Shown here piece by piece: positions 1 through 49,039 of a DNA stretch of 49,039 nt. A program made the position numbers and the translations under genes. A model generated the notes under the pieces. That model was not told where the DNA came from. It saw nothing but the letters and a program-made list of their open reading frames with translations, and made no database searches. The stretch lies in the IMG/VR virus record IMGVR_UViG_3300032516_000044, positions 1-49,039 of that record; one strand, 5' to 3'. Origin of the DNA: a virus. The number at the start of each line of letters is the position of its first letter. The stretch's first letter is position 1.

Positions 1-114
1 GTGCGCGGCGTTTATCGCATTGCTCGCCAAGACAGCGGTGGTTGCCCAATCGCTGTTTGTGCTGTGCGCGGCGTTTATCGCATTGCTCGCCAAGACAGCA
101 GTGGTTGGGACACC
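1..114. repeat. 63-bp direct repeat inside the fibre-like gene
   Basis: The unit starting gtgcgcggcgtttatc at 1 recurs at 64. About 50 bases of the second copy match the first with one difference (cggtgg versus cagtgg) before it diverges near 113. The unit is clearly richer in G+C than the flanking gene and encodes a 21-residue Ala-rich repeat. Such repeats usually change copy number by slippage or recombination. Confidence 0.85.
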
Positions 115-483
115 ATATAGATATATTACCGAACCATTGTTTGATACACTTAAACCAGATGAGCCTGTAACGTCTAATGTGTTTACAGATCCACCGCCAC
201 CAGTAATAGTTACACTTCCATTATTTATGATATAATTGGTTGTATTACCTTGGATAATTCGAAAACTATTATCTCTTAAAAAATCTGTTGAATTCAAACC
301 ATCAAGTAAATCTGCATTAAATCCCGTCCACACCGTTGAATTATACGCTGACTGCGTTTTTATATTTAATCGTGGTGTATGAGAACCAGAATAATCTTTT
401 ATTACATCGGTCTGTAAAGTTTGACAATACACAGATGTACAAAATAAAAGAAATGATAAAACGAATAAGTTAATTGATTTCAT
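1..483 (-). CDS. Fibre-like repeat protein with signal peptide (C-terminus outside window)
   Basis: 161 codons run from ATG at 483 to the window edge, so the C-terminus is missing. Residues 1-21 are a Lys-led hydrophobic stretch ending SVYCQ that looks like a Sec signal peptide, which is unusual for a virion protein. Around residues 55-72 is the pattern ADLLDG..STDFLRDN, common in phage tail fibres, followed by a Gly-rich linker. The last visible part is an Ala/Asn/Ser repeat (TTAVLASNAINAAH) of 21 residues encoded by a 63-bp direct repeat. Its place next to the other fibre genes suggests an adhesin. A host-derived secreted protein is the alternative. Confidence 0.7.
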   Translation of the reverse strand, partial: MKSINLFVLSFLLFCTSVYCQTLQTDVIKDYSGSHTPRLNIKTQSAYNSTVWTGFNADLLDGLNSTDFLRDNSFRIIQGNTTNYIINNGSVTITGGGGSVNTLDVTGSSGLSVSNNGSVIYLYGVPTTAVLASNAINAAHSTNSDWATTAVLASNAINAAH

Positions 484-497
484 AAAAATTCCTATAG

Positions 498-917
498 TTA
501 ATATGGTTCATATTGTAAAATGATATTGCCATTGACATATATAGCGATTCCGCCTGGTGTAGTAAATTCAATTTTTGTATTAGCATTATATGGAGAGATT
601 AATCCTCGACGGGCTATCATTGCGGAAAATACAGCAGGATTAATATCAATCCAAGATGATCCATCCCATGTTCTTATGTTTGCGGATACAATACTTCCTT
701 GATGAAGATAACCAGGAGAAATCCATATATCCCACGCGGAAGGATTGCTTGGCGGAACAAAAGTATTAAAAACAGAAAAGAATCCATATGCTCCCAGTGC
801 TCTTATCACAGATTCTCTAAATTCAAATATATCACTAGTAATCGAACCGGTGCTGTTTAAATCAACAACAGCCACGGCAATTTGGTCAGGAAATGAAGAT
901 GAAATTGGTTGTGCCAT
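498..917 (-). CDS. Small virion-associated protein of unknown fold
   Basis: 139 residues from ATG at 917, beginning MAQPISSS. The sequence is rich in Ile, Ser, Asn and aromatic residues with short beta-prone stretches (DIWISPGYLHQG, GIAIYVNGNIILQ) and has no membrane segment or cysteine motif. I do not recognise a family. It lies between two fibre-type genes on the same strand and is likely a minor structural or receptor-facing protein. That role is inferred from position only. Confidence 0.6.
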   Translation of the reverse strand: MAQPISSSFPDQIAVAVVDLNSTGSITSDIFEFRESVIRALGAYGFFSVFNTFVPPSNPSAWDIWISPGYLHQGSIVSANIRTWDGSSWIDINPAVFSAMIARRGLISPYNANTKIEFTTPGGIAIYVNGNIILQYEPY

Positions 918-918
918 A

Positions 919-1455
919 TTATATTAATATCCAAGGGGTTTCTGGTTCTACATAAATAGTATATATCATTGAACTAAAACATAAATTAGCATCTTTTACA
1001 TTTATGATGAATGAATATAATCCTGAACCTGTTGGAACACCACTTATAGATCCAGTATAATTATCTAATATTAATCCAGAAGGTAATGAACCACTTATTA
1101 TTGAATAAGTGTAGGGAACAGCACCATAACTAGCAGTTATTGATGCGGTGTAATAAACTGAACTTGATGCATCCGTTATAGTATCAGTAAAAACCATAAA
1201 ATAGCAAAAGTCGCATTGATATATTGAACCAGAAATATAATCGGCATCACCACACAAAAATCCATCTATAATGCCATTAAAATTTAGTAGTGCATATGCC
1301 CCAACTATATTTATATGTGCCGATGATGCATGCGTTTGCACATATCTTGTTTTTGTCCCAACAACAAGAGACTCATCACCACCCAAATTTGTTAATACAA
1401 ATTCTGGAGCGTTTGTTATATATGTATCTGAATTTGGATATATAAAATGATGCAT
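919..1455 (-). CDS. Surface protein with N-terminal DNRLRE-like region and C-terminal putative Ig domain
   Basis: 178 residues. I use ATG at 1455 because the product then starts MHHFIYPNSDTYI, parallel to MHKKICPEKDSYI of the next gene; an upstream in-frame start at 1536 would overlap that gene. The N-terminal half has the SDTYI...NLGGDESLVVG pattern of DNRLRE-like modules. The C-terminal half fits the putative Ig domain of the He_PIG type: YSIISGSLPSGLILD, then TGSISGVPTGSG, then YSFIINVKDA. Such domains are common on phage fibres and bacterial adhesins. Role as a fibre or decoration protein is inferred. Confidence 0.7.
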   Translation of the reverse strand: MHHFIYPNSDTYITNAPEFVLTNLGGDESLVVGTKTRYVQTHASSAHINIVGAYALLNFNGIIDGFLCGDADYISGSIYQCDFCYFMVFTDTITDASSSVYYTASITASYGAVPYTYSIISGSLPSGLILDNYTGSISGVPTGSGLYSFIINVKDANLCFSSMIYTIYVEPETPWILI

Positions 1456-1460
1456 AATAA

Positions 1461-1787
1461 TTAAGGGTTTAACAAATAAACAAACAAAGATGCACTGGGA
1501 ACATATGGCGGATCTACTATTACCATTCCGTCGCATGAATTGACAACACCAACTATGTTACTTCCCGTTCCAACGGCTGAGCCGGTGATTGTTCCAGTAA
1601 ATAATTCTACATGAAGATTATAATATATGTCGTCTATGTTTTGCCAATTTACAAAAGAAACATATCTTGATGTAATAAATTCTGGAGCAGACACCGCAAG
1701 CAATTCATCTCTTCCGAAGTTTTTTAGATAATATTCGGAAGATTTTTCTATATAGGAATCTTTTTCTGGACATATTTTTTTATGCAT
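1461..1787 (-). CDS. DNRLRE-like small surface protein
   Basis: 108 residues. The N-terminus (MHKKICPEKDSYI...YLKNFGRDELLAVSAPEF) aligns by eye with the start of the downstream neighbour, so the two genes are probably duplicated modules; this copy lacks the Ig-like domain. The stop lies 5 bases before the neighbour's ATG and the start is 4 bases from the gp6-like stop, so it is in the baseplate/fibre transcript. Function is not known. Confidence 0.65.
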   Translation of the reverse strand: MHKKICPEKDSYIEKSSEYYLKNFGRDELLAVSAPEFITSRYVSFVNWQNIDDIYYNLHVELFTGTITGSAVGTGSNIVGVVNSCDGMVIVDPPYVPSASLFVYLLNP

Positions 1788-1790
1788 TTT

Positions 1791-3761
1791 TTAGATAGCA
1801 CTACCTTTTATATCACTTGAAAAATTCTTTATTTCAAATATAGCGGGATCAATTGGCGGATAAATAATCTTATTTTGCGTTGCCGCATTTATATCATATT
1901 CAAATATAGAATAATCTCCATTGTCAATCGTCAAATTGTTTATAGTCAAACTTGCAATGGATTGCACTCCTGTATTTTTTGCAATTTCAAGTTCCAACTG
2001 ACTTACATTGATTGGTTGGCCAATCTGCCAACTGTCAATATTAAAGAAATCCTGTATAGAAGATATACAATTCGTTAAAACTTCTTTCTTATTATAATTT
2101 GAATATACAACAATTTTAAAGCTTACCCCAATATTAATCACATACGCATCAATAATATTAATTCGGTCTGATAAAATTCTAAATTTTCCTAAATATGTTC
2201 TTAAATTATAAGCCAAAGCATCATTAATTGTAGTTAAATTTTTAGAATCATCATATGCTAAAACATATAAATTTACGCCCAATGGATTTGTTCCTTCCAA
2301 ATTTGTTTTTCTAAAATTCTTTTCACTTTCATCTACCACAAAATTATTATTTTCATCCAATAAACCTTTTATGAAAGTGGTATTGTTTGTATATAAATTA
2401 GTCTCCGAAGAAACATAAACTTTAGCAATTGAACCATATGCAGAAGGCATCCCATATACCGCCGACATATAATCTTCTTTTGTTACCACTCTATTTTGTG
2501 TCGCAAAATTAGCCAAGGCATTTTGTTTGATTTTATATACAGATTCTTGTCCTTCACCACCAACGCAAGGCGTGGAATTAGTTACCCGAATACTGCTTTT
2601 TATTACATTAATAAGAGAAATCTCCGATGGAAGATAATTTTGTAGTGTTTCAATGCTAATCGAAGATACAGTAGTAACACTATCTACATTTGCATTAGAA
2701 GCTATTCCACCACCAACTACATATGTTACAGTCAGTGTAGTATTAATTGGTGAGATTCCATATGCAGACGATTTTACAAATGTCGTAGGATCTAAAGTAA
2801 AATTATATTTATTTATGGTTGAAAATCCAACGCCAATCATTTTTGAACTTGGTGTAACCACTTCTTCATCTACTGTATCAAGTGAACTTCCAAATTGTAA
2901 AAATGTATTATTATTTTCATCCACGGTCATCGCAAATCTTCGATTGGTTCTTAAAAATTGTATAATCGCTGGTACAGTAGAATTATATTTTGAATACGCT
3001 TCGAAATTTATCTGATTATTTTCAACAGGAATCTCAATTAAATCTTGGGCCAAGTAATCAACACGATACCACACATTACTATCAGAATCTCTTACATCCA
3101 ACACTTGCAATATATTATCACCATTTAATTGTAATTTTAAATCTCCGGTTTGTGAAGAAACATTAAAAGTTTGCGTTACAATTTTTCCAGAATAAATCTG
3201 CACAGACTTCTTTAACAAATAAAATTCGGGTTCATCATTGTCATTCTTTGAATATATCTCATCAACTCGGGGACTTGCATCAGTATTAACAAAAAAATCC
3301 ACCGCTTCTTTTGCTATAAATGACACGCCATTTTGTGATAACACTTGCATTTGTGAGGCTATTTTTAAAGCATAATATGTATCTGGTTCAAATGTTCCAT
3401 CTGTGTTTCTTTTTGCAGGAACAATTTGATATACATCCAATATTCCTGTAGATGGTTTAGATGGTTTAGGTATATATCCAAGATATCTAGCCAATTGAAT
3501 TACATTCTTTCTTTCCTCTGCATAATTAATCATTCCCTCTTTAAATTGATAATCTATATAGAAAGATAAGACATCCCCAACATATGAAGCCATATCAATA
3601 TACATCATACCCGGCGATGAATCATTGAAATCTTTATATGTCTTTGAATAATAATTTTTAGCAAAATCTATAAGATTGGATTTAAATTGGTCAAAATCTT
3701 TGCCCAAATACTTTATTATTTTTTGCTGAGGTATAAATGTTTTGTTTAATGTTGTTGACAT
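1791..3761 (-). CDS. 6: Baseplate wedge protein, T4 gp6-like
   Basis: 656 residues, close to T4 gp6 (660). The N-terminus has the typical pattern: YLGKDFDQFKSNLIDFAKNY, then DFNDSSPGMMYIDMASYVGD, then ERKNVIQLARYLGY. The centre holds the baseplate-J-like core, including VVTKEDYMSAVYGMPSAYG. gp6 dimers form the inner ring of the contractile baseplate. It is immediately followed upstream by the gp25-like gene, the order seen in many T4-like phages. I am confident of the family. Confidence 0.93.
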   Translation of the reverse strand: MSTTLNKTFIPQQKIIKYLGKDFDQFKSNLIDFAKNYYSKTYKDFNDSSPGMMYIDMASYVGDVLSFYIDYQFKEGMINYAEERKNVIQLARYLGYIPKPSKPSTGILDVYQIVPAKRNTDGTFEPDTYYALKIASQMQVLSQNGVSFIAKEAVDFFVNTDASPRVDEIYSKNDNDEPEFYLLKKSVQIYSGKIVTQTFNVSSQTGDLKLQLNGDNILQVLDVRDSDSNVWYRVDYLAQDLIEIPVENNQINFEAYSKYNSTVPAIIQFLRTNRRFAMTVDENNNTFLQFGSSLDTVDEEVVTPSSKMIGVGFSTINKYNFTLDPTTFVKSSAYGISPINTTLTVTYVVGGGIASNANVDSVTTVSSISIETLQNYLPSEISLINVIKSSIRVTNSTPCVGGEGQESVYKIKQNALANFATQNRVVTKEDYMSAVYGMPSAYGSIAKVYVSSETNLYTNNTTFIKGLLDENNNFVVDESEKNFRKTNLEGTNPLGVNLYVLAYDDSKNLTTINDALAYNLRTYLGKFRILSDRINIIDAYVINIGVSFKIVVYSNYNKKEVLTNCISSIQDFFNIDSWQIGQPINVSQLELEIAKNTGVQSIASLTINNLTIDNGDYSIFEYDINAATQNKIIYPPIDPAIFEIKNFSSDIKGSAI

Positions 3762-3764
3762 AAA

Positions 3765-4190
3765 TTATATATTAACATTTTGTATATCGAATGCTATGTT
3801 ATCCTGTGTTTTTGTCTGATTTACAATATAATCGACAGATATCCCCATTTTATAATTATCATTGGTACCTGTGTTTTGCTTGTTATTAACAGATATATTT
3901 TGAACAGTAATTTGAGGAATCCATTGTTGTAACTCCGCCGCGACAATATTTTTAACAATTTCTAATGTGTTAGTATCTATTTGTTCAAACAAAACCTCAT
4001 AAAGTTTTGTGCCAAATTCTGGCATCATTCTTCTCTCACCACGCCGCGTATTCAAAAAATTAACAAGATTTTGCTTTACCTGAGTGTTTGTATCAAATGA
4101 TTGAGCAAAATAACCATTACTTCCATTTGTAAATGGTATTAATAATCCAATCGGATTGAATGAAGCAGATGTGTTTGTATTAATGGTCAT
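3765..4190 (-). CDS. 25: Baseplate wedge protein, T4 gp25-like
   Basis: 141 residues. The family signature is clear: LNTRRGERRMMPEFGTKLYE, then VLFEQIDTNTLEIVKNIVAAEL and QQWIPQITVQNISV. gp25/GpW-type proteins are lysozyme-fold-related wedge parts that help trigger sheath contraction. The start is 3 bases after the stop of the next upstream gene and the stop is 3 bases before the gp6-like ATG, so the genes form one operon. Confidence 0.93.
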   Translation of the reverse strand: MTINTNTSASFNPIGLLIPFTNGSNGYFAQSFDTNTQVKQNLVNFLNTRRGERRMMPEFGTKLYEVLFEQIDTNTLEIVKNIVAAELQQWIPQITVQNISVNNKQNTGTNDNYKMGISVDYIVNQTKTQDNIAFDIQNVNI

Positions 4191-4193
4191 ATA

Positions 4194-4619
4194 TTATCCA
4201 CGTCTACTCTTAACCTTTTCATCAACAACTTTCAATAATTGTGAATAATCTTTATTAAAAACAGAAGGTAAGGTTTTCTCTATATTTATACCAGATTTAT
4301 TAACTTCAACTTCTCCATCCATCGCAACCATAGAATCCGTAGGAATTTTAACCGTGGTTTCATTTAATATTTGATTTAAAACAGGATTCTTAGAATACAT
4401 TCGCAATGGCTTTTTAACCTCTTTCTTCGGTTCAGATTCTACATTAGTTATACTATCTTCATCATTTTCTGACAAAAGGTGTCCCAAATTTTTAGTATTA
4501 AAGGATAGGGTTCTTTTGTCTTCACCCTTGAAATATTCATTTAATATTACAGGTATAACTTTTTTTAATTCTGCAGATACTTCTTCTCTGATGATTTTTC
4601 GAAAATTATCTATATTCAT
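4194..4619 (-). CDS. Hypothetical protein of the baseplate operon
   Basis: 141 residues, charged and probably partly disordered. The N-terminus MNIDNFRK.IREEV..ELKKVI is a helix like that of many small virion-associated proteins of T4-like phages. The middle is Lys/Glu-rich and there is no membrane segment. It lies between the gp25-like gene and a Pro-rich gene. I do not recognise a domain; a chaperone or minor structural role is a guess. Confidence 0.6.
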   Translation of the reverse strand: MNIDNFRKIIREEVSAELKKVIPVILNEYFKGEDKRTLSFNTKNLGHLLSENDEDSITNVESEPKKEVKKPLRMYSKNPVLNQILNETTVKIPTDSMVAMDGEVEVNKSGINIEKTLPSVFNKDYSQLLKVVDEKVKSRRG

Positions 4620-4667
4620 ACCATATAAATAGATGAATTTTAATTAAATAATTACAAGAATATATTA

Positions 4668-5069
4668 TTATACTGGAACCGCAGGGACTGTCAATTTTGG
4701 AACAATTGCTTGAGCGCTAATAGCGGGCAAACCAGCACTAACCTTTGCTTCTGCTATCATTGCTGGTATCTTCGATTTTAATGATGTTTTTATCATTTCT
4801 CCAAAAGTAGATGGGTCTGGAGATGGCAACGCCAAATTCAAAGAATATGGTTTTGGTGGGCTTATTAATGGAATACCAGGAAATTTAGGTGGATTGGGAA
4901 AGCCGGGAGCTTTTGGAAATGGAATGGCTAAACCTGCCGGTATAAAAGGTGGAGGTAATATTGGCTTGGGTATAATCACATTTGATAAATTTATCTTAGG
5001 AAATGATGGTGATGAAAATGGATTAGGCGTAGGAATAGTCGGCAATTTTGGCGCGATTATAGTAATCAT
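4668..5069 (-). CDS. Proline-rich virion-associated protein
   Basis: 133 residues from ATG at 5069. A TTG 18 bases upstream is in frame, but GGAG sits 9 bases before the ATG and the ATG follows the upstream gene's stop by one base. Residues ~10-80 are almost entirely PxP/PxxP turns (FPKINL, PKPILPPPF, FPKAPGFPNPPKF) and the C-terminus is an Ala-rich helix. Such sequences make extended linkers. The position after the spike-like gene suggests a baseplate or tail-tip part. Confidence 0.6.
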   Translation of the reverse strand: MITIIAPKLPTIPTPNPFSSPSFPKINLSNVIIPKPILPPPFIPAGLAIPFPKAPGFPNPPKFPGIPLISPPKPYSLNLALPSPDPSTFGEMIKTSLKSKIPAMIAEAKVSAGLPAISAQAIVPKLTVPAVPV

Positions 5070-5070
5070 A

Positions 5071-6795
5071 TTATATTGCTCCGTCAATCATCTTTTCTAA
5101 TTCTCTTGTTAATTCTGTGTCGGACATTTTGCCAACATTTGAATTTATAAAACTCTTCATAGGAGTAACCATAGTAGCAGTTATAGAATCCACAACACTA
5201 TTATCACTTAAACCTGCATCCGTTCTCCTAGTTCTACCATGCCAACCTCCAGGAATACCAGCAGGTGATGTCTCCCCCGTAGTATTTTTAATTTGAACAC
5301 TATCCGTTCCAACACCATTAAATCCAGGAGCATAACCGCCCCCTGTTAAAAATACTCGCCTGCTCAATAAACTATGTAATCTATCTCGAAGTAATATTAA
5401 TTGTATAGTCATAGGATCAACAGGAAAATCCTTTGGAGCTTTTGTCATTGGCGGAGATGTATGTGGATTGTGAACATGCATATGTTCATGCGTATGCATT
5501 AACATCCAATTACATATATCAAATAACCAATCAACCAAACTCTGTCCTAAAACAGCCGGTTCATTTGTATTGTTGTATTCACCCAAATAAATCGCTGGAG
5601 AATTTATAACAGTTTTATTATTTGTGTTTAATACAATTTGTTTTTGAGCATCTAAAACATATTCATCATCTGTAACAATCATATATCTCTTCTTTGAAAA
5701 ATGCATGATTTCATTTGCTTTTGCTGAAAAAACAAGTCGGTCAGAGTTTATTACAATTTGATCTCCTACTAAGGGCGGAAACTTCCATCCAGAGCCTTTT
5801 GTAAAAATACTTTTAAGTGTCGTTTGAAAAAATCTTGATTGTGTTAGACCAGATGTTATATGAATAGCTGAACCATCACTATTTATATCCTCTGTAATAT
5901 ACCCGCCCACATTAATTTCACTATTTAATAATTTACTTTTATCTAGAGGATGTTGACGATTTCTAATAAGAATCATCGGGTTGCCTCCGCCCGTGTGCAT
6001 ATTACTAAAGGTGTTTGTTGCTTTGTCATCCTTTCCAGTTTTATAATCAGCATAAGCACCCACATCATTTTTTCTGTTGGAATCATATGCCCCAAATCTT
6101 ATAGATTGGCCAAAGCGACTTTCTATAATTGTATCACCCTCAAATCTTCTTAGATTTCTAATTCTTCGGTTAAACCAAAAGTAATTTCCTAATATTCCCC
6201 GAAAATAAGTGTTTTTATTTTCAGCCGAAAGAGAATCAAATTTTGACTCAGGCCCTTTTAATGGATCAGCTGTCCCGTCTTTTCTAATATTACCTGTATT
6301 TTTTTCAATCTGGCCATAAGTCGGTTCAAACCTAAAATCTGCTGAGGTATTAGCTAAATTCTTGTAATTAATTTTGTTTGAATAATAATATCTATCTAAA
6401 AATTTTACGACACCCACAATCTCATTTAACAATGGACATGAAGAAAACTCTTTATCCAATGGATATGCATAAATAACATCTTCTTTATCTTGTTTATTTT
6501 GTGAAAGGCATAGTCGAATTAGAGCTACACCAACCTCAGAATAACTTTTATCAGTCTTTTTAGCTATTTCATCTTTATAATTCAACGGCCATATATCAGG
6601 ATTAACAACATTTCCAAGACCCGGACTATTAAAAAGGGGGTGGGTATCATCCAAAATAATATCAAGAACTATACCCGGCTCCCATTGCATCTCCGTTATA
6701 GTATTTTGAATATACTTTAAGTCACGCTTTGTGGCTAAAAAATTTTCTTCATCAATATTATAATTAAATAATTGATTTGTTATTAGTGTGCTCAT
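5071..6795 (-). CDS. Baseplate central spike / gp5-like structural protein
   Basis: 574 residues. The C-terminal half shows short beta repeats typical of gp5-type needles: GDQIVINSDRLVFSAKANEI, then a SKKRYMIVTDDE segment, then NTNNKTVINSPAIYLGE, followed by EPAVLGQSLVDWL. A His-rich tip-like segment (HTHEHMHVHNPHT) follows, as in metal-binding spike tips. I see no lysozyme domain, so it is not a complete T4 gp5. It is likely the central baseplate/spike protein that contacts the envelope. Confidence 0.75.
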   Translation of the reverse strand: MSTLITNQLFNYNIDEENFLATKRDLKYIQNTITEMQWEPGIVLDIILDDTHPLFNSPGLGNVVNPDIWPLNYKDEIAKKTDKSYSEVGVALIRLCLSQNKQDKEDVIYAYPLDKEFSSCPLLNEIVGVVKFLDRYYYSNKINYKNLANTSADFRFEPTYGQIEKNTGNIRKDGTADPLKGPESKFDSLSAENKNTYFRGILGNYFWFNRRIRNLRRFEGDTIIESRFGQSIRFGAYDSNRKNDVGAYADYKTGKDDKATNTFSNMHTGGGNPMILIRNRQHPLDKSKLLNSEINVGGYITEDINSDGSAIHITSGLTQSRFFQTTLKSIFTKGSGWKFPPLVGDQIVINSDRLVFSAKANEIMHFSKKRYMIVTDDEYVLDAQKQIVLNTNNKTVINSPAIYLGEYNNTNEPAVLGQSLVDWLFDICNWMLMHTHEHMHVHNPHTSPPMTKAPKDFPVDPMTIQLILLRDRLHSLLSRRVFLTGGGYAPGFNGVGTDSVQIKNTTGETSPAGIPGGWHGRTRRTDAGLSDNSVVDSITATMVTPMKSFINSNVGKMSDTELTRELEKMIDGAI

Positions 6796-6800
6796 TTATT

Positions 6801-7193
6801 TTACACGGAGGTTTCTGAAGATTTTTTTGGTGGTAAAATAGTTTCTGCCTCTTTTGCTATATCTGCCATACCGCTAAGAAGTTCTTTCTTTTCATCTTCG
6901 GTAATAGTAAATGGATCATTTCCATCAATAGCATCATTGCGGGTTATTATTTTTTGAATTACCGCAGCCAGTTTGACAAGCTGTTCGTCATTCTTTACAC
7001 CAACATCAAAATATTCCTTTAAAAGAGGAACAATAACCATCGCATCACTAACAGTTTTAATCAGAGGCCGCAATTCACTAATAAGAACATCAAGTTGATC
7101 TTTCTTTTCGTTTTGATTGGTAACTATTTCTTTACAAAGAGAAGAAAAACTTTTGCCTTTATAAATCTCAAAATCAGATAAATCTATATTCAT
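6801..7193 (-). CDS. Hypothetical helical protein of the baseplate operon
   Basis: 130 residues, predicted almost all helical with heptad-like Leu/Ile spacing (DQLDVLISELRPLIKTVSDAM) and a Pro/Lys/Ser tail. No recognised domain. It starts 5 bases upstream of the spike-like gene's ATG region on the same strand, so it is co-transcribed with baseplate genes and may be a small structural or assembly protein. Confidence 0.6.
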   Translation of the reverse strand: MNIDLSDFEIYKGKSFSSLCKEIVTNQNEKKDQLDVLISELRPLIKTVSDAMVIVPLLKEYFDVGVKNDEQLVKLAAVIQKIITRNDAIDGNDPFTITEDEKKELLSGMADIAKEAETILPPKKSSETSV

Positions 7194-7263
7194 ATGTATA
7201 AATATATATGATTGCTAACATTTTCAGTAGATTTTCGGTTAATTACGGCAAATCATCGGTCGA

Positions 7264-8124
7264 TTATACCGAAATAGTGCCACTATTTACATAAGCATTT
7301 TTGATTTGATCTTGATACTGCTTCATTCTATTGATCACTTTTGTTATCTGTTGAGTTTTACACGCAGAAATTTCTCGGATATAAAGATATAATGCCTTTT
7401 TGTTGAAAGCATCTATTCTGTCTATATTCCTAAAAAGTTCTATAACCGCATTCGCAATAGAAATATCTCTCTGTTTTTTAAATATCTTATCAATGTTCGC
7501 ATCCCAAAAATTAATCATCAAATCTAAAAATTCCCGCGTTTGTACATCATCGTGATGTTTATCTTTAACTTGTAATCGAACACCATGCTCTTCATGTTCT
7601 TCTGTTATATCAACATGTTGATTATATCGTTTAAAATTATTATTATTATGAAATATTAGATAATTTTTTGCTATGATGCTAAAATATGAAAATGCTTTTC
7701 CTTTTCTTTCTTCATACTTGTCCATATTAGCAACCAAATGTGATACTGTTTCTTTTTGGGTATCAAGAGAACCGACATCAAAATAACTAAATTTAAAAGT
7801 ATTTAAAATATTTTCAACAAGTTTCTCAAATGAAAATTTAATTTTGGTGTTATAAATTTCATTCCGCTTTACAAGGTCTTCTTCTTTATTATACAAAACA
7901 ATAGCATCTTGTGTATTTTTAGTAAAATACATCTTTTCAATGGAAGGCTTTCTCTTTTCTTTTTCAACGGCAATAACAGGAGCCGCTACACTTGGTTTAC
8001 TTCTTTTTACTACCTTTATAATTTTTTCTTTTTTTACTCTACGATGCTTCTTTACTACTTGTATTTTCTTCTTTAACTTTATCCTCTTTTGTTTATTTTT
8101 TTTACCAGTGAATTTTTTCTTCAT
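7264..8124 (-). CDS. 55: Late-transcription sigma factor, T4 gp55-like
   Basis: 286 residues. From about residue 65 the sequence follows the gp55 family of T4-like phages: Y.T..TQDAIVLYNKEEDLVKRN.IY, then FEKLVENILNTFKFSYFD, then KGKAFSYFSIIAKNYLI and a HNNNNFKRY segment. gp55 replaces the host sigma factor and recognises the TATAAATA late promoter. The first ~60 residues are an extra, extremely Lys/Arg-rich extension (KKKFTGKKNKQKRIKLKKK) that could contact DNA. This gene explains how the structural block is switched on late. Confidence 0.88.
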   Translation of the reverse strand: MKKKFTGKKNKQKRIKLKKKIQVVKKHRRVKKEKIIKVVKRSKPSVAAPVIAVEKEKRKPSIEKMYFTKNTQDAIVLYNKEEDLVKRNEIYNTKIKFSFEKLVENILNTFKFSYFDVGSLDTQKETVSHLVANMDKYEERKGKAFSYFSIIAKNYLIFHNNNNFKRYNQHVDITEEHEEHGVRLQVKDKHHDDVQTREFLDLMINFWDANIDKIFKKQRDISIANAVIELFRNIDRIDAFNKKALYLYIREISACKTQQITKVINRMKQYQDQIKNAYVNSGTISV

Positions 8125-8127
8125 ATA

Positions 8128-8391
8128 TTATTCTATCTTTTTTTCCAACTCATCTATTATATTTAACATACTTGTAAATATAAAACCAACATCATCGTCT
8201 TTTTCAAACATTTGCTTGTCGTCAATCTCTTTTAGACGCAAATATGCCTGCTTACATTCATTAAGAGTAGATAATATCCATCCTTCATAAATGCTTATTT
8301 TTAACAAATTATTTTTTATCACAATTCCCATCGCTATATTAGCACCGACAGAAATGACCAGTAAAACTATTAAAATTATATATAACCACAT
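8128..8391 (-). CDS. Small single-pass membrane protein
   Basis: 87 residues with one N-terminal membrane helix (residues ~2-26, WLYIILIVLLVISVGANIAMG) and an acidic helical cytoplasmic tail. No family recognised. It lies between gp55 and a 49-residue gene on the same strand with a 3-base gap to gp55. Inner-membrane location is predicted from sequence. Confidence 0.65.
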   Translation of the reverse strand: MWLYIILIVLLVISVGANIAMGIVIKNNLLKISIYEGWILSTLNECKQAYLRLKEIDDKQMFEKDDDVGFIFTSMLNIIDELEKKIE

Positions 8392-8400
8392 ATTTATTTT

Positions 8401-8550
8401 TTACTCCGTTCGATATTCTTCTTTGTCATTTGTAACAAATTCTTCCAAATATTCTTTTGCTTCCTCCACTTGATCCCATTCTTCGTATTTAATTGCCTTG
8501 TTCAATAATTCAATAATCTCTTTTATATCTAGCTGTGTTATATAATACAT
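8401..8550 (-). CDS. Small acidic protein (49 aa)
   Basis: The product begins MYYITQLDIKEIIELLNKAI and ends EEYRTE; it is one long amphipathic acidic helix. GGAG stands 7 bases before the ATG at 8550, which supports translation. A T4-type late promoter match lies 58 bases upstream, in the end of the previous gene. No family recognised. Confidence 0.6.
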   Translation of the reverse strand: MYYITQLDIKEIIELLNKAIKYEEWDQVEEAKEYLEEFVTNDKEEYRTE

Positions 8551-8606
8551 TCAAATTCTCCATTAACATATACGAGTAATAGATATTAATCAATTTATTT
8601 TAATTA

Positions 8607-9590
8607 TTATTTATACATTTTTAAGAAAGGCTTTCTTAAAATCTTAGAAAAAGCTCCGCCACTGCTCTTTTTAACTTTTTCTTCGACAGCAACCGCCTCT
8701 TTTAATGGTATATTATCTTGATTTGCTTCTTTTATTGGAGATGCTTCCGCAGTTTTAACCACTTTTTCATCTTTTTCTATCAAATCTTCATCTCTACCAT
8801 ATGTTAAATGTTCATATACAATCGTATTGTATGCCAATAACATCGCAATTGCCATTGGGTCAAATACAAATATTAAGGATAAAATAAACCACTTTACTAC
8901 AGAATTTATATTCATACCGAGCGCATCAGCAACAAATTGAAATGTAGTTATATCTCTCTTTTCCAACCCTTTTATCTTTAACTGAGACACATCTGCATCT
9001 AATTTTGATATGCCGGCGGTATACTCTTGTATTTTCTTGTTTTCAACTTCAAAATCAGCATCGGACTTCTTAATCAAATCAGCGGTTTGCCCCTGTACCT
9101 CTTGCAATTGAATAATATTCTTTGCAATCTCTTCATTCTTAAGCATTTCACTTAAACGCGTCTCCTGTGTATCACGCAACTTTGTTATAAAATCTATTCT
9201 CTTATTCGATTGAGCAATTCGATCAATAAGAATTTTCTTTTGACCATTTATAAGCTCAACATTCTCCGTTAATATCTTGCTTTCCGTTGAAGATTTTTGA
9301 TAAGCCGCTGACAAATAACCAAATATGCCCGCTGAGGTTATAATTAATAATACCACCACACCAATTAACATATAGGCCTTTAAAAATGCTTTGGTTTTGT
9401 TCCAATACCTAAAAAGAAAACTACTGCTAACCAATTTAGCCACTTCTAAACAACCAGCCATTATAGAGACAGATATCATTGCTCCACTAAACAAACTTGA
9501 AATGCCATATACAGAAAAATACGCGGCACAAAAAGAAAGTGTTAAAGCGGAGAAAAGTAAAAGACGAGGAAAAAATTTTGAATGTTTCAT
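8607..9590 (-). CDS. Coiled-coil membrane protein
   Basis: 327 residues. Membrane segments are visible near residues 10-30, 33-55 and 72-95, then a coiled coil over ~100-205 (EIAKNIIQLQEVQGQ, KKIQEYTAGISKLDADVSQLK) and a fourth membrane segment near 230-255. The C-terminus is a charged tail. I know similar architectures from T4-like phages of aquatic bacteria, without known function. A membrane-remodelling or lysis-timing role is a guess. Confidence 0.65.
   Translation of the reverse strand: MKHSKFFPRLLLFSALTLSFCAAYFSVYGISSLFSGAMISVSIMAGCLEVAKLVSSSFLFRYWNKTKAFLKAYMLIGVVVLLIITSAGIFGYLSAAYQKSSTESKILTENVELINGQKKILIDRIAQSNKRIDFITKLRDTQETRLSEMLKNEEIAKNIIQLQEVQGQTADLIKKSDADFEVENKKIQEYTAGISKLDADVSQLKIKGLEKRDITTFQFVADALGMNINSVVKWFILSLIFVFDPMAIAMLLAYNTIVYEHLTYGRDEDLIEKDEKVVKTAEASPIKEANQDNIPLKEAVAVEEKVKKSSGGAFSKILRKPFLKMYK
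8608..8615 (-). promoter_or_regulatory. Possible T4-type late promoter (TATAAATA)
   Basis: The minus strand reads TATAAATA exactly, the gp55-dependent late promoter of T4. It overlaps the MYK-stop codons of the membrane-protein gene and would drive the 49-aa gene and gp55 block. In AT-rich DNA an octamer can occur by chance, so this is moderate evidence. Confidence 0.4.
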
Positions 9591-9632
9591 GCGTTATAAT
9601 CTACGATTCTTATATATAGTCATGAAACAAAG

Positions 9633-9655
9633 AAACCGCTCTATATGAGCGGTTT
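9633..9655 (-). terminator. Bidirectional intrinsic terminator
   Basis: A 9-bp perfect inverted repeat (AAACCGCTC/GAGCGGTTT) with a 5-base loop is followed on the minus strand by TTTCTTTGTTT and on the plus strand by TTCTTTCC. It lies just past the HD-like gene, separating it from the membrane-protein gene. Confidence 0.75.
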
Positions 9656-9677
9656 TCTTTCCTTTATATATACTTAA

Positions 9678-10334
9678 TTATAGATTTTCTTGCTTGTATC
9701 TATCAATTCCAACACGACAGGCCAAATAACTCGCGGCATGAATAATATGAGGCAAATTTGTCTTCAAGTCATTCTCAATTGCAAATACCTGTAAATAAGT
9801 CTTGTTAGGCTCACTATACATTCCGTCATATAACTTGATTGCTAAATATTCCGCCTTAGTACAATTAATACCATATTTTTGTAATATATACAACGACCTA
9901 TCGCATACCGGCATATGTTGCAACGCTATATTAATCTTATACAATTCACTGCGGTTTTTTATCAGCCAATCATTATCTTGGACAAGATAATATTCTCCGT
10001 TTTCATCACCAAGTTTTCCCAAGTTATGATGCAACGCAGAAAATATTAATTCTTCGTCGGTAAAATCAACAATCGTTCCCATTGTCTCCCACAATTTTTT
10101 TACGCCAAACGCAGATTTGCAAACACACATAATATGCTCAATATAACCACCCGGATAACATTTATATAAATATTCTTTGGAAGAGGCGGGAGCAATTGCA
10201 GCACGATAACCATATTCTTCTTCGGAATACATTTTTAATAGTTTCTCAAGCCTATCCCCAGAAAAATGAGACTTTATAAATTCAATAAATGTATTAAAAT
10301 TTTCTTTGATTTGAACTTCCGTATAGTTTTTCAT
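9678..10334 (-). CDS. HD-like metal hydrolase with HN in place of HD
   Basis: 218 residues from ATG at 10334 (an upstream in-frame start at 10355 has no better support). The arrangement GGYIEH (62-67), FSALHHNLGKLG (99-109) and a later Asp/His-containing helix resembles phage HD-domain hydrolases. The usual HD pair is HN here (His103-Asn104), a key-residue change that may alter or remove activity. It stands alone before a terminator. Substrate is unknown, possibly a nucleotide. Confidence 0.6.
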   Translation of the reverse strand: MKNYTEVQIKENFNTFIEFIKSHFSGDRLEKLLKMYSEEEYGYRAAIAPASSKEYLYKCYPGGYIEHIMCVCKSAFGVKKLWETMGTIVDFTDEELIFSALHHNLGKLGDENGEYYLVQDNDWLIKNRSELYKINIALQHMPVCDRSLYILQKYGINCTKAEYLAIKLYDGMYSEPNKTYLQVFAIENDLKTNLPHIIHAASYLACRVGIDRYKQENL

Positions 10335-10388
10335 AACACCTAAACTATACCACAAAAATAAAACCCCTTCAACTTTTTATAAAATATA

Positions 10389-11453
10389 TTATACCACAGA
10401 ATATATAAGAGTTCTACCAGCACGAACTACTGCATTCGTACCACCACTACCATTCGCTCTCTTTGTATAATAAAATGATATTTTTGCTCCAGGCGCAACA
10501 ACCCCTGGCGTTAAATACCAACCACGCGCCACAATCATTCCAGGATCTTGTGTAGCTCCAAAATTATTAAATATATAATTAACCTGCGCCAAATTACTCA
10601 TTGAAGTAAAATATTTAAAATGTGGAGAACCCCCACTATCACGATCAAGTGTACAAATTAAACCACATGTTGATGTTCCTGCTATGCCTATATAAAACGC
10701 AATATCATCTCCGCCTCTTGCATAATATGGCGCTACAAAATCTATTAATATTCTTTGATTCGCAGTTATCGGAATAGAAATTGTCGGATCTAATATCCAT
10801 GTACCCGAACCAAACCCCGGACCATTTCCCGACAACCAACTAGTAATATTATGATCTGCTGTAGCCACTACCTTTTGAAATTGAGTTCCCGTAGTACTAC
10901 CTATAAAATAACTTGCAGTAACAGCATAAGAAGCAGTGGTCGCATATGATGCACTAACCGTTGGAGTACCAATAGTATATGAACTTGTTAAGGCATAAGA
11001 AGAACTAACCGATGAAGATGCCCACGAAGCGCTCTCCGCAAAAAGAGATACAGATGCAGATGACATTGTATTATCAGCAGTTAACGCATGACCGGCCTCC
11101 GAAGCATAATCAGCAAAACCCGCCACATCAGCATAAAGTGCGTGAGAAACACTTATTGGAAGCGACTGCGCGGCAATAGTCTGAGCATAAGACGATGTAA
11201 ACGAAAAAGCAGAAATATTAGACCAACTGGCTGATGCAGCAAAATCAGCATTTAATGCATGGTCTGAAACATCTGAATGAACTGCGTTTTGTACATAAAG
11301 TTCTGCATTTAAACGACTTTCTAATTCCGACAAAGTTATGGATTTTGTCTGCTTTATACTTACATCTGCAACCGCAAGTAAATCCTCAGGGGCTATACTC
11401 GCAGATGTTAAAATTGCTAATTCTGTTATTTTTTTTGAATCGCACTGTGCCAT
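10389..11453 (-). CDS. Tail fibre / adhesin with Ala-Ser-Tyr repeats
   Basis: 354 residues. Residues ~60-190 are degenerate repeats of the type ASYA(V/L)T(A/S)SYA and HALYADVAGFADYAS, as found in shafts of phage fibres. Residues ~200-354 form a beta-rich globular head that ends in KRANGSGGTNAVVRAGRTLI. The N-terminus MAQCDSKKITELAILTSASI resembles fibre attachment modules. The gene has its own late-promoter match 12 bases upstream of the ATG. It is likely a receptor-binding fibre. Confidence 0.75.
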   Translation of the reverse strand: MAQCDSKKITELAILTSASIAPEDLLAVADVSIKQTKSITLSELESRLNAELYVQNAVHSDVSDHALNADFAASASWSNISAFSFTSSYAQTIAAQSLPISVSHALYADVAGFADYASEAGHALTADNTMSSASVSLFAESASWASSSVSSSYALTSSYTIGTPTVSASYATTASYAVTASYFIGSTTGTQFQKVVATADHNITSWLSGNGPGFGSGTWILDPTISIPITANQRILIDFVAPYYARGGDDIAFYIGIAGTSTCGLICTLDRDSGGSPHFKYFTSMSNLAQVNYIFNNFGATQDPGMIVARGWYLTPGVVAPGAKISFYYTKRANGSGGTNAVVRAGRTLIYSVV

Positions 11454-11464
11454 ATATTACATTC

Positions 11465-12196
11465 TTATTTATAAATATGTAAAGAATCTGATTTTTTGAT
11501 TTTTTTAATGATAAATTGTACCAAAGAAGATCTGACTACATCATCCTCTGTAAAAGTATATGTATATATACCATTTTGTCTGCTTTCTTCATCATCAAAA
11601 GCCGTAAATACTTTAGTAAAACCACTCTTGGAATTAATATCCGATTGATCAGGATCTCCCAACACTAATATCTTGCTAAACTCCCCCGTCCTTGTTATCA
11701 ATGTAATAAGCTCTTTGGTAGACATATTTTGCGCCTCATCTGCAATTATAAATTTAGCATTCCAATTTAAACCACGCAAAAATCCAACATGAACAGCATT
11801 AATCCGATTGTCTTTCATTAAACCATCAATTTCACCCTTTGATAAAAATTCCTCCAACTTATCCATCAATGGCTGAACATATGGTTCTAACTTTTCCTCT
11901 TTTTCTCCCGGCAAAAATCCCATCTTGCTATCCGCACTCTCTACCACACTCCGCACATAAATTAAATCACTAATCCTCTTTTCATTCAGTAACTTGAGCG
12001 CACTATATACCGCCATATAAGTCTTTGCTGTGCCCGCAGGACCAGAAACAATTATCATCTTCACATTCTTATCCAAAATAAGCCGCAGAAACTCTTGCTG
12101 CTTTTCTGTAAATACACGCTCACGTATGTTTAATTGTTGTTTTAGTTTAGAAGTTTGATTTACAATTGGACTTCTATCCAACTTTTTATTTTTCAT
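11465..12196 (-). CDS. phoH: PhoH-like P-loop ATPase
   Basis: 243 residues. The Walker A motif GPAGTAKT is at 52-59 and the Walker B motif IIADEAQN at about 150-157. Between them is YVRSVVESADSKMGFLPGEKEEKLEPY, shown here in part as SKMGFLPGEKEEK, diagnostic of PhoH. An ILVLGDPDQSD sensor-like segment follows. PhoH proteins are ATPases tied to phosphate limitation and RNA metabolism and are frequent in aquatic phages. The ATG overlaps the upstream gene by 11 bases. Confidence 0.92.
   Translation of the reverse strand: MKNKKLDRSPIVNQTSKLKQQLNIRERVFTEKQQEFLRLILDKNVKMIIVSGPAGTAKTYMAVYSALKLLNEKRISDLIYVRSVVESADSKMGFLPGEKEEKLEPYVQPLMDKLEEFLSKGEIDGLMKDNRINAVHVGFLRGLNWNAKFIIADEAQNMSTKELITLITRTGEFSKILVLGDPDQSDINSKSGFTKVFTAFDDEESRQNGIYTYTFTEDDVVRSSLVQFIIKKIKKSDSLHIYK
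11466..11473 (-). promoter_or_regulatory. T4-type late promoter (TATAAATA) for the fibre gene
   Basis: The minus strand reads TATAAATA at 11473-11466, 12 bases upstream of the fibre ATG at 11453. It lies in the end of phoH. This fits gp55-dependent transcription of a virion gene. Confidence 0.55.
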
Positions 12197-12572
12197 TTAA
12201 GCTTTTAATTAACCGTACAACCCTTGGACATAACTCAAAATATTCATTCTGAACATAAAAATTATATATCTTTTCTATGTTCTTCTTAAATTGCGCCCTA
12301 TTAACCGTAATAAGAAAATCATTGTTGTCAAAAGTAAATACTTCCGCAACATGCATGTTATTTTGCATCGCATTCTCCACCGAAGATATAACTGTCTCCA
12401 TTAATTTAATTCTATTGGTGCTTATATACTTCGCAAGAGAATTATTGTTGGATGGTAAAGCTAATGGTATAAATTCTACCGGAGGAGTAGGCACAATAGG
12501 AATAACTTTCTTTATACTAGCCTTCACAACTTTCTTTTCCGCTGACACTTTCTTTTTTCTGATAGTAGTCAT
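12186..12572 (-). CDS. Hypothetical protein, basic N-terminus
   Basis: 128 residues from ATG at 12572. An earlier in-frame ATG at 12614 is rejected because codons 1-8 from it lie inside a strong terminator hairpin. The product starts MTTIRKKKVSAEKKVVKASIKK, shown to its Lys-rich nature, then a Pro-rich linker and a helical C-terminal domain (ENAMQNNMHVAEVFTFDNND). No family recognised. It overlaps phoH and is probably co-transcribed with it. Confidence 0.6.
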   Translation of the reverse strand: MTTIRKKKVSAEKKVVKASIKKVIPIVPTPPVEFIPLALPSNNNSLAKYISTNRIKLMETVISSVENAMQNNMHVAEVFTFDNNDFLITVNRAQFKKNIEKIYNFYVQNEYFELCPRVVRLIKSLNEK

Positions 12573-12591
12573 AACACATATAAATATCAAA

Positions 12592-12626
12592 CCAATAAAT
12601 AAAAAACGCATCATATTACGATGCGT
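12592..12626 (-). terminator. Intrinsic terminator after the 65-aa gene
   Basis: On the minus strand ACGCATC, a 7-base loop and GATGCGT are followed by TTTTTTATTTATT. It ends the transcript of the three small genes upstream and fixes the start of the next gene downstream of it. Confidence 0.8.
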
Positions 12627-12653
12627 GTCTTATTTTATTTATGTTATTTTATA

Positions 12654-12851
12654 TTACTTCTTATCTTTCTTATCCGCTTTAAACGAATTTAGTTTTGCTA
12701 ACACATCCTTGCCCGTTCGCCGCCAAGTCCGCTTCGTCCTCTCCGAAGCAACTTTGAAAGTCTTGCCCTCTTCTAATAAATCAAGAATTTCCTGCTCGCT
12801 CTGCGCCTTTAAAATTCTCTGTCGTAATCCAAAAACTTTTTCCTCTGTCAT
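12654..12851 (-). CDS. Small basic protein (65 aa)
   Basis: Predicted helical and Lys/Arg-rich, with an N-terminal acidic helix (EQEILDLLEEGKTFKVASERTKRTWRR). The ATG overlaps the upstream stop as ATGA, indicating translational coupling. Such a basic helix could bind nucleic acid; no family recognised. Confidence 0.6.
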   Translation of the reverse strand: MTEEKVFGLRQRILKAQSEQEILDLLEEGKTFKVASERTKRTWRRTGKDVLAKLNSFKADKKDKK

Positions 12852-13051
12852 AAATTGTATATCCTATGTAACCGCGAGTCTTTCTTAACAACCTCAACCT
12901 TACTGCCATCCGGCCAATCCTTTACCAACTTATGCCAATACTCAAATTCATTCTGAGCATCATCCTCTTTCAAATACTCTTTATCCGATACACGTATGTT
13001 ATTCCGAACAACTACATACGACTCTCTTCTTTCTTTGGTGTCTGTATTCAT
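12848..13051 (-). CDS. Small hypothetical protein (67 aa)
   Basis: Charged, with KVEVVKKDSRLHRIYNL at the C-terminus and a Trp-containing middle (FEYWHKLVKDWPDGSK). Coupled by an ATGA overlap to the basic 65-aa gene and 3 bases downstream of the 125-aa gene. Function unknown. Confidence 0.6.
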   Translation of the reverse strand: MNTDTKERRESYVVVRNNIRVSDKEYLKEDDAQNEFEYWHKLVKDWPDGSKVEVVKKDSRLHRIYNL

Positions 13052-13054
13052 ATA

Positions 13055-13426
13055 TTAAAGCTCATCATCAGCAATATCCAATAACAATTGCCTTTTATCT
13101 TGAAGCGATACCGCACGTCTTGGCACTTCCTTAAAATTAAATTCCAATTGCGTGTAGGTTTCCGCTCCTCTGTTTTCAACATTCTTGTAAAAATCAAACA
13201 ACAATTTCAGTTGCTCAGAAAGTAAATAAATAAAATCAGATTGAGGCTTACCTGTAATTAATACATTAAACATCCAAGAAATACGCTGACGGAAATTTAA
13301 GATTCTTGATTGCCTCGAACGTGAGATGGCTAAACCATAACGGTCCCCTTCTCTTTCATATTTAACATTCAATACGTTCTCACTATAAGGTGAAACCATA
13401 AAAATTTCTTCGTCTTTTGATACCAT
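13055..13426 (-). CDS. Conserved T4-like phage hypothetical protein
   Basis: 123 residues from ATG at 13426 (TTG at 13432 and ATG at 13399 are alternatives; none has a clear ribosome binding site). The pattern VSPYSENVLNVKYEREGDRYGLAI followed by RQRISWMFNVLITGKPQSDFIYLL is like small proteins I recall from cyanophage-type T4 relatives. No enzymatic motif is visible. Confidence 0.6.
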   Translation of the reverse strand: MVSKDEEIFMVSPYSENVLNVKYEREGDRYGLAISRSRQSRILNFRQRISWMFNVLITGKPQSDFIYLLSEQLKLLFDFYKNVENRGAETYTQLEFNFKEVPRRAVSLQDKRQLLLDIADDEL

Positions 13427-13465
13427 AGACAATACAATACAACAAAACTATAACCATGTCAATCA

Positions 13466-13693
13466 CTATTCTTTATCTATTTCTTTTAACTTTTCTTCGA
13501 GAGGGTCAGCCTTAATAAAATCATTCGCCAAAGAATCCCAGTTGACTTTCTTCTTTTCCGTAAGCGAGGTGTCAATAACATCTTCCGGATTAACATGAAT
13601 CATATTTCCCGGCATATCATCAAAACGATGTGGGTCTTTATCCTTATATATAAACTCCTTTATATACCTTTTAAGTCGAGCAACATTATCCAT
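13466..13693 (-). CDS. Hypothetical protein, possibly membrane-anchored if read from an upstream TTG
   Basis: 75 residues from ATG at 13693 (MDNVARLKRYIKEFIY). The C-terminal part DDMPGNMIHVNPEDVIDTSL looks conserved-type. The same frame stays open upstream to a TTG at 13774, which would add a hydrophobic helix (TIALFSLSAFIFIIN) just before the basic segment, a good membrane anchor. I prefer the ATG for lack of a binding site at the TTG, but the longer form is possible. Confidence 0.55.
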   Translation of the reverse strand: MDNVARLKRYIKEFIYKDKDPHRFDDMPGNMIHVNPEDVIDTSLTEKKKVNWDSLANDFIKADPLEEKLKEIDKE

Positions 13694-13774
13694 ATTAATT
13701 ATAAATATAAACGCGGACAAAGAAAAAAGAGCAATAGTTTGATTTACCAATTGAAGTGTCTCGCTCCAATACAA

Positions 13775-13915
13775 AGCAGACTATTCGGAGTCGCGCCTAG
13801 CTCTTGCTCTTCGATGAAATCAAAGTTCATCTACTTTTTATGCGTAGCAGCCCATCTCTATTCATAGTACGGGCACTTAATTCTGGTATATTGCTCTTTT
13901 ATCTTTATACTAAAT
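13775..13915 (-). other. Non-coding segment transcribed past the tmRNA
   Basis: It lies directly behind the tmRNA 3' end and shows small hairpins (for example GACT-CCGAAT-AGTC) but no full tRNA cloverleaf and no credible gene. It may be a processed trailer or another small structured RNA. Confidence 0.4.
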
Positions 13916-14300
13916 TGGTGGAAGTGAGCGGAATTGAACCGCTGTCCTTAAACTACATACCATTGAAGTCTACATGCTTGCCTACTTTCATTTACAATGA
14001 CAAATATCAAAAATAGAAAAATTACCTGTCAAGGAAACTTATTGTTAATTCGCTATACCCATAAATTTAAACGGTATACCAAATATATGATAAATGTCGT
14101 TATCCAGAACTATCATACATCATCCCACATAACGGTTCGCCTATTTAATTAAGCAAGAACAAGGCCATTGTCATAGACAAAGCCATAAGTATTACTGTTT
14201 TCAGCATTTACTTTTTCGAATGAATTTTTAAAGAGGCCTTTCACTCAACCCTCCACATGCATTCATAAGCTGTACCCTAAGTCGATACCTTTACACTCCC
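13916..14300 (-). ncRNA. ssrA: tmRNA (SsrA) encoded by the phage
   Basis: 385 nt including encoded CCA. The 5' end GGGAGTG pairs over 7 bp with CACTTCC before ACCA, and the third pair is G-U, the alanine identity element. The 5' part reads GTAAAGGTATCGACTTAGGG, a tmRNA hallmark, and the 3' part has a perfect T-arm (AGCGG-TTCAATT-CCGCT). The tag frame starts at GCT (14205) and ends at TAA (14149), giving AENSNTYGFVYDNGLVLA. The tag ends LVLA rather than the common ALAA. It rescues stalled ribosomes and tags their products; the phage copy could replace or redirect host trans-translation. Confidence 0.93.
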
Positions 14301-14335
14301 ATTAACTTCTCAAAGAACTCCCACAACACTTATAT

Positions 14336-14363
14336 ATCATACACAATTTCAAAACTATGTCAA
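14336..14363 (-). promoter_or_regulatory. tmRNA promoter (TTGACA-N16-TATGAT)
   Basis: The -10 box lies 36 bases before the tmRNA 5' end, so a short precursor is expected. Spacer length 16 matches the early-gene promoters. Confidence 0.8.
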
Positions 14364-14385
14364 TAATATAAATAATCACCCAACC

Positions 14386-14532
14386 TTAATGCCCAAATAC
14401 CTTCCACAAAAGTACCCAAAGCGCCACAAGTATAACCAAGCCCCGACAATGCTCAGAATACGGAAGCTTATCCCCCGTAACTAAACTAAGACCCGCCAAT
14501 ACTAACAACACTAACAATATTAAACTTAACAT
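14386..14532 (-). CDS. Small membrane protein (48 aa)
   Basis: Two hydrophobic helices: residues 1-18 (MLSLILLVLLVLAGLSLV) and 31-46 (GLVILVALWVLLWKVF), joined by a short polar loop. AAGGAAT stands 6 bases before the ATG at 14532. It could be a holin-like or membrane-stress peptide; nothing else identifies it. Confidence 0.6.
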   Translation of the reverse strand: MLSLILLVLLVLAGLSLVTGDKLPYSEHCRGLVILVALWVLLWKVFGH

Positions 14533-14562
14533 ATCTATTCCTTTTTGTTGTCTATAACAATC

Positions 14563-15345
14563 TTACTTAACTGTCCGCACTGTCCAAAAATCACAAGCCA
14601 AATCAGGATGCACCGCATACTCATACGGCATCGTAAAATCTCCGTTAATACCCCAATCCGCACCCCAACTGTTCCGCACCCACAACCGCTGAGTCGCATC
14701 ATCATACCCAACAAATAATACCGCATGCCCACCCATCAAATACTCTCCCGCTCCAGGCATATTCAGTTGCCCACTCGTCGCCACTTCCGGCGTCTCAAAA
14801 CCACTGTATACCGAAAATCCAATCACCACTAACTCCCCACTTGCCAAAACCGCCTTAATTTGATTCAAATTCTGCTCAACACGTTCATATATCACCGCAG
14901 TATGCTGCCGCCCAAATTTGTAATTCTTCTGAGGGGGTTTTGTCGTAAACTTGTTAATCATATATGGCCAGTCATTCTCAAGACACATACCATACGACGC
15001 AATCGCCTTAATCGTATCACGAATACTCGCACCACTGTCTTGCTTCACGGTCCCTTCAAGCCGCCGCGTATTGTAATACAAATATAACCGCGAGGGATCG
15101 CTCTCCCATTTAATGTCCTGCTGTATCTGATTATAATGAAAAATTCCACAACCCGCATTCGCTGTACAACTTCCCAAATTGCCCTGATCATATACACTTG
15201 CTAACTTACTCCGCAAATCAACACTGCTCGGTAATGCTTCAAGCATCGGCTTCGGTGCCGAAAACTTTAAATCTCGAATGTCAGGATAATCCGGAATACA
15301 CCCATACCACTTATTATCACGAACCCTTATCTCTTTAATTTCCAT
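14563..15345 (-). CDS. Papain-like (C1A-type) cysteine protease
   Basis: 260 residues with all catalytic elements in order: the oxyanion-Cys motif DQGNLGSCTANA (Cys60), the histidine motif GGHAVLFVGYD (His207) and the Asn motif VRNSWG (Asn225). There is no long propeptide (catalytic Cys at residue 60) and no signal peptide, so it should act in the cytoplasm unless packaged. GGAG precedes the ATG by 9 bases. A role in protein processing, head maturation or host take-over is possible; I cannot choose. Confidence 0.9.
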   Translation of the reverse strand: MEIKEIRVRDNKWYGCIPDYPDIRDLKFSAPKPMLEALPSSVDLRSKLASVYDQGNLGSCTANAGCGIFHYNQIQQDIKWESDPSRLYLYYNTRRLEGTVKQDSGASIRDTIKAIASYGMCLENDWPYMINKFTTKPPQKNYKFGRQHTAVIYERVEQNLNQIKAVLASGELVVIGFSVYSGFETPEVATSGQLNMPGAGEYLMGGHAVLFVGYDDATQRLWVRNSWGADWGINGDFTMPYEYAVHPDLACDFWTVRTVK

Positions 15346-15408
15346 AATCTCAATTCTCCATTATTTGCTGCTTCTTATATACCCTCGCGGTATCCCTAAT
15401 ATATATTA

Positions 15409-15588
15409 TCAGTCAATGCTTAATCGCTCAATCTTCTCCATTAACTTCCGCCTATATTCAATAATACCCCCAGACCCACTCACCACATCCCCATCAGGTT
15501 CATTATAAAGCTCCATTAAAGATCCAATTACCTCACAATCCTCATACCCACCACCCTTAATAATCTTATCAACTATTACATTAATCAT
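15409..15588 (-). CDS. Small hypothetical protein (59 aa)
   Basis: Starts MINVIVDKIIKGGGYEDCEV at ATG 15588, chosen because GGGTAAT precedes it; a longer frame to 15618 has no binding site. Ends in a basic helix (YRRKLMEKIERLSID). No family recognised. Confidence 0.55.
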   Translation of the reverse strand: MINVIVDKIIKGGGYEDCEVIGSLMELYNEPDGDVVSGSGGIIEYRRKLMEKIERLSID

Positions 15589-15909
15589 AATATTACCCCA
15601 TATAATTATTATAACCATTTAATAATTTAATAACTTTTCCCCTATATTTTTTTGCCCCCGCCCCCGCACACCAAACCCCTACTTAATCTCAAAAATATAC
15701 CCATTAAATCACTTCTTTTATAATAAAAAATTCAATGGGATTTTCTAGGCCCGGATCTAAAAAGGGTATCCCTGCGGTGGGGGTATGCTGTACCCCCCTA
15801 TTCAGAAGGGTACCCCACCCCATTTAAGGGGGGTTAATGGGGAGCATCGAGGGGAGATACTATGGGGAGACTACCTGCACCTATGGGGAGAGCATAGGGA
15901 TAACATCTA
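15589..15909. other. G-rich non-coding boundary between late and early blocks
   Basis: No credible gene on either strand. The plus strand carries palindromic GGGTACCCC-type motifs near 15776-15825 and then four G-runs of four to six separated by 5-9 bases (15826-15870), plus the motif ATGGGGAGA three times. This is unlike the AT-rich surroundings. It could hold an insulator, a replication signal or a G-quadruplex; none is proven. Confidence 0.4.
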
Positions 15910-16227
15910 TTAGTCGGTATGGCCCGCGCGGTAGAATTTAAAGTTACCTTGGCGGAAGTTAACATTGGTTTGGATACCGGTGTAGAGGTAACGTGTGCCT
16001 GCGACTTCGGTCCAATTGGTATCGGTTATATTAACTTTACCTTCGAGGTAGACTTCTTTACCCCAGAGGTCGTTGGTTTCGCTATGAGCTTCGACATAGA
16101 GCCAGTTGTTTGTCCAACCTTTAGAGACATCATTGGTGAAGGCAAAGGTTTTAATATGGTAATCGAGTACTTGAGCTGATACCACGGATGTAATTAAAAC
16201 GAATAAGAGGGTAAGTAATGCCTTCAT
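15910..16227 (-). CDS. Exported protein with NW...FYR pattern
   Basis: 105 residues from ATG at 16227, two bases after the upstream stop. Residues 1-19 (MKALLTLLFVLITSVVSAQ) form a signal peptide with an SA-Q cleavage site. The mature part contains TDTNWTEVAG and ends FRQGNFKFYRAG, a pattern I associate with secreted proteins of Verrucomicrobiota. It would act in the periplasm or outside. Possibly acquired from the host. Confidence 0.65.
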   Translation of the reverse strand: MKALLTLLFVLITSVVSAQVLDYHIKTFAFTNDVSKGWTNNWLYVEAHSETNDLWGKEVYLEGKVNITDTNWTEVAGTRYLYTGIQTNVNFRQGNFKFYRAGHTD

Positions 16228-16228
16228 A

Positions 16229-16540
16229 TTAGTCTCGGAGTTGACAGCCAACTGGAATCGGCTCGCCATAGACCTTGTGACGGAACTCAGCGATTATGCG
16301 CTTTTTGAGGCCGTTGGTCATTGCGATTTTCTGAAAGACTTCCGAAAGGGGTAGAATTTCGTAACGGTATTCGCTGGAACAACCGGTGACCTTGTTGAGT
16401 TTTGTTTCAGCCGCCACAATGCCTTGACAGAAGGATTTGGGCATTCCAGCCTTTGGGCTGATTAGGCGAGCGGACTCTTCCTGCATAAAGCCGGGAAGGT
16501 GGTAGAACTCAACGACGGAGAAGCGATCGGTGTCATTCAT
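16229..16540 (-). CDS. Hypothetical early protein (103 aa)
   Basis: First gene behind a strong promoter. The ATG is 9 bases from the -10 box without a ribosome binding site, so a leaderless mRNA is expected. The sequence has a conserved-looking basic C-terminus (RHKVYGEPIPVGCQLRD) and no recognised domain. The exported protein gene follows with a 1-base gap. Confidence 0.65.
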   Translation of the reverse strand: MNDTDRFSVVEFYHLPGFMQEESARLISPKAGMPKSFCQGIVAAETKLNKVTGCSSEYRYEILPLSEVFQKIAMTNGLKKRIIAEFRHKVYGEPIPVGCQLRD

Positions 16541-16549
16541 TATTTACTA

Positions 16550-16577
16550 ATTATACCGATTTTATAATAATTGTCAA
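16550..16577 (-). promoter_or_regulatory. Early promoter (TTGACA-N16-TATAAT), ATG 9 bases downstream
   Basis: Perfect -35 and -10 hexamers; drives 16540-15910. Confidence 0.85.
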
Positions 16578-16581
16578 CAGC

Positions 16582-16887
16582 TTATTCTATGGTAAATGTA
16601 ATCTTGACATCGGTATTTTCAAAGAAAATATTGTCATCCCAAGCATCCTTAGACATGGCTTCAACGTCATTTTCGCAAATATATAATACTGCCATTGTAA
16701 TGCCCATTTCATTGTTGGAGTAGGGTACGGAAACAAAATAACAATCATGATAGCGTGGCTTAACACCTGTTACTTCATCGTTTACAATCTGATAGATACC
16801 ACGGCGCTTCTTAATTTGGTTGAGCGTGAATGTAGCTAGCTTTGGTGTGTTTGGACTTTTCATTGAAACTTTGACGGTGGTTTTCAT
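16582..16887 (-). CDS. Hypothetical early protein, paralogue of the next gene
   Basis: 101 residues. It shares with 16890-17159 the layout MKT.V.V..P...K...TLN.IK...GIYQ and a VLY..(S/E)....VE.M...W core, so the two are tandem duplicates. It follows the paralogue's stop by 2 bases. Predicted small beta domain; function unknown. Confidence 0.65.
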   Translation of the reverse strand: MKTTVKVSMKSPNTPKLATFTLNQIKKRRGIYQIVNDEVTGVKPRYHDCYFVSVPYSNNEMGITMAVLYICENDVEAMSKDAWDDNIFFENTDVKITFTIE

Positions 16888-16889
16888 AA

Positions 16890-17159
16890 TTATTCTTCGG
16901 TATTTTCTGCAGTAATAGTTAGGGGAACATTGACCTTGACAAACTCAGTTTCACTCCAAACGGAAAAATCCATGGGCTCAACTTCATTGTTGGCTGAATC
17001 TACATACAATACAGTAGTACTTCCAAAGGATACAATAAAAACATCATTATCAGCACTGGGGCTAGATTCTTGATAGACACCGGCATTGTTTTTGACACAA
17101 TTAAGGGTGACAGTTGTTTTAGATGTTGTTGGTTTACCGACGATTACTTTTGTTTTCAT
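16890..17159 (-). CDS. Hypothetical early protein, paralogue of the previous gene
   Basis: 89 residues (MKTKVIVGKPTTSKTTVTLN). It keeps a TATAAT box 9 bases before the ATG, but the -35 box at the usual distance is missing: the related element before 17385 has 16 bases between the boxes, whereas here a TTAACA lies only 11 bases away, as if 5 bases were deleted. It is probably read through from the 17385 promoter. Confidence 0.65.
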   Translation of the reverse strand: MKTKVIVGKPTTSKTTVTLNCVKNNAGVYQESSPSADNDVFIVSFGSTTVLYVDSANNEVEPMDFSVWSETEFVKVNVPLTITAENTEE

Positions 17160-17187
17160 AATTCTTTAATTATACCTTTTTGTTTTG

Positions 17188-17385
17188 TTAAGAGGGCTGA
17201 GACATTTCTAATGGTAGGTAAGGTTCAACCCCATTGATTTCCATTAAACTAGAATCCGCTATTTCACCATTTAAAAACTCATAGCTGACCTCATCGCCCG
17301 CTATAAATTCTTGGCTAATATATTTTCCTAGTTCAGTGTCGAATTGTTGGATAACAAATCCCACAGTGATTTTATAGATTTTCAT
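17188..17385 (-). CDS. Small hypothetical early protein (65 aa)
   Basis: Begins MKIYKITVGFVIQQFDTELG, mostly beta, ends PYLPLEMSQPS. First gene of the unit that includes the two paralogues. Leaderless start predicted. No family recognised. Confidence 0.6.
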   Translation of the reverse strand: MKIYKITVGFVIQQFDTELGKYISQEFIAGDEVSYEFLNGEIADSSLMEINGVEPYLPLEMSQPS

Positions 17386-17394
17386 AATTCTTTA

Positions 17395-17422
17395 ATTATA
17401 CCTTTTTTCTTTTGTTTGTCAA
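17395..17422 (-). promoter_or_regulatory. Early promoter (TTGACA-N16-TATAAT), ATG 9 bases downstream
   Basis: Perfect hexamers; drives 17385-16582. Confidence 0.85.
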
Positions 17423-18123
17423 TGACAATTACAAGTTTGACATTCCGGATTGCTCATTGGCGGATTACTCTTTAAGAGTGAATAAACCTCGCGGAGAAAC
17501 CCAAAGAACATGTTATCATCGCGGGGAATTGGAATATAGGTCAACTTGCCTTCCAATTTACCTTCACCCTTTGTAAAGGAAAATGACGCGGGCTCATAAA
17601 TTAGTAAGCCTAATTTAGTAACCGGACCAAAGCCGTCGCCCTTATTCGCTGGATTCTCAACGCTATGTGCGTAACTATGTAATTGTGAAGAATACAAGCG
17701 CATTTTCTCTTGTTTAGCTTGTGTGGTCTTAAAATCTATGATACCATAGGTGCCGTCGTCAAGTTTAATACGAGCGTCATATTTACCCTTAAAGTAAAGA
17801 GGAACATCACCGGCATCAACAGCGAATGGTAGGGATTCGATATTAAGGTTTTCAGAAAACTCAATGACACCTGCTGGTATGTTATCACAAACTGCTTCGG
17901 TGCGGATACCATTGAATGCAGCTTTCATACCGCTGTCAATCGTATTAAATATCTTGGCGATTGGAGTATAGCCCGGAACTGTGAGTGTTGGAATCCGTCG
18001 CACTTTATTATAGAAGCAACGAGGGCAACGATTATAGAGGAAGGCAAAGTCGCTTGGTGACAACTTCCAAGAATTGACGGGTTTGGTTACTAACGATTTT
18101 AACCACTTAACTATACTTTTCAT
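17419..18123 (-). CDS. Cas4/RecB-like PD-(D/E)XK nuclease with Fe-S cysteines
   Basis: 234 residues. The N-terminal LSPSDFAFLYNRCPRCFY gives Cys33 and Cys36; the C-terminal PECQTCNCH gives Cys228, 231 and 233. Four of these could hold an Fe-S cluster as in Cas4 and AddB-type exonucleases. Between them is the nuclease core: GKYDAR (Asp116), GIIDFKTT (Asp130, Lys132) and SSQLHSYA (Gln147). A 5'-3' exonuclease role in phage recombination or DNA degradation is likely. No cas genes are nearby, so this is a stand-alone phage version. Confidence 0.82.
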   Translation of the reverse strand: MKSIVKWLKSLVTKPVNSWKLSPSDFAFLYNRCPRCFYNKVRRIPTLTVPGYTPIAKIFNTIDSGMKAAFNGIRTEAVCDNIPAGVIEFSENLNIESLPFAVDAGDVPLYFKGKYDARIKLDDGTYGIIDFKTTQAKQEKMRLYSSQLHSYAHSVENPANKGDGFGPVTKLGLLIYEPASFSFTKGEGKLEGKLTYIPIPRDDNMFFGFLREVYSLLKSNPPMSNPECQTCNCH

Positions 18124-18132
18124 TACTCTCTA

Positions 18133-18160
18133 ATTATACAATATTTATATAATAAGTCAA
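18133..18160 (-). promoter_or_regulatory. Early promoter (TTGACT-N16-TATAAT), ATG 9 bases downstream
   Basis: One mismatch in the -35 box; drives the Cas4-like gene. Confidence 0.8.
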
Positions 18161-18195
18161 GGGTTATTCACAAGTTATAAGTCTTTAATGGGCAA

Positions 18196-18441
18196 TCACT
18201 TAAACAAAATACACTTACTGGATATTTCATTATCGTCTATGTTGTCACACTTTACATACCAAACACTTCCGTTTGTTGCGCGGACGATAAAGGTGTAAAT
18301 GGAACCGGGAACAGTTTGAATATCTGTGGTTTGGAACTCTTTATATACAGCATTTCGAGCACCACCCGGTGTAGTACGTTTTGAACAACCAGTTAAATAC
18401 AAACATGTTACACTTAATAGGATTATGATTAGTTTATTCAT
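18196..18441 (-). CDS. Small lipoprotein
   Basis: 81 residues with a lipoprotein signal (MNKLIIILLSVTCLYLTGC, lipobox LTGC at Cys19). The mature part has a beta-rich sequence with WYVKCDNID. It should be exported and lipidated, possibly to alter the infected cell's envelope (for example superinfection exclusion). The ATG overlaps the zinc-knuckle gene's stop (ATGA). Confidence 0.7.
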   Translation of the reverse strand: MNKLIIILLSVTCLYLTGCSKRTTPGGARNAVYKEFQTTDIQTVPGSIYTFIVRATNGSVWYVKCDNIDDNEISSKCILFK

Positions 18442-18605
18442 TGTTTATCATACCAATCGTCGGAGCGGTATTCTCTTTCTTGTTTGCGTTTCTTACCACC
18501 TAAAGATACTTTTGGGCATTCTTTAGTTTTATGTTCATCATTACCACACCAGCGGCATGGGATGACATTTCTGATTTGTTTGCGGTGTTGTTTACGAAGT
18601 TGCAT
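18438..18605 (-). CDS. CCHC zinc-knuckle protein (55 aa)
   Basis: Residues 17-30 read CRWCGNDEHKTKEC, an exact C-X2-C-X4-H-X4-C zinc knuckle, flanked by very basic segments (QLRKQHRKQIR and GGKKRKQERE). This is the architecture of a single-stranded nucleic-acid binder. It starts at TAATG with the upstream stop and ends at ATGA with the lipoprotein start, so it is the middle gene of a coupled trio. Confidence 0.72.
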   Translation of the reverse strand: MQLRKQHRKQIRNVIPCRWCGNDEHKTKECPKVSLGGKKRKQEREYRSDDWYDKQ

Positions 18606-18856
18606 TACGATTCCTTTTCGGCACTTTCGTAGATTTTGCTATATCGTTTCCAGAGCACGCCGAAGCATGCAGCCATGGTGCAACGATTATTATAGTTGTG
18701 CATTAGGCAAAAATCCAGTATAATGCCGATTTCATTCTCCAACCGATTATAGGGGAGATTGGTTGTAGTATTGAGGGCGCTGATAATCAGGTTGCGGTTT
18801 TCGGGCTTTAATTTAACATCAAAAGTGGCGGTGGTATTAGTTTTCATTTTTAACAT
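18605..18856 (-). CDS. Hypothetical early protein (83 aa)
   Basis: Start at ATG 18856 puts the codon 7 bases after a GATAAT box; ATG 18847 is an alternative. The sequence starts MLKMKTNTTATFDVKLKPE, with an N-terminal beta region and a Cys-containing helix (ILDFCLMHNYNNRCTMAACF). No family recognised. First of a three-gene coupled unit. Confidence 0.6.
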   Translation of the reverse strand: MLKMKTNTTATFDVKLKPENRNLIISALNTTTNLPYNRLENEIGIILDFCLMHNYNNRCTMAACFGVLWKRYSKIYESAEKES

Positions 18857-18986
18857 CTTTGGTATTATCTGTTATCTTATTAAGATTGTCAACTTCTTTT
18901 TTAGACACAAAATCTATAATATGAATGGGAGCGGCGTTGGCCCAATCAATTAACCATTGTGGTAATTCTAAAGGTTTATTTTGCAT
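18837..18986 (-). CDS. Small protein (49 aa) overlapping its neighbours
   Basis: Begins MQNKPLELPQWLIDWANAAP and ends in a Lys/Asn-rich tail that overlaps both the next promoter and the start of the 83-aa gene. Its ATG overlaps the upstream gene's last codons, with GGAG 12 bases before it. Composition is protein-like (Trp, Pro, Leu early), but the overlaps make it uncertain. Confidence 0.45.
   Translation of the reverse strand: MQNKPLELPQWLIDWANAAPIHIIDFVSKKEVDNLNKITDNTKDVKNEN
18864..18892 (-). promoter_or_regulatory. Early promoter (TTGACA-N17-GATAAT)
   Basis: Lies inside the end of the 49-aa gene 18837-18986. One of the few with a 17-base spacer; drives 18856-18196. Confidence 0.7.
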
Positions 18987-19407
18987 GCCACTCATTACTC
19001 CATGGAGTAATGTCATTACTACTCCAATTATAATTTTCCGGAGGCGCCCAAGAATTGTAATCAGCTTTTACTGTTAGTGGTTTCGGCTGACTTAGAAAAT
19101 CTTGTGGTTTCGGCTGACTTAGAAAATCTTCTGGCCACACTGAAATTGTGAATGTAAGTTGTTTGTCTTTTACTCTAAAAGCATGATAATTGTGACGGAT
19201 TACATATTGCTTGAAACTTCCATCGCAAATAAATGCTGAGATAACTTTTGCGCCGTGAATATCAACATCATTAAACTTAATATCAACTGAATCACCGACC
19301 TTAAATTTAAAGTCGGCAGTCGGCGGTTTTGCGCAGACAGGTTTTTCATTAAAGACGACTCCATTGATGGAGATTTTTTCGTTTGGTGCTAGAGTAATGT
19401 TAATCAT
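18976..19407 (-). CDS. Hypothetical protein with SH3-like region and internal 9-residue duplication
   Basis: 143 residues. Residues ~32-60 (FKFKVGDSVDIKFNDVDIHGAKVISAFI, partly shown) resemble an SH3-like barrel. Near residue 95 the segment DFLSQPKP occurs twice in a row, encoded by a 27-bp tandem repeat at about 19079-19130. The ATG is 7 bases from TATAAT with no binding site. Confidence 0.62.
   Translation of the reverse strand: MINITLAPNEKISINGVVFNEKPVCAKPPTADFKFKVGDSVDIKFNDVDIHGAKVISAFICDGSFKQYVIRHNYHAFRVKDKQLTFTISVWPEDFLSQPKPQDFLSQPKPLTVKADYNSWAPPENYNWSSNDITPWSNEWHAK
19079..19130. repeat. 27-bp tandem duplication inside 18976-19407
   Basis: The stretch GGTTTCGGCTGACTTAG with the following AAAATCTT occurs at 19079 and again at 19106. 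It adds exactly nine codons, so the frame is kept. Confidence 0.85.
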
Positions 19408-19414
19408 ATTAGTA

Positions 19415-19442
19415 ATTATACCTTTTTTGTAGTTTTTGTCAA
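19415..19442 (-). promoter_or_regulatory. Early promoter (TTGACA-N16-TATAAT), ATG 7 bases downstream
   Basis: Perfect hexamers; the -35 box overlaps the end of the gene 19439-19738. Confidence 0.85.
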
Positions 19443-19738
19443 TCGTTAATAATCAACACGGACCAACCAGCAAGATTAGGGAATTTCCGAATACTCTCAG
19501 CTGTTGGTGCAAAATTCCAACCATAAACATCTTCGTTGTCCTCATCGGTCTTAACCAGAGTCCATTCCGATTGCTTGCCGGTTTTCTCACTATACATAGC
19601 CATACCAATATCACAGGCATCGTCATACATCTGCCCTATCAATCGGCCTGTCAAGTTACTTGCTTCTGCAATCATAAGCTTGTCGCAGAAATGAGCAGTG
19701 AAGTGTCGGGTCGAATGAACAGGAAGGTTAAGCTTCAT
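19439..19738 (-). CDS. Hypothetical early protein (99 aa)
   Basis: Soluble mixed alpha/beta sequence with GQMYDDACDIGMAMYSEKTGKQ and a C-terminal NLAGWSVLIIND. Its stop codon (TGA) is supplied by the TTGACA box of the next promoter. No family recognised. Confidence 0.65.
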   Translation of the reverse strand: MKLNLPVHSTRHFTAHFCDKLMIAEASNLTGRLIGQMYDDACDIGMAMYSEKTGKQSEWTLVKTDEDNEDVYGWNFAPTAESIRKFPNLAGWSVLIIND

Positions 19739-19747
19739 TATTCTCTT

Positions 19748-19775
19748 ATTATACGGATTTGTATAAGAATGTCAA
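19748..19775 (-). promoter_or_regulatory. Early promoter (TTGACA-N16-TATAAT), ATG 9 bases downstream
   Basis: Perfect hexamers; drives 19738-19439. Confidence 0.85.
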
Positions 19776-19782
19776 GCAGTGT

Positions 19783-20190
19783 TTACCAAACGTGGTTAAT
19801 GTCAAGTTTTTCGTCAAGGAAGATACCGAGCTTAATTAGGCGCCACATTTTAACTTCTGCGTCGGTTAAAGCTTTATCAAAGTTTAAGTAAAGGATATGT
19901 CGTATGATTGTTTTTTCAACTTCCTTACCACGCCAATTTCTGTCTTTGACGATTTCATCATTTCGTGTAAACTGTGCAACGGAAGAAGGCAATGGAATAG
20001 CGGCATAGGTTTCGCCGTTATCAACGGGAATGTAATGGTGCTTCATTTCCGCAATAGCGCCAAGAATTTTATAGAAAATACTATTCATCGCTCGAAGGCT
20101 CCATGGCCAACGTGTATTGGACCAAAGAATGAATTTGGTATTACTTGTTAGGATTTTATTAAGGTCGTCGGTATAGGCTTCTTTATTCAT
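19783..20190 (-). CDS. Hypothetical early protein (135 aa)
   Basis: ATG at 20190 overlaps the SEC-C gene's stop as ATGA, so this start is preferred to a GTG at 20196. Helical sequence with MNSIFYKILGAIAEMKHHYI and a C-terminal KMWRLIKLGIFLDEKLDIN. No family recognised. Confidence 0.65.
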   Translation of the reverse strand: MNKEAYTDDLNKILTSNTKFILWSNTRWPWSLRAMNSIFYKILGAIAEMKHHYIPVDNGETYAAIPLPSSVAQFTRNDEIVKDRNWRGKEVEKTIIRHILYLNFDKALTDAEVKMWRLIKLGIFLDEKLDINHVW

Positions 20191-20378
20191 ACGCACTCAC
20201 AGAATTTTGCTTTCTTACCGCTGCCACATTGGCAGAGGTCGTAAGCGTGTTCTTTCTTCCATTGTAGGATTACTTGTTGCCGCTTATATTCCGGAACATT
20301 TTCATTGACATACCATTTGAACAATTCCGCCAATGCGGGGTCAGTTGCTTCAAGCGGTTGTGGTGTTACGATTTCCAT
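20187..20378 (-). CDS. SEC-C zinc-motif protein (63 aa)
   Basis: The C-terminus LCQCGSGKKAKFCECV is a SEC-C zinc-binding motif (CxCGSGKKxKxCxC). The rest is a helix with EYKRQQVILQWKKEHAY. SEC-C modules mediate zinc-dependent binding, for example to ribosomes or SecB in host proteins. The target here is unknown. It sits between two coupled genes. Confidence 0.78.
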   Translation of the reverse strand: MEIVTPQPLEATDPALAELFKWYVNENVPEYKRQQVILQWKKEHAYDLCQCGSGKKAKFCECV

Positions 20379-20567
20379 TTATATCACCGAGCAATCTTCT
20401 TTGGAAATCCACTCACGGTCAGATTTAGAACCACTGACGGGTTGCACTAAAACATTTTCTGCGACAATTTGACATTCACGAATAACTACACCCAGCGTAG
20501 TTTGTCCCAGTTTCTTTGAGAAATAGTCAACTAACGAATTAACTGTAATCGTGTCATTCATAACCAT
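20379..20567 (-). CDS. Small hypothetical early protein (62 aa)
   Basis: ATG at 20567 is 6 bases after TATAAT, so its A could be the first transcribed base; ATG 20561 is an alternative. Its stop abuts the SEC-C ATG. Mixed sequence with EWISKEDCSVI at the end; no family recognised. Confidence 0.6.
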   Translation of the reverse strand: MVMNDTITVNSLVDYFSKKLGQTTLGVVIRECQIVAENVLVQPVSGSKSDREWISKEDCSVI

Positions 20568-20573
20568 ATACTA

Positions 20574-20601
20574 ATTATACCGAAATTATAATAAATGTCA
20601 A
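20574..20601 (-). promoter_or_regulatory. Early promoter (TTGACA-N16-TATAAT), ATG 6 bases downstream
   Basis: Perfect hexamers; drives 20567-19783. The TGA of TTGACA is the stop of the gene 20598-20789. Confidence 0.85.
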
Positions 20602-20789
20602 GTGTTAAATTCTTCGTCGAAACGCAGCGCATCTACTTTCTTTAATAGATTGTAAGCACTATTGCGTGTTCCCTTAGCAAAGCGGTGTCCTTTTGGAAAA
20701 GGTTTGCGGTCTTTACTCTGATGCTTTTTACTTTTTGGCTTACCGTAATTATCCCAGCCCGGTTGAATCCATCTGCGTGTATCACTCAT
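20598..20789 (-). CDS. Small basic protein (63 aa)
   Basis: Very basic middle (YGKPKSKKHQSKDRKPFPKGHRF), probably nucleic-acid binding and partly disordered. ATGA overlap with the upstream gene; stop inside the following -35 box. No family recognised. Confidence 0.62.
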   Translation of the reverse strand: MSDTRRWIQPGWDNYGKPKSKKHQSKDRKPFPKGHRFAKGTRNSAYNLLKKVDALRFDEEFNT

Positions 20790-20998
20790 AGCATTGCCTC
20801 TGCTAAAACGTGCAACGCCTTCCCGCTAATTTCATTGTGGGTGGCATCATAATCAGTTGTGATTGTTACCGCTATACCGCTGGGAACTACACCACGATTA
20901 ACACAGAAATTCATATATGTTTTACCATTCAAAGCATTATATACTTTAGCTGCGGTCTTTTCGTTTAGATAACCCAAGTTAATTGTCGTGGTTTTCAT
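20786..20998 (-). CDS. Hypothetical early protein (70 aa)
   Basis: Start at ATG 20998, sharing the A of the upstream stop (TAATG). Begins MKTTTINLGYLNEKTAAKVYNA; mixed alpha/beta with ITTDYDATHNEISGKALH. No family recognised. Coupled middle gene. Confidence 0.6.
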   Translation of the reverse strand: MKTTTINLGYLNEKTAAKVYNALNGKTYMNFCVNRGVVPSGIAVTITTDYDATHNEISGKALHVLAEAML

Positions 20999-21258
20999 TA
21001 TTGACTCCATTCATTACACTTCGTTAATATTTCTGTATCATTTACACCCGAAGAAAGGTTAAGAGAAACAGACTTGCCCCACGCTCTTATAACTAATTCT
21101 TCGTCGCCGCCCGTATCCTCAACACTTGCCCGGCAGAATCCCGCCGAAATGGGTGTGTAATAATCAGGAAAACTTTGCCGAACTTGATTGTGCGTCAACA
21201 ATTCGGAAAAGATTACGGGACACTCAAGACCATTGACATCGAAGATAATGTATTTCAT
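20998..21258 (-). CDS. Hypothetical early protein (86 aa)
   Basis: Starts MKYIIFDVNGLECPVIFSELLTHNQ. The segment GFCRASVEDTGGDEELVIRAWGKS is typical of small phage proteins with a beta sheet. Leaderless start predicted. No family recognised. Confidence 0.62.
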   Translation of the reverse strand: MKYIIFDVNGLECPVIFSELLTHNQVRQSFPDYYTPISAGFCRASVEDTGGDEELVIRAWGKSVSLNLSSGVNDTEILTKCNEWSQ

Positions 21259-21267
21259 AACTCTTTA

Positions 21268-21295
21268 ATTATACTTTATTTGATAGATTTGTCAA
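21268..21295 (-). promoter_or_regulatory. Early promoter (TTGACA-N16-TATAAT), ATG 9 bases downstream
   Basis: Perfect hexamers; drives 21258-20598. Confidence 0.85.
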
Positions 21296-21302
21296 TCGCA
21301 TA

Positions 21303-21455
21303 TTAAGCTCCAAACCTTGAGGAATCCGCGCAGTGTTTTTCACCGGCTTGCCAATCTTTCCATGCAATTTCTTTGAATGCTTCAACAATTAAAGGCGATG
21401 TAGATGTTATATGAGTCTCTGCCCACCAAATTTCAAATGCTCTAGTTGTTTCCAT
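21303..21455 (-). CDS. Small protein (50 aa), Trp-rich
   Basis: From ATG 21455 (METTRAFEIWWAETHI), preceded by AGAAGG 8 bases upstream; an upstream in-frame start at 21497 lies inside the neighbouring gene. Contains DWQAGEKHCADSSRFGA. Third gene of the unit started at 21800. Unknown. Confidence 0.55.
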   Translation of the reverse strand: METTRAFEIWWAETHITSTSPLIVEAFKEIAWKDWQAGEKHCADSSRFGA

Positions 21456-21457
21456 AA

Positions 21458-21631
21458 TTAAGCCTTCTGTGAATTGTCGAAGATTACACGGACACAATTG
21501 CCATCAATTCTCTGCCAGTTTGTGATTTGCATACCGGTCAGCCAGTTGTATTGTCGGCCAAGAGAAGTGCCGTCAAATTCAACATCAAACCGATTGTCAT
21601 CTAGTGTAATTACTCGTGGTTCAACTCTCAT
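21458..21631 (-). CDS. Small hypothetical protein (57 aa)
   Basis: Product MRVEPRVITLDDNRFDVEFD...VRVIFDNSQKA, a likely small beta domain. The ATG lies within the end of the DUF1737-like gene and the stop is just before the 50-aa gene's ATG. Composition and overlaps fit a genuine coupled gene. Confidence 0.6.
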   Translation of the reverse strand: MRVEPRVITLDDNRFDVEFDGTSLGRQYNWLTGMQITNWQRIDGNCVRVIFDNSQKA

Positions 21632-21800
21632 ATCTTACCATTGCCTGTATCCAAGAATCTGACCCACCAGGAAAATGGGATTCAATAAAAGTTACGCCGC
21701 CAATCGGAATCCAACCTAATCTAATCCAGTCATTGACAGTTTTTTCAAGGTGATGCTTTAGGCCTAAGTCAACAATTCGATATTCAATAACTTTATTCAT
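21621..21800 (-). CDS. DUF1737-like small protein (59 aa)
   Basis: The pattern MNKVIEYRIVD...LEKTVNDWIRLGWIPIGGVTF matches the DUF1737 family (small proteins with an LEe.VN..l..GW.PiGGv core). Function of the family is unknown. It is the first gene behind its promoter; the ATG is 9 bases from TATAAT. Confidence 0.72.
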   Translation of the reverse strand: MNKVIEYRIVDLGLKHHLEKTVNDWIRLGWIPIGGVTFIESHFPGGSDSWIQAMVRYES

Positions 21801-21809
21801 TATTCTCTT

Positions 21810-21837
21810 ATTATACGGAAATTATAATAAATGTCAA
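21810..21837 (-). promoter_or_regulatory. Early promoter (TTGACA-N16-TATAAT), ATG 9 bases downstream
   Basis: Perfect hexamers; drives 21800-21303. It begins right after the terminator of ncRNA A. Confidence 0.85.
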
Positions 21838-21873
21838 CAACAAAATAGCTTTGGTTTGCTTATATTCGACAAC

Positions 21874-21911
21874 CAAAAAACTTCACACGGAGTAGGCTAG
21901 AAAAATCCGTG
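21874..21911 (-). terminator. Terminator of ncRNA A
   Basis: CACGGA, a 14-base loop and TCCGTG, then TGAAG and a run of six T on the minus strand. Confidence 0.65.
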
Positions 21912-22436
21912 ATTCGATGCGGTCTAGCACCGTTTGCAAATTGATTGTTTCGCTTGTTATGGTGCGTGTTAGTCTTAGGTCCGACGAAGCCATACCTCCT
22001 CAGGACACTCTACGCCTATACCGTTCTACAGTATAATCCAGCGAAACAAATTGATGGGCAAGGCGGGAGTCGAACCCGCTACCTCTTTACTTCGAGTGTT
22101 CGTGATATAAACCGTTGGTCCGCTTTACCGGTTCACGGCGCCGCCTATAGTGCGTTACACTAGATTCGTCAATCGGGTCTACATAATGCGCTCTCTACCA
22201 TTTTGAGCTTTCTTGCCCATAAGTTATCAAAAGAACATTTACAACCTCCGCTACCAGTGGTTTTTTAGGATTACCATAAACCTTATTTGATAGCTGCTGT
22301 AGTGCCCCCAGCCATCAACATCTAAAATTCATTTTGTCTTGACGCGGTTGGTCGCCGCTGATGGATCTCGTCTCCCCCAGCACGGGAGAGAAAGTTGTTA
22401 AAGTCTCCATCAAACTAACCAATTAACAACTCACTA
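21875..22436 (-). ncRNA. Large structured RNA A (about 560 nt) with embedded tRNA-like domain
   Basis: It has its own promoter and terminator and no credible gene. Helices seen on the minus strand, 5' to 3': TTGGT/ACCAA enclosing GATGGA/TCCATC enclosing CTCCC-GTGCTG-GGGGAG; GTTGTTAA at the 5' end can pair with TTAACAAC in the loop, a pseudoknot; a 10-bp TTGATGGCTG/CAGCTATCAA; then the tRNA-like domain (22052-22218) and an element closed by GTTTCGCT/AGCGAAAC (21943-22047). Size, phage location and tRNA linkage recall the GOLLD and ROOL families, but I cannot match it to either. Confidence 0.65.
22052..22218 (-). ncRNA. tRNA-like domain with a 110-nt insertion instead of an anticodon arm
   Basis: Acceptor GGGCAAG pairs with CTTGCCC over 7 bp; the D-arm is GCTC-AAAATGGTAGA-GAGC and the T-arm is GCGGG-TTCGACT-CCCGC, both canonical. 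About 110 bases with several small hairpins occupy the place of the anticodon arm and variable loop. The 3' end is ATCA, not ACCA. It is not a standard tRNA; a spliced tRNA cannot be excluded. Confidence 0.55.
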
Positions 22437-22442
22437 CTAACA

Positions 22443-22470
22443 AGTATATATATTTTTATATATTTGTCAA
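22443..22470 (-). promoter_or_regulatory. Promoter of ncRNA A (TTGACA-N16-TATACT)
   Basis: Nearly identical in spacer sequence to the promoter of ncRNA B (AATATATAAAAAT...), which suggests the two RNAs are related or co-regulated. Confidence 0.8.
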
Positions 22471-22481
22471 CATCTATTTAA

Positions 22482-22826
22482 TTATTCCATATCCAGTCGC
22501 ACAACATCTTCGGAGACAAAGCGCACAAACTTCTGAACATCTGCGACGGTCATATTGCTATCCAAGCTATTGCCTGACTTTGGATTGTAACCGACGACAA
22601 GGCCATTGCCCTTGAATGGCTGATGAGCGCCGTCCCAAATAAACCAATCGGTGTGCGGCTCAAATAGACCTTCTTCATTTACATAAACTGTGTTATACTT
22701 GCTGCCGTGTTTAATTTCGGCAGCGACTTCAATGAGTCCTTCGACAGCCTTCTGCATATCAGTTAGACCGTTTACTTCAATCTCTGTAATTGTCTGCAGG
22801 TGGGAATCAATCTTAATAGCTTTCAT
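22482..22826 (-). CDS. DUF3846-like protein
   Basis: 114 residues. The order IKIDSHLQTITEIEVNGL..MQKAVEGLIEVA, then VYVNEEGLFEP, then FKGNGLVVGYN fits the DUF3846 family, common in phages, of unknown function. Leaderless start predicted 7 bases after TATAAT. Moderately confident of the family. Confidence 0.65.
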   Translation of the reverse strand: MKAIKIDSHLQTITEIEVNGLTDMQKAVEGLIEVAAEIKHGSKYNTVYVNEEGLFEPHTDWFIWDGAHQPFKGNGLVVGYNPKSGNSLDSNMTVADVQKFVRFVSEDVVRLDME

Positions 22827-22833
22827 ACTCTTT

Positions 22834-22861
22834 ATTATAGGTAAATTATATAATAAGTCAA
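22834..22861 (-). promoter_or_regulatory. Early promoter (TTGACT-N16-TATAAT), ATG 7 bases downstream
   Basis: One mismatch in the -35 box; drives the DUF3846-like gene. Confidence 0.8.
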
Positions 22862-22865
22862 GCTC

Positions 22866-23123
22866 TTATTTAACAACAATACCCGTTCTTGTAACTGATT
22901 CTATAGAAAGTACTTTCATATCTTTGGGCTTTGAAAATTTTCTGTAAGCATGAATAGTATAACCTGATTCATGACCACCGTTTGTATTCTCTCCAATATA
23001 TTCAAACAACCCATCCCAACTTGACCATTCATTGGCAATTTTCTTTGTCAAACGAAAGGCGTATTCAGAGCTGCCGCCACGAAAATACTTTTTGATTACA
23101 TACCACGATAGTCTTGCTTTCAT
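22866..23123 (-). CDS. Hypothetical early protein (85 aa)
   Basis: Begins MKARLSWYVIKKYFRGGSSE. Basic, aromatic-rich, ends KVLSIESVTRTGIVVK. No domain recognised. The ATG is 6 bases from TATAAT. Confidence 0.6.
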   Translation of the reverse strand: MKARLSWYVIKKYFRGGSSEYAFRLTKKIANEWSSWDGLFEYIGENTNGGHESGYTIHAYRKFSKPKDMKVLSIESVTRTGIVVK

Positions 23124-23129
23124 AGTATA

Positions 23130-23157
23130 ATTATACAGAAATTATATAATAAGTCAA
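23130..23157 (-). promoter_or_regulatory. Early promoter (TTGACT-N16-TATAAT), ATG 6 bases downstream
   Basis: One mismatch in the -35 box; drives 23123-22866. Confidence 0.8.
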
Positions 23158-23164
23158 GAGGAAA

Positions 23165-23606
23165 ATGGAAGTTTTCTTTAATTGCGATAAAAGAAAACTC
23201 GGTTACGCCGTATCGGCTCGCCGTAAAAGAAACCTCGTTGCGCACTTGTTTATCGTCTAGGCCAATCAAAGACTTGGTTCTGTTTTACGCCACTCACCAT
23301 CGGCGGTTTTTAAGTCTTGACTGACTGGTTTTTGAGTCTTGTCCTGACTGACAATTTAGAGTCTTGTTCGGACTGATGTTTTAGTCGTGTCATGACTGAT
23401 GTTTGAGTCTTTCCTGACTGAGAGTTTTAAGTCTTGCTCGGACTGATTTTTACATCTTGTGCTGATGGTTTTTCAGTCTTGTCTGACTTTGCTAGTCACT
23501 AGCATTGAGTTTAAGGTTGGCTTCTAACCGGTTTGCTCGCTTGTCATTTCCTGACGGGTCTTTAACATTGACTCCCACGGTTTATTTTAGCGTTGTTTTC
23601 TCAACG
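23165..23606 (-). ncRNA. Non-coding RNA C with an array of eight small hairpins
   Basis: It is promoter-driven and has no gene. On the minus strand the 5' part has CGTTG-TTTTCT-CAACG-type and GCTAGT-G-ACTAGC hairpins, followed by eight units with period 22-25 nt: a 4-bp stem (AGTC/GACT) with a 6-7-base loop ending CAA or similar, then an A-rich linker. One unit has CATC/GATG instead, so two pairs changed together. The 3' part holds CCAA/TTGG and CGGC-GA-GCCG hairpins. No known family fits; a binding platform or sponge is my inference. Confidence 0.65.
23313..23487. repeat. Eight-unit hairpin repeat, ~23-nt period
   Basis: Units start on the plus strand at 23313, 23335, 23360, 23383, 23406, 23430, 23453 and 23475. 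Each is AGTC, 6-7 bases, GACT (CATC/GATG in the seventh), separated by T-rich spacers. Confidence 0.85.
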
Positions 23607-23612
23607 ACATCT

Positions 23613-23640
23613 ATCATACCACAATTCTTATTTCTGTCAA
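23613..23640 (-). promoter_or_regulatory. Promoter of ncRNA C (TTGACA-N16-TATGAT)
   Basis: Strong hexamers with the usual 16-base spacer; no start codon follows. Confidence 0.8.
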
Positions 23641-23649
23641 CAACTATTC

Positions 23650-23847
23650 TTAGAAGATTTCATTTTTTCCAATTAGAAATGCACCGATGCATGTTAATAC
23701 AAGCAATATCAACGGAACAAATATACATACTAAAACATTAAAATGTCGTGGGCTTGATAAAAAGCCAAGGACTGCAGAACCATAAAGGAATAGACCACCA
23801 AACATTCCAAAAAACAATCCAGCAATATATTTGTTGTGACGTTGCAT
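23650..23847 (-). CDS. Small two-helix membrane protein (65 aa)
   Basis: Membrane helices near residues 8-31 (AGLFFGMFGGLFLYGSAVLG) and 38-60 (VLVCIFVPLILLVLTCIGAF), basic N-terminus. Second gene behind the 24205 promoter, after the L7/L12-like gene. Function unknown. Confidence 0.65.
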   Translation of the reverse strand: MQRHNKYIAGLFFGMFGGLFLYGSAVLGFLSSPRHFNVLVCIFVPLILLVLTCIGAFLIGKNEIF

Positions 23848-23850
23848 GTC

Positions 23851-24195
23851 TTAAAATGCTGTAAAAACAGGAGGCTTAGCATTGGTAAAATTACGTACAT
23901 CCTCTGATGCATCCTTAGCATCCCTCAAGCCCCAATTTGTCACCCGCCGGATTTCCTTAATAGCAGCAATCTTATTACCCATAGCAAGAAAATCATCAAT
24001 GATAATGTATTGCGTAGGAGAAAGATTAAAACGTGGACTGCCCATTGCTGTCGAGCCGACAATCGTATAAAACATCTCTGGACTTGGGCTAATCTCAATT
24101 AAGAGGTCGAGCGCTTGTTCCTTGATAACAGGAGAACAGGGGAGTGAAGTTAGGGCAAGACCGCGAAGAAACTTAATAACTTTGTCGTTTGTCAT
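23851..24195 (-). CDS. Protein with a ribosomal L7/L12-like C-terminal domain
   Basis: 114 residues. Residues ~70-104, with GNKIAAIKEIRRVTNWGLRD followed by AKDASEDV, match the helix pair of the bL12 C-terminal domain (K..vIK.vR..T.lgLkeAKd.ve). The N-terminal part is helical and unlike bL12, so this is not a full ribosomal protein. In bL12 this surface recruits translation factors. A phage copy could interact with elongation or initiation factors; this is inference. Confidence 0.7.
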   Translation of the reverse strand: MTNDKVIKFLRGLALTSLPCSPVIKEQALDLLIEISPSPEMFYTIVGSTAMGSPRFNLSPTQYIIIDDFLAMGNKIAAIKEIRRVTNWGLRDAKDASEDVRNFTNAKPPVFTAF

Positions 24196-24204
24196 ATTGT
24201 TACT

Positions 24205-24232
24205 ATTCTACCGATTTTTATATAAATGTCAA
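24205..24232 (-). promoter_or_regulatory. Early promoter (TTGACA-N16-TAGAAT), ATG 9 bases downstream
   Basis: One mismatch in the -10 box; drives 24195-23650. Confidence 0.8.
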
Positions 24233-24276
24233 GCGGAAACTTTTTGTGATACTATTTATTTTGGAGGATAAAACTT

Positions 24277-24630
24277 ATGATTATTAAAAAACTACTTGGT
24301 ATTACAGCGATTGCAATTTTAACATCGTGTGCAACAATTTATGCAGGGAATCCCGGTCTTGGAGTGAGTTGGGTTTGTATCTCAAATTGCACTGATAATG
24401 TAGATGATTCTATTTTACTACAGCGCAGTCCTGATTTGGGCACAAATTGGACATCCATTGCATCATTAGCAACAAATATTCTTAGTTATACCGACGCCGT
24501 TCTTCCCGACAGAACCACCTTTTCCTATCGTGTTGCAGCTGTTGCGTCTTGTTGTGGAACGGGAGATTGGTCCAATGTTGTATCTAAAACAACCAAGGGC
24601 AAACCAATCAAAGTTTTTATAATCAATTAA
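24277..24630 (+). CDS. Lipoprotein with fibronectin-III-like domain
   Basis: 117 residues on the opposite strand to its neighbours. The lipoprotein signal is MIIKKLLGITAIAILTSC (lipobox LTSC). The mature part has a FN3-like pattern: LQRSPDLGTNWTSIASL, then YTDAVLPDRTTFSYRVAAV, similar to secreted proteins of Verrucomicrobiota. GGAGG precedes the ATG by 9 bases, unlike the leaderless neighbours. Strand, leader and content suggest acquisition by transfer. It would act on the cell surface. Confidence 0.7.
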   Translation: MIIKKLLGITAIAILTSCATIYAGNPGLGVSWVCISNCTDNVDDSILLQRSPDLGTNWTSIASLATNILSYTDAVLPDRTTFSYRVAAVASCCGTGDWSNVVSKTTKGKPIKVFIIN

Positions 24631-24817
24631 TCGAATCGAATATCAATTTCTTTTGATACCGTGACCAATCGTTAAAGTGACGCGCATACCAGTCCCGCTC
24701 AGCCGCATTTACACCAACATCAGTGCCTGTGCGCTCACTCAATACCCATTTGTGCTTGACAATTTCATTGTAAATACTAGCATACAATTCCTCAAGCGGT
24801 TTATACATTACATTCAT
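24623..24817 (-). CDS. Short DUF4032-like protein (64 aa)
   Basis: From ATG 24817: MNVMYKPLEELYASIYNEIV, then HKWVLSERTGTDVG..AAERDW. The segment resembles the DUF4032-type motif (hKW.LSERaGrDVg...A..dW) found in longer bacterial proteins. It overlaps the convergent lipoprotein gene by 8 bases. Function unknown. Confidence 0.6.
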   Translation of the reverse strand: MNVMYKPLEELYASIYNEIVKHKWVLSERTGTDVGVNAAERDWYARHFNDWSRYQKKLIFDSIN

Positions 24818-24833
24818 AGTCTTAATATATAGT

Positions 24834-25580
24834 TTAATTATCGTTGAAAAATGGACTCTTTTCATGACTTACGACGCCATCCTGAACAATCGTTATATAC
24901 CGATTAGCAAAATCTACATCGTAATTGTTGCTCAAACTATCCTTCCTGTTCGGAGAAGCTTTGTAAATACCTTTCCCTAAAGGGTTTGGATGCGGTGTAT
25001 GACCCACAATTTGATGAATCCCATTGATTGGTACAAATTCCGTATCGTAATCCAACCAAGTTATACCACCAACAGGTAAATCACCGCCCCTTGACCATCC
25101 TGCACGCAATAGGCGCGGCGTATGACCACACTTAGCATACGTAAGCGCTTCCTCACAAATCTCCGTAAGGTATTGATAATCAAACCCTTTTATAGAATGT
25201 AATGCCCAAGACTTATGAATGCCAGCATGGCTAAATAGGAAGTTTTGACTAAAATAACAGAGCCTAAGCTGTTGCCAATCATCAGCATCCAACACACCTT
25301 CTATGGTTACTTGCTTCTCACTTGTATTGCCAGAACAGTGCAAACCTTTAGCAAGAGGATGAGCATACCACAAATCGTGGTTGCCCCATAAGTGTATGCG
25401 GTTGCGCTGTTTAAGACTATTTTTGAGCCATTCTGCAGCCCTTTTAATGTCAACAAGCGAATCGTAGAAATTATCAAAGTAATCGCCAAGAAACACAACT
25501 TCGTCGTAAGTCGTTGAGGCTAAATAGCCTTCGACCCATGACACTTGATTGTGCAAGTCGCTGATTACGATTGTTTTCAT
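24834..25580 (-). CDS. Calcineurin-like metallophosphoesterase
   Basis: 248 residues with all metal motifs in order: SDLHNQ (7-12), GDYFDN (32-37), GNHD (66-69), FSHAGIH (116-122) and GHTPHP (193-198). The family cleaves phosphoesters in proteins, nucleotides or RNA ends; T4-like phages use such enzymes with RNA ligases in end healing, which is plausible here with two ligases nearby. TAATG overlap with the upstream gene. Confidence 0.9.
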   Translation of the reverse strand: MKTIVISDLHNQVSWVEGYLASTTYDEVVFLGDYFDNFYDSLVDIKRAAEWLKNSLKQRNRIHLWGNHDLWYAHPLAKGLHCSGNTSEKQVTIEGVLDADDWQQLRLCYFSQNFLFSHAGIHKSWALHSIKGFDYQYLTEICEEALTYAKCGHTPRLLRAGWSRGGDLPVGGITWLDYDTEFVPINGIHQIVGHTPHPNPLGKGIYKASPNRKDSLSNNYDVDFANRYITIVQDGVVSHEKSPFFNDN

Positions 25581-25771
25581 TATGGATACTCAATGATTAT
25601 GTAGTCTTTATTAAATACAAGTCCCGTCACATCTACTTCATCATCAACGACATACTCCTCGTCCTTGAATGCTTCAGAATCCACCCATTCCGGCCAGCTG
25701 CAGCAACCATCGCCGCAATAGCGGTTAATTTTGATACGAATTTTGGATTCGTGGAGGAACTTAACTTTCAT
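25580..25771 (-). CDS. Small acidic protein (63 aa) with Cys pair
   Basis: Begins MKVKFLHESKIRIKINRYCGDGCC, acidic C-terminal half. The CGDGCC segment might bind metal. Coupled to the phosphoesterase by TAATG. No family recognised. Confidence 0.6.
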   Translation of the reverse strand: MKVKFLHESKIRIKINRYCGDGCCSWPEWVDSEAFKDEEYVVDDEVDVTGLVFNKDYIIIEYP

Positions 25772-25780
25772 AATGACTTA

Positions 25781-25808
25781 ATTATAGAGAAATTCTATAT
25801 TAAGTCAA
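25781..25808 (-). promoter_or_regulatory. Early promoter (TTGACT-N16-TATAAT), ATG 9 bases downstream
   Basis: One mismatch in the -35 box; drives 25771-24834. Confidence 0.8.
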
Positions 25809-25810
25809 GT

Positions 25811-26008
25811 TTATTCTGCTTCGACGGTAAGGACTTCGACACCGTAGGAGCTGCCCATACCATCACTGCGGAAGTCATAAGCAAATTCATCCACAGCAAT
25901 CTCTTGTGCTTCTTCTAAGGAAGATGCGCGGACAGTTTCGTATTTGATTTTTTCAGACCGCTCACAAATTGTGATGGTAAATACTTTTAAAACTTTATCT
26001 GTTTTCAT
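25811..26008 (-). CDS. Hypothetical early protein (65 aa)
   Basis: ATG 26008 overlaps the upstream stop as ATGA, so MKTDKVLKVFTITICERSEK is the start. Contains ASSLEEAQEIAVDEF, a pattern seen in many small phage proteins with a single beta-alpha unit. Function unknown. Confidence 0.62.
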   Translation of the reverse strand: MKTDKVLKVFTITICERSEKIKYETVRASSLEEAQEIAVDEFAYDFRSDGMGSSYGVEVLTVEAE

Positions 26009-26250
26009 TGAAAATTCATCCATGTAATCATTTCATTTTTTAGATTAAAGAGAAAATTATGATATTCCCAACCAAAAAACCAATGCTTCTTTTCAAGTTC
26101 TATCCAACCCCTTTTATCAATTCTCCTCATTCGGTATAATTTTGGATGACAATGTGCCAAATAGCGAGCACACCTAAACTCTTGTATTCTTTTCTGATTG
26201 TATTCAGTGTTAAGTGCGCCGATAAATCTCTCTGCCCATGTTTTATTCAT
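26005..26250 (-). CDS. Hypothetical early protein (81 aa)
   Basis: Basic and aromatic (FRCARYLAHCHPKLYRMRRI, ELEKKHWFFGWEYHNFLFN). First gene behind its promoter, start 7 bases after TATAAT. No domain recognised. Confidence 0.6.
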   Translation of the reverse strand: MNKTWAERFIGALNTEYNQKRIQEFRCARYLAHCHPKLYRMRRIDKRGWIELEKKHWFFGWEYHNFLFNLKNEMITWMNFQ

Positions 26251-26257
26251 ATTCTCT

Positions 26258-26285
26258 ATTATACCAATTTTATAAATAAAGTCAA
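26258..26285 (-). promoter_or_regulatory. Early promoter (TTGACT-N16-TATAAT), ATG 7 bases downstream
   Basis: One mismatch in the -35 box; drives 26250-25811. Confidence 0.8.
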
Positions 26286-26288
26286 CTC

Positions 26289-26546
26289 TTAAAGAAACTC
26301 AAAGTAAGGATAATTCTGATTGCCTTTTAATTGAAACCACCGCATTTGATTATTGCTTCGGAAATGAATAACCAAACGCTCTTCCATATCACGATAATCG
26401 CCTATACAATGAAATTTACTAGTAGATGTACGAATCTTATTGGCCTTGCAATAGCTAACAAGCCACTCACGGACACCATCGTTTTTGTCGAGGTAATCCG
26501 TAGAAATATCTACATTCACCGGCGGTATCTTAAACCGATTTTGCAA
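26289..26546 (-). CDS. Hypothetical early protein (85 aa)
   Basis: Overlaps the end of the Cys-rich gene by 17 bases. Sequence includes GVREWLVSYCKANKIR and RLVIHFRSNNQMRWFQLKG, a likely small alpha/beta fold. No family recognised. Confidence 0.58.
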   Translation of the reverse strand: MQNRFKIPPVNVDISTDYLDKNDGVREWLVSYCKANKIRTSTSKFHCIGDYRDMEERLVIHFRSNNQMRWFQLKGNQNYPYFEFL

Positions 26547-27210
26547 ATTTCACAACCTTAAATGATTCAGGCTGACCACCACAAATTACCTTCAACTCAC
26601 TCGGAGTCATTTTCCTATGAGCTTTAAGCACAATACAATCTGAATAACGATTGCCGTCCCACAAATTGATTAAACCATATAGCAACCCATCACCCGGTGT
26701 ACGCACATCCATTCTAGCAAGAATATATTGCTGACCTTCTTTTTCAAGAAGCAACAAATTGCAACAAGGATCAAAGGTGGGCAGATCGGCTGCCGTCTCT
26801 AGCTTTTTCTTAATAGTCTTGGGCAGACACTTCTCCAATGCAGCAATCATTTTATCAGGACTGCCGTTTTCACGAAATTGTCGGTATGGTGAAAGAGGCT
26901 CATCATCTATAGCAGAGTAATCACACTTTCTACCATTGAGAGCCTTGTAAAGTGGACACTTAATGCAATCCCCTTCCAAATAGTGATGACAGAGAGAACA
27001 ACTATCGGCGCCGATTTCCAAAACAGTTTTACCATTGGGACCACGCTTCGCAACTACGTGATCGTCAAGATACAAATCATACTCCTGTAATACATGAGAG
27101 GTCAAACCACGCCACTTGCGTAATGCGTGCTCGACAGCATTTTGCTTTGTGGATTCCATCGCATCTACCGGATAAAATTTAGCTAACCAAGCTTGGGATT
27201 GTTTATTCAT
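26530..27210 (-). CDS. Cys-rich, probably zinc-binding protein (226 aa)
   Basis: Residues ~68-96 (GADSCSLCHHYLEGDCIKCPL...KCDY) place four to five Cys and two His at zinc-binding spacing, a pattern seen in several phage proteins of unknown role. The C-terminal half has a beta region and ends in a basic helix (LKVICGGQPESFKVVKFAK). Start is 8 bases after TATAAT. Confidence 0.65.
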   Translation of the reverse strand: MNKQSQAWLAKFYPVDAMESTKQNAVEHALRKWRGLTSHVLQEYDLYLDDHVVAKRGPNGKTVLEIGADSCSLCHHYLEGDCIKCPLYKALNGRKCDYSAIDDEPLSPYRQFRENGSPDKMIAALEKCLPKTIKKKLETAADLPTFDPCCNLLLLEKEGQQYILARMDVRTPGDGLLYGLINLWDGNRYSDCIVLKAHRKMTPSELKVICGGQPESFKVVKFAKSV

Positions 27211-27218
27211 ATTCTCTA

Positions 27219-27246
27219 ATTATACCGATTTTATATTAAATGTCAA
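27219..27246 (-). promoter_or_regulatory. Early promoter (TTGACA-N16-TATAAT), ATG 8 bases downstream
   Basis: Perfect hexamers; the TGA of TTGACA is the stop of 27243-27443. Confidence 0.85.
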
Positions 27247-27443
27247 GTGACAATTTCATTCAGTTGGGTCTGCAGTAAATCCAATTCCTCAAGACCGACA
27301 AAGTTTTCCAGAATAGCAACATATTTTAACATCTGAATTTGTCCACATGTCGTATTAATCCAATACCGGCTACGCAATACGTGACATGTCGTTGCATCAC
27401 GCCGCACATAATCCATTAACTTATTAAATTGCGGTTTTGTCAT
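27243..27443 (-). CDS. Small hypothetical protein (66 aa)
   Basis: Begins MTKPQFNKLMDYVRRDATTC; helical, ends in an acidic Leu-rich helix. ATGA coupling to the upstream gene; stop lies in the next promoter. Unknown. Confidence 0.6.
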   Translation of the reverse strand: MTKPQFNKLMDYVRRDATTCHVLRSRYWINTTCGQIQMLKYVAILENFVGLEELDLLQTQLNEIVT

Positions 27444-27688
27444 AGATAAGGATTTTCCTCACGGTATGGGTCAAATGGGGCAAAGCCCGTGAACGTTCCG
27501 TTGTTATGAACCAATTCGTCCCACCGACCATCGCTATCACGATAGATGATGCGCAATTGTGGATAAAGCCGGTTGACATATTCGGTAACATTTTCAGCGT
27601 CATTTGTAACGCTCATTGCGTCGGTGTTATCATCAACTAAAAAGACTTTATCAGCGGTGCTTCCAACAATATGAAACTTGGATTTCAT
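27440..27688 (-). CDS. Hypothetical early protein (82 aa)
   Basis: Includes FLVDDNTDAMSVTNDAENVTE and RIIYRDSDGRWDELVHNNG, a pattern typical of small phage proteins with a curved beta sheet. Coupled to both neighbours (its start shares the upstream gene's last base). Unknown. Confidence 0.6.
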   Translation of the reverse strand: MKSKFHIVGSTADKVFLVDDNTDAMSVTNDAENVTEYVNRLYPQLRIIYRDSDGRWDELVHNNGTFTGFAPFDPYREENPYL

Positions 27689-27915
27689 TACTTAACCTTA
27701 ACCGCGTTGCGCTTAATTTCTGTCACATAGACATCGCCCAATTCGCCGTCGGGACACATTGGCGTGACTACATCACAGAACCAACGGGCATACGGATTAT
27801 TTGCTTCACCATCGGGCGCCTGATACTTCTTCAAGCAATACCAAGTCCATTCACCATTTGACCAAACTTCATACGCTTGCTCACGCTTGACCGTCTTTCC
27901 ACAGAGATTCTTCAT
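27688..27915 (-). CDS. Hypothetical early protein (75 aa)
   Basis: ATG 27915 is 7 bases after TATAAT and gives MKNLCGKTVKREQAYEVW; a longer frame to 27975 would run through the promoter and is rejected. Trp- and Cys-containing (EWTWYCLKKYQAPDG, WFCDVVTPMCPDG). No family recognised. Confidence 0.62.
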   Translation of the reverse strand: MKNLCGKTVKREQAYEVWSNGEWTWYCLKKYQAPDGEANNPYARWFCDVVTPMCPDGELGDVYVTEIKRNAVKVK

Positions 27916-27922
27916 AGTAGTA

Positions 27923-27950
27923 ATTATACCGATTTTATAATAAATGTCAA
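27923..27950 (-). promoter_or_regulatory. Early promoter (TTGACA-N16-TATAAT), ATG 7 bases downstream
   Basis: It lies entirely in the last codons of 27924-28148; the TAA inside TATAAT is that gene's stop. Confidence 0.85.
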
Positions 27951-28148
27951 GTCTTTTAAGCAGTATGGAATCCAACGCCAGAAGGGAAACCCAATCAGTC
28001 TAAAAGACTTTCTGGTATTTCCTTGTGCGTCTAATCCCGGCCAATAGACGATGCCCCAAATATAATGGAAGCTCCAATGCTCCCATGTCAGTGTTGCCTT
28101 CTTGAATTGAAGGCGCCAATCGCCTTGACTTAATTTAATTAGTTTCAT
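27924..28148 (-). CDS. Trp-rich small protein (74 aa) whose end encodes a promoter
   Basis: ATG 28148 (MKLIKLSQGDWRLQFKKATL) is 7 bases from the -10 box; longer frames to 28154 or 28184 are less likely. Sequence has HYIWGIVYWPGLDAQGN and FPFWRWIPY. The final residues DLTFIIKSV are dictated by the next promoter. Unknown. Confidence 0.6.
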   Translation of the reverse strand: MKLIKLSQGDWRLQFKKATLTWEHWSFHYIWGIVYWPGLDAQGNTRKSFRLIGFPFWRWIPYCLKDLTFIIKSV

Positions 28149-28155
28149 AAGCATT

Positions 28156-28184
28156 GATATACCGATTTCTATAATAAATGTCAA
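28156..28184 (-). promoter_or_regulatory. Early promoter (TTGACA-N17-TATATC)
   Basis: Spacer is 17 here because of one extra base relative to its siblings; -10 box has two mismatches. Drives 28148-27924. Confidence 0.65.
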
Positions 28185-28191
28185 GCGTTAA

Positions 28192-28413
28192 TTAGGCAAA
28201 TGGCGTATATAAAACTTGAATCCTTGTGCCATTACGTAATGACATTACATTGCCCGCACAACCATTCCAGAAAAATCCTTCAATGTCAAAATCTTCTTCC
28301 CCTGCTAACTTCAACAATTGTCGAATGGCATCTTTTACATCCATTTCTTCGACTAAAGAACAAGCCAAGATAGTATTGGATCCAATGTTTGCTACAAGAT
28401 ATTTTTCATTCAT
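28192..28413 (-). CDS. Hypothetical early protein (73 aa)
   Basis: From ATG 28413 (MNEKYLVANIGSNTILACSL). Contains VKDAIRQLLKLAGEEDFDIEGFF and ends RIQVLYTPFA. Second gene after 28592. No family recognised. Confidence 0.6.
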   Translation of the reverse strand: MNEKYLVANIGSNTILACSLVEEMDVKDAIRQLLKLAGEEDFDIEGFFWNGCAGNVMSLRNGTRIQVLYTPFA

Positions 28414-28424
28414 AATTTTATCAA

Positions 28425-28592
28425 TCAATCAACCAATTCAACTTCGTCAATCTCATATGAGGTATGAAACCGATAAGGCATTGCACATAACGCTGCCATC
28501 GCTGCGTCATACGTCCGAAACGCCTTGACATTTGCAAACGTCGAACCATCATAATCCGTTGAGTGCTCCAGCGTTAATACGTAAATCGTCAT
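28425..28592 (-). CDS. Small hypothetical protein (55 aa)
   Basis: MTIYVLTLEHSTDYDG...RTYDAAMAALCAMPYRF, a beta-alpha unit like many small phage proteins. Start 8 bases from a GATAAT box with no binding site. Below 60 residues but promoter position and composition support it. Confidence 0.65.
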   Translation of the reverse strand: MTIYVLTLEHSTDYDGSTFANVKAFRTYDAAMAALCAMPYRFHTSYEIDEVELVD

Positions 28593-28600
28593 ATATGTAC

Positions 28601-28628
28601 ATTATCGCTATTTTTATAATAATGTCAA
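28601..28628 (-). promoter_or_regulatory. Early promoter (TTGACA-N16-GATAAT), ATG 8 bases downstream
   Basis: Drives 28592-28192. The TGA in TTGACA can end the small frame 28625-28732. Confidence 0.8.
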
Positions 28629-28732
28629 GGTCTTTCCCATGCGTAATCTCTTTGTTCACCATACCGCCAACGAATCCATCGGTATTTCAACCAGTGGAAA
28701 CGCGGCGGCAGTAAGCGAAGGATTACAAGCAC
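28625..28732 (-). CDS. Possible small basic Trp-rich peptide (35 aa)
   Basis: GTG start inside the end of the RNA ligase gene; product MLVILRLLPPRFHWLKYRWI, continuing RWRYGEQRDYAWERP, ends at the TGA of the next TTGACA box, the same trick as several neighbours. Strongly basic and aromatic. No clear binding site, so the call is tentative. Confidence 0.35.
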   Translation of the reverse strand: MLVILRLLPPRFHWLKYRWIRWRYGEQRDYAWERP

Positions 28733-29799
28733 TGATACACCAATTTCTTCATTTGTTCGACAGTTAATTCCTTACCATCCAATAGAGAAAACATAAACGA
28801 TGAGCGGTTAGTCTTACCGTAAGAGCCAACAATCGCTAACGCAGCATCCTTACGGGAGACAACCTTGAGAGGCTCAACAAATGACTTCATATGAGCAACA
28901 ATGACATCAACCTTTTTCTTTGAGTCAACAATCTTTGAAACAAACGGTAAAACCATTTGCATGCATTCAAAATCAAACTGCGCCATTAACATTTCAAGAA
29001 AAGTATTATATGAAGGACAATTATATTCAAAAAATAAATCAATAGTGTTATCCATCGTTGCATTTTCCTTAAACCGATGCAACTTCAAATAAATTTCTGC
29101 TTTGATTTTGTGAATTGCTTGGCCGTTTTGAGAGTATAAGCAGACACCTTCCTTACCATTCCAAAGTTTTACGGAATCAATACAATGTTCAATAGAATTA
29201 AATGAATAAACTTCAGGACGATTGATATTTAATTCAATCGCAAGTCCATTTAATTCAGATTGAATCATAAGAGAATAGTCATTTTTATTGATGGCGCCGA
29301 CCAACCAAAATTGTGGCGTAACACCGTAGTCAATGACTATTTTCAAATTGGGCGTAGTAATTTCACAAAGCAAAGTATAATTGGAATTCTTCTTGAGCCA
29401 TTCAACAAGCTTAGGATTGTTATTTAAGCAATACTCAAAGTCTGCCCAATTTTCTAATGATGTGTGATGGAAGGTGCCTCGCGTGCGCATATTCAGACGC
29501 TCATTAACAAAATCAATACAGACAAGAGAGCCGTCGATTTTAGTTACAAAATCGACACCATTAACAGAGAGGGGGACAGTAAAATTTTCTGAATTCTCAC
29601 CAAAATTAGTAAACTTAGGAAAACCAGCAGACAACAGATTGCCTTCCAAATCCCAAATTGAAGAACGAAAAATCTTATTGGTCTGATTAAATTTAATTCC
29701 AATGTGTTGTGGTTGAATGAGTTTTGAAGAAACACCACAAAATTCTTGTTCATGCACAATAAAATCGGTAAAATCGTAGTTATTTAATGAAATTTTCAT
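28723..29799 (-). CDS. rnlA: RNA ligase, T4 Rnl1-like
   Basis: 358 residues from ATG 29799 (a GTG at 29820 is possible). Nucleotidyltransferase motifs: FPKFTNFGEN upstream of motif I, motif I TKIDGSLV (Lys87), LLCEITTP near 143-150, motif IV EGVCLYS (217-223) and motif V IHKIKAEIYLKLH (Lys231, Lys233). Rnl1 seals tRNA cut in the anticodon loop. T4 Rnl1 is 374 residues, so this is full length. Its upstream side was probably separated from other genes by the plus-strand endonuclease insertion. Confidence 0.85.
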   Translation of the reverse strand: MKISLNNYDFTDFIVHEQEFCGVSSKLIQPQHIGIKFNQTNKIFRSSIWDLEGNLLSAGFPKFTNFGENSENFTVPLSVNGVDFVTKIDGSLVCIDFVNERLNMRTRGTFHHTSLENWADFEYCLNNNPKLVEWLKKNSNYTLLCEITTPNLKIVIDYGVTPQFWLVGAINKNDYSLMIQSELNGLAIELNINRPEVYSFNSIEHCIDSVKLWNGKEGVCLYSQNGQAIHKIKAEIYLKLHRFKENATMDNTIDLFFEYNCPSYNTFLEMLMAQFDFECMQMVLPFVSKIVDSKKKVDVIVAHMKSFVEPLKVVSRKDAALAIVGSYGKTNRSSFMFSLLDGKELTVEQMKKLVYQCL

Positions 29800-29845
29800 T
29801 TGTTTTTGAATAGATAACACTATTTATCTTAATGGAGAAGATTAT

Positions 29846-30610
29846 ATGTTAAATGATATAAAATGTCAAGTCTGTAATAAAAATTTTACACCACAAAAAA
29901 TTACTACAAGGTTCTGTTCAACAACATGTTGCAACAAAAGTCGTGGATTCTTTTTTAAGAATCCTATGTTTTGTGAGTGGTGTAAGAAAAAAATTGATAG
30001 GCCTTGTCCATCAAAAAATCACCGATTTTGTTCTAAGCACTGTGAAATGGAATGGCGCCGAAAAGACAGAATTGAAATTGAATGTAAAATTTGTCATAAA
30101 AAATTTATGGTAACACCCACCGTATTAAAAAATGGAAGAAAGTTCTGCTCAAGAAAGTGCATGGGCGTTGAAGTGCGAAATACACATTGGAATTACTCTC
30201 CGCAATATCGTTCTTTTGGAGAATGCGCAATGGTTTGTTTATTACGAAAAAATTATCCGTTGCTTAAAATTGTTCCGAATGAAAGGGTGCAACTAGAAGG
30301 ATTTGAGATTGATATTTGGCTTCCCGAGTTAAATGCGGGCATTGAATATAATGGTCAACACCATTTTAAACCTGTATATGGAGAAAAAGTATTTGTCAAA
30401 ACGAAAAAGAGTGATGCAGCTAAAAAAGCTATCGCAGCAAGAAAAGGAATTAAAATGGTCTATATTTTCCCCGACGGTACGGTTTCCAAAACTAGTAAAA
30501 CCAAAATAAAAACTATGTTTGTTAATTGTTGTAAAGAGGTTGGATTAAATGAACCCACAAAGCTAGATTTTACTACGGATGAGATATTATCTGAAAGACT
30601 CAATAGATAA
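29846..30610 (+). CDS. Homing-type endonuclease with zinc fingers and PD-(D/E)XK (Vsr-like) domain
   Basis: 254 residues, opposite strand to neighbours. Four Cys-pair modules occupy residues 1-110 (CQVCNKNFTPQ, MFCEWCKKKID, CKICHKKFMV, KFCSRKC). The C-terminal part FEIDIWLPELNAGIEYNGQ followed by HHFKPVYG and a KGIKMVYIFPDG strand fits PD-(D/E)XK homing or very-short-patch-type nucleases. GGAG precedes the ATG. Likely a mobile free-standing endonuclease gene inserted between two minus-strand genes. Confidence 0.8.
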   Translation: MLNDIKCQVCNKNFTPQKITTRFCSTTCCNKSRGFFFKNPMFCEWCKKKIDRPCPSKNHRFCSKHCEMEWRRKDRIEIECKICHKKFMVTPTVLKNGRKFCSRKCMGVEVRNTHWNYSPQYRSFGECAMVCLLRKNYPLLKIVPNERVQLEGFEIDIWLPELNAGIEYNGQHHFKPVYGEKVFVKTKKSDAAKKAIAARKGIKMVYIFPDGTVSKTSKTKIKTMFVNCCKEVGLNEPTKLDFTTDEILSERLNR

Positions 30611-30776
30611 ATGTACGAAAATACGCTTTTATCGTAATAGGCCAGAAGAGCATAACACCAACAACATCAACTAGTTGTGGCTTAATTCCAATAACTAGGA
30701 ATAATAGTGTGTTGCACATCGTAACTATCACGCCCATAAGGGGATACGCTACTAGCAGCCACAGCCACAGCCACAT
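30600..30776 (-). CDS. Small membrane protein (58 aa)
   Basis: Starts MWLWLWLLVAYPLMGVIVTM, two hydrophobic helices (1-30 and 34-50). ATG follows directly after the upstream stop (TAAATG). Its end overlaps the plus-strand endonuclease by 11 bases. Probably an inner-membrane peptide; function unknown. Confidence 0.6.
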   Translation of the reverse strand: MWLWLWLLVAYPLMGVIVTMCNTLLFLVIGIKPQLVDVVGVMLFWPITIKAYFRTFIY

Positions 30777-30995
30777 TTACATACTCTGATAAGTTTCGCT
30801 CTTTGACCAATGCTCAAACCAATCGTCGTAATCTTCCGTAACATCTTCCACGGGAATCCTTTGGAAATAAAGTTTATCGTAGAAAACGCTCTTGAGATTC
30901 ACCTTACCACCACGCAGAGCAGAGACACGATACCACCCGTTTTTGTAAGTTACAATCGAACCTTTGACAACGGGCTTATTCATTGGTGTTTTCAT
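30777..30995 (-). CDS. Small hypothetical protein (72 aa), SH3-like
   Basis: MKTPMNKPVVKGSIVTYKNG, then WYRVSALRGGKVNLKSVF: a short beta barrel of the KOW/SH3 type is plausible. Acidic, Trp-rich C-terminus. Start is 9 bases from TATAAT. Confidence 0.62.
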   Translation of the reverse strand: MKTPMNKPVVKGSIVTYKNGWYRVSALRGGKVNLKSVFYDKLYFQRIPVEDVTEDYDDWFEHWSKSETYQSM

Positions 30996-31004
30996 TATTT
31001 ACTT

Positions 31005-31032
31005 ATTATACTTTAATTGATGTAAATGTCAA
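31005..31032 (-). promoter_or_regulatory. Early promoter (TTGACA-N16-TATAAT), ATG 9 bases downstream
   Basis: Perfect hexamers; drives 30995-30600. Confidence 0.85.
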
Positions 31033-31090
31033 CATAAATCGTCTTTTCATTTTTATTTTTTATATGTATTTGTATATGAAGGAGATGACT

Positions 31091-31639
31091 ATGAATGAAG
31101 ATATACAATTATTGAATGAGGTTATTAAAGACATTGAATACAAATTAAAACGGAAAGCAATCTGTGCAAAATATCGAAGAAATAATTCTGAAAAAATAAA
31201 GGCTTCTAATAAACGATGGAAGGCAAAAAATTTAGAAAAAATAAATCTCAAACAAAGATGTCGTAGAGAAAAAATAAGAAGAAAAAAAGGATTAGAAAAA
31301 TTTAATAGACCACTTACCATCAATTCTCCTTTTGTGAGAGTTTTCAATTCTGTTAAAAATAGTAGAAAACAAGATTGTTTAATTACAATTGATGATGTAC
31401 GTAAACAATTTGAAAAACAAAATGGAATTTGTGCTTTATCAGGACTTAAACTCAAGACTCCTAAACATTCTGGAGAGAGATGTCCAAAAACTCCTGATGT
31501 GATTTCCATTGATAGAATTAACTCCAATAAACCATACACCAAAGACAACATTCAACTTGTTTGTGTTGCGTTGAATTACGCAAAAAATTCATTTACCAAC
31601 GATGAAATAAAAAATTTTCTTAAATCTATTCCTCGTTAG
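31091..31639 (+). CDS. HNH-type endonuclease (free-standing homing nuclease)
   Basis: 182 residues from ATG 31091, preceded by AAGGAG; longer frames upstream are rejected. Basic helical N-terminus (YRRNNSEKIKASNKRWKAKN), then the nuclease part: KQNGICALSGLKL, then PDVISIDRINSNKPYTKDN and IQLVCVALNYAKN, a treble-clef HNH variant seen in phage endonucleases. Opposite strand and ordinary ribosome binding site suggest a mobile insertion, converging on 31626-31856. Confidence 0.78.
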   Translation: MNEDIQLLNEVIKDIEYKLKRKAICAKYRRNNSEKIKASNKRWKAKNLEKINLKQRCRREKIRRKKGLEKFNRPLTINSPFVRVFNSVKNSRKQDCLITIDDVRKQFEKQNGICALSGLKLKTPKHSGERCPKTPDVISIDRINSNKPYTKDNIQLVCVALNYAKNSFTNDEIKNFLKSIPR

Positions 31640-31856
31640 CGATTTGATTTTCTTCCCAAGTATTATAATCGCCATTGGCACAATCTGTGACATCCTTATC
31701 GTTATACTCGTTGAATTCAACTTCAGGACGTTCACCATATTCACTGGCATTTTCAACATTGACCTCACGATAACAACGAGGACATTCGACTTCTTGGTTA
31801 AGGCCTTTAACATCAATGACTTCACCACAATGATTACAGACAAAGTAAGCTTTCAT
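31626..31856 (-). CDS. Zinc-ribbon protein (76 aa)
   Basis: From ATG 31856: MKAYFVCNHCGEVIDVKGLN, then VECPRCYREVNVEN. The two CxxC pairs form a zinc ribbon; the rest is acidic. Its last 14 bases overlap the convergent HNH gene. Start 7 bases after a GATAAT box. Possible role in transcription or nucleic-acid binding. Confidence 0.72.
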   Translation of the reverse strand: MKAYFVCNHCGEVIDVKGLNQEVECPRCYREVNVENASEYGERPEVEFNEYNDKDVTDCANGDYNTWEENQIANEE

Positions 31857-31863
31857 AGTCTTT

Positions 31864-31891
31864 ATTATCGCTATTTTTATAATAATGTCAA
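31864..31891 (-). promoter_or_regulatory. Early promoter (TTGACA-N16-GATAAT), ATG 7 bases downstream
   Basis: Drives the zinc-ribbon gene. Confidence 0.8.
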
Positions 31892-31920
31892 GTGGAAATT
31901 TTGCTGTCCACAGAATTGTG

Positions 31921-32445
31921 ATAAAGGGGAGCGACCCCACCAGCATTTTTTAATGCCTTCTAGTACGGCTTGAAGCATAACCCCTGCAGGGGTTGGTTCA
32001 CCACCGGTGAAGGCACTAAATTGGTGGAGCTGTGATTGTTATCGGCGTCAAAAATTCATCATTTAATCGCTTACTCCCTACTCCCCTGCTTATCCGTTAT
32101 TATTTCTCCAGGACTCACTCGACGTCGAATGGTTGGCCAGAGAGGTAACAGGCAAGGTTTACACGCAACCTCGGCCGGGCTTACCCCGACAGCACTTGTC
32201 CTACCAAGTGCGATGCTAAATTGTTAAAGAACCATTTACTTCTAAATCGAGTCACGGTCTGCTGGCCATCCCGCCCGTCTGACTTTTCGAAAGCCTCGTG
32301 TTGCGATGTTAGGTTGAACCTGCCAACCGATTCGTGACTACACTTCTAAATTTTTAGGCAGCCTTTGGCTTTGTCAGATAACGCGTTGCAACCTGATTCA
32401 TTTCCGCTGCCTTCAAGTCAAGTAACTGCTAGCGTCACTCAACTA
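31921..32445 (-). ncRNA. Large structured RNA B (about 525 nt)
   Basis: Own promoter, no gene. Minus-strand helices in order: GGCAGC/GCTGCC; GTCACG/CGTGAC enclosing ~75 bases; a 7-bp hairpin GCACTTG-GTAGGA-CAAGTGC; GGCC-GAGG/CCTC-GGCC; then a segment ending CTCCACCA-ATTT like a tRNA 3' end but without a T-arm; TTCACC-GGT-GGTGAA; a 16-base palindrome (AACCCCTGCAGGGGTT); and GGGG-TCGCT-CCCC-TTTAT as a likely end. ATTTAG recurs between the elements. Promoter and leader resemble those of RNA A. The exact 3' end is uncertain. Confidence 0.6.
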
Positions 32446-32451
32446 ACAATA

Positions 32452-32479
32452 AGTATATCCATTTTTATATATTTGTCAA
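32452..32479 (-). promoter_or_regulatory. Promoter of ncRNA B (TTGACA-N16-TATACT)
   Basis: Spacer begins AATATATAAAAAT, as in the promoter of RNA A. Confidence 0.8.
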
Positions 32480-32486
32480 GAGCAAT

Positions 32487-32771
32487 TTAAATCTCCGTAT
32501 AAACGTGAAGCAACTTTATTTTCTCAGGTCCAACTAACTCTGTGGTTTCCATTCCCGAAATTGCGTCCACCCGTGAGGCTGTAGCTTGCGCCGTCTTCGG
32601 ATTAAAAGTCTTAAAATACATCCGATTGGACTTTTCATCTAATTCTAATGATAATATGCCTCGGGTAGAAAATAATCCAACATCCATTCTACGAAACGAA
32701 TGGATAATTGTCTGACCAGCATATTGCTCGAGAATTGCTTCATGCCGACCAACCGTAAATGTAGAATTCAT
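32487..32771 (-). CDS. Hypothetical protein (94 aa)
   Basis: Last of four coupled genes. Begins MNSTFTVGRHEAILEQYAGQ; beta-rich with LSLELDEKSNRMYFKTFNPK. Its ATG directly follows the upstream stop. No family recognised. Confidence 0.62.
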   Translation of the reverse strand: MNSTFTVGRHEAILEQYAGQTIIHSFRRMDVGLFSTRGILSLELDEKSNRMYFKTFNPKTAQATASRVDAISGMETTELVGPEKIKLLHVYTEI

Positions 32772-32960
32772 TTATTCCTTTGTCAATAAAATTTTAAGAA
32801 TTGATTCGGCCATTAGAGCCTCACCTTGCGCAATTCCTGCGGCGTATGCATCATCTATGTTGCTGGCAAAACCATCTTCCAGACAATCCATTTCTTCTTC
32901 ACAGGTCATCGGCGGTTTAATCGAAACTAACTTTCGGATTTCTTCAAGTTTGTCAGTCAT
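32772..32960 (-). CDS. Small acidic protein (62 aa)
   Basis: From ATG 32960 (MTDKLEEIRKLVSIKPPMTC), overlapping the upstream stop as ATGA. Acidic helical sequence with SNIDDAYAAGIAQGEALMAE. Unknown. Confidence 0.6.
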   Translation of the reverse strand: MTDKLEEIRKLVSIKPPMTCEEEMDCLEDGFASNIDDAYAAGIAQGEALMAESILKILLTKE

Positions 32961-33130
32961 AACACTTTGATTCCCTTGCAAATGTCCAGAACATTATGAA
33001 TCGTAACTTCCTTCCCATTAGCCGTTATCTTTCTCCATTCTGCAACAGTGTCGGATTTCTCAAATGTATCCATTAAATCCTTAATCATTATGTTGGGGTC
33101 TTCAGCATCTATAATAATAGTAATAATCAT
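32957..33130 (-). CDS. Small protein (57 aa)
   Basis: From ATG 33130 (MIITIIIDAEDPNIMIKDLM), with AGGAAT 7 bases upstream, a normal internal ribosome binding site. Reads as one beta strand plus helices; unknown. Confidence 0.6.
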   Translation of the reverse strand: MIITIIIDAEDPNIMIKDLMDTFEKSDTVAEWRKITANGKEVTIHNVLDICKGIKVL

Positions 33131-33131
33131 T

Positions 33132-33335
33132 TTATTCCTTTCCAAACATCTTGTCGAAACACTTGCCACAAATCTTGCTAATCAACAATTCACGTTGGTC
33201 AAGACTGAGATAGGGCATCACGTTTTGAATTAAAGCTCCGTTAATCCACGCGTCATAATCTTTACGGGCAACTGCGATGGTGTGGAGTTTCTTACATTTG
33301 ATACAGCGGATGGATACCGTAAGGTTTTCGCTCAT
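33132..33335 (-). CDS. Zinc-binding small phage protein (67 aa)
   Basis: Two Cys pairs: RCIKCKKLHTIAV near the start and SKICGKCFDKMFG at the end, with DYDAWINGALIQNVMPYLS...RELLIS between them. I recall closely similar small proteins in many phages. Zinc-stabilised, function unknown. First gene of a four-gene unit with a leaderless start. Confidence 0.75.
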   Translation of the reverse strand: MSENLTVSIRCIKCKKLHTIAVARKDYDAWINGALIQNVMPYLSLDQRELLISKICGKCFDKMFGKE

Positions 33336-33344
33336 TGTTTATAT

Positions 33345-33372
33345 ATTATACTGATTTTTTATAATTTGTCAA
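33345..33372 (-). promoter_or_regulatory. Early promoter (TTGACA-N16-TATAAT), ATG 9 bases downstream
   Basis: Encoded within the last ten codons of 33346-33702, whose stop is the TAA of TATAAT. Confidence 0.85.
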
Positions 33373-33702
33373 GTATTCTTTTAGTTTCTTCTCAACATCA
33401 CAAAAAGTATAACTGGGGTCACCATAACAAGGATATTCCAAGCAATCATCTATGAAGCTAGAAAGATTGTAATTTTTACCACCATACTTTTCAAAACAAG
33501 CAGCGTGGAAGTTGCGTCGGTCATAATGGGCATGCATTCCAAAGCAGTTGCTTAATTTACGATAAAACCATATATGGAATAATGTCCACTTACAACCACT
33601 TTCTATAAATCGAATGAAGTGATTTGCAAAACGTGCCTTTTCATCTGCCGTAGTAAACTCTGTCGGTGTAAAATCACTTGCTCGATATACTAACTTTTTC
33701 AT
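33346..33702 (-). CDS. Hypothetical protein (118 aa) whose end encodes a promoter
   Basis: Aromatic- and Cys-rich (WTLFHIWFYRKLSNCFGMHAH, EYPCYGDPSYTFC). Its C-terminal YLTNYKKSV is read from the next promoter: TTGACA gives Leu-Thr, TATAAT gives the stop. ATGA coupling upstream. No family recognised. Confidence 0.62.
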   Translation of the reverse strand: MKKLVYRASDFTPTEFTTADEKARFANHFIRFIESGCKWTLFHIWFYRKLSNCFGMHAHYDRRNFHAACFEKYGGKNYNLSSFIDDCLEYPCYGDPSYTFCDVEKKLKEYLTNYKKSV

Positions 33703-34256
33703 TCGCCTCGTCTAAATAGAATATATCGAATAGTCGGCGGTCTAACAGTAATTTCCTCAGCGCTCGCACTTGATATTAGTGACAATGTATCCGTTTCCTT
33801 CTCACGCCGCGGAAGCTTCAAATCAGGCAGCGGGTCTGTTGGTAATACAATAGTCACCGGCTCACGATGCAATGCCGCCCATTGTCGTGTGTCCGGCAGT
33901 ATACGTTTGCTTAACTTAAATCTTTCGACTTGCACCGTTCCATTTGTCATATATTTTTGATACCAATAATGACCGCGTTCACATTGACATTGCGTACCTG
34001 TTGAAAAATCACAAACTGCACAGCCCCAGTTTGCCAACTCAATATAGTGACTAACAATGTTTTGCTTTTGACACCATTGACAATAACCTTCGCGCCAACC
34101 AAACTTTGTAATAGCAAGCGGCTTAGCCTTAATTGTTTGAGTATAATGCTGCGTCTGCATGGAAATACCATCGAGCAAATTTACAGCTTTCTCTGATTTA
34201 GCTTGGAGATTGGTAGATAGACACAACACTGCAAGAAATAATATTAGCGGTTTCAT
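33699..34256 (-). CDS. Exported Cys-rich protein (185 aa)
   Basis: Signal peptide MKPLILFLAVLCLSTNLQA with AKS cleavage-type site. The mature part has paired cysteines (GYCQWCQKQN, WGCAVCDFSTGTQCQCERGH) that could form disulfides or bind metal, and a Pro-rich C-terminus. Expected in the periplasm. It may be host-derived or modify the envelope; unknown. Confidence 0.65.
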   Translation of the reverse strand: MKPLILFLAVLCLSTNLQAKSEKAVNLLDGISMQTQHYTQTIKAKPLAITKFGWREGYCQWCQKQNIVSHYIELANWGCAVCDFSTGTQCQCERGHYWYQKYMTNGTVQVERFKLSKRILPDTRQWAALHREPVTIVLPTDPLPDLKLPRREKETDTLSLISSASAEEITVRPPTIRYILFRRGE

Positions 34257-34327
34257 AGCTCGGTTTCCTCTTCCTGATAAACTTCCTCACAACTGATTCG
34301 ATACAAGTCGTATAGTTCGTTTTCCAT
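34253..34327 (-). CDS. Tiny acidic peptide (24 aa) leading the operon
   Basis: MENELYDLYRISCEEVYQEE and four more residues. The ATG is exactly 9 bases after the TATACT box, the same geometry as full-size genes, and the stop overlaps the next ATG (ATGA). It may be a leader peptide that delivers ribosomes to the exported-protein gene or a functional micropeptide. Confidence 0.55.
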   Translation of the reverse strand: MENELYDLYRISCEEVYQEEETEL

Positions 34328-34336
34328 AGTGTTACA

Positions 34337-34364
34337 AGTATATAGATTTACATATAAAAGTCAA
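34337..34364 (-). promoter_or_regulatory. Early promoter (TTGACT-N16-TATACT), ATG 9 bases downstream
   Basis: Drives 34327-33346. The TGA of TTGACT is the stop of the NADAR-like gene. Confidence 0.8.
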
Positions 34365-34816
34365 GCGGGAATTTGTCCATAATCTCTTAACATTTTTAAC
34401 CGATAACAAAATTCTGATTGAGTTAATATCGTTTCTTTTGGATTAGTCTTACCAATGGTATGTGTCAACGGAGACATTCCAGTTGCTTTTAACGCTTTTC
34501 TAAACGATTGTGACTGATTATATAATTCGGTGAATGCGGTATCCAAAAGTTTTTGGTATTCATCGCCGTGTCTGTCTATTGCTCGGCCATTCCAATATAC
34601 AATTCCATCTTTCCACCACTTGTATTTCTTACCCTTATACTTTGCAGCTAAACCAACAAGCTTACAGATTTCTATTTGTATACGGGGATACTTGCATTTT
34701 AAAGATTGTAAAAACCCTTCCATGCTGTTACACTTTACCCCATAAATCACAAACGGATGGGGCGCAAAATTACTAAGAGCTGATGCGGGATACCTACTCT
34801 TTGAACCAATATTCAT
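34361..34816 (-). CDS. NADAR-like (YbiA/DUF1768-type) N-glycosidase
   Basis: 151 residues. The order SALSNFAPHPFVIYGVKCNS, then MEGFLQSLKC, later GDEYQKLLDTAFTELYNQS and TIGKTNPKETILTQSEFC fits the NADAR superfamily (LSNF..pPf...g....s.E...q..K). Members hydrolyse N-glycosidic bonds of riboflavin intermediates or ADP-ribosyl groups. In a phage it could reverse host ADP-ribosylation or act on NAD-derived signals. The family call is by pattern only. Confidence 0.68.
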   Translation of the reverse strand: MNIGSKSRYPASALSNFAPHPFVIYGVKCNSMEGFLQSLKCKYPRIQIEICKLVGLAAKYKGKKYKWWKDGIVYWNGRAIDRHGDEYQKLLDTAFTELYNQSQSFRKALKATGMSPLTHTIGKTNPKETILTQSEFCYRLKMLRDYGQIPA

Positions 34817-35395
34817 TTAAACGATTTCCAAATCTGTTGAGGCTCGGTAAAGCATTTCACGAACTTCTTTCAGCAAATATGTATTGCCCTTCGTCATAAC
34901 ATGTACATCTGCAATCTTTTCCAATACATAAACCTTACCAAACTCAGGGTCATGCTTAACGATACTCGGAACATTATCAAGGAAGTCCGCAAATTTAATT
35001 GTCTGAGCATCACCACTAGCAACAGCTAAATGGTAGCGGTCTAATTGTTTGCGGTTTGCTCTCTCCATCTTAGGAAATTGTTTGCTTGGACTTGTCAACT
35101 GAAAAACTAATAGAGCAACACCAAGACCAAATTCTTTTTCAATCGTAGTCAGATTAACCCCACAATCCTCAACAACATCATGCAAGAGAGCCGCAGCAAG
35201 CATCGTCGGTTCACTTGTTACCGTTTTAACCTTTTCCATCACCCGTATCGGATGATTGATATACGGCTCAACTGTATACTTGCGTGTCTGCCCTTCATGC
35301 GCCTTCGTAGCAAAGGTTAGAGCTTTGCTAACAAGGTCAACTTTAGAAATCTCTGTAAATTCATCCTCAGGCAGAATCGTTGCTTTATCTGTCAT
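34817..35395 (-). CDS. RelA/SpoT-type HD hydrolase
   Basis: 192 residues from ATG 35395; longer frames run through the neighbouring gene. Motifs: LTFATKAHEGQTRKY, then YINHPIRVMEKV (His48), ALLHDVVEDCG (His72, Asp73, Glu76, Asp77), and IKFADFLDNVPS, the hydrolase signature of SpoT/Mesh1 (vK.AD..dN). There is no synthetase domain. Expected activity: removal of pyrophosphate from (p)ppGpp or a related alarmone, which would dampen the host stringent response. Confidence 0.85.
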   Translation of the reverse strand: MTDKATILPEDEFTEISKVDLVSKALTFATKAHEGQTRKYTVEPYINHPIRVMEKVKTVTSEPTMLAAALLHDVVEDCGVNLTTIEKEFGLGVALLVFQLTSPSKQFPKMERANRKQLDRYHLAVASGDAQTIKFADFLDNVPSIVKHDPEFGKVYVLEKIADVHVMTKGNTYLLKEVREMLYRASTDLEIV

Positions 35396-35564
35396 ATCTG
35401 TCCTGTTCATCGGCCAAAATGTCAATGATTTGTTGGTAAGTATATTTTTGGCGTTCCCGTCTGCCATTGGGATTACGAACCTTACCCCGCTTGGAAGCCT
35501 TCCAAGCATCCCTTTCTTCACGGGCATTGATAACCCGTGAATACTTTGTAACACTCTTATTCAT
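35385..35564 (-). CDS. Small basic protein (59 aa)
   Basis: MNKSVTKYSRVINAREERDA, then a very basic centre (WKASKRGKVRNPNGRRERQK) and an acidic end. Its end overlaps the hydrolase start by 11 bases. Probably nucleic-acid binding. Second gene behind the 35818 promoter. Confidence 0.62.
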   Translation of the reverse strand: MNKSVTKYSRVINAREERDAWKASKRGKVRNPNGRRERQKYTYQQIIDILADEQDRYDR

Positions 35565-35571
35565 TTATCTC

Positions 35572-35808
35572 TCAAAATTTCTCAAAAAATATACCAGTTC
35601 CGTCAGAGTCAGAGATTTCGCCGGTTTTTTTCACACCCAAACTGTCTAGATGATTAGCGAGTTTAGTGAAAAATCCTCGAGGAGTCGTATCAGGGTCGCC
35701 ACCGATTTGACCACAAACCTTTCGTAAATAACCGGCTTCTTCAAGAGTTAAATTAAGTGTAACACCCGTGAGTTTCCTAGTAACAATGTAAATGCCTTCA
35801 GATTTCAT
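35572..35808 (-). CDS. Small conserved-type protein, paralogue of 40178-40393
   Basis: 78 residues. The core LTLEEAGYLRKVCGQIGGDP..TPRGFFTKLANHLDSLG matches the core of 40178-40393 (L.LT..E...L...C.Q(I/V)GG.P...PR.......L..LG). I know this pattern from small phage proteins without assigned function. Start 9 bases from TATAAT. Confidence 0.68.
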   Translation of the reverse strand: MKSEGIYIVTRKLTGVTLNLTLEEAGYLRKVCGQIGGDPDTTPRGFFTKLANHLDSLGVKKTGEISDSDGTGIFFEKF

Positions 35809-35817
35809 AATTTACTA

Positions 35818-35845
35818 ATTATACCGATTTATATAATTATGTCAA
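35818..35845 (-). promoter_or_regulatory. Early promoter (TTGACA-N16-TATAAT), ATG 9 bases downstream
   Basis: Perfect hexamers; drives 35808-34817. Confidence 0.85.
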
Positions 35846-35858
35846 GCACTAAAATTCG

Positions 35859-36028
35859 CTCCCGTGTTATGTTGTAACTTTTTAACGGAGACTGACAATG
35901 TTAGTTGTCGTCGTGGAATCCAAATTGGCAGAAAGAAACACATAAGAACGTCTGAACATTATGTAGGCCAATTTACTGCGGATTCAAACAAACTTTGTTA
36001 AAAATTCTCCAATATCATAACACGGGAG
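35859..36028 (-). ncRNA. Rod-shaped structured RNA D (170 nt)
   Basis: Nested perfect helices: a 13-bp closing stem CTCCCGTGTTATG/CATAACACGGGAG (35859-35871 and 36016-36028), an 8-bp TTTTTAAC/GTTAAAAA, a 6-bp GAATCC/GGATTC, an 8-bp AAATTGGC/GCCAATTT and a 6-bp ACATAA/TTATGT with a 13-base loop. A large asymmetric bubble between the second and third helices holds a small GACAA-CTAACA-TTGTC hairpin. The shape resembles 6S RNA. It lies 12 bases past the Rnl2-like stop, so it may be a 3'-UTR element; strand is inferred from that. Confidence 0.6.
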
Positions 36029-36039
36029 GGTTCGGACAT

Positions 36040-37014
36040 TTAAATGGAAGCAGTTTTGATAAGCCACCACTTCTGCGCAGCCTTCTGCACAGCTTGTTTA
36101 ACGTCATCCCACGTAAGGTTAGACGCTTCTAATTCGGTTTTACTTTCCTTTAAGACATCCTGACAGAGCCACTTCAAGAATTGTCCCGTCAACTTGCGGT
36201 CAAGAACATCACCACAGGCAACGTTAAGTCCCTGTTGACAACGATTCTCTGTAACAAACATCGTCACAAATTCGTCAATGCTCTTGGCCACTTCGGGATC
36301 AACTTGCACGGCTTGCTTCTGAACAACAACCTGATGCTTCTCACCCTTAGCCTTAAACATATAACGTGTGTAGCTCTCACGGTCCATAGGAATTTGAGGA
36401 TAATAAACAATGCCCTCACCAATTCCTTCTACAGCAAATTGTAATTTAACCCACGGGTCACACTTCTCAACTTCAAGAACAAGTGCAGAAATCTTGTCTG
36501 CTTGCTCACGCAATTGACTCTTATTAGAATAATCAAGTGTGATTTCAGCAGGTTCATACCACGGCAAAACATTGATATTCGGAATGTATTCCAAAATATC
36601 TTCAAGAATATGCGGCTCGGTATAACACTGACCGGTTTCATTGTCACCAAACTGAATCATAAAAACTACAAATTGTTTTTCAGGAATCTGATGAATTGCA
36701 CAACCCTTGTTAATGCCCTTCCCACACCATTCACCGAATACAGTAACTTGGACATTATCTTGAAGACAGCGGAAATGAATCAGGTTGCTTTCAACCCACT
36801 TAGCAAACCCAGCATTATCAGCACCATCAACCAATTCTTGCTCACGGCTCTGCGCAATTACACGGCCGTCAGGATAAATTGCAACACTACCATTGGTGCC
36901 GTGTAGTTTGATTTTACCTTTATACACGATGGGTGCAACAGGAATATACTGAGGATACTTGTCAAGCATCTTGACAATCTGATGCAGACCTTCAATTTCT
37001 GGGAATTTAATCAT
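36040..37014 (-). CDS. RNA ligase, T4 Rnl2-like
   Basis: 324 residues from ATG 37014, fixed by the ATGA overlap with the gene upstream. Motif I is YKGKIKLHGTNGSV (Lys36), motif III FGEWCGKGI (93-101), motif IV EGIVYYP (200-206) and motif V YMFKAKGEKH (218-227). Rnl2 enzymes seal nicks in duplex RNA. The C-terminal domain (~235-324) is helical as in T4 Rnl2 (334 residues). With the Rnl1-type ligase and a phosphoesterase it could form an RNA repair set. Confidence 0.87.
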   Translation of the reverse strand: MIKFPEIEGLHQIVKMLDKYPQYIPVAPIVYKGKIKLHGTNGSVAIYPDGRVIAQSREQELVDGADNAGFAKWVESNLIHFRCLQDNVQVTVFGEWCGKGINKGCAIHQIPEKQFVVFMIQFGDNETGQCYTEPHILEDILEYIPNINVLPWYEPAEITLDYSNKSQLREQADKISALVLEVEKCDPWVKLQFAVEGIGEGIVYYPQIPMDRESYTRYMFKAKGEKHQVVVQKQAVQVDPEVAKSIDEFVTMFVTENRCQQGLNVACGDVLDRKLTGQFLKWLCQDVLKESKTELEASNLTWDDVKQAVQKAAQKWWLIKTASI

Positions 37015-37190
37015 ATCAATTTTTCTTTGTAACCAAACAGACTCCACTTACTTTTACCGCTCAACCAAAGCTCATAGGCTTCATCCCACACCGTTGAGGT
37101 TTCCGTAATATAAAAACCATCTTTGGTTTGTAGATAAAACTTTCCCTTAGCGGTATCATAACCGCCCCACGATTTAGGTTTCGTCCACAT
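37011..37190 (-). CDS. Small Trp-rich protein (59 aa)
   Basis: MWTKPKSWGGYDTAKGKFYL, ends KWSLFGYKEKLI; a small beta sheet seems likely. First gene before the Rnl2-like ligase, coupled by ATGA. Start 6 bases after TATTAT. Confidence 0.65.
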   Translation of the reverse strand: MWTKPKSWGGYDTAKGKFYLQTKDGFYITETSTVWDEAYELWLSGKSKWSLFGYKEKLI

Positions 37191-37196
37191 CCTAGA

Positions 37197-37225
37197 ATAA
37201 TACTATTAAATAGTATTTATGTCAA
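37197..37225 (-). promoter_or_regulatory. Promoter of the Rnl2 unit (TTGACA-N17-TATTAT) with a palindromic spacer
   Basis: The spacer contains AATACTAT-TAA-ATAGTATT (37199-37217), an 8-bp perfect inverted repeat that overlaps the -10 box. No other promoter here has such a symmetric spacer, so it is a candidate operator. Confidence 0.7.
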
Positions 37226-37229
37226 GCGT

Positions 37230-37859
37230 TTAATATGTGTTGTAAACACGGCGCCAGTAAACATACACATCGTAATGTGTGGAGTGGTCTTTTGTAAAGT
37301 TACGAATACGAACACTTCGCTTAAGCTTCGGATTTGCTGACCGATACATTTTGTTGACGGAATATTTCTTCCACGGGTATTTTGCATGAATAACCTTCAT
37401 CAGTGCGTCACCAAGAGGTCCATTGACAAACGAACCCTTGTAATTACGCGAATCACGATCTTTAGAAGTAAAAAGAGTATACCCATTATTTTTCTTGTTG
37501 TAAGTGTAACGATAAACTCGACCATTACAATCAACAATATAGACACCACAAACCGTTCTACCTAAAACCTTAAATCCACCCGGAGCGGTAAAATACTTTG
37601 TGGGATAATTAGAAGAAATAAAGTTTGGTGCGACATTATTATAAATCGCAGCCTTCATTATCGAGGAAACCTTCTCACGCACCACTTTCTCATTACAACC
37701 GAAAACTTTATTAGAAGTATTACTACTCGGAATACTTGTAATGTCCATCGGGTCAACTTTGGCAACAAGGGTCTGTTGTTTATTCAACATCTCCAAGATG
37801 TTGAGAGCACGTTTAAGATTCGCGGTAAGATAACTGTAATCGTCAGCAGAGATATTCAT
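37230..37859 (-). CDS. Hypothetical protein (209 aa)
   Basis: Helical N-terminus (LKRALNILEMLNKQQTLVAK), then a basic, Tyr-rich C-terminal region (VYRYTYNKKNNGYTLFTSKD, HYDVYVYWRRVYNTY). No motif recognised. Start 8 bases from its -10 box. Confidence 0.62.
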   Translation of the reverse strand: MNISADDYSYLTANLKRALNILEMLNKQQTLVAKVDPMDITSIPSSNTSNKVFGCNEKVVREKVSSIMKAAIYNNVAPNFISSNYPTKYFTAPGGFKVLGRTVCGVYIVDCNGRVYRYTYNKKNNGYTLFTSKDRDSRNYKGSFVNGPLGDALMKVIHAKYPWKKYSVNKMYRSANPKLKRSVRIRNFTKDHSTHYDVYVYWRRVYNTY

Positions 37860-37867
37860 ATGTTACT

Positions 37868-37895
37868 ATGCTATCACTTTTTATATTTTTGTCAA
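37868..37895 (-). promoter_or_regulatory. Early promoter (TTGACA-N16-TAGCAT), ATG 8 bases downstream
   Basis: Two mismatches in the -10 box; drives 37859-37230. Confidence 0.65.
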
Positions 37896-37903
37896 GTGTT
37901 TAA

Positions 37904-38125
37904 TTACACTTCCAAAAGAGTAATTGCGACGATATGTTGTGGCTGAAAAGTTACATTGCCCTTAATCAAACCACCATTGGATTCAGTCTTAATACGAAAA
38001 TAATTCATTATCTTGTATTGCTCAATGCTTTCCAACAAATTATTGTATTCATCACTAGTGAAATTTTGAACCTTTGATTCCCACTCACGCCCATCAATGG
38101 TATTAACTTTAACTCTGATATTCAT
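37904..38125 (-). CDS. Small hypothetical protein (73 aa)
   Basis: MNIRVKVNTIDGREWESKVQ, a compact beta-alpha-beta pattern ending HIVAITLLEV, like several small phage proteins. Third gene of the 38566 promoter unit. Confidence 0.62.
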   Translation of the reverse strand: MNIRVKVNTIDGREWESKVQNFTSDEYNNLLESIEQYKIMNYFRIKTESNGGLIKGNVTFQPQHIVAITLLEV

Positions 38126-38126
38126 A

Positions 38127-38327
38127 TTAGTCCTTATTTGGAATTGCGTTGATTAGAGTCATCAACACCATTATAATCCATGTAGCAACAGAACTAAAAA
38201 TAATCCAGCCCCAGCTAACAGGATGAATGCCCCAACCATAAATCATTGTAGCAATACCAATAAAGAAAGTCAGGCATACGAAAAATATACTAGATATGAT
38301 TTTCAATAAGAGAATAGAGATATTCAT
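38127..38327 (-). CDS. Small two-helix membrane protein (66 aa)
   Basis: Membrane helices at ~3-30 (ISILLLKIISSIFFVCLTFF) and ~40-62 (GWIIFSSVATWIIMVLMTLI). TAATG overlap with the upstream stop. Possibly holin-like; no other evidence. Confidence 0.62.
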   Translation of the reverse strand: MNISILLLKIISSIFFVCLTFFIGIATMIYGWGIHPVSWGWIIFSSVATWIIMVLMTLINAIPNKD

Positions 38328-38533
38328 TATGCCAATACCTCATCCTCAGCTTCACCCGTATCAATCGCCGCTACCACAGGCAGCGGAGCGAGCGGGTTCA
38401 ACTTCACCCCACGCTGATACTTGTTATACTGCACGCCACGAACCTCACGGTTCTGACGCTTCCAATCGGTATAAGTCATACCGAGATTGTTTCGGATCCA
38501 CGCCTGCAAACCACTTTTTGTTCCTTGATTCAA
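38327..38533 (-). CDS. Small hypothetical protein (68 aa) with TTG start
   Basis: The first codon is TTG at 38533, chosen because AAAGGA stands 7 bases upstream and no ATG fits. Basic N-terminal half (WIRNNLGMTYTDWKRQNREV), acidic end. This is one of the few units here with a normal leader (about 25 bases). Confidence 0.58.
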   Translation of the reverse strand: MNQGTKSGLQAWIRNNLGMTYTDWKRQNREVRGVQYNKYQRGVKLNPLAPLPVVAAIDTGEAEDEVLA

Positions 38534-38565
38534 TGTTTTATCCTTTGTTTACTTTGTTATGTTAT

Positions 38566-38593
38566 ATAATACTCGTTTTTATACTTTTGTCAA
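38566..38593 (-). promoter_or_regulatory. Early promoter (TTGACA-N16-TATTAT) with a true leader
   Basis: Drives 38533-37904. The TGA of TTGACA can end the small frame 38590-38697. Confidence 0.8.
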
Positions 38594-38697
38594 CTACATT
38601 TTTTCAGAATTAAAATCCACACCAGCGATACAATCATACACACCACAAAGATTATTAAGTCTTTCTTAGGTGTCGAATTGTTTGTGTGGGAATGCAC
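38590..38697 (-). CDS. Small single-pass membrane peptide (35 aa)
   Basis: GTG start immediately after the upstream stop (TAAGTG). Product MHSHTNNSTPKKDLIIFVVC, then MIVSLVWILILKKC: a polar head, one membrane helix flanked by Lys pairs. Stop is the TGA of the next -35 box. The membrane-helix layout supports it. Confidence 0.5.
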   Translation of the reverse strand: MHSHTNNSTPKKDLIIFVVCMIVSLVWILILKKCS

Positions 38698-39075
38698 TTA
38701 CTTGTGAACCAACCCAATAACAAAATCAATCAAAACTAACTTCGGTGCAACAAGCACCTTAACTAACGAAAAAGTATTTATAGCCAACCCAATCCAACCC
38801 AAAGCTTGAGAGCTAACGAGCGGTATAAATTCTTCTCCATCTGATTGAGTAGCCTTCATAACTCGATAGAGCATATATCCAACAAGCATACCAATCACAC
38901 AAAAGCATATCCAAAAGATACTCTTACCAATCTCCCATTGTAGATATTGTTTAGCAACATCAGGAGCTTGTGCAAGTAACCAATTAACAGCACTGACAGC
39001 ACCCGCTTCACCCTTATCTAGTAACTCAACCAATTTCTGTTTCAATATATCATTGACTAAATTCGTATCATTCAT
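38698..39075 (-). CDS. Membrane protein (125 aa), possible holin
   Basis: A helical soluble N-terminus (LVELLDKGEAGAVSAVNWLL), then a membrane helix at ~50-70 (IFWICFCVIGMLVGYMLYRV) and a second near 90-118. Size and layout would fit a small holin or other phage membrane protein; no endolysin gene is adjacent, so the call is open. Confidence 0.6.
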   Translation of the reverse strand: MNDTNLVNDILKQKLVELLDKGEAGAVSAVNWLLAQAPDVAKQYLQWEIGKSIFWICFCVIGMLVGYMLYRVMKATQSDGEEFIPLVSSQALGWIGLAINTFSLVKVLVAPKLVLIDFVIGLVHK

Positions 39076-39083
39076 ATTTTACC

Positions 39084-39111
39084 AGTATATACCTTTTTAT
39101 ATTTTTGTCAA
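39084..39111 (-). promoter_or_regulatory. Early promoter (TTGACA-N16-TATACT), ATG 8 bases downstream
   Basis: Drives 39075-38590. The TGA of TTGACA is the stop of the SLOG gene. Confidence 0.8.
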
Positions 39112-39551
39112 TACCCTTTTGTGCCATCAGGATAAAAGATATAAACCTTCTTACCACACTTCCGCGCATAACGCACAGTCGCCCATGTTCCACTACGCAC
39201 TTCCTCTGTCAATCCCTTTGGACACGCAATCAAGAATTCTGTCGCATCAACAATGTCGTGATTTCGTTCGAGGTATTCCTTCGTCGGTAAAATTTTTTCA
39301 CTAGCAAAAGCTATTCCACAAAATGCTCGATTGTATACATTGATAGGTGGATGAATGATCACAAAAAATCCGCTTTCCCTAGCAATTCGATGAGCCAGTG
39401 CATCTGCTCCTATACAATCGCCGTGATGTAGAAATGGCGCTGCGTGCTTATACATCCTATTAAGCTCTTCCAGAAAGCTGCGCAGCTTACCTTGCTGCTT
39501 TCGATTTAATCCAGTTTGAGTTCCTGTGAACCCAACATGTAACGCGTTCAT
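39108..39551 (-). CDS. SLOG-domain (LOG/DprA-related) nucleotide-binding protein
   Basis: 147 residues. GFTGTQTGLNRKQ near the start, LHHGDCIGADALAHRIA, IHPPINVYNRAF and DATEFLIACPK with RSGTWATVRYARKCGKKVYI are the SLOG pattern (nucleotide-derived ligand binding, Rossmann-like). Family members sense or cleave nucleotide signals; in phages the role is unknown. It could sequester or process a defence signal, which is inference. Confidence 0.75.
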   Translation of the reverse strand: MNALHVGFTGTQTGLNRKQQGKLRSFLEELNRMYKHAAPFLHHGDCIGADALAHRIARESGFFVIIHPPINVYNRAFCGIAFASEKILPTKEYLERNHDIVDATEFLIACPKGLTEEVRSGTWATVRYARKCGKKVYIFYPDGTKGY

Positions 39552-39553
39552 AC

Positions 39554-40138
39554 TTAACTCTTTACAAGAGAGTAAATCTTAGCGGGCTTGCCTCGAGCAC
39601 CTGCAACCCGTTGTTCACCAACACATTGCACTACCTTTGCAGCAATCTTCTTCTGAAGGGCGACATACAACAGCGGTGGAGTGTAGGCTGGATTGAGAGC
39701 CAGCAAATCCTTCATAGTCCACTTTTCAGCCTCTGGAAAGGTCATTTCCGGGCGAATAACAGCCTTCCTGCCAGCCTTCCTGACGACAACGACTTCATCA
39801 CCATCGGCATTAACTTCTGCCGGAGGCCGATTGCTGAGAGTAGTCTTTAATTCCTCATAACGAAAGTCGGCACGCTCTTGTGTATTAACACTATACGCAC
39901 CCTTGCCGAAGGATGCCGCGCCGGGATAACGCTCATAATCCTCAGCGACAACCGCACCATTTGGGAGCTTTGCGCCCGCCTTAATTACCTTAACCTCAAA
40001 GACTTCGTAAGAATGGAGGCGGCCATCAGGATACTTGCGCTCATAACAAGCTACATTACCCTCACGCTTCTGCTCGGTGAACTGCATACTGCCAGTTTTA
40101 TCGTAATTCGCTGTAAAGGTCTTTTCAAGTGTTTTCAT
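39554..40138 (-). CDS. Hypothetical protein (194 aa) with possible C-terminal winged-helix
   Basis: The N-terminal half is a beta domain containing YERKYPDGRLHSYEVFEVK. A linker with VVVVRKAGRKAVIRPEMTFP leads to a helical C-terminus (MKDLLALNPAYTPPLLYVAL, then QRVAGARGKPAKIYSLV) that looks like a winged helix. It could be a DNA-binding regulator, but I do not recognise the family. Confidence 0.6.
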   Translation of the reverse strand: MKTLEKTFTANYDKTGSMQFTEQKREGNVACYERKYPDGRLHSYEVFEVKVIKAGAKLPNGAVVAEDYERYPGAASFGKGAYSVNTQERADFRYEELKTTLSNRPPAEVNADGDEVVVVRKAGRKAVIRPEMTFPEAEKWTMKDLLALNPAYTPPLLYVALQKKIAAKVVQCVGEQRVAGARGKPAKIYSLVKS

Positions 40139-40146
40139 TAACGATT

Positions 40147-40174
40147 AGTATACCGATTATTTTAAGAATGTCAA
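40147..40174 (-). promoter_or_regulatory. Early promoter (TTGACA-N16-TATACT), ATG 8 bases downstream
   Basis: Drives 40138-39108. Confidence 0.8.
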
Positions 40175-40177
40175 TAA

Positions 40178-40393
40178 CTATTTTTTAAGGCTATTATCCT
40201 TAAAATACAATCCCTTGTTACCGACAAAGGAATTATTATATAGTCGCTTGTCTAATCCAAGACCTCTCATGCGGTTAAGAATATCTGATGCATACTTTCG
40301 GGGAGAGTGAACAGGTGAACCACCGACTTGGCAAAGTATGGCAAAGAGTGTATCGGATTCGTCTTCGGTCAAGGCTAAGTTGATATTTTTCAT
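40178..40393 (-). CDS. Small conserved-type protein, paralogue of 35572-35808
   Basis: 71 residues: LALTEDESDTLFAILCQVGG, then SPVHSPRKYASDILNRMRGLG. Shares the GG.P...PR core with its paralogue 4.6 kb away. Start 9 bases from TATAAT. Function unknown. Confidence 0.68.
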   Translation of the reverse strand: MKNINLALTEDESDTLFAILCQVGGSPVHSPRKYASDILNRMRGLGLDKRLYNNSFVGNKGLYFKDNSLKK

Positions 40394-40402
40394 ATGACTA
40401 TT

Positions 40403-40430
40403 ATTATAACCAATTTTATATTTCTGTCAA
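40403..40430 (-). promoter_or_regulatory. Early promoter (TTGACA-N16-TATAAT), ATG 9 bases downstream
   Basis: Perfect hexamers; drives 40393-40178. Confidence 0.85.
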
Positions 40431-40442
40431 CAACAAAAATTT

Positions 40443-40482
40443 GGCAGCCAGTATAAGCGCTTAAGCTCGCTTACTGGCTGCC
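40443..40482 (-). terminator. Terminator of the Pro/Thr tRNA transcript
   Basis: An 11-bp perfect stem (GGCAGCCAGTA/TACTGGCTGCC) with an 18-base loop that itself can pair (AGCG/CGCT), followed on the minus strand by AAATTTTTG. Confidence 0.7.
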
Positions 40483-40579
40483 GTGGGTCGTTACAATGAT
40501 TTGCACTCATCATAATTTCCCGTGTCCTTTTAGGTCAGACTGAAGTGAAAGTATCAAAGAAGAATTTAATTTACGAAAC

Positions 40580-40653
40580 TGGAGCCTTCAACAGGAATCG
40601 AACCCGTGTCCCCTACTTACGAGGTAGAAATAATACCACTATACGATAAAGGC
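40580..40653 (-). tRNA. tRNA-Thr (CGT)
   Basis: Acceptor GCCTTTA/TGAAGGC, anticodon stem TCTAC/GTAGG, loop CTCGTAA with anticodon CGT, T-arm ACGGG-TTCGATT-CCTGT, encoded CCA. Two bases after the Pro tRNA's CCA. About 100 bases between it and the terminator (40483-40579) hold no clear gene or cloverleaf. Confidence 0.88.
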
Positions 40654-40655
40654 GT

Positions 40656-40732
40656 TGGTCGGAAAGACAGGATTTGAACCTGCGACTTCTTGCTCCCAAA
40701 GCAAGCGCACTACCAAGCTGTGCTACTTTCCG
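40656..40732 (-). tRNA. tRNA-Pro (TGG)
   Basis: Acceptor CGGAAAG/CTTTCCG, anticodon stem CTTGC/GCAAG, loop TTTGGGA with anticodon TGG, T-arm GCAGG-TTCAAAT-CCTGT, encoded CCA. Confidence 0.93.
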
Positions 40733-40743
40733 CGCAAGCTATA

Positions 40744-40771
40744 ATTATCTCTGATATAACTAAAAAGTCAA
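40744..40771 (-). promoter_or_regulatory. tRNA promoter (TTGACT-N16-GATAAT)
   Basis: Drives the Pro and Thr tRNAs; -10 box 11 bases before the first tRNA. Confidence 0.75.
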
Positions 40772-40940
40772 AGAATATTTTTGATATATTGTACAGCTTT
40801 GCTTAGTGCTTAATTGCTTAAAGAGGCTCAGGGCTTATGCAGCTAAGTACTGAATAATATATGGAAAATTTTAATTTATTTTTTAGCAATTAACGGGATT
40901 ATTTTTAAGTAATTAAACCACAACCACTTACCGAGCAAAA
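40772..40940. other. AT-rich intergenic segment
   Basis: No gene or clear promoter. It lies between the end of the 62-aa gene and the tRNA promoter and contains weak hairpins around 40815-40850. Confidence 0.3.
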
Positions 40941-41129
40941 CTATTTTAACCACTCTAAGATACATGACCAGAGTGATGGCCCTTGGTTGTTATTGACAAT
41001 ATATTGATTATGCGCTAGTTTCATTTGTTTATCAATTTCAGCTATCTCTTCCGGACTAGTTTCTTTAGTTATTGCCTTATGTCGAGCAAGCAATTTGCGT
41101 AATTCACATTCTGTAATCCATTTTGCCAT
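40941..41129 (-). CDS. Small hypothetical protein (62 aa)
   Basis: MAKWITECELRKLLARHKAI, helical and charged, ends GPSLWSCILEWLK. GGAG stands 9 bases before the ATG. Last gene of the unit read through the tRNA pair at 41.5 kb. Confidence 0.6.
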   Translation of the reverse strand: MAKWITECELRKLLARHKAITKETSPEEIAEIDKQMKLAHNQYIVNNNQGPSLWSCILEWLK

Positions 41130-41130
41130 A

Positions 41131-41211
41131 TTATAAACTCCACAGTAGTAGTGCTATTACGATAAATAGCATAAGGTTAAAGGCTTTGCGGTCTATATCA
41201 GAATAACACAT
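41131..41211 (-). CDS. Tiny membrane peptide (26 aa)
   Basis: MCYSDIDRKAFNLMLFIVIA followed by LLLWSL: a short polar head and one membrane helix. It overlaps the upstream gene's end by 19 bases and stops one base before the next ATG. Tight coupling and the helix make it credible. Confidence 0.45.
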   Translation of the reverse strand: MCYSDIDRKAFNLMLFIVIALLLWSL

Positions 41212-41450
41212 GTGCGTTCCGTTCCATCAACTATAAAAACATTTTCAACATCCCACAGCCAAAAATTCTTTAAGCCATCTTCGCTCATTACACAATAACG
41301 ATCGAGGTATTCATTATAATCAAGCATACCAACGAGTATACTACGCAAACCAATCACAGGGTTCTGAACATAATCAACATCAACCTCTGTGCCTATTGCG
41401 TTTTGTAACATCCTCTCAATCTTATTACAGTCCATCGCTTGTCTTGTCAT
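41193..41450 (-). CDS. Hypothetical protein (85 aa)
   Basis: MTRQAMDCNKIERMLQNAIG, then a beta region (GLRSILVGMLDYNEYLDRYC) like an SH3-type small domain. The ATG lies 4 bases past the 3' CCA of an unusual tRNA, so the mRNA is probably released by tRNA processing and starts almost at the ATG. Confidence 0.62.
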   Translation of the reverse strand: MTRQAMDCNKIERMLQNAIGTEVDVDYVQNPVIGLRSILVGMLDYNEYLDRYCVMSEDGLKNFWLWDVENVFIVDGTERTCVILI

Positions 41451-41454
41451 AAAA

Positions 41455-41545
41455 TGGTCGGCATGTAAGGAATCGAACCTTAATGCAAGGCTAATCTAGC
41501 CTCAAAAGAGTTTATAAAACTCTGCCCCAGCCACTGGTCACGCCG
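41455..41545 (-). tRNA. Unusual class-II-like tRNA, apparent anticodon TAT
   Basis: Acceptor CGGCGTG/CATGCCG, anticodon stem AGAGT/ACTCT with loop TTTATAA, long variable arm with a 6-bp stem (AGGCTA-GAT-TAGCCT), T-arm TAAGG-TTCGATT-CCTTA, A73 and encoded CCA. The D-region has only 15 bases and a 3-base loop (CCAG-TGG-CTGG). A UAU anticodon (Ile) with a long variable arm is abnormal. It may be degenerate or charged with another amino acid. Confidence 0.65.
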
Positions 41546-41556
41546 GCAAATAAAAT

Positions 41557-41633
41557 TGGAGCGGGTTCTGGGTAACGCTCAACCAGACCTCCTCTCGGGT
41601 AGAGAGGCGCTCTTCTCATTGCGCTAAACCCGC
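41557..41633 (-). tRNA. tRNA-Gly-like RNA lacking the D/T-loop elbow bases
   Basis: Acceptor GCGGGTT/AACCCGC with T73 and CCA, as in glycine tRNAs; D-stem GCGC/GCGC; anticodon stem CCTCT/AGAGG with loop CTACCCG (nominal anticodon ACC). The D-loop AATGAGAAGA lacks GG, and the T-stem TCTGG/CCAGA closes an 11-base loop (TTGAGCGTTAC) instead of TTCRANN. Both halves of the tRNA elbow contact are lost together. Confidence 0.6.
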
Positions 41634-41645
41634 ATCTGATTATAT

Positions 41646-41673
41646 ATAGTACTTCATTTCAGAAAACAATCAA
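41646..41673 (-). promoter_or_regulatory. tRNA promoter (TTGATT-N16-TACTAT)
   Basis: Weaker hexamers but the same 16-base spacer; drives the two unusual tRNAs and probably 41450-40941. Confidence 0.6.
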
Positions 41674-41685
41674 GTTTTTATATTG

Positions 41686-41838
41686 TTACTTGAAAATAGC
41701 AGTAATCATAATGATACCAGCTCCAAATATCATCCAGCCAGTTGCTGCTTCCGTGGTATAACCTAACGCGAGACAAAATATCATAAGGCCCAGCCAAATC
41801 GACATTGATTCTTCCTCAGTTAATTGAATTCTACTCAT
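41686..41838 (-). CDS. Small two-helix membrane protein (50 aa)
   Basis: MSRIQLTEEESMSIWLGLMI, helices at ~13-27 and ~35-49 (WMIFGAGIIMITAIF). ATGA overlap with the upstream gene. Last gene of the 42654 promoter unit. Unknown. Confidence 0.6.
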   Translation of the reverse strand: MSRIQLTEEESMSIWLGLMIFCLALGYTTEAATGWMIFGAGIIMITAIFK

Positions 41839-42140
41839 AGTAACTCAACAATATAAATACTGTTGTCGGTTTCAAAGGTTGAATTACGAATTACTTTGAC
41901 GGGACTTGTTACCATTATTCCGCCCACCTTAACACCATTGCGTTCATACCGGTCAATCATAACTCGATGACCTTGCTGAATGTTCTCAACTAAATAACCC
42001 TTAACTGTATAATCCGCAGGCAAACTTACTTCATCAGGATTTACCTGACCGGGAACATAATCCTGCATATCCGGCGTCGGACACTTTGCATCCGAACAAG
42101 CACAGAGTTTAGTAATCTTTACATTTGCGCCTTTTTTCAT
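41835..42140 (-). CDS. Hypothetical protein (101 aa) with N-terminal cysteines
   Basis: LCACSDAKCPTPD near residue 12 could bind metal; the rest is a beta-rich domain (YLVENIQQGHRVMIDRYERN, GGIMVTSPVKVI) like an OB or SH3 fold. Coupled by ATGA at both ends. Confidence 0.62.
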   Translation of the reverse strand: MKKGANVKITKLCACSDAKCPTPDMQDYVPGQVNPDEVSLPADYTVKGYLVENIQQGHRVMIDRYERNGVKVGGIMVTSPVKVIRNSTFETDNSIYIVELL

Positions 42141-42301
42141 TTATTATCCCTCTTGTTATATACTTCACAAATAGCCTTTGCTCGTTCTTCCATCATATCG
42201 CCGTCCAATATAGGTCGGTCAACAATATAGTAATCGCCTTCTAAGTGAGCAATAAACCAACGCCCATTAGGAAGCTTTCCGTAAATGCATGCATCTTTCA
42301 T
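42137..42301 (-). CDS. Small hypothetical protein (54 aa)
   Basis: MKDACIYGKLPNGRWFIAHL, then EGDYYIVDRPILDGD, a likely three-strand sheet and helix. ATGA overlaps on both sides. Not long, but coupling and composition are good. Confidence 0.62.
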   Translation of the reverse strand: MKDACIYGKLPNGRWFIAHLEGDYYIVDRPILDGDMMEERAKAICEVYNKRDNK

Positions 42302-42645
42302 AATTTATTTTTCAATCTACATCCACCCACTCTTATATAATCATTTTGAATCAAATAGTCTAATGCCTGAACAGAAGTCTTTTGCTCTATAGCATACAAT
42401 GTAAAATCATTAGTCATAAACAGATACTTCTGGTCAGCCCACTTACAACTCACTCCATACGCAACTAATATAATAACACCAAACTTTTTCCCTTGTGGAT
42501 CAGACCGCAAAGCAAATTTTACACCTGCATGAATATCAAACGATGTGGGATGATTTTGTAACCGCTCATATTCTTCACAAGTGATTTGACTATCAAATAG
42601 TTGACCATCAAATGCTTCGTATTGAACTTTTGTAATTGTTTTCAT
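42298..42645 (-). CDS. Hypothetical protein (115 aa)
   Basis: MKTITKVQYEAFDGQLFDSQ, then CEEYERLQNHPTSFDIHAG; the opening pattern (T.V.YeA.DG..F.s...C..YE) resembles small phage proteins with a conserved N-terminus. Leaderless start 8 bases from the -10 box. Confidence 0.65.
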   Translation of the reverse strand: MKTITKVQYEAFDGQLFDSQITCEEYERLQNHPTSFDIHAGVKFALRSDPQGKKFGVIILVAYGVSCKWADQKYLFMTNDFTLYAIEQKTSVQALDYLIQNDYIRVGGCRLKNKL

Positions 42646-42653
42646 TGACTACA

Positions 42654-42681
42654 ATTCTATCCATTTGTATAAAAATGTCAA
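42654..42681 (-). promoter_or_regulatory. Early promoter (TTGACA-N16-TAGAAT), ATG 8 bases downstream
   Basis: Drives 42645-41686. The TGA of TTGACA is the stop of 42678-42860. Confidence 0.8.
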
Positions 42682-42860
42682 TCAGTATTTGAACTTAAAT
42701 GATATGCCTTACAAGTATCACAATAGTAAATAGTTAAGTGAGCATCCGCTACAGAAGCATATGCATAAGCAATAGGATAGGTTGCATACTTGGTTTTTTT
42801 ACAGACATAAATCAAGTCGGGAAACATTAAACGATTGTCTCTGTTATTTTTACGACCCAT
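42678..42860 (-). CDS. Small zinc-finger-like protein (60 aa)
   Basis: MGRKNNRDNRLMFPDLIYVC, then YYCDTCKAYHLSS: CxxC plus His at the end and an earlier Cys. Overlaps the upstream gene by 34 bases and ends in the next -35 box. Tentative zinc binder. Confidence 0.55.
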   Translation of the reverse strand: MGRKNNRDNRLMFPDLIYVCKKTKYATYPIAYAYASVADAHLTIYYCDTCKAYHLSSNTD

Positions 42861-43021
42861 GCATCCTCTAAAGTTTTTGCGTATTTCTTTGCTGATAACT
42901 CATTGGCTTCGTTATACTTAGGCCTGCTATAATATGCTAGATATGGGTATTCAACAAAATATGGATAGTTACCATCACCTTTACTGCGCACTTCAAATCT
43001 CACCATTTTATTCTTTTTCAT
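42827..43021 (-). CDS. Small hypothetical protein (64 aa)
   Basis: ATG 43021 has AAGGAAAT 7 bases upstream, inside the end of the HNH gene. MKKNKMVRFEVRSKGDGNYP, aromatic-rich. Unknown. Confidence 0.58.
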   Translation of the reverse strand: MKKNKMVRFEVRSKGDGNYPYFVEYPYLAYYSRPKYNEANELSAKKYAKTLEDAWVVKITETIV

Positions 43022-43538
43022 ACTTATTTCCTTTGCTCATATTATCAGATGCCCATAAAGGTTGCAAGTTTGTATAATGAACTGCTTCCAGCAATTGATT
43101 TCGGTTAGATAAATCAAAAAATGACAGTGGTTTGATATGGTCTATATGCCATCCATCTTTACCCCAATTATTCCAATTCATTCTTGGCTGAAATTTTGAT
43201 TCTAAATACTGCTTCAATTCTATTATAGAACAACCTAAATCTTTAACTGCCGAACCACGTTTCTGATTTCTATGTAAAGCTTTACATAGTCGTATGCGCA
43301 GATTAGTTGCTAATTTATCCGACAATTCATCGGATAAAATTTTCTTTTTCTTTTTGTAATATTCTTTCTGATGTTGTTTGATTTGCATTGTATTTTTTTT
43401 ATAATATTCTTTTCTGAATTGTAAAATATTTTCTTTATTTTTTTGATAGTATGATTTATTCCAAAAATCCTGCTTTTGTTTTCTCTCTAAATCTATTGGG
43501 GTTTTTCGATTATATTTTCGTTTAATTTTTCTTTTCAT
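43008..43538 (-). CDS. HNH homing endonuclease
   Basis: 176 residues. Very basic helical N-terminus (YYQKNKENILQFRKEYYKKN) for DNA binding, then the HNH core: LGCSIIELKQYLESKFQP, then GWHIDHIKPLSFFDL and HYTNLQPLWASDNMSKGNKY, matching phage and intron HNH enzymes. Unlike the two other endonucleases it is co-directional with its neighbours. No typical early promoter precedes it. Confidence 0.85.
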   Translation of the reverse strand: MKRKIKRKYNRKTPIDLERKQKQDFWNKSYYQKNKENILQFRKEYYKKNTMQIKQHQKEYYKKKKKILSDELSDKLATNLRIRLCKALHRNQKRGSAVKDLGCSIIELKQYLESKFQPRMNWNNWGKDGWHIDHIKPLSFFDLSNRNQLLEAVHYTNLQPLWASDNMSKGNKYEKE

Positions 43539-43595
43539 AGCATTATTGTTATATAAGTAGTTGATAGTTAAGGGTTTTTAATACATTTAATTCTA

Positions 43596-43623
43596 TTGAC
43601 TTATTATAAAATATCCGTATAAT
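43596..43623 (+). promoter_or_regulatory. Plus-strand promoter (TTGACT-N16-TATAAT)
   Basis: Same design as the minus-strand set, but pointing the other way; drives the non-coding RNA E. Confidence 0.8.
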
Positions 43624-43629
43624 AAGCAT

Positions 43630-43760
43630 AGTTGGATATGACACAAGGCGGCGGCCGCCGGAAAGAGCCAGACTACCGGTAAATCGGGAAGGATAGGGGA
43701 CCGGCGATTGGCGTGGTTGGTAAAGCGGTATCTTAATAATGCTTATAAATATTATTTAAA
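43630..43760 (+). ncRNA. GC-rich non-coding RNA E
   Basis: Starts at the predicted transcription start. Contains GGCGGC-G-GCCGCC and CCGGT...ACCGG helices and several GG-rich loops, then an AT-rich tail. No gene. The contrast with the AT-rich surroundings suggests a folded RNA; family unknown. Confidence 0.5.
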
Positions 43761-43768
43761 ATTGGTGC

Positions 43769-43797
43769 TTGACTTTTTATAGAATCTCGAATAGAAT
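43769..43797 (+). promoter_or_regulatory. Possible plus-strand promoter (TTGACT-N17-TAGAAT)
   Basis: Second promoter-like element upstream of the plus-strand gene pair. Confidence 0.5.
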
Positions 43798-43832
43798 TAT
43801 TGGTTGCAGATATAGTTAGAGAAACTGTGTCA

Positions 43833-43854
43833 AAATGACGCTACCGCGTCATTT
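43833..43854. promoter_or_regulatory. Candidate operator (9-bp inverted repeat)
   Basis: AAATGACGC-TACC-GCGTCATTT, perfect symmetry, between the promoters of the plus-strand pair. Part of an imperfect ~50-bp tandem duplication (43828-43869 and 43879-43918). Confidence 0.55.
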
Positions 43855-43878
43855 AAGTGTGACATTGTGCGTTTGTTG

Positions 43879-43907
43879 TTGACAAAATGACTCACTTCCT
43901 GTAAAGT
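43879..43907 (+). promoter_or_regulatory. Plus-strand promoter (TTGACA-N17-TAAAGT), ATG 8 bases downstream
   Basis: Drives 43916-44423; the second copy of the duplicated element AAGTGTGACATT(A/G)TG ends at the ATG. Confidence 0.65.
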
Positions 43908-43915
43908 GTGACATT

Positions 43916-44098
43916 ATGACAGACCCACTAAAACTTTCGCTTTCCGATACTTTCTGGATTGTATGGGTAATTTTCATCGTCGGTATGGCATTTAATTTTG
44001 TATTCTATACCCTCTTTCATATGTGCGTTGAATGTTACTTCAAATACAAAACACAATTCATTCGATCATTTAAAGATAAGGTATTAAACGATGACTAA
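43916..44098 (+). CDS. Small membrane protein (60 aa)
   Basis: One strong membrane helix (FWIVWVIFIVGMAFNFVFYTLF) with a polar head and a basic tail. Plus-strand island, leaderless start. Its end overlaps the next gene by 8 bases. Confidence 0.65.
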   Translation: MTDPLKLSLSDTFWIVWVIFIVGMAFNFVFYTLFHMCVECYFKYKTQFIRSFKDKVLNDD

Positions 44099-44423
44099 AA
44101 CCGTCCACCAATTACGCAAAGAAGGTCATAAGGTAAGAGTAGAACACTTCCGCCGATACTTCGATAGAACCAATGGTTGCTATGTCTATTTAACAAACTA
44201 TCAGTATTCTTTAGTTAATCCTATGTGGGTTACAGGTCCACTTGCAACTGGTGGTTATACCAACATTACACTGACCACACGTTCTGGCAGTGAATATCAA
44301 GCGGATGCGCGGTGCTCCACTAAAGAAAACTATTGCAAGAAGGCTGGTGTTGCTCTCTCCCTCGCGAGAATAATTAAGCTGATCTGCTCCAAGACTCCCG
44401 CCGGCGCGAACAGCTGCGCATAA
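44091..44423 (+). CDS. Hypothetical protein (110 aa)
   Basis: MTKTVHQLRKEGHKVRVEHF, basic N-terminus, then a beta-rich region (GGYTNITLTTRSGSEYQADA) with a helix near the C-terminus. I recall phage proteins with the opening tv.eLRk.G.KVrv.H, of unknown function. Ends before a terminator. Confidence 0.65.
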   Translation: MTKTVHQLRKEGHKVRVEHFRRYFDRTNGCYVYLTNYQYSLVNPMWVTGPLATGGYTNITLTTRSGSEYQADARCSTKENYCKKAGVALSLARIIKLICSKTPAGANSCA

Positions 44424-44430
44424 AAAAAGC

Positions 44431-44448
44431 GCGGGGGGTACCCCCCGC
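44431..44448. terminator. Strong bidirectional terminator
   Basis: GCGGGGGGTACCCCCCGC is an 18-base perfect palindrome; the minus strand continues GC and seven T, the plus strand reaches six T after 10 bases. It separates the plus island from the minus-strand gene on the right. Confidence 0.8.
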
Positions 44449-44484
44449 CCGTAGTCACTTTTTTATTATTCTTTTAAACTTCTT

Positions 44485-44706
44485 TTAATGCAGATTTTTT
44501 TGTGCCCATTCCATTAAAAGCCCACGGGTCAAGTCACCTTTACCAATTACGCTCAATGGATTAAATCGGGTCGTGGTATTTGCGCCAGCATCATAAAATC
44601 CTAATGCTGACCCACGCGCGGGGATTGCGTCAGTCCGATTGCTTTGTTTATTTAACCAACCAATGAACTGCATCTTACCATTAACTAACATTGTTACTGA
44701 TTCCAT
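44485..44706 (-). CDS. Small hypothetical protein (73 aa)
   Basis: From ATG 44706 (MESVTMLVNGKMQFIGWLNK), with AAGGA 9 bases upstream. Last gene of the rIIB unit before the terminator. Contains GSALGFYDAGANTTTRFNPLS; no family recognised. Confidence 0.62.
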   Translation of the reverse strand: MESVTMLVNGKMQFIGWLNKQSNRTDAIPARGSALGFYDAGANTTTRFNPLSVIGKGDLTRGLLMEWAQKNLH

Positions 44707-44790
44707 ATCATTTATTCCTTTTAAGGGGTAAAAGTGGTTGGCCACATCCAGCAACCAACCACTCTCTCGCGCCCACCATCCTGCTCTCTC

Positions 44791-45750
44791 TCAATTACAT
44801 TCTTCGTTATCTTCGTCCCACGATGCTTGGCCATCTTTGTAACCATCAAGATAGGCTTGAGCATCAAAGCTTTGATCATTACCATCATAACCATCTTGGA
44901 AGCCTTGCTCGTAAGCATCTTCGTCGTTGTCACACTTACACGGCGACTTCGGCTTCTGACAGCACGAATTGCGCCATTCCTTATCTTCACAAAAAGCATC
45001 TGTGAAAGTGTTGTCAAGAGGCAATTCATATTCACCGACAACCTTATACTTGCAAGTGCGGAGCTTCTGACAACTGCAATCTGTCGGAATACTCACAACA
45101 TTTGTTGGGTCAATTTCGACGATTACGACACGACCACCGCTACCAAAATCGGTAGCATACTCAAGGCTTCCAGCGTGGATTCCCTTTGAGCAACCAATTT
45201 CCTTGTCGTCACAAACTTCGTTGCGCTTACATTCAACGACTGCGCCGACAACATTCAGAATGTGTCCTTCTGCGTCAACCCGACCTTGAATCATCGTCAA
45301 CTTACCGCTGGTAATTGAATACCAATTCTTTTGGATTCCCTTGTAGGCAAGGAAATTACCATCAGGGGTAATCGGCATATTCTTGTGCTCAAGAAACTTA
45401 TACAATTCCTCGACGGCACGTTTCGACGGGTTTTGCATCAACTTAGCGATGAACCGACATAGCGGCTCGGCCGGCAGGTCGTTGCGGATAAACTCCAGCA
45501 ATCGGTCAACGATAATTCCTTCGAGGCGTTTGCCGTCATAAAGGACTTCGTTGCCACAGACGCGGAGGCGGCCGCTGACAAAATTAACTACGGAGCGTTT
45601 AACGTCAATCAGTTTAACCAGCAACGACTCGTTGTGGTCACGAACTGCTTGCAGGATTTTCTGCCAGTTTGGATGGGTGCTGTCACAACTATATACCTTG
45701 TTGTTGACCAGCGCCGTCAAACTGTTATTTCTTAATGATGTGGAGAGCAT
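44791..45750 (-). CDS. rIIB: rIIB-like protein
   Basis: 319 residues. Conserved rIIB features: LYKFLEHKNMPITPDGNFLAY, then YSITSGKLTM and SKGIHAGSLEYATDFG, then VVIVEIDPTNVVSIPTD and KLRTCKYKVVGEY. A Cys-rich insertion and an acidic C-terminal tail with GFQDGYDG/YLDGYKDG repeats extend beyond T4 rIIB (312). The rII proteins influence lysis and exclusion by prophages. It has a true leader with AAAGGA before the ATG. Confidence 0.85.
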   Translation of the reverse strand: MLSTSLRNNSLTALVNNKVYSCDSTHPNWQKILQAVRDHNESLLVKLIDVKRSVVNFVSGRLRVCGNEVLYDGKRLEGIIVDRLLEFIRNDLPAEPLCRFIAKLMQNPSKRAVEELYKFLEHKNMPITPDGNFLAYKGIQKNWYSITSGKLTMIQGRVDAEGHILNVVGAVVECKRNEVCDDKEIGCSKGIHAGSLEYATDFGSGGRVVIVEIDPTNVVSIPTDCSCQKLRTCKYKVVGEYELPLDNTFTDAFCEDKEWRNSCCQKPKSPCKCDNDEDAYEQGFQDGYDGNDQSFDAQAYLDGYKDGQASWDEDNEECN

Positions 45751-45789
45751 ATTTCTTTTTTCCTTTGTTTGTTTGTTTCTACTTTTACT

Positions 45790-45817
45790 ATTCTACTGGT
45801 TTTTATACTTTTGTCAA
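45790..45817 (-). promoter_or_regulatory. rIIB promoter (TTGACA-N16-TAGAAT) with a leader of about 35 bases
   Basis: Unlike most early units the ATG is far (39 bases) from the -10 box and a ribosome binding site is present. Confidence 0.8.
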
Positions 45818-45826
45818 GCACTTATT

Positions 45827-48139
45827 TCAACTCATTGCGTCAATGTAATCCGTATAGGGTTTCCACGATTTTGTGCTCAATCGGCATTCCCCACTGCGGA
45901 AATCGTCACACTGCTGTAACAATGGATATTTAATACTAATTTCTTCAACCAATTCTTTAATTTCCTTATACTGACTTGACTTGGTAACTTGGGTCATCAG
46001 TTTTGAAGTCCGACTGATAATCTCATAGATATTGTCGCCGGTATCTGTATTGCAAGCTGCGCTGAACATCATCTTGGTAGAAATGTCCAACAACTTGTGA
46101 AACTCTGTATTCTTTTTCGACAACTTATCAACCAACTTTGTCAAGAAAGCCGGAGTTAGCGCCCACGAATTATTCTTCAAGATATGCACCCACGAGATGT
46201 AATAATTAAACTTATCATCAGTTAAATACTGGGTGAGTTGATCTTCGATGTATGTTTCAACATTGACCCATTTCTTAGTATCAAACAATTTGTTGCCGGT
46301 AACACGAATACCAAACCCATAAATCTTGTCAATCTTATTGGTTGTAAAGCGTTTGTTATATTGCTCAACGAAAGAGCACAAAGCATTCATGTGACCGATT
46401 GTTGAGCCGGCCGCAAACTTCGGCTCATTATTCTCAAGTGGAATGTAATACCCCTCATCAGTTGAAAGGTCAACAGTTGTGTTGTTCCAGTCGCGGTATG
46501 ACTTGAATGAATGCCAGCTAGTAGCATGACTTGCTGGATTAACACTCTTACACTCGCGGACTGAAGAATCCTTTGTCTGCTTGGTATTCTTTCCAGCACG
46601 CACAATCGTCTTTTTGACGGCATCGTGAATGTCGGAATACTTAATCATTTCCAACTGGTCAAGATTCAGCATCTTGAAGGCAATATCACGCGCTGCCTTA
46701 TTAGCGAAGCGAAAGACCACAATCTTTTTAATGTTTGTTGAATCTTGATTGTGAATGTAATGCACAGCCTTCCGAATGTAACTTTTCTTTTCGGTATCAT
46801 ACACCATTAGCTTCGTTGACTTATTAAATGAAAACTCCCGATTGTGTCGTGTATCTTTACGCAAATCACCACGATTAGTGCTGAATGACTGATGGATAGG
46901 TTGCCACTCACCGCTGCCTTGAGAATACCAACCATTTTTGTTGTAACCTTGCACGGCATCAAAGCAGTTTAGACCTTCCAAATTAGCATTGTTAATTGCG
47001 ATATTATTCCAAAACAACTTGCCCTTGAAGTAAGGTGCGATACTATTCAGACCAGAGTAGTAATCAAAAGTCTCACCATAGAAGCAATAAGCTTCATTCA
47101 GGGTCTTTGACTTAGCAATCTTATCTTGAATACACTTTTGTATTTCCGCCAGCATCACACAAATCTTAGAAACGATTGCTTTGTTGGTGTAATCAGTGTA
47201 TTGCAGAGACTCACGGCTCGGTGCAAATTGGACTTCACCAATCTTGAGCTTCAGCACCAACTTAGCAGTCTTAAAATACTCTAGCAAGGAATCAAAGACA
47301 TTTTTTGTGACCTTGAAATCATCCGCGTTGATTGACTCAAACCGAATGTTTTCCCAGTTAATTGGATAGGCGATATTGCCCATAACTGCGTGGCCTTTTT
47401 CCTGACTGCGATTATATGAATACCGGTCGCTCCCGCCGCTGGAGTAGATTGTCCAATCGGTGCCACTAAACTGCACCTTATCTTTTTCTGTAAATTGTTT
47501 TAGCAATTCATCTTTGGTGAAGCCGACAATCTCAGGACAAGTATCCCAAAACTTGAAGAACCACAGAGCCTTTTCACGAAGGACATCAACATCATCTTTT
47601 TTGACGTTAATAGTAATTTCAATGCCTTCCTTCTCAGTGGGCTTCATCGGCTCAGTCAAGAGCACGAGACAATCGCCAACGTCATTCTTATCAAGGACAC
47701 AATCATAAACTGTTTTGATACCATTGTTATAAGAGGTCACTCGGAAAGAATCGCCGTAACAGAAAGCGGATTTACTACCGATGCCCATTTGTCCGACTTG
47801 TGCATTGGTATTGCGTTTGGTGGATTCGCCATAACTGATGAAGGTGTCCATAACTTCTTCCTTCGAGAGTCCACAACCATAATCACGAATCTTTAATTCC
47901 TGAGAAAGTTTGGTTGGCAGAGTAATCTTAATTGGAGTCTTAGCACGACCCGCTTCAACATTCGCATCTTGAGCATTACAAGCGTATTCACGAATGATTG
48001 CAAGGAGTTTATCACTATACAAATCGTTTCGCAATAGACCGATGATATAGTGGAGATTCTTTGACTTGATGCCGAATTGGTGTTTCTCAAACGGAACTGA
48101 ATTAACAACTTGATTTACGCTGGATGTGATTATCTTCAT
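45827..48139 (-). CDS. rIIA: rIIA-like GHKL ATPase
   Basis: 770 residues (T4 rIIA: 725). The N-terminal GHKL fold is clear: REYACNAQDAN (Glu51, Asn55), KIRDYGCGLSKEE (Asp86, Gly boxes) and QVGQMGIGSKSAF (G2 box). The rest is a long, conserved-type alpha/beta region of unknown function. rIIA acts with rIIB at the membrane to counter prophage exclusion. Gene order rIIA-rIIB is as in T4. Confidence 0.9.
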   Translation of the reverse strand: MKIITSSVNQVVNSVPFEKHQFGIKSKNLHYIIGLLRNDLYSDKLLAIIREYACNAQDANVEAGRAKTPIKITLPTKLSQELKIRDYGCGLSKEEVMDTFISYGESTKRNTNAQVGQMGIGSKSAFCYGDSFRVTSYNNGIKTVYDCVLDKNDVGDCLVLLTEPMKPTEKEGIEITINVKKDDVDVLREKALWFFKFWDTCPEIVGFTKDELLKQFTEKDKVQFSGTDWTIYSSGGSDRYSYNRSQEKGHAVMGNIAYPINWENIRFESINADDFKVTKNVFDSLLEYFKTAKLVLKLKIGEVQFAPSRESLQYTDYTNKAIVSKICVMLAEIQKCIQDKIAKSKTLNEAYCFYGETFDYYSGLNSIAPYFKGKLFWNNIAINNANLEGLNCFDAVQGYNKNGWYSQGSGEWQPIHQSFSTNRGDLRKDTRHNREFSFNKSTKLMVYDTEKKSYIRKAVHYIHNQDSTNIKKIVVFRFANKAARDIAFKMLNLDQLEMIKYSDIHDAVKKTIVRAGKNTKQTKDSSVRECKSVNPASHATSWHSFKSYRDWNNTTVDLSTDEGYYIPLENNEPKFAAGSTIGHMNALCSFVEQYNKRFTTNKIDKIYGFGIRVTGNKLFDTKKWVNVETYIEDQLTQYLTDDKFNYYISWVHILKNNSWALTPAFLTKLVDKLSKKNTEFHKLLDISTKMMFSAACNTDTGDNIYEIISRTSKLMTQVTKSSQYKEIKELVEEISIKYPLLQQCDDFRSGECRLSTKSWKPYTDYIDAMS

Positions 48140-48178
48140 TATTCTCTTTCGTGTTTATGTTCGTTTCTGATATTGTTA

Positions 48179-48206
48179 ATTATACTCATTTAATGATATT
48201 TGTCAA
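48179..48206 (-). promoter_or_regulatory. rIIA promoter (TTGACA-N16-TATAAT) with a leader of about 33 bases
   Basis: Perfect hexamers; weak AAAGAGAA binding site before the ATG. Confidence 0.85.
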
Positions 48207-48249
48207 CACCATTTTTATAAAAGTTTATAACTATCTCTGGAACAACAAC

Positions 48250-48429
48250 TTACACCACAACTCTTTCGCTATGTAACTTATGGAGGATTGCAGCAACATC
48301 TTCGTCGGGAACGAAGTAACGTCCACGTAGAGAATCCTTTACGCGGGCTGCAAGAATGACAATCTCACGCCGGGAAAGGGTGAGTTTCTCTTTGCATACG
48401 GGACATTCATTTGGTGTAATCTTATCCAT
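48250..48429 (-). CDS. Small protein (59 aa) with CPVC motif
   Basis: MDKITPNECPVCKEKLTLSR, then a basic helix (REIVILAARVKDSLRGRYFV). CPVC alone gives only two metal ligands; His residues near the end (ILHKLHSE) may complete a site. Start 12 bases after TATAAT. Confidence 0.6.
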   Translation of the reverse strand: MDKITPNECPVCKEKLTLSRREIVILAARVKDSLRGRYFVPDEDVAAILHKLHSERVVV

Positions 48430-48441
48430 ACTATTAACTAT

Positions 48442-48469
48442 ATTATAGTGAATATAATTAGTATGTCAA
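48442..48469 (-). promoter_or_regulatory. Early promoter (TTGACA-N16-TATAAT)
   Basis: Perfect hexamers; drives 48429-48250, just past the tRNA array. Confidence 0.82.
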
Positions 48470-48478
48470 GGAGAAAAT

Positions 48479-48567
48479 TGGTGTGGATAGTAGGAGTCGA
48501 ACCTACACGCCCCCTTATAGGGCACAGACTTCTCAAGCCTGCTCGGCTGCCGTTACGACATATCCAC
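48479..48567 (-). tRNA. tRNA-Leu (GAG)
   Basis: Acceptor GTGGATA/TATCCAC, anticodon stem CAGGC/GTCTG with loop TTGAGAA, long variable arm (GCCC-TATA-GGGGGC), T-arm GTAGG-TTCGACT-CCTAC, A73, encoded CCA then ATTTT. Confidence 0.9.
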
Positions 48568-48576
48568 AGCTTAAAT

Positions 48577-48663
48577 TGGTGGCCATAGTAGGAGTCGAAC
48601 CTACACGTCCATTACAGGCATTGCGTTTTGAGTGCAACGTGTCTACCGTTTCACCATACGGCC
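48577..48663 (-). tRNA. tRNA-Leu (CAA)
   Basis: Acceptor GGCCGTA/TATGGCC, loop CTCAAAA with anticodon CAA, stem TTGCA/CGCAA (one A-C mismatch), long variable arm, T-arm identical to the GAG tRNA, encoded CCA. Confidence 0.88.
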
Positions 48664-48759
48664 CCAAATTGTAGTGGATTCCCTCTTGAGGATTACTAAT
48701 GGTCCACAGCCATTGTTTCGGCTATCCAGATTCGGATTGCTGGAATTTTTTACTGAAAT
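48664..48759 (-). ncRNA. tRNA-sized three-hairpin RNA within the tRNA array
   Basis: Between two Leu tRNAs and ending ACA-ATTT like its neighbours' CCA-ATTT, but with no cloverleaf or T-loop. Hairpins: CCAG/CTGG, AGCC/GGCT and GTGGA/TCCAC with an inner CCTC-AA-GAGG. Either a highly decayed tRNA or a distinct small RNA. Confidence 0.45.
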
Positions 48760-48846
48760 TGGTACCCACGGAGGGATTTGAACCCCCACGCCCATAACAG
48801 GCGCTGCGTTCTAAGCGCAGTGTGTCTACCGTTTCACCACGCGGGC
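48760..48846 (-). tRNA. tRNA-Leu (TAG)
   Basis: Acceptor GCCCGCG/CGTGGGT (first pair G-U), anticodon stem CTGCG/CGCAG, loop CTTAGAA, long variable arm, T-loop GTTCAAATC, encoded CCA then ATTT. Confidence 0.88.
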
Positions 48847-48853
48847 ATTAAAT

Positions 48854-48928
48854 TGGTCCCCGTTGTCCGTATCGAGCGGCCTCTCAACTTCTTCAGAGTT
48901 GCGCTTTCACCTGATTAGCTTAACGGGG
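48854..48928 (-). tRNA. tRNA-Phe (GAA)
   Basis: Acceptor CCCCGTT/AACGGGG, anticodon stem CAACT/AGTTG, loop CTGAAGA. The T-loop reads CTCGATA, so position 54 is C instead of T, a minor oddity. Encoded CCA. Confidence 0.85.
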
Positions 48929-48935
48929 ATTAAAT

Positions 48936-49022
48936 TGGTGGACTCGGTGGGAGTTGAACCCACGATGGCAATTACGCTACGGATTAAAAGTCCGTTGGTT
49001 TCGGCCTCTTACCTACGAATCC
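48936..49022 (-). tRNA. tRNA-Lys (TTT) with an oversized variable loop
   Basis: Acceptor GGATTCG/CGAGTCC, D-stem GGT/ACC, anticodon stem ACGGA/TCCGT, loop CTTTTAA, T-arm GTGGG-TTCAACT-CCCAC, CCA. The variable region has 15 bases (AGCGTAATTGCCATC) where lysine tRNAs have 5. Confidence 0.82.
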
Positions 49023-49033
49023 ACATTGAAATT

Positions 49034-49039
49034 TGGTGG
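49034..49039 (-). tRNA. 3' end of a further tRNA (cut by the window)
   Basis: The last bases read CCACCA on the minus strand, spaced as the other tRNA 3' ends and followed by AATTT. Confidence 0.5.

Follow-up and report, generated by a model that had tools for sequence, protein, structure and literature searches.

A tandem array of eight predicted mini-hairpins in a likely non-coding RNA gene of a T4-type phage

Results

A likely RNA gene behind a promoter of the tmRNA type

The window analysed here is the whole of IMG/VR virus record IMGVR_UViG_3300032516_000044, 49,039 bases in length, which is probably a fragment of a phage genome and not a whole one. On its minus strand, a promoter with the sequence TTGACA-16-TATGAT (23613–23640) matches the consensus at 11 of 12 positions, carries a TGG before the −10 element (an extended −10) and has a predicted start at about 23606. 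Among promoter matches of at least 11/12 in 12000–31000, the TATGAT −10 occurs only here and in the tmRNA promoter (14363–14336); the protein-gene promoters of this interval mostly use TATAAT. No open reading frame of at least 60 amino acids occurs on the transcribed strand. Since a non-coding stretch thus follows a strong TATGAT promoter of the tmRNA type, 23165–23606 is likely to be a dedicated non-coding RNA gene of roughly 440 nt, transcribed leftwards from about 23606. The transcribed strand of 23313–23606 is 42% A and 17% T, and the 300-nt stretches at the hairpin array described below have the strongest A-over-T skew in the window, an asymmetry to be expected of an RNA with single-stranded linkers and loops. 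The initial annotation had proposed a non-coding RNA at this locus, and promoter, reading frames and skew all speak for that proposal. A reading of the array as coding sequence was rejected, as its 23-nt units break the frame and stops occur in all frames.

The predicted RNA begins with a 5′-end hairpin, CGTTG/CAACG (23591–23606, −3.7 kcal/mol). Downstream on the same strand are the mini-hairpins GTCA-GGAAA-TGAC (23543–23555, a predicted fold), GGTT-AGAAGCC-AACC (23515–23529), which has a 7-nt loop and an A-rich linker on a different stem, and TGCTAG-TGA-CTAGCA (23490–23504, −5.9 kcal/mol). The first of these three is possibly a degenerate further unit of the array, with homology suggested by its likeness to unit 4, GTCAGGAAAGAC. 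By count, the promoter-to-array stretch holds four further hairpins of 4–5 bp with stems unlike those of the array, a number reached in 1 of 1000 local shuffles; these upstream hairpins lend weak support, because 3–4% of all 118-nt windows genome-wide contain as many small hairpins. With 12, the 294-nt stretch 23313–23606 has the most short hairpins in the window. The 3′ part, 23165–23307 (minus strand), is without mini-hairpins and folds no better than its shuffles (z −1.2). An A/T-rich hairpin of about 11 pairs at 23170–23199 (minus strand) may form the 3′ end of the RNA, which is uncertain as the hairpin has no clean U run. Beyond it, the next gene's promoter (TTGACT-16-TATAAT, 23130–23157, minus strand) separates the gene at 22866–23123 from the RNA.

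Eight units of a 4-bp stem and a 6–7 nt loop

Eight units lie at 23313–23488 on the minus strand, inside 23165–23606. Each comprises a 4-bp stem, a loop of 6–7 nt, the closing stem, N-AAA and a short linker ending in C or UC. The stem is AGTC/GACT in unit 1 (23475–23488, loop AGACAA), unit 3 (23430–23444, CGAGCAA), unit 4 (23406–23419, AGGAAA), unit 5 (23383–23397, ATGACAC), unit 6 (23360–23374, CGAACAA), unit 7 (23335–23349, AGGACAA) and unit 8 (23313–23326, AGTCAA), that is, in seven of the eight; unit 2 (23453–23467, loop AGCACAA) has the stem CATC/GATG, changed in sequence with its pairing kept. Loops end in CAA in 6/8 units, and this conservation is one-sided, being found on the 3′ side only. 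As RNA, the module reads CAGUC-[A/C]GNNCAA-GACU-NAAA.

Dyad centres are spaced 21.5–25 nt apart, with a mean period of 23.1 nt. Eight mini-hairpin units of about 23 nt with AGTC/GACT stems, CAA-like loop ends and A-rich linkers had been annotated initially, and all of these features were recovered; the even spacing also claimed there is imperfect, longer linkers following units 3 and 6 as a result of a three-unit super-repeat of about 70 nt.

Counting non-overlapping hairpins that share the same 4-nt stem within 200 nt, we observed seven, against a maximum of four in 60 dinucleotide shuffles of the whole window and of two in 2000 shuffles of the region; shuffling destroys tandem repeats, so that the test speaks for the presence of the array and not for selected pairing. 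The motif AGTC-N7-GACT occurs four times in the array and once elsewhere in the window, inside a gene (0.26 expected). Pairwise identity among loops and linkers is 64%, whereas seven stems are identical. Between-unit likeness is higher in stem columns (0.88) than in the rest (0.64; permutation p about 0.013), in a test biased by the fact that the stems were picked for matching each other.

Growth of the array and the deviant unit

By self-comparison, a 112-nt stretch matches itself with 78% identity when shifted by about 70 nt, and a repeat search together with the self-comparison resolved two copies of a three-unit super-repeat, 23412–23465 and 23342–23395 (23342–23465 overall, minus strand; offset 70 nt, 78% identical). 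Unit 3 corresponds to unit 6, unit 4 to unit 7, and units 2 and 5 to unit 8. Taken with the longer linkers after units 3 and 6, this correspondence indicates that the array grew by duplication of a three-unit block of about 70 nt.

In a plain alignment of the blocks, unit 2 differs at four stem positions, all of which are still paired. The best alignment of unit 2 to unit 8 and the others places AAAACCA-TCAG against AAAACCAGTCAG: the left arm changes from AGTC to CATC through one deleted G (CAGTC to CA-TC), and the right arm from GACT to GATG through two substitutions. The compensatory change that had been annotated here therefore stands in part, in that both arms changed and 4/4 positions pair; it arises from one deletion and two substitutions in a single unit. 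As evidence of covariation it is thin, being one instance with fewer independent events than four matched substitutions.

Two registers compete in the array, since each AGTC has a second possible partner across the linker, the GACT of the unit before it. Unit 2 pairs within itself at 4/4 positions, and its cross-linker pairing to the neighbours is broken on both sides (2/4 and 3/4). This one unit therefore favours the within-unit hairpin, and not the cross-linker pairing, as the form that would have been kept.

Predicted folding

Single units have folding energies of −1.8 to −3.4 kcal/mol. As eight separate hairpins, the array reaches −19.7 kcal/mol, compared with a predicted minimum of −36.8 kcal/mol with other partners. 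The AGUC and GACU arms are all mutually complementary, and long-range or intermolecular pairing is energetically favoured. With a maximum pairing distance of 30 nt, moderate probability was reached by units 1, 2, 3 and 8 only. Folding during transcription would favour local hairpins, and we consider the eight-hairpin structure moderately supported.

Source phage and search for relatives

The window encodes RIIA, RIIB, a baseplate wedge protein, two RNA ligases and a homing endonuclease, as well as a tmRNA and seven tRNAs, on which basis we assign it to a large tailed phage of the T4 type. No DNA relatives of the window were found in the annotated phage collection. Positions 1–7057 are identical to a 7,061-base IMG/VR contig (L163) with another sample number (3300031707), which suggests two assemblies of one phage.

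Searches for the RNA itself found no Rfam family at a permissive threshold (E up to 5). Chance-level pieces were all that blastn returned, both for the locus and its two halves against phages and for the 5′ part with the array against plasmids. A pattern scan of IMG/VR gave 13 single hits, none of them among loci with an AGTC array. The same type of scan over 84,980 bacterial and archaeal genomes gave one hit, in a Cytophagales intergenic region (L162, 4922–4981), where three consecutive AGTC-N7-GACT dyads, two of them parts of longer palindromes (e.g. AGTCATA.TATGACT), lie between an oxidoreductase-like and a sugar-transferase-like gene. We judged this to be, in all likelihood, an unrelated cluster of DNA palindromes.

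Protein searches with the neighbouring genes at 22482–22826, 23851–24195 and 24834–25580 gave one distant hit only, and those with RIIA and RNA ligase found relatives of 29–42% only. The baseplate gene recovered the identical 7-kb contig and a 79% sister, L164 from sample 3300014838, which is the closest phage, with 79% identity at the level of the baseplate protein and about 73% at that of DNA. As compared, L164 has no match to the window beyond about 13 kb; the RNA was searched for in its whole 40-kb record and not found. The array RNA is thus without a known relative in the IMG/VR, phage, plasmid and Rfam collections searched.

Other candidate RNAs and promoters in the window

Several further stretches of the window have features of RNA genes. 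In the non-coding stretch 22440–21860, a tRNA-like element at 22220–22050 (minus strand), unlisted by the tRNA finder, has 9-nt matching acceptor arms (ATGGGCAAG/CTTGCCCAT), a D-arm GCTC..GAGC with GGTAGA, and a perfect T-arm (GCGGGTTCGACTCCCGC) that matches the tmRNA T-arm with E 0.0001. An extra structured insert of about 90 nt takes the place of the anticodon arm, TCA stands near the end and not CCA, and the element has its own promoter (22470–22443). One possibility is a tRNA-like RNA that is permuted or carries an intron. At 32455–32018 (minus strand), a promoter at 32479 is followed by a gene-free stretch of about 430 nt; in its −35, spacer and TATACT −10, this promoter is almost the same as the one at 22470. 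The stretch closes with TCCACCAATTTAGT, where 14 nt are the same as at the end of the tmRNA gene, and probably encodes a further stable RNA whose 3′ end is tRNA-like. At the CCA end of the tmRNA and several tRNAs (13911–13921, 32017–32027, 48572–48582, 48849–48856 and 48931–48941, minus strand), the sequence continues as (CCA)CCAATTTA, perhaps a shared processing signal.

On the minus strand of 12000–31000, many small genes are each preceded by a promoter close to consensus, TTGACA-16-TATAAT, with spacers that resemble one another and often GG before the −10; the candidate non-coding RNAs of the window use TATGAT or TATACT instead of TATAAT. The plus-strand stretch 43596–43760 holds one of the few promoter-like sites of that strand and, after it, G+C-rich sequence without a gene (AAGGCGGCGGCCGCCGG...), possibly another RNA.

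Discussion

The sequence shows the array, its history of duplication, a promoter sequence and the absence of a long reading frame. To us, the most likely function is that of a multivalent decoy, or sponge, for an RNA-binding protein, with a probability of roughly 0.4, close to the protein- or RNA-titrating sponge of the initial annotation. This reading is an analogy, drawn from the near-identical modules, their A-rich single-stranded joints, the strong dedicated promoter and growth by duplication, and from two phage precedents, the pseudo-ToxI RNA of phiTE (PMC3475682) and the RNA anti-CRISPRs (PMC10651486). Once transcribed, a phage RNA of about 440 nt would present, in its middle, eight short stem-loop modules in tandem, each folding separately and serving as a low-affinity site for one host RNA-binding protein or ribonuclease. 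The loop CAA and the A-rich linker would be the parts read out by the protein, with the 4-bp stem presenting them, and an abundant RNA would titrate the bound host protein during infection. Against such a decoy, the predicted minimum folds prefer other pairings, the case for covariation comes from a single deviant unit, the comparison of stem columns is biased, and no relative of the RNA was found in the collections searched. That the RNA founds a new class, a phage counter-defence or take-over RNA whose array of hairpins with a 4-bp stem and a 7-nt loop (CAGUC-NGNNCAA-GACU-NAAA) would titrate an RNA-binding protein or nuclease of the host that phages were not known to target, strikes us as rather unlikely.

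To our knowledge, very few phage RNAs soak up a host protein. If the decoy reading is true, the repeated loop would be a ready-made bait for the target, and slippage would let the phage adjust the dose through the number of units. Should the reading be false, the locus warns that self-complementary repeats can imitate structured RNAs, because mutually matching stems look paired in every register.

Another reading is that the array belongs to a larger, 'ornate' structured phage RNA as its flexible or scaffolding part, with the hairpins acting as spacers or multimerisation contacts and not as protein sites. The mutual complementarity of all AGUC and GACU arms, which favours long-range pairing and pairing from one molecule to the next, fits this, as do the other hairpins and the 3′ part that flank the array. 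Large phage RNAs whose copies assemble with one another exist in GOLLD and ROOL (PMC12286853). We think such a domain less likely than a decoy, yet plausible; against it, an Rfam match is absent even at E 5, the 3′ part folds no better than its shuffles, and neither GOLLD nor ROOL is built as a tandem mini-hairpin array. Both are often found close to tRNA islands, unlike the array RNA.

Plausible to the same degree is that the array is a drifting, functionless tandem repeat, in which a self-complementary unit was amplified by slippage in a transcribed spacer and the pairing of unit 2 is luck. The clear three-unit duplication and the single deviant unit would fit, as would the few events behind unit 2: its two right-hand bases would fit by chance in about 1 of 16 cases. 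Phage genomes are compact, however, the loops and linkers have diverged around seven identical stems, and the array has a strong promoter of its own.

Improbable in our view is a DNA-level element, that is, eight inverted-repeat sites for a dimeric DNA-binding protein (an operator array, iterons or a replication origin) that are transcribed incidentally. AGTC-N7-GACT is a dyad in DNA as well, and the Cytophagales cluster shows three such dyads in tandem between two genes. An operator array is made less likely by the one-sided conservation of the loops, which leaves no symmetric centre, and by the change of both half-sites together in unit 2; moreover, a period of 23 nt does not correspond to complete turns of the helix, the array lies 100–290 nt downstream of the promoter, one strand has a strong A bias, and scattered copies are absent except for the one inside a gene.

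Least probable is decoy action by mimicry of either a type III antitoxin repeat or a CRISPR repeat. Phage precedents are known for each (PMC3475682, PMC10651486), and the array has repeated units with A-rich joints. The idea is opposed by units of 23 nt compared with the 34–36 nt of ToxI-type repeats (PMC5086642), by the want of a downstream U run to pair with the loops into an H-type pseudoknot, by the lack of an Rfam ToxI match at the locus and of an adjoining defence gene, and by the solitary nature of the Racr repeats. Also rejected were a mimic of the tRNA anticodon arm, as the 7-nt loops end in AA but are without U33, and an antisense RNA to the phage's own tRNAs or tmRNA, as these contain no 7-nt match to the unit consensus.

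Returning to the decoy reading, sponge RNAs of the CsrB/RsmZ type consist of many short hairpins joined by single strands, each hairpin a site for one protein, and the array RNA resembles them in its many predicted short hairpins on single-strand joints. It differs in the CsrA signature, GGA being found in 2/8 array loops (units 4 and 7) and one upstream hairpin, and the Rfam CsrB/RsmX-Z families gave no match to the array up to E 5. Large phage non-coding RNAs of unknown function, GOLLD and ROOL among them, are alike in kind; architecture and length differ, and the covariance models of GOLLD, ROOL and OLE left the array RNA unmatched. The pseudo-ToxI decoy of phage phiTE is a phage-encoded repeat RNA that grows by repeat duplication (PMC3475682), and the array shares with it the phage-encoded repeats, the growth by duplication and the A-rich joints. 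Pseudo-ToxI is made of pseudoknots of about 36 nt, whereas the array consists of simple 23-nt hairpins without a sequence match to it, and the period of 23.1 nt falls short of type III antitoxin repeats in general (about 34–45 nt). Read by eye, the array repeats contain no H-type pseudoknot, as the loops cannot pair with the A-rich linkers, and neither Pfam nor PADLOC identified an endoribonuclease toxin or defence gene among the neighbours. Racr RNA anti-CRISPRs are phage non-coding RNAs with their own promoter, in which a hairpin soaks up a host RNA-binding protein (PMC10651486). They are solitary mimics of a CRISPR repeat, in contrast to an eight-fold array, and what the array RNA has in common with them is a predicted promoter of its own and its predicted hairpins.
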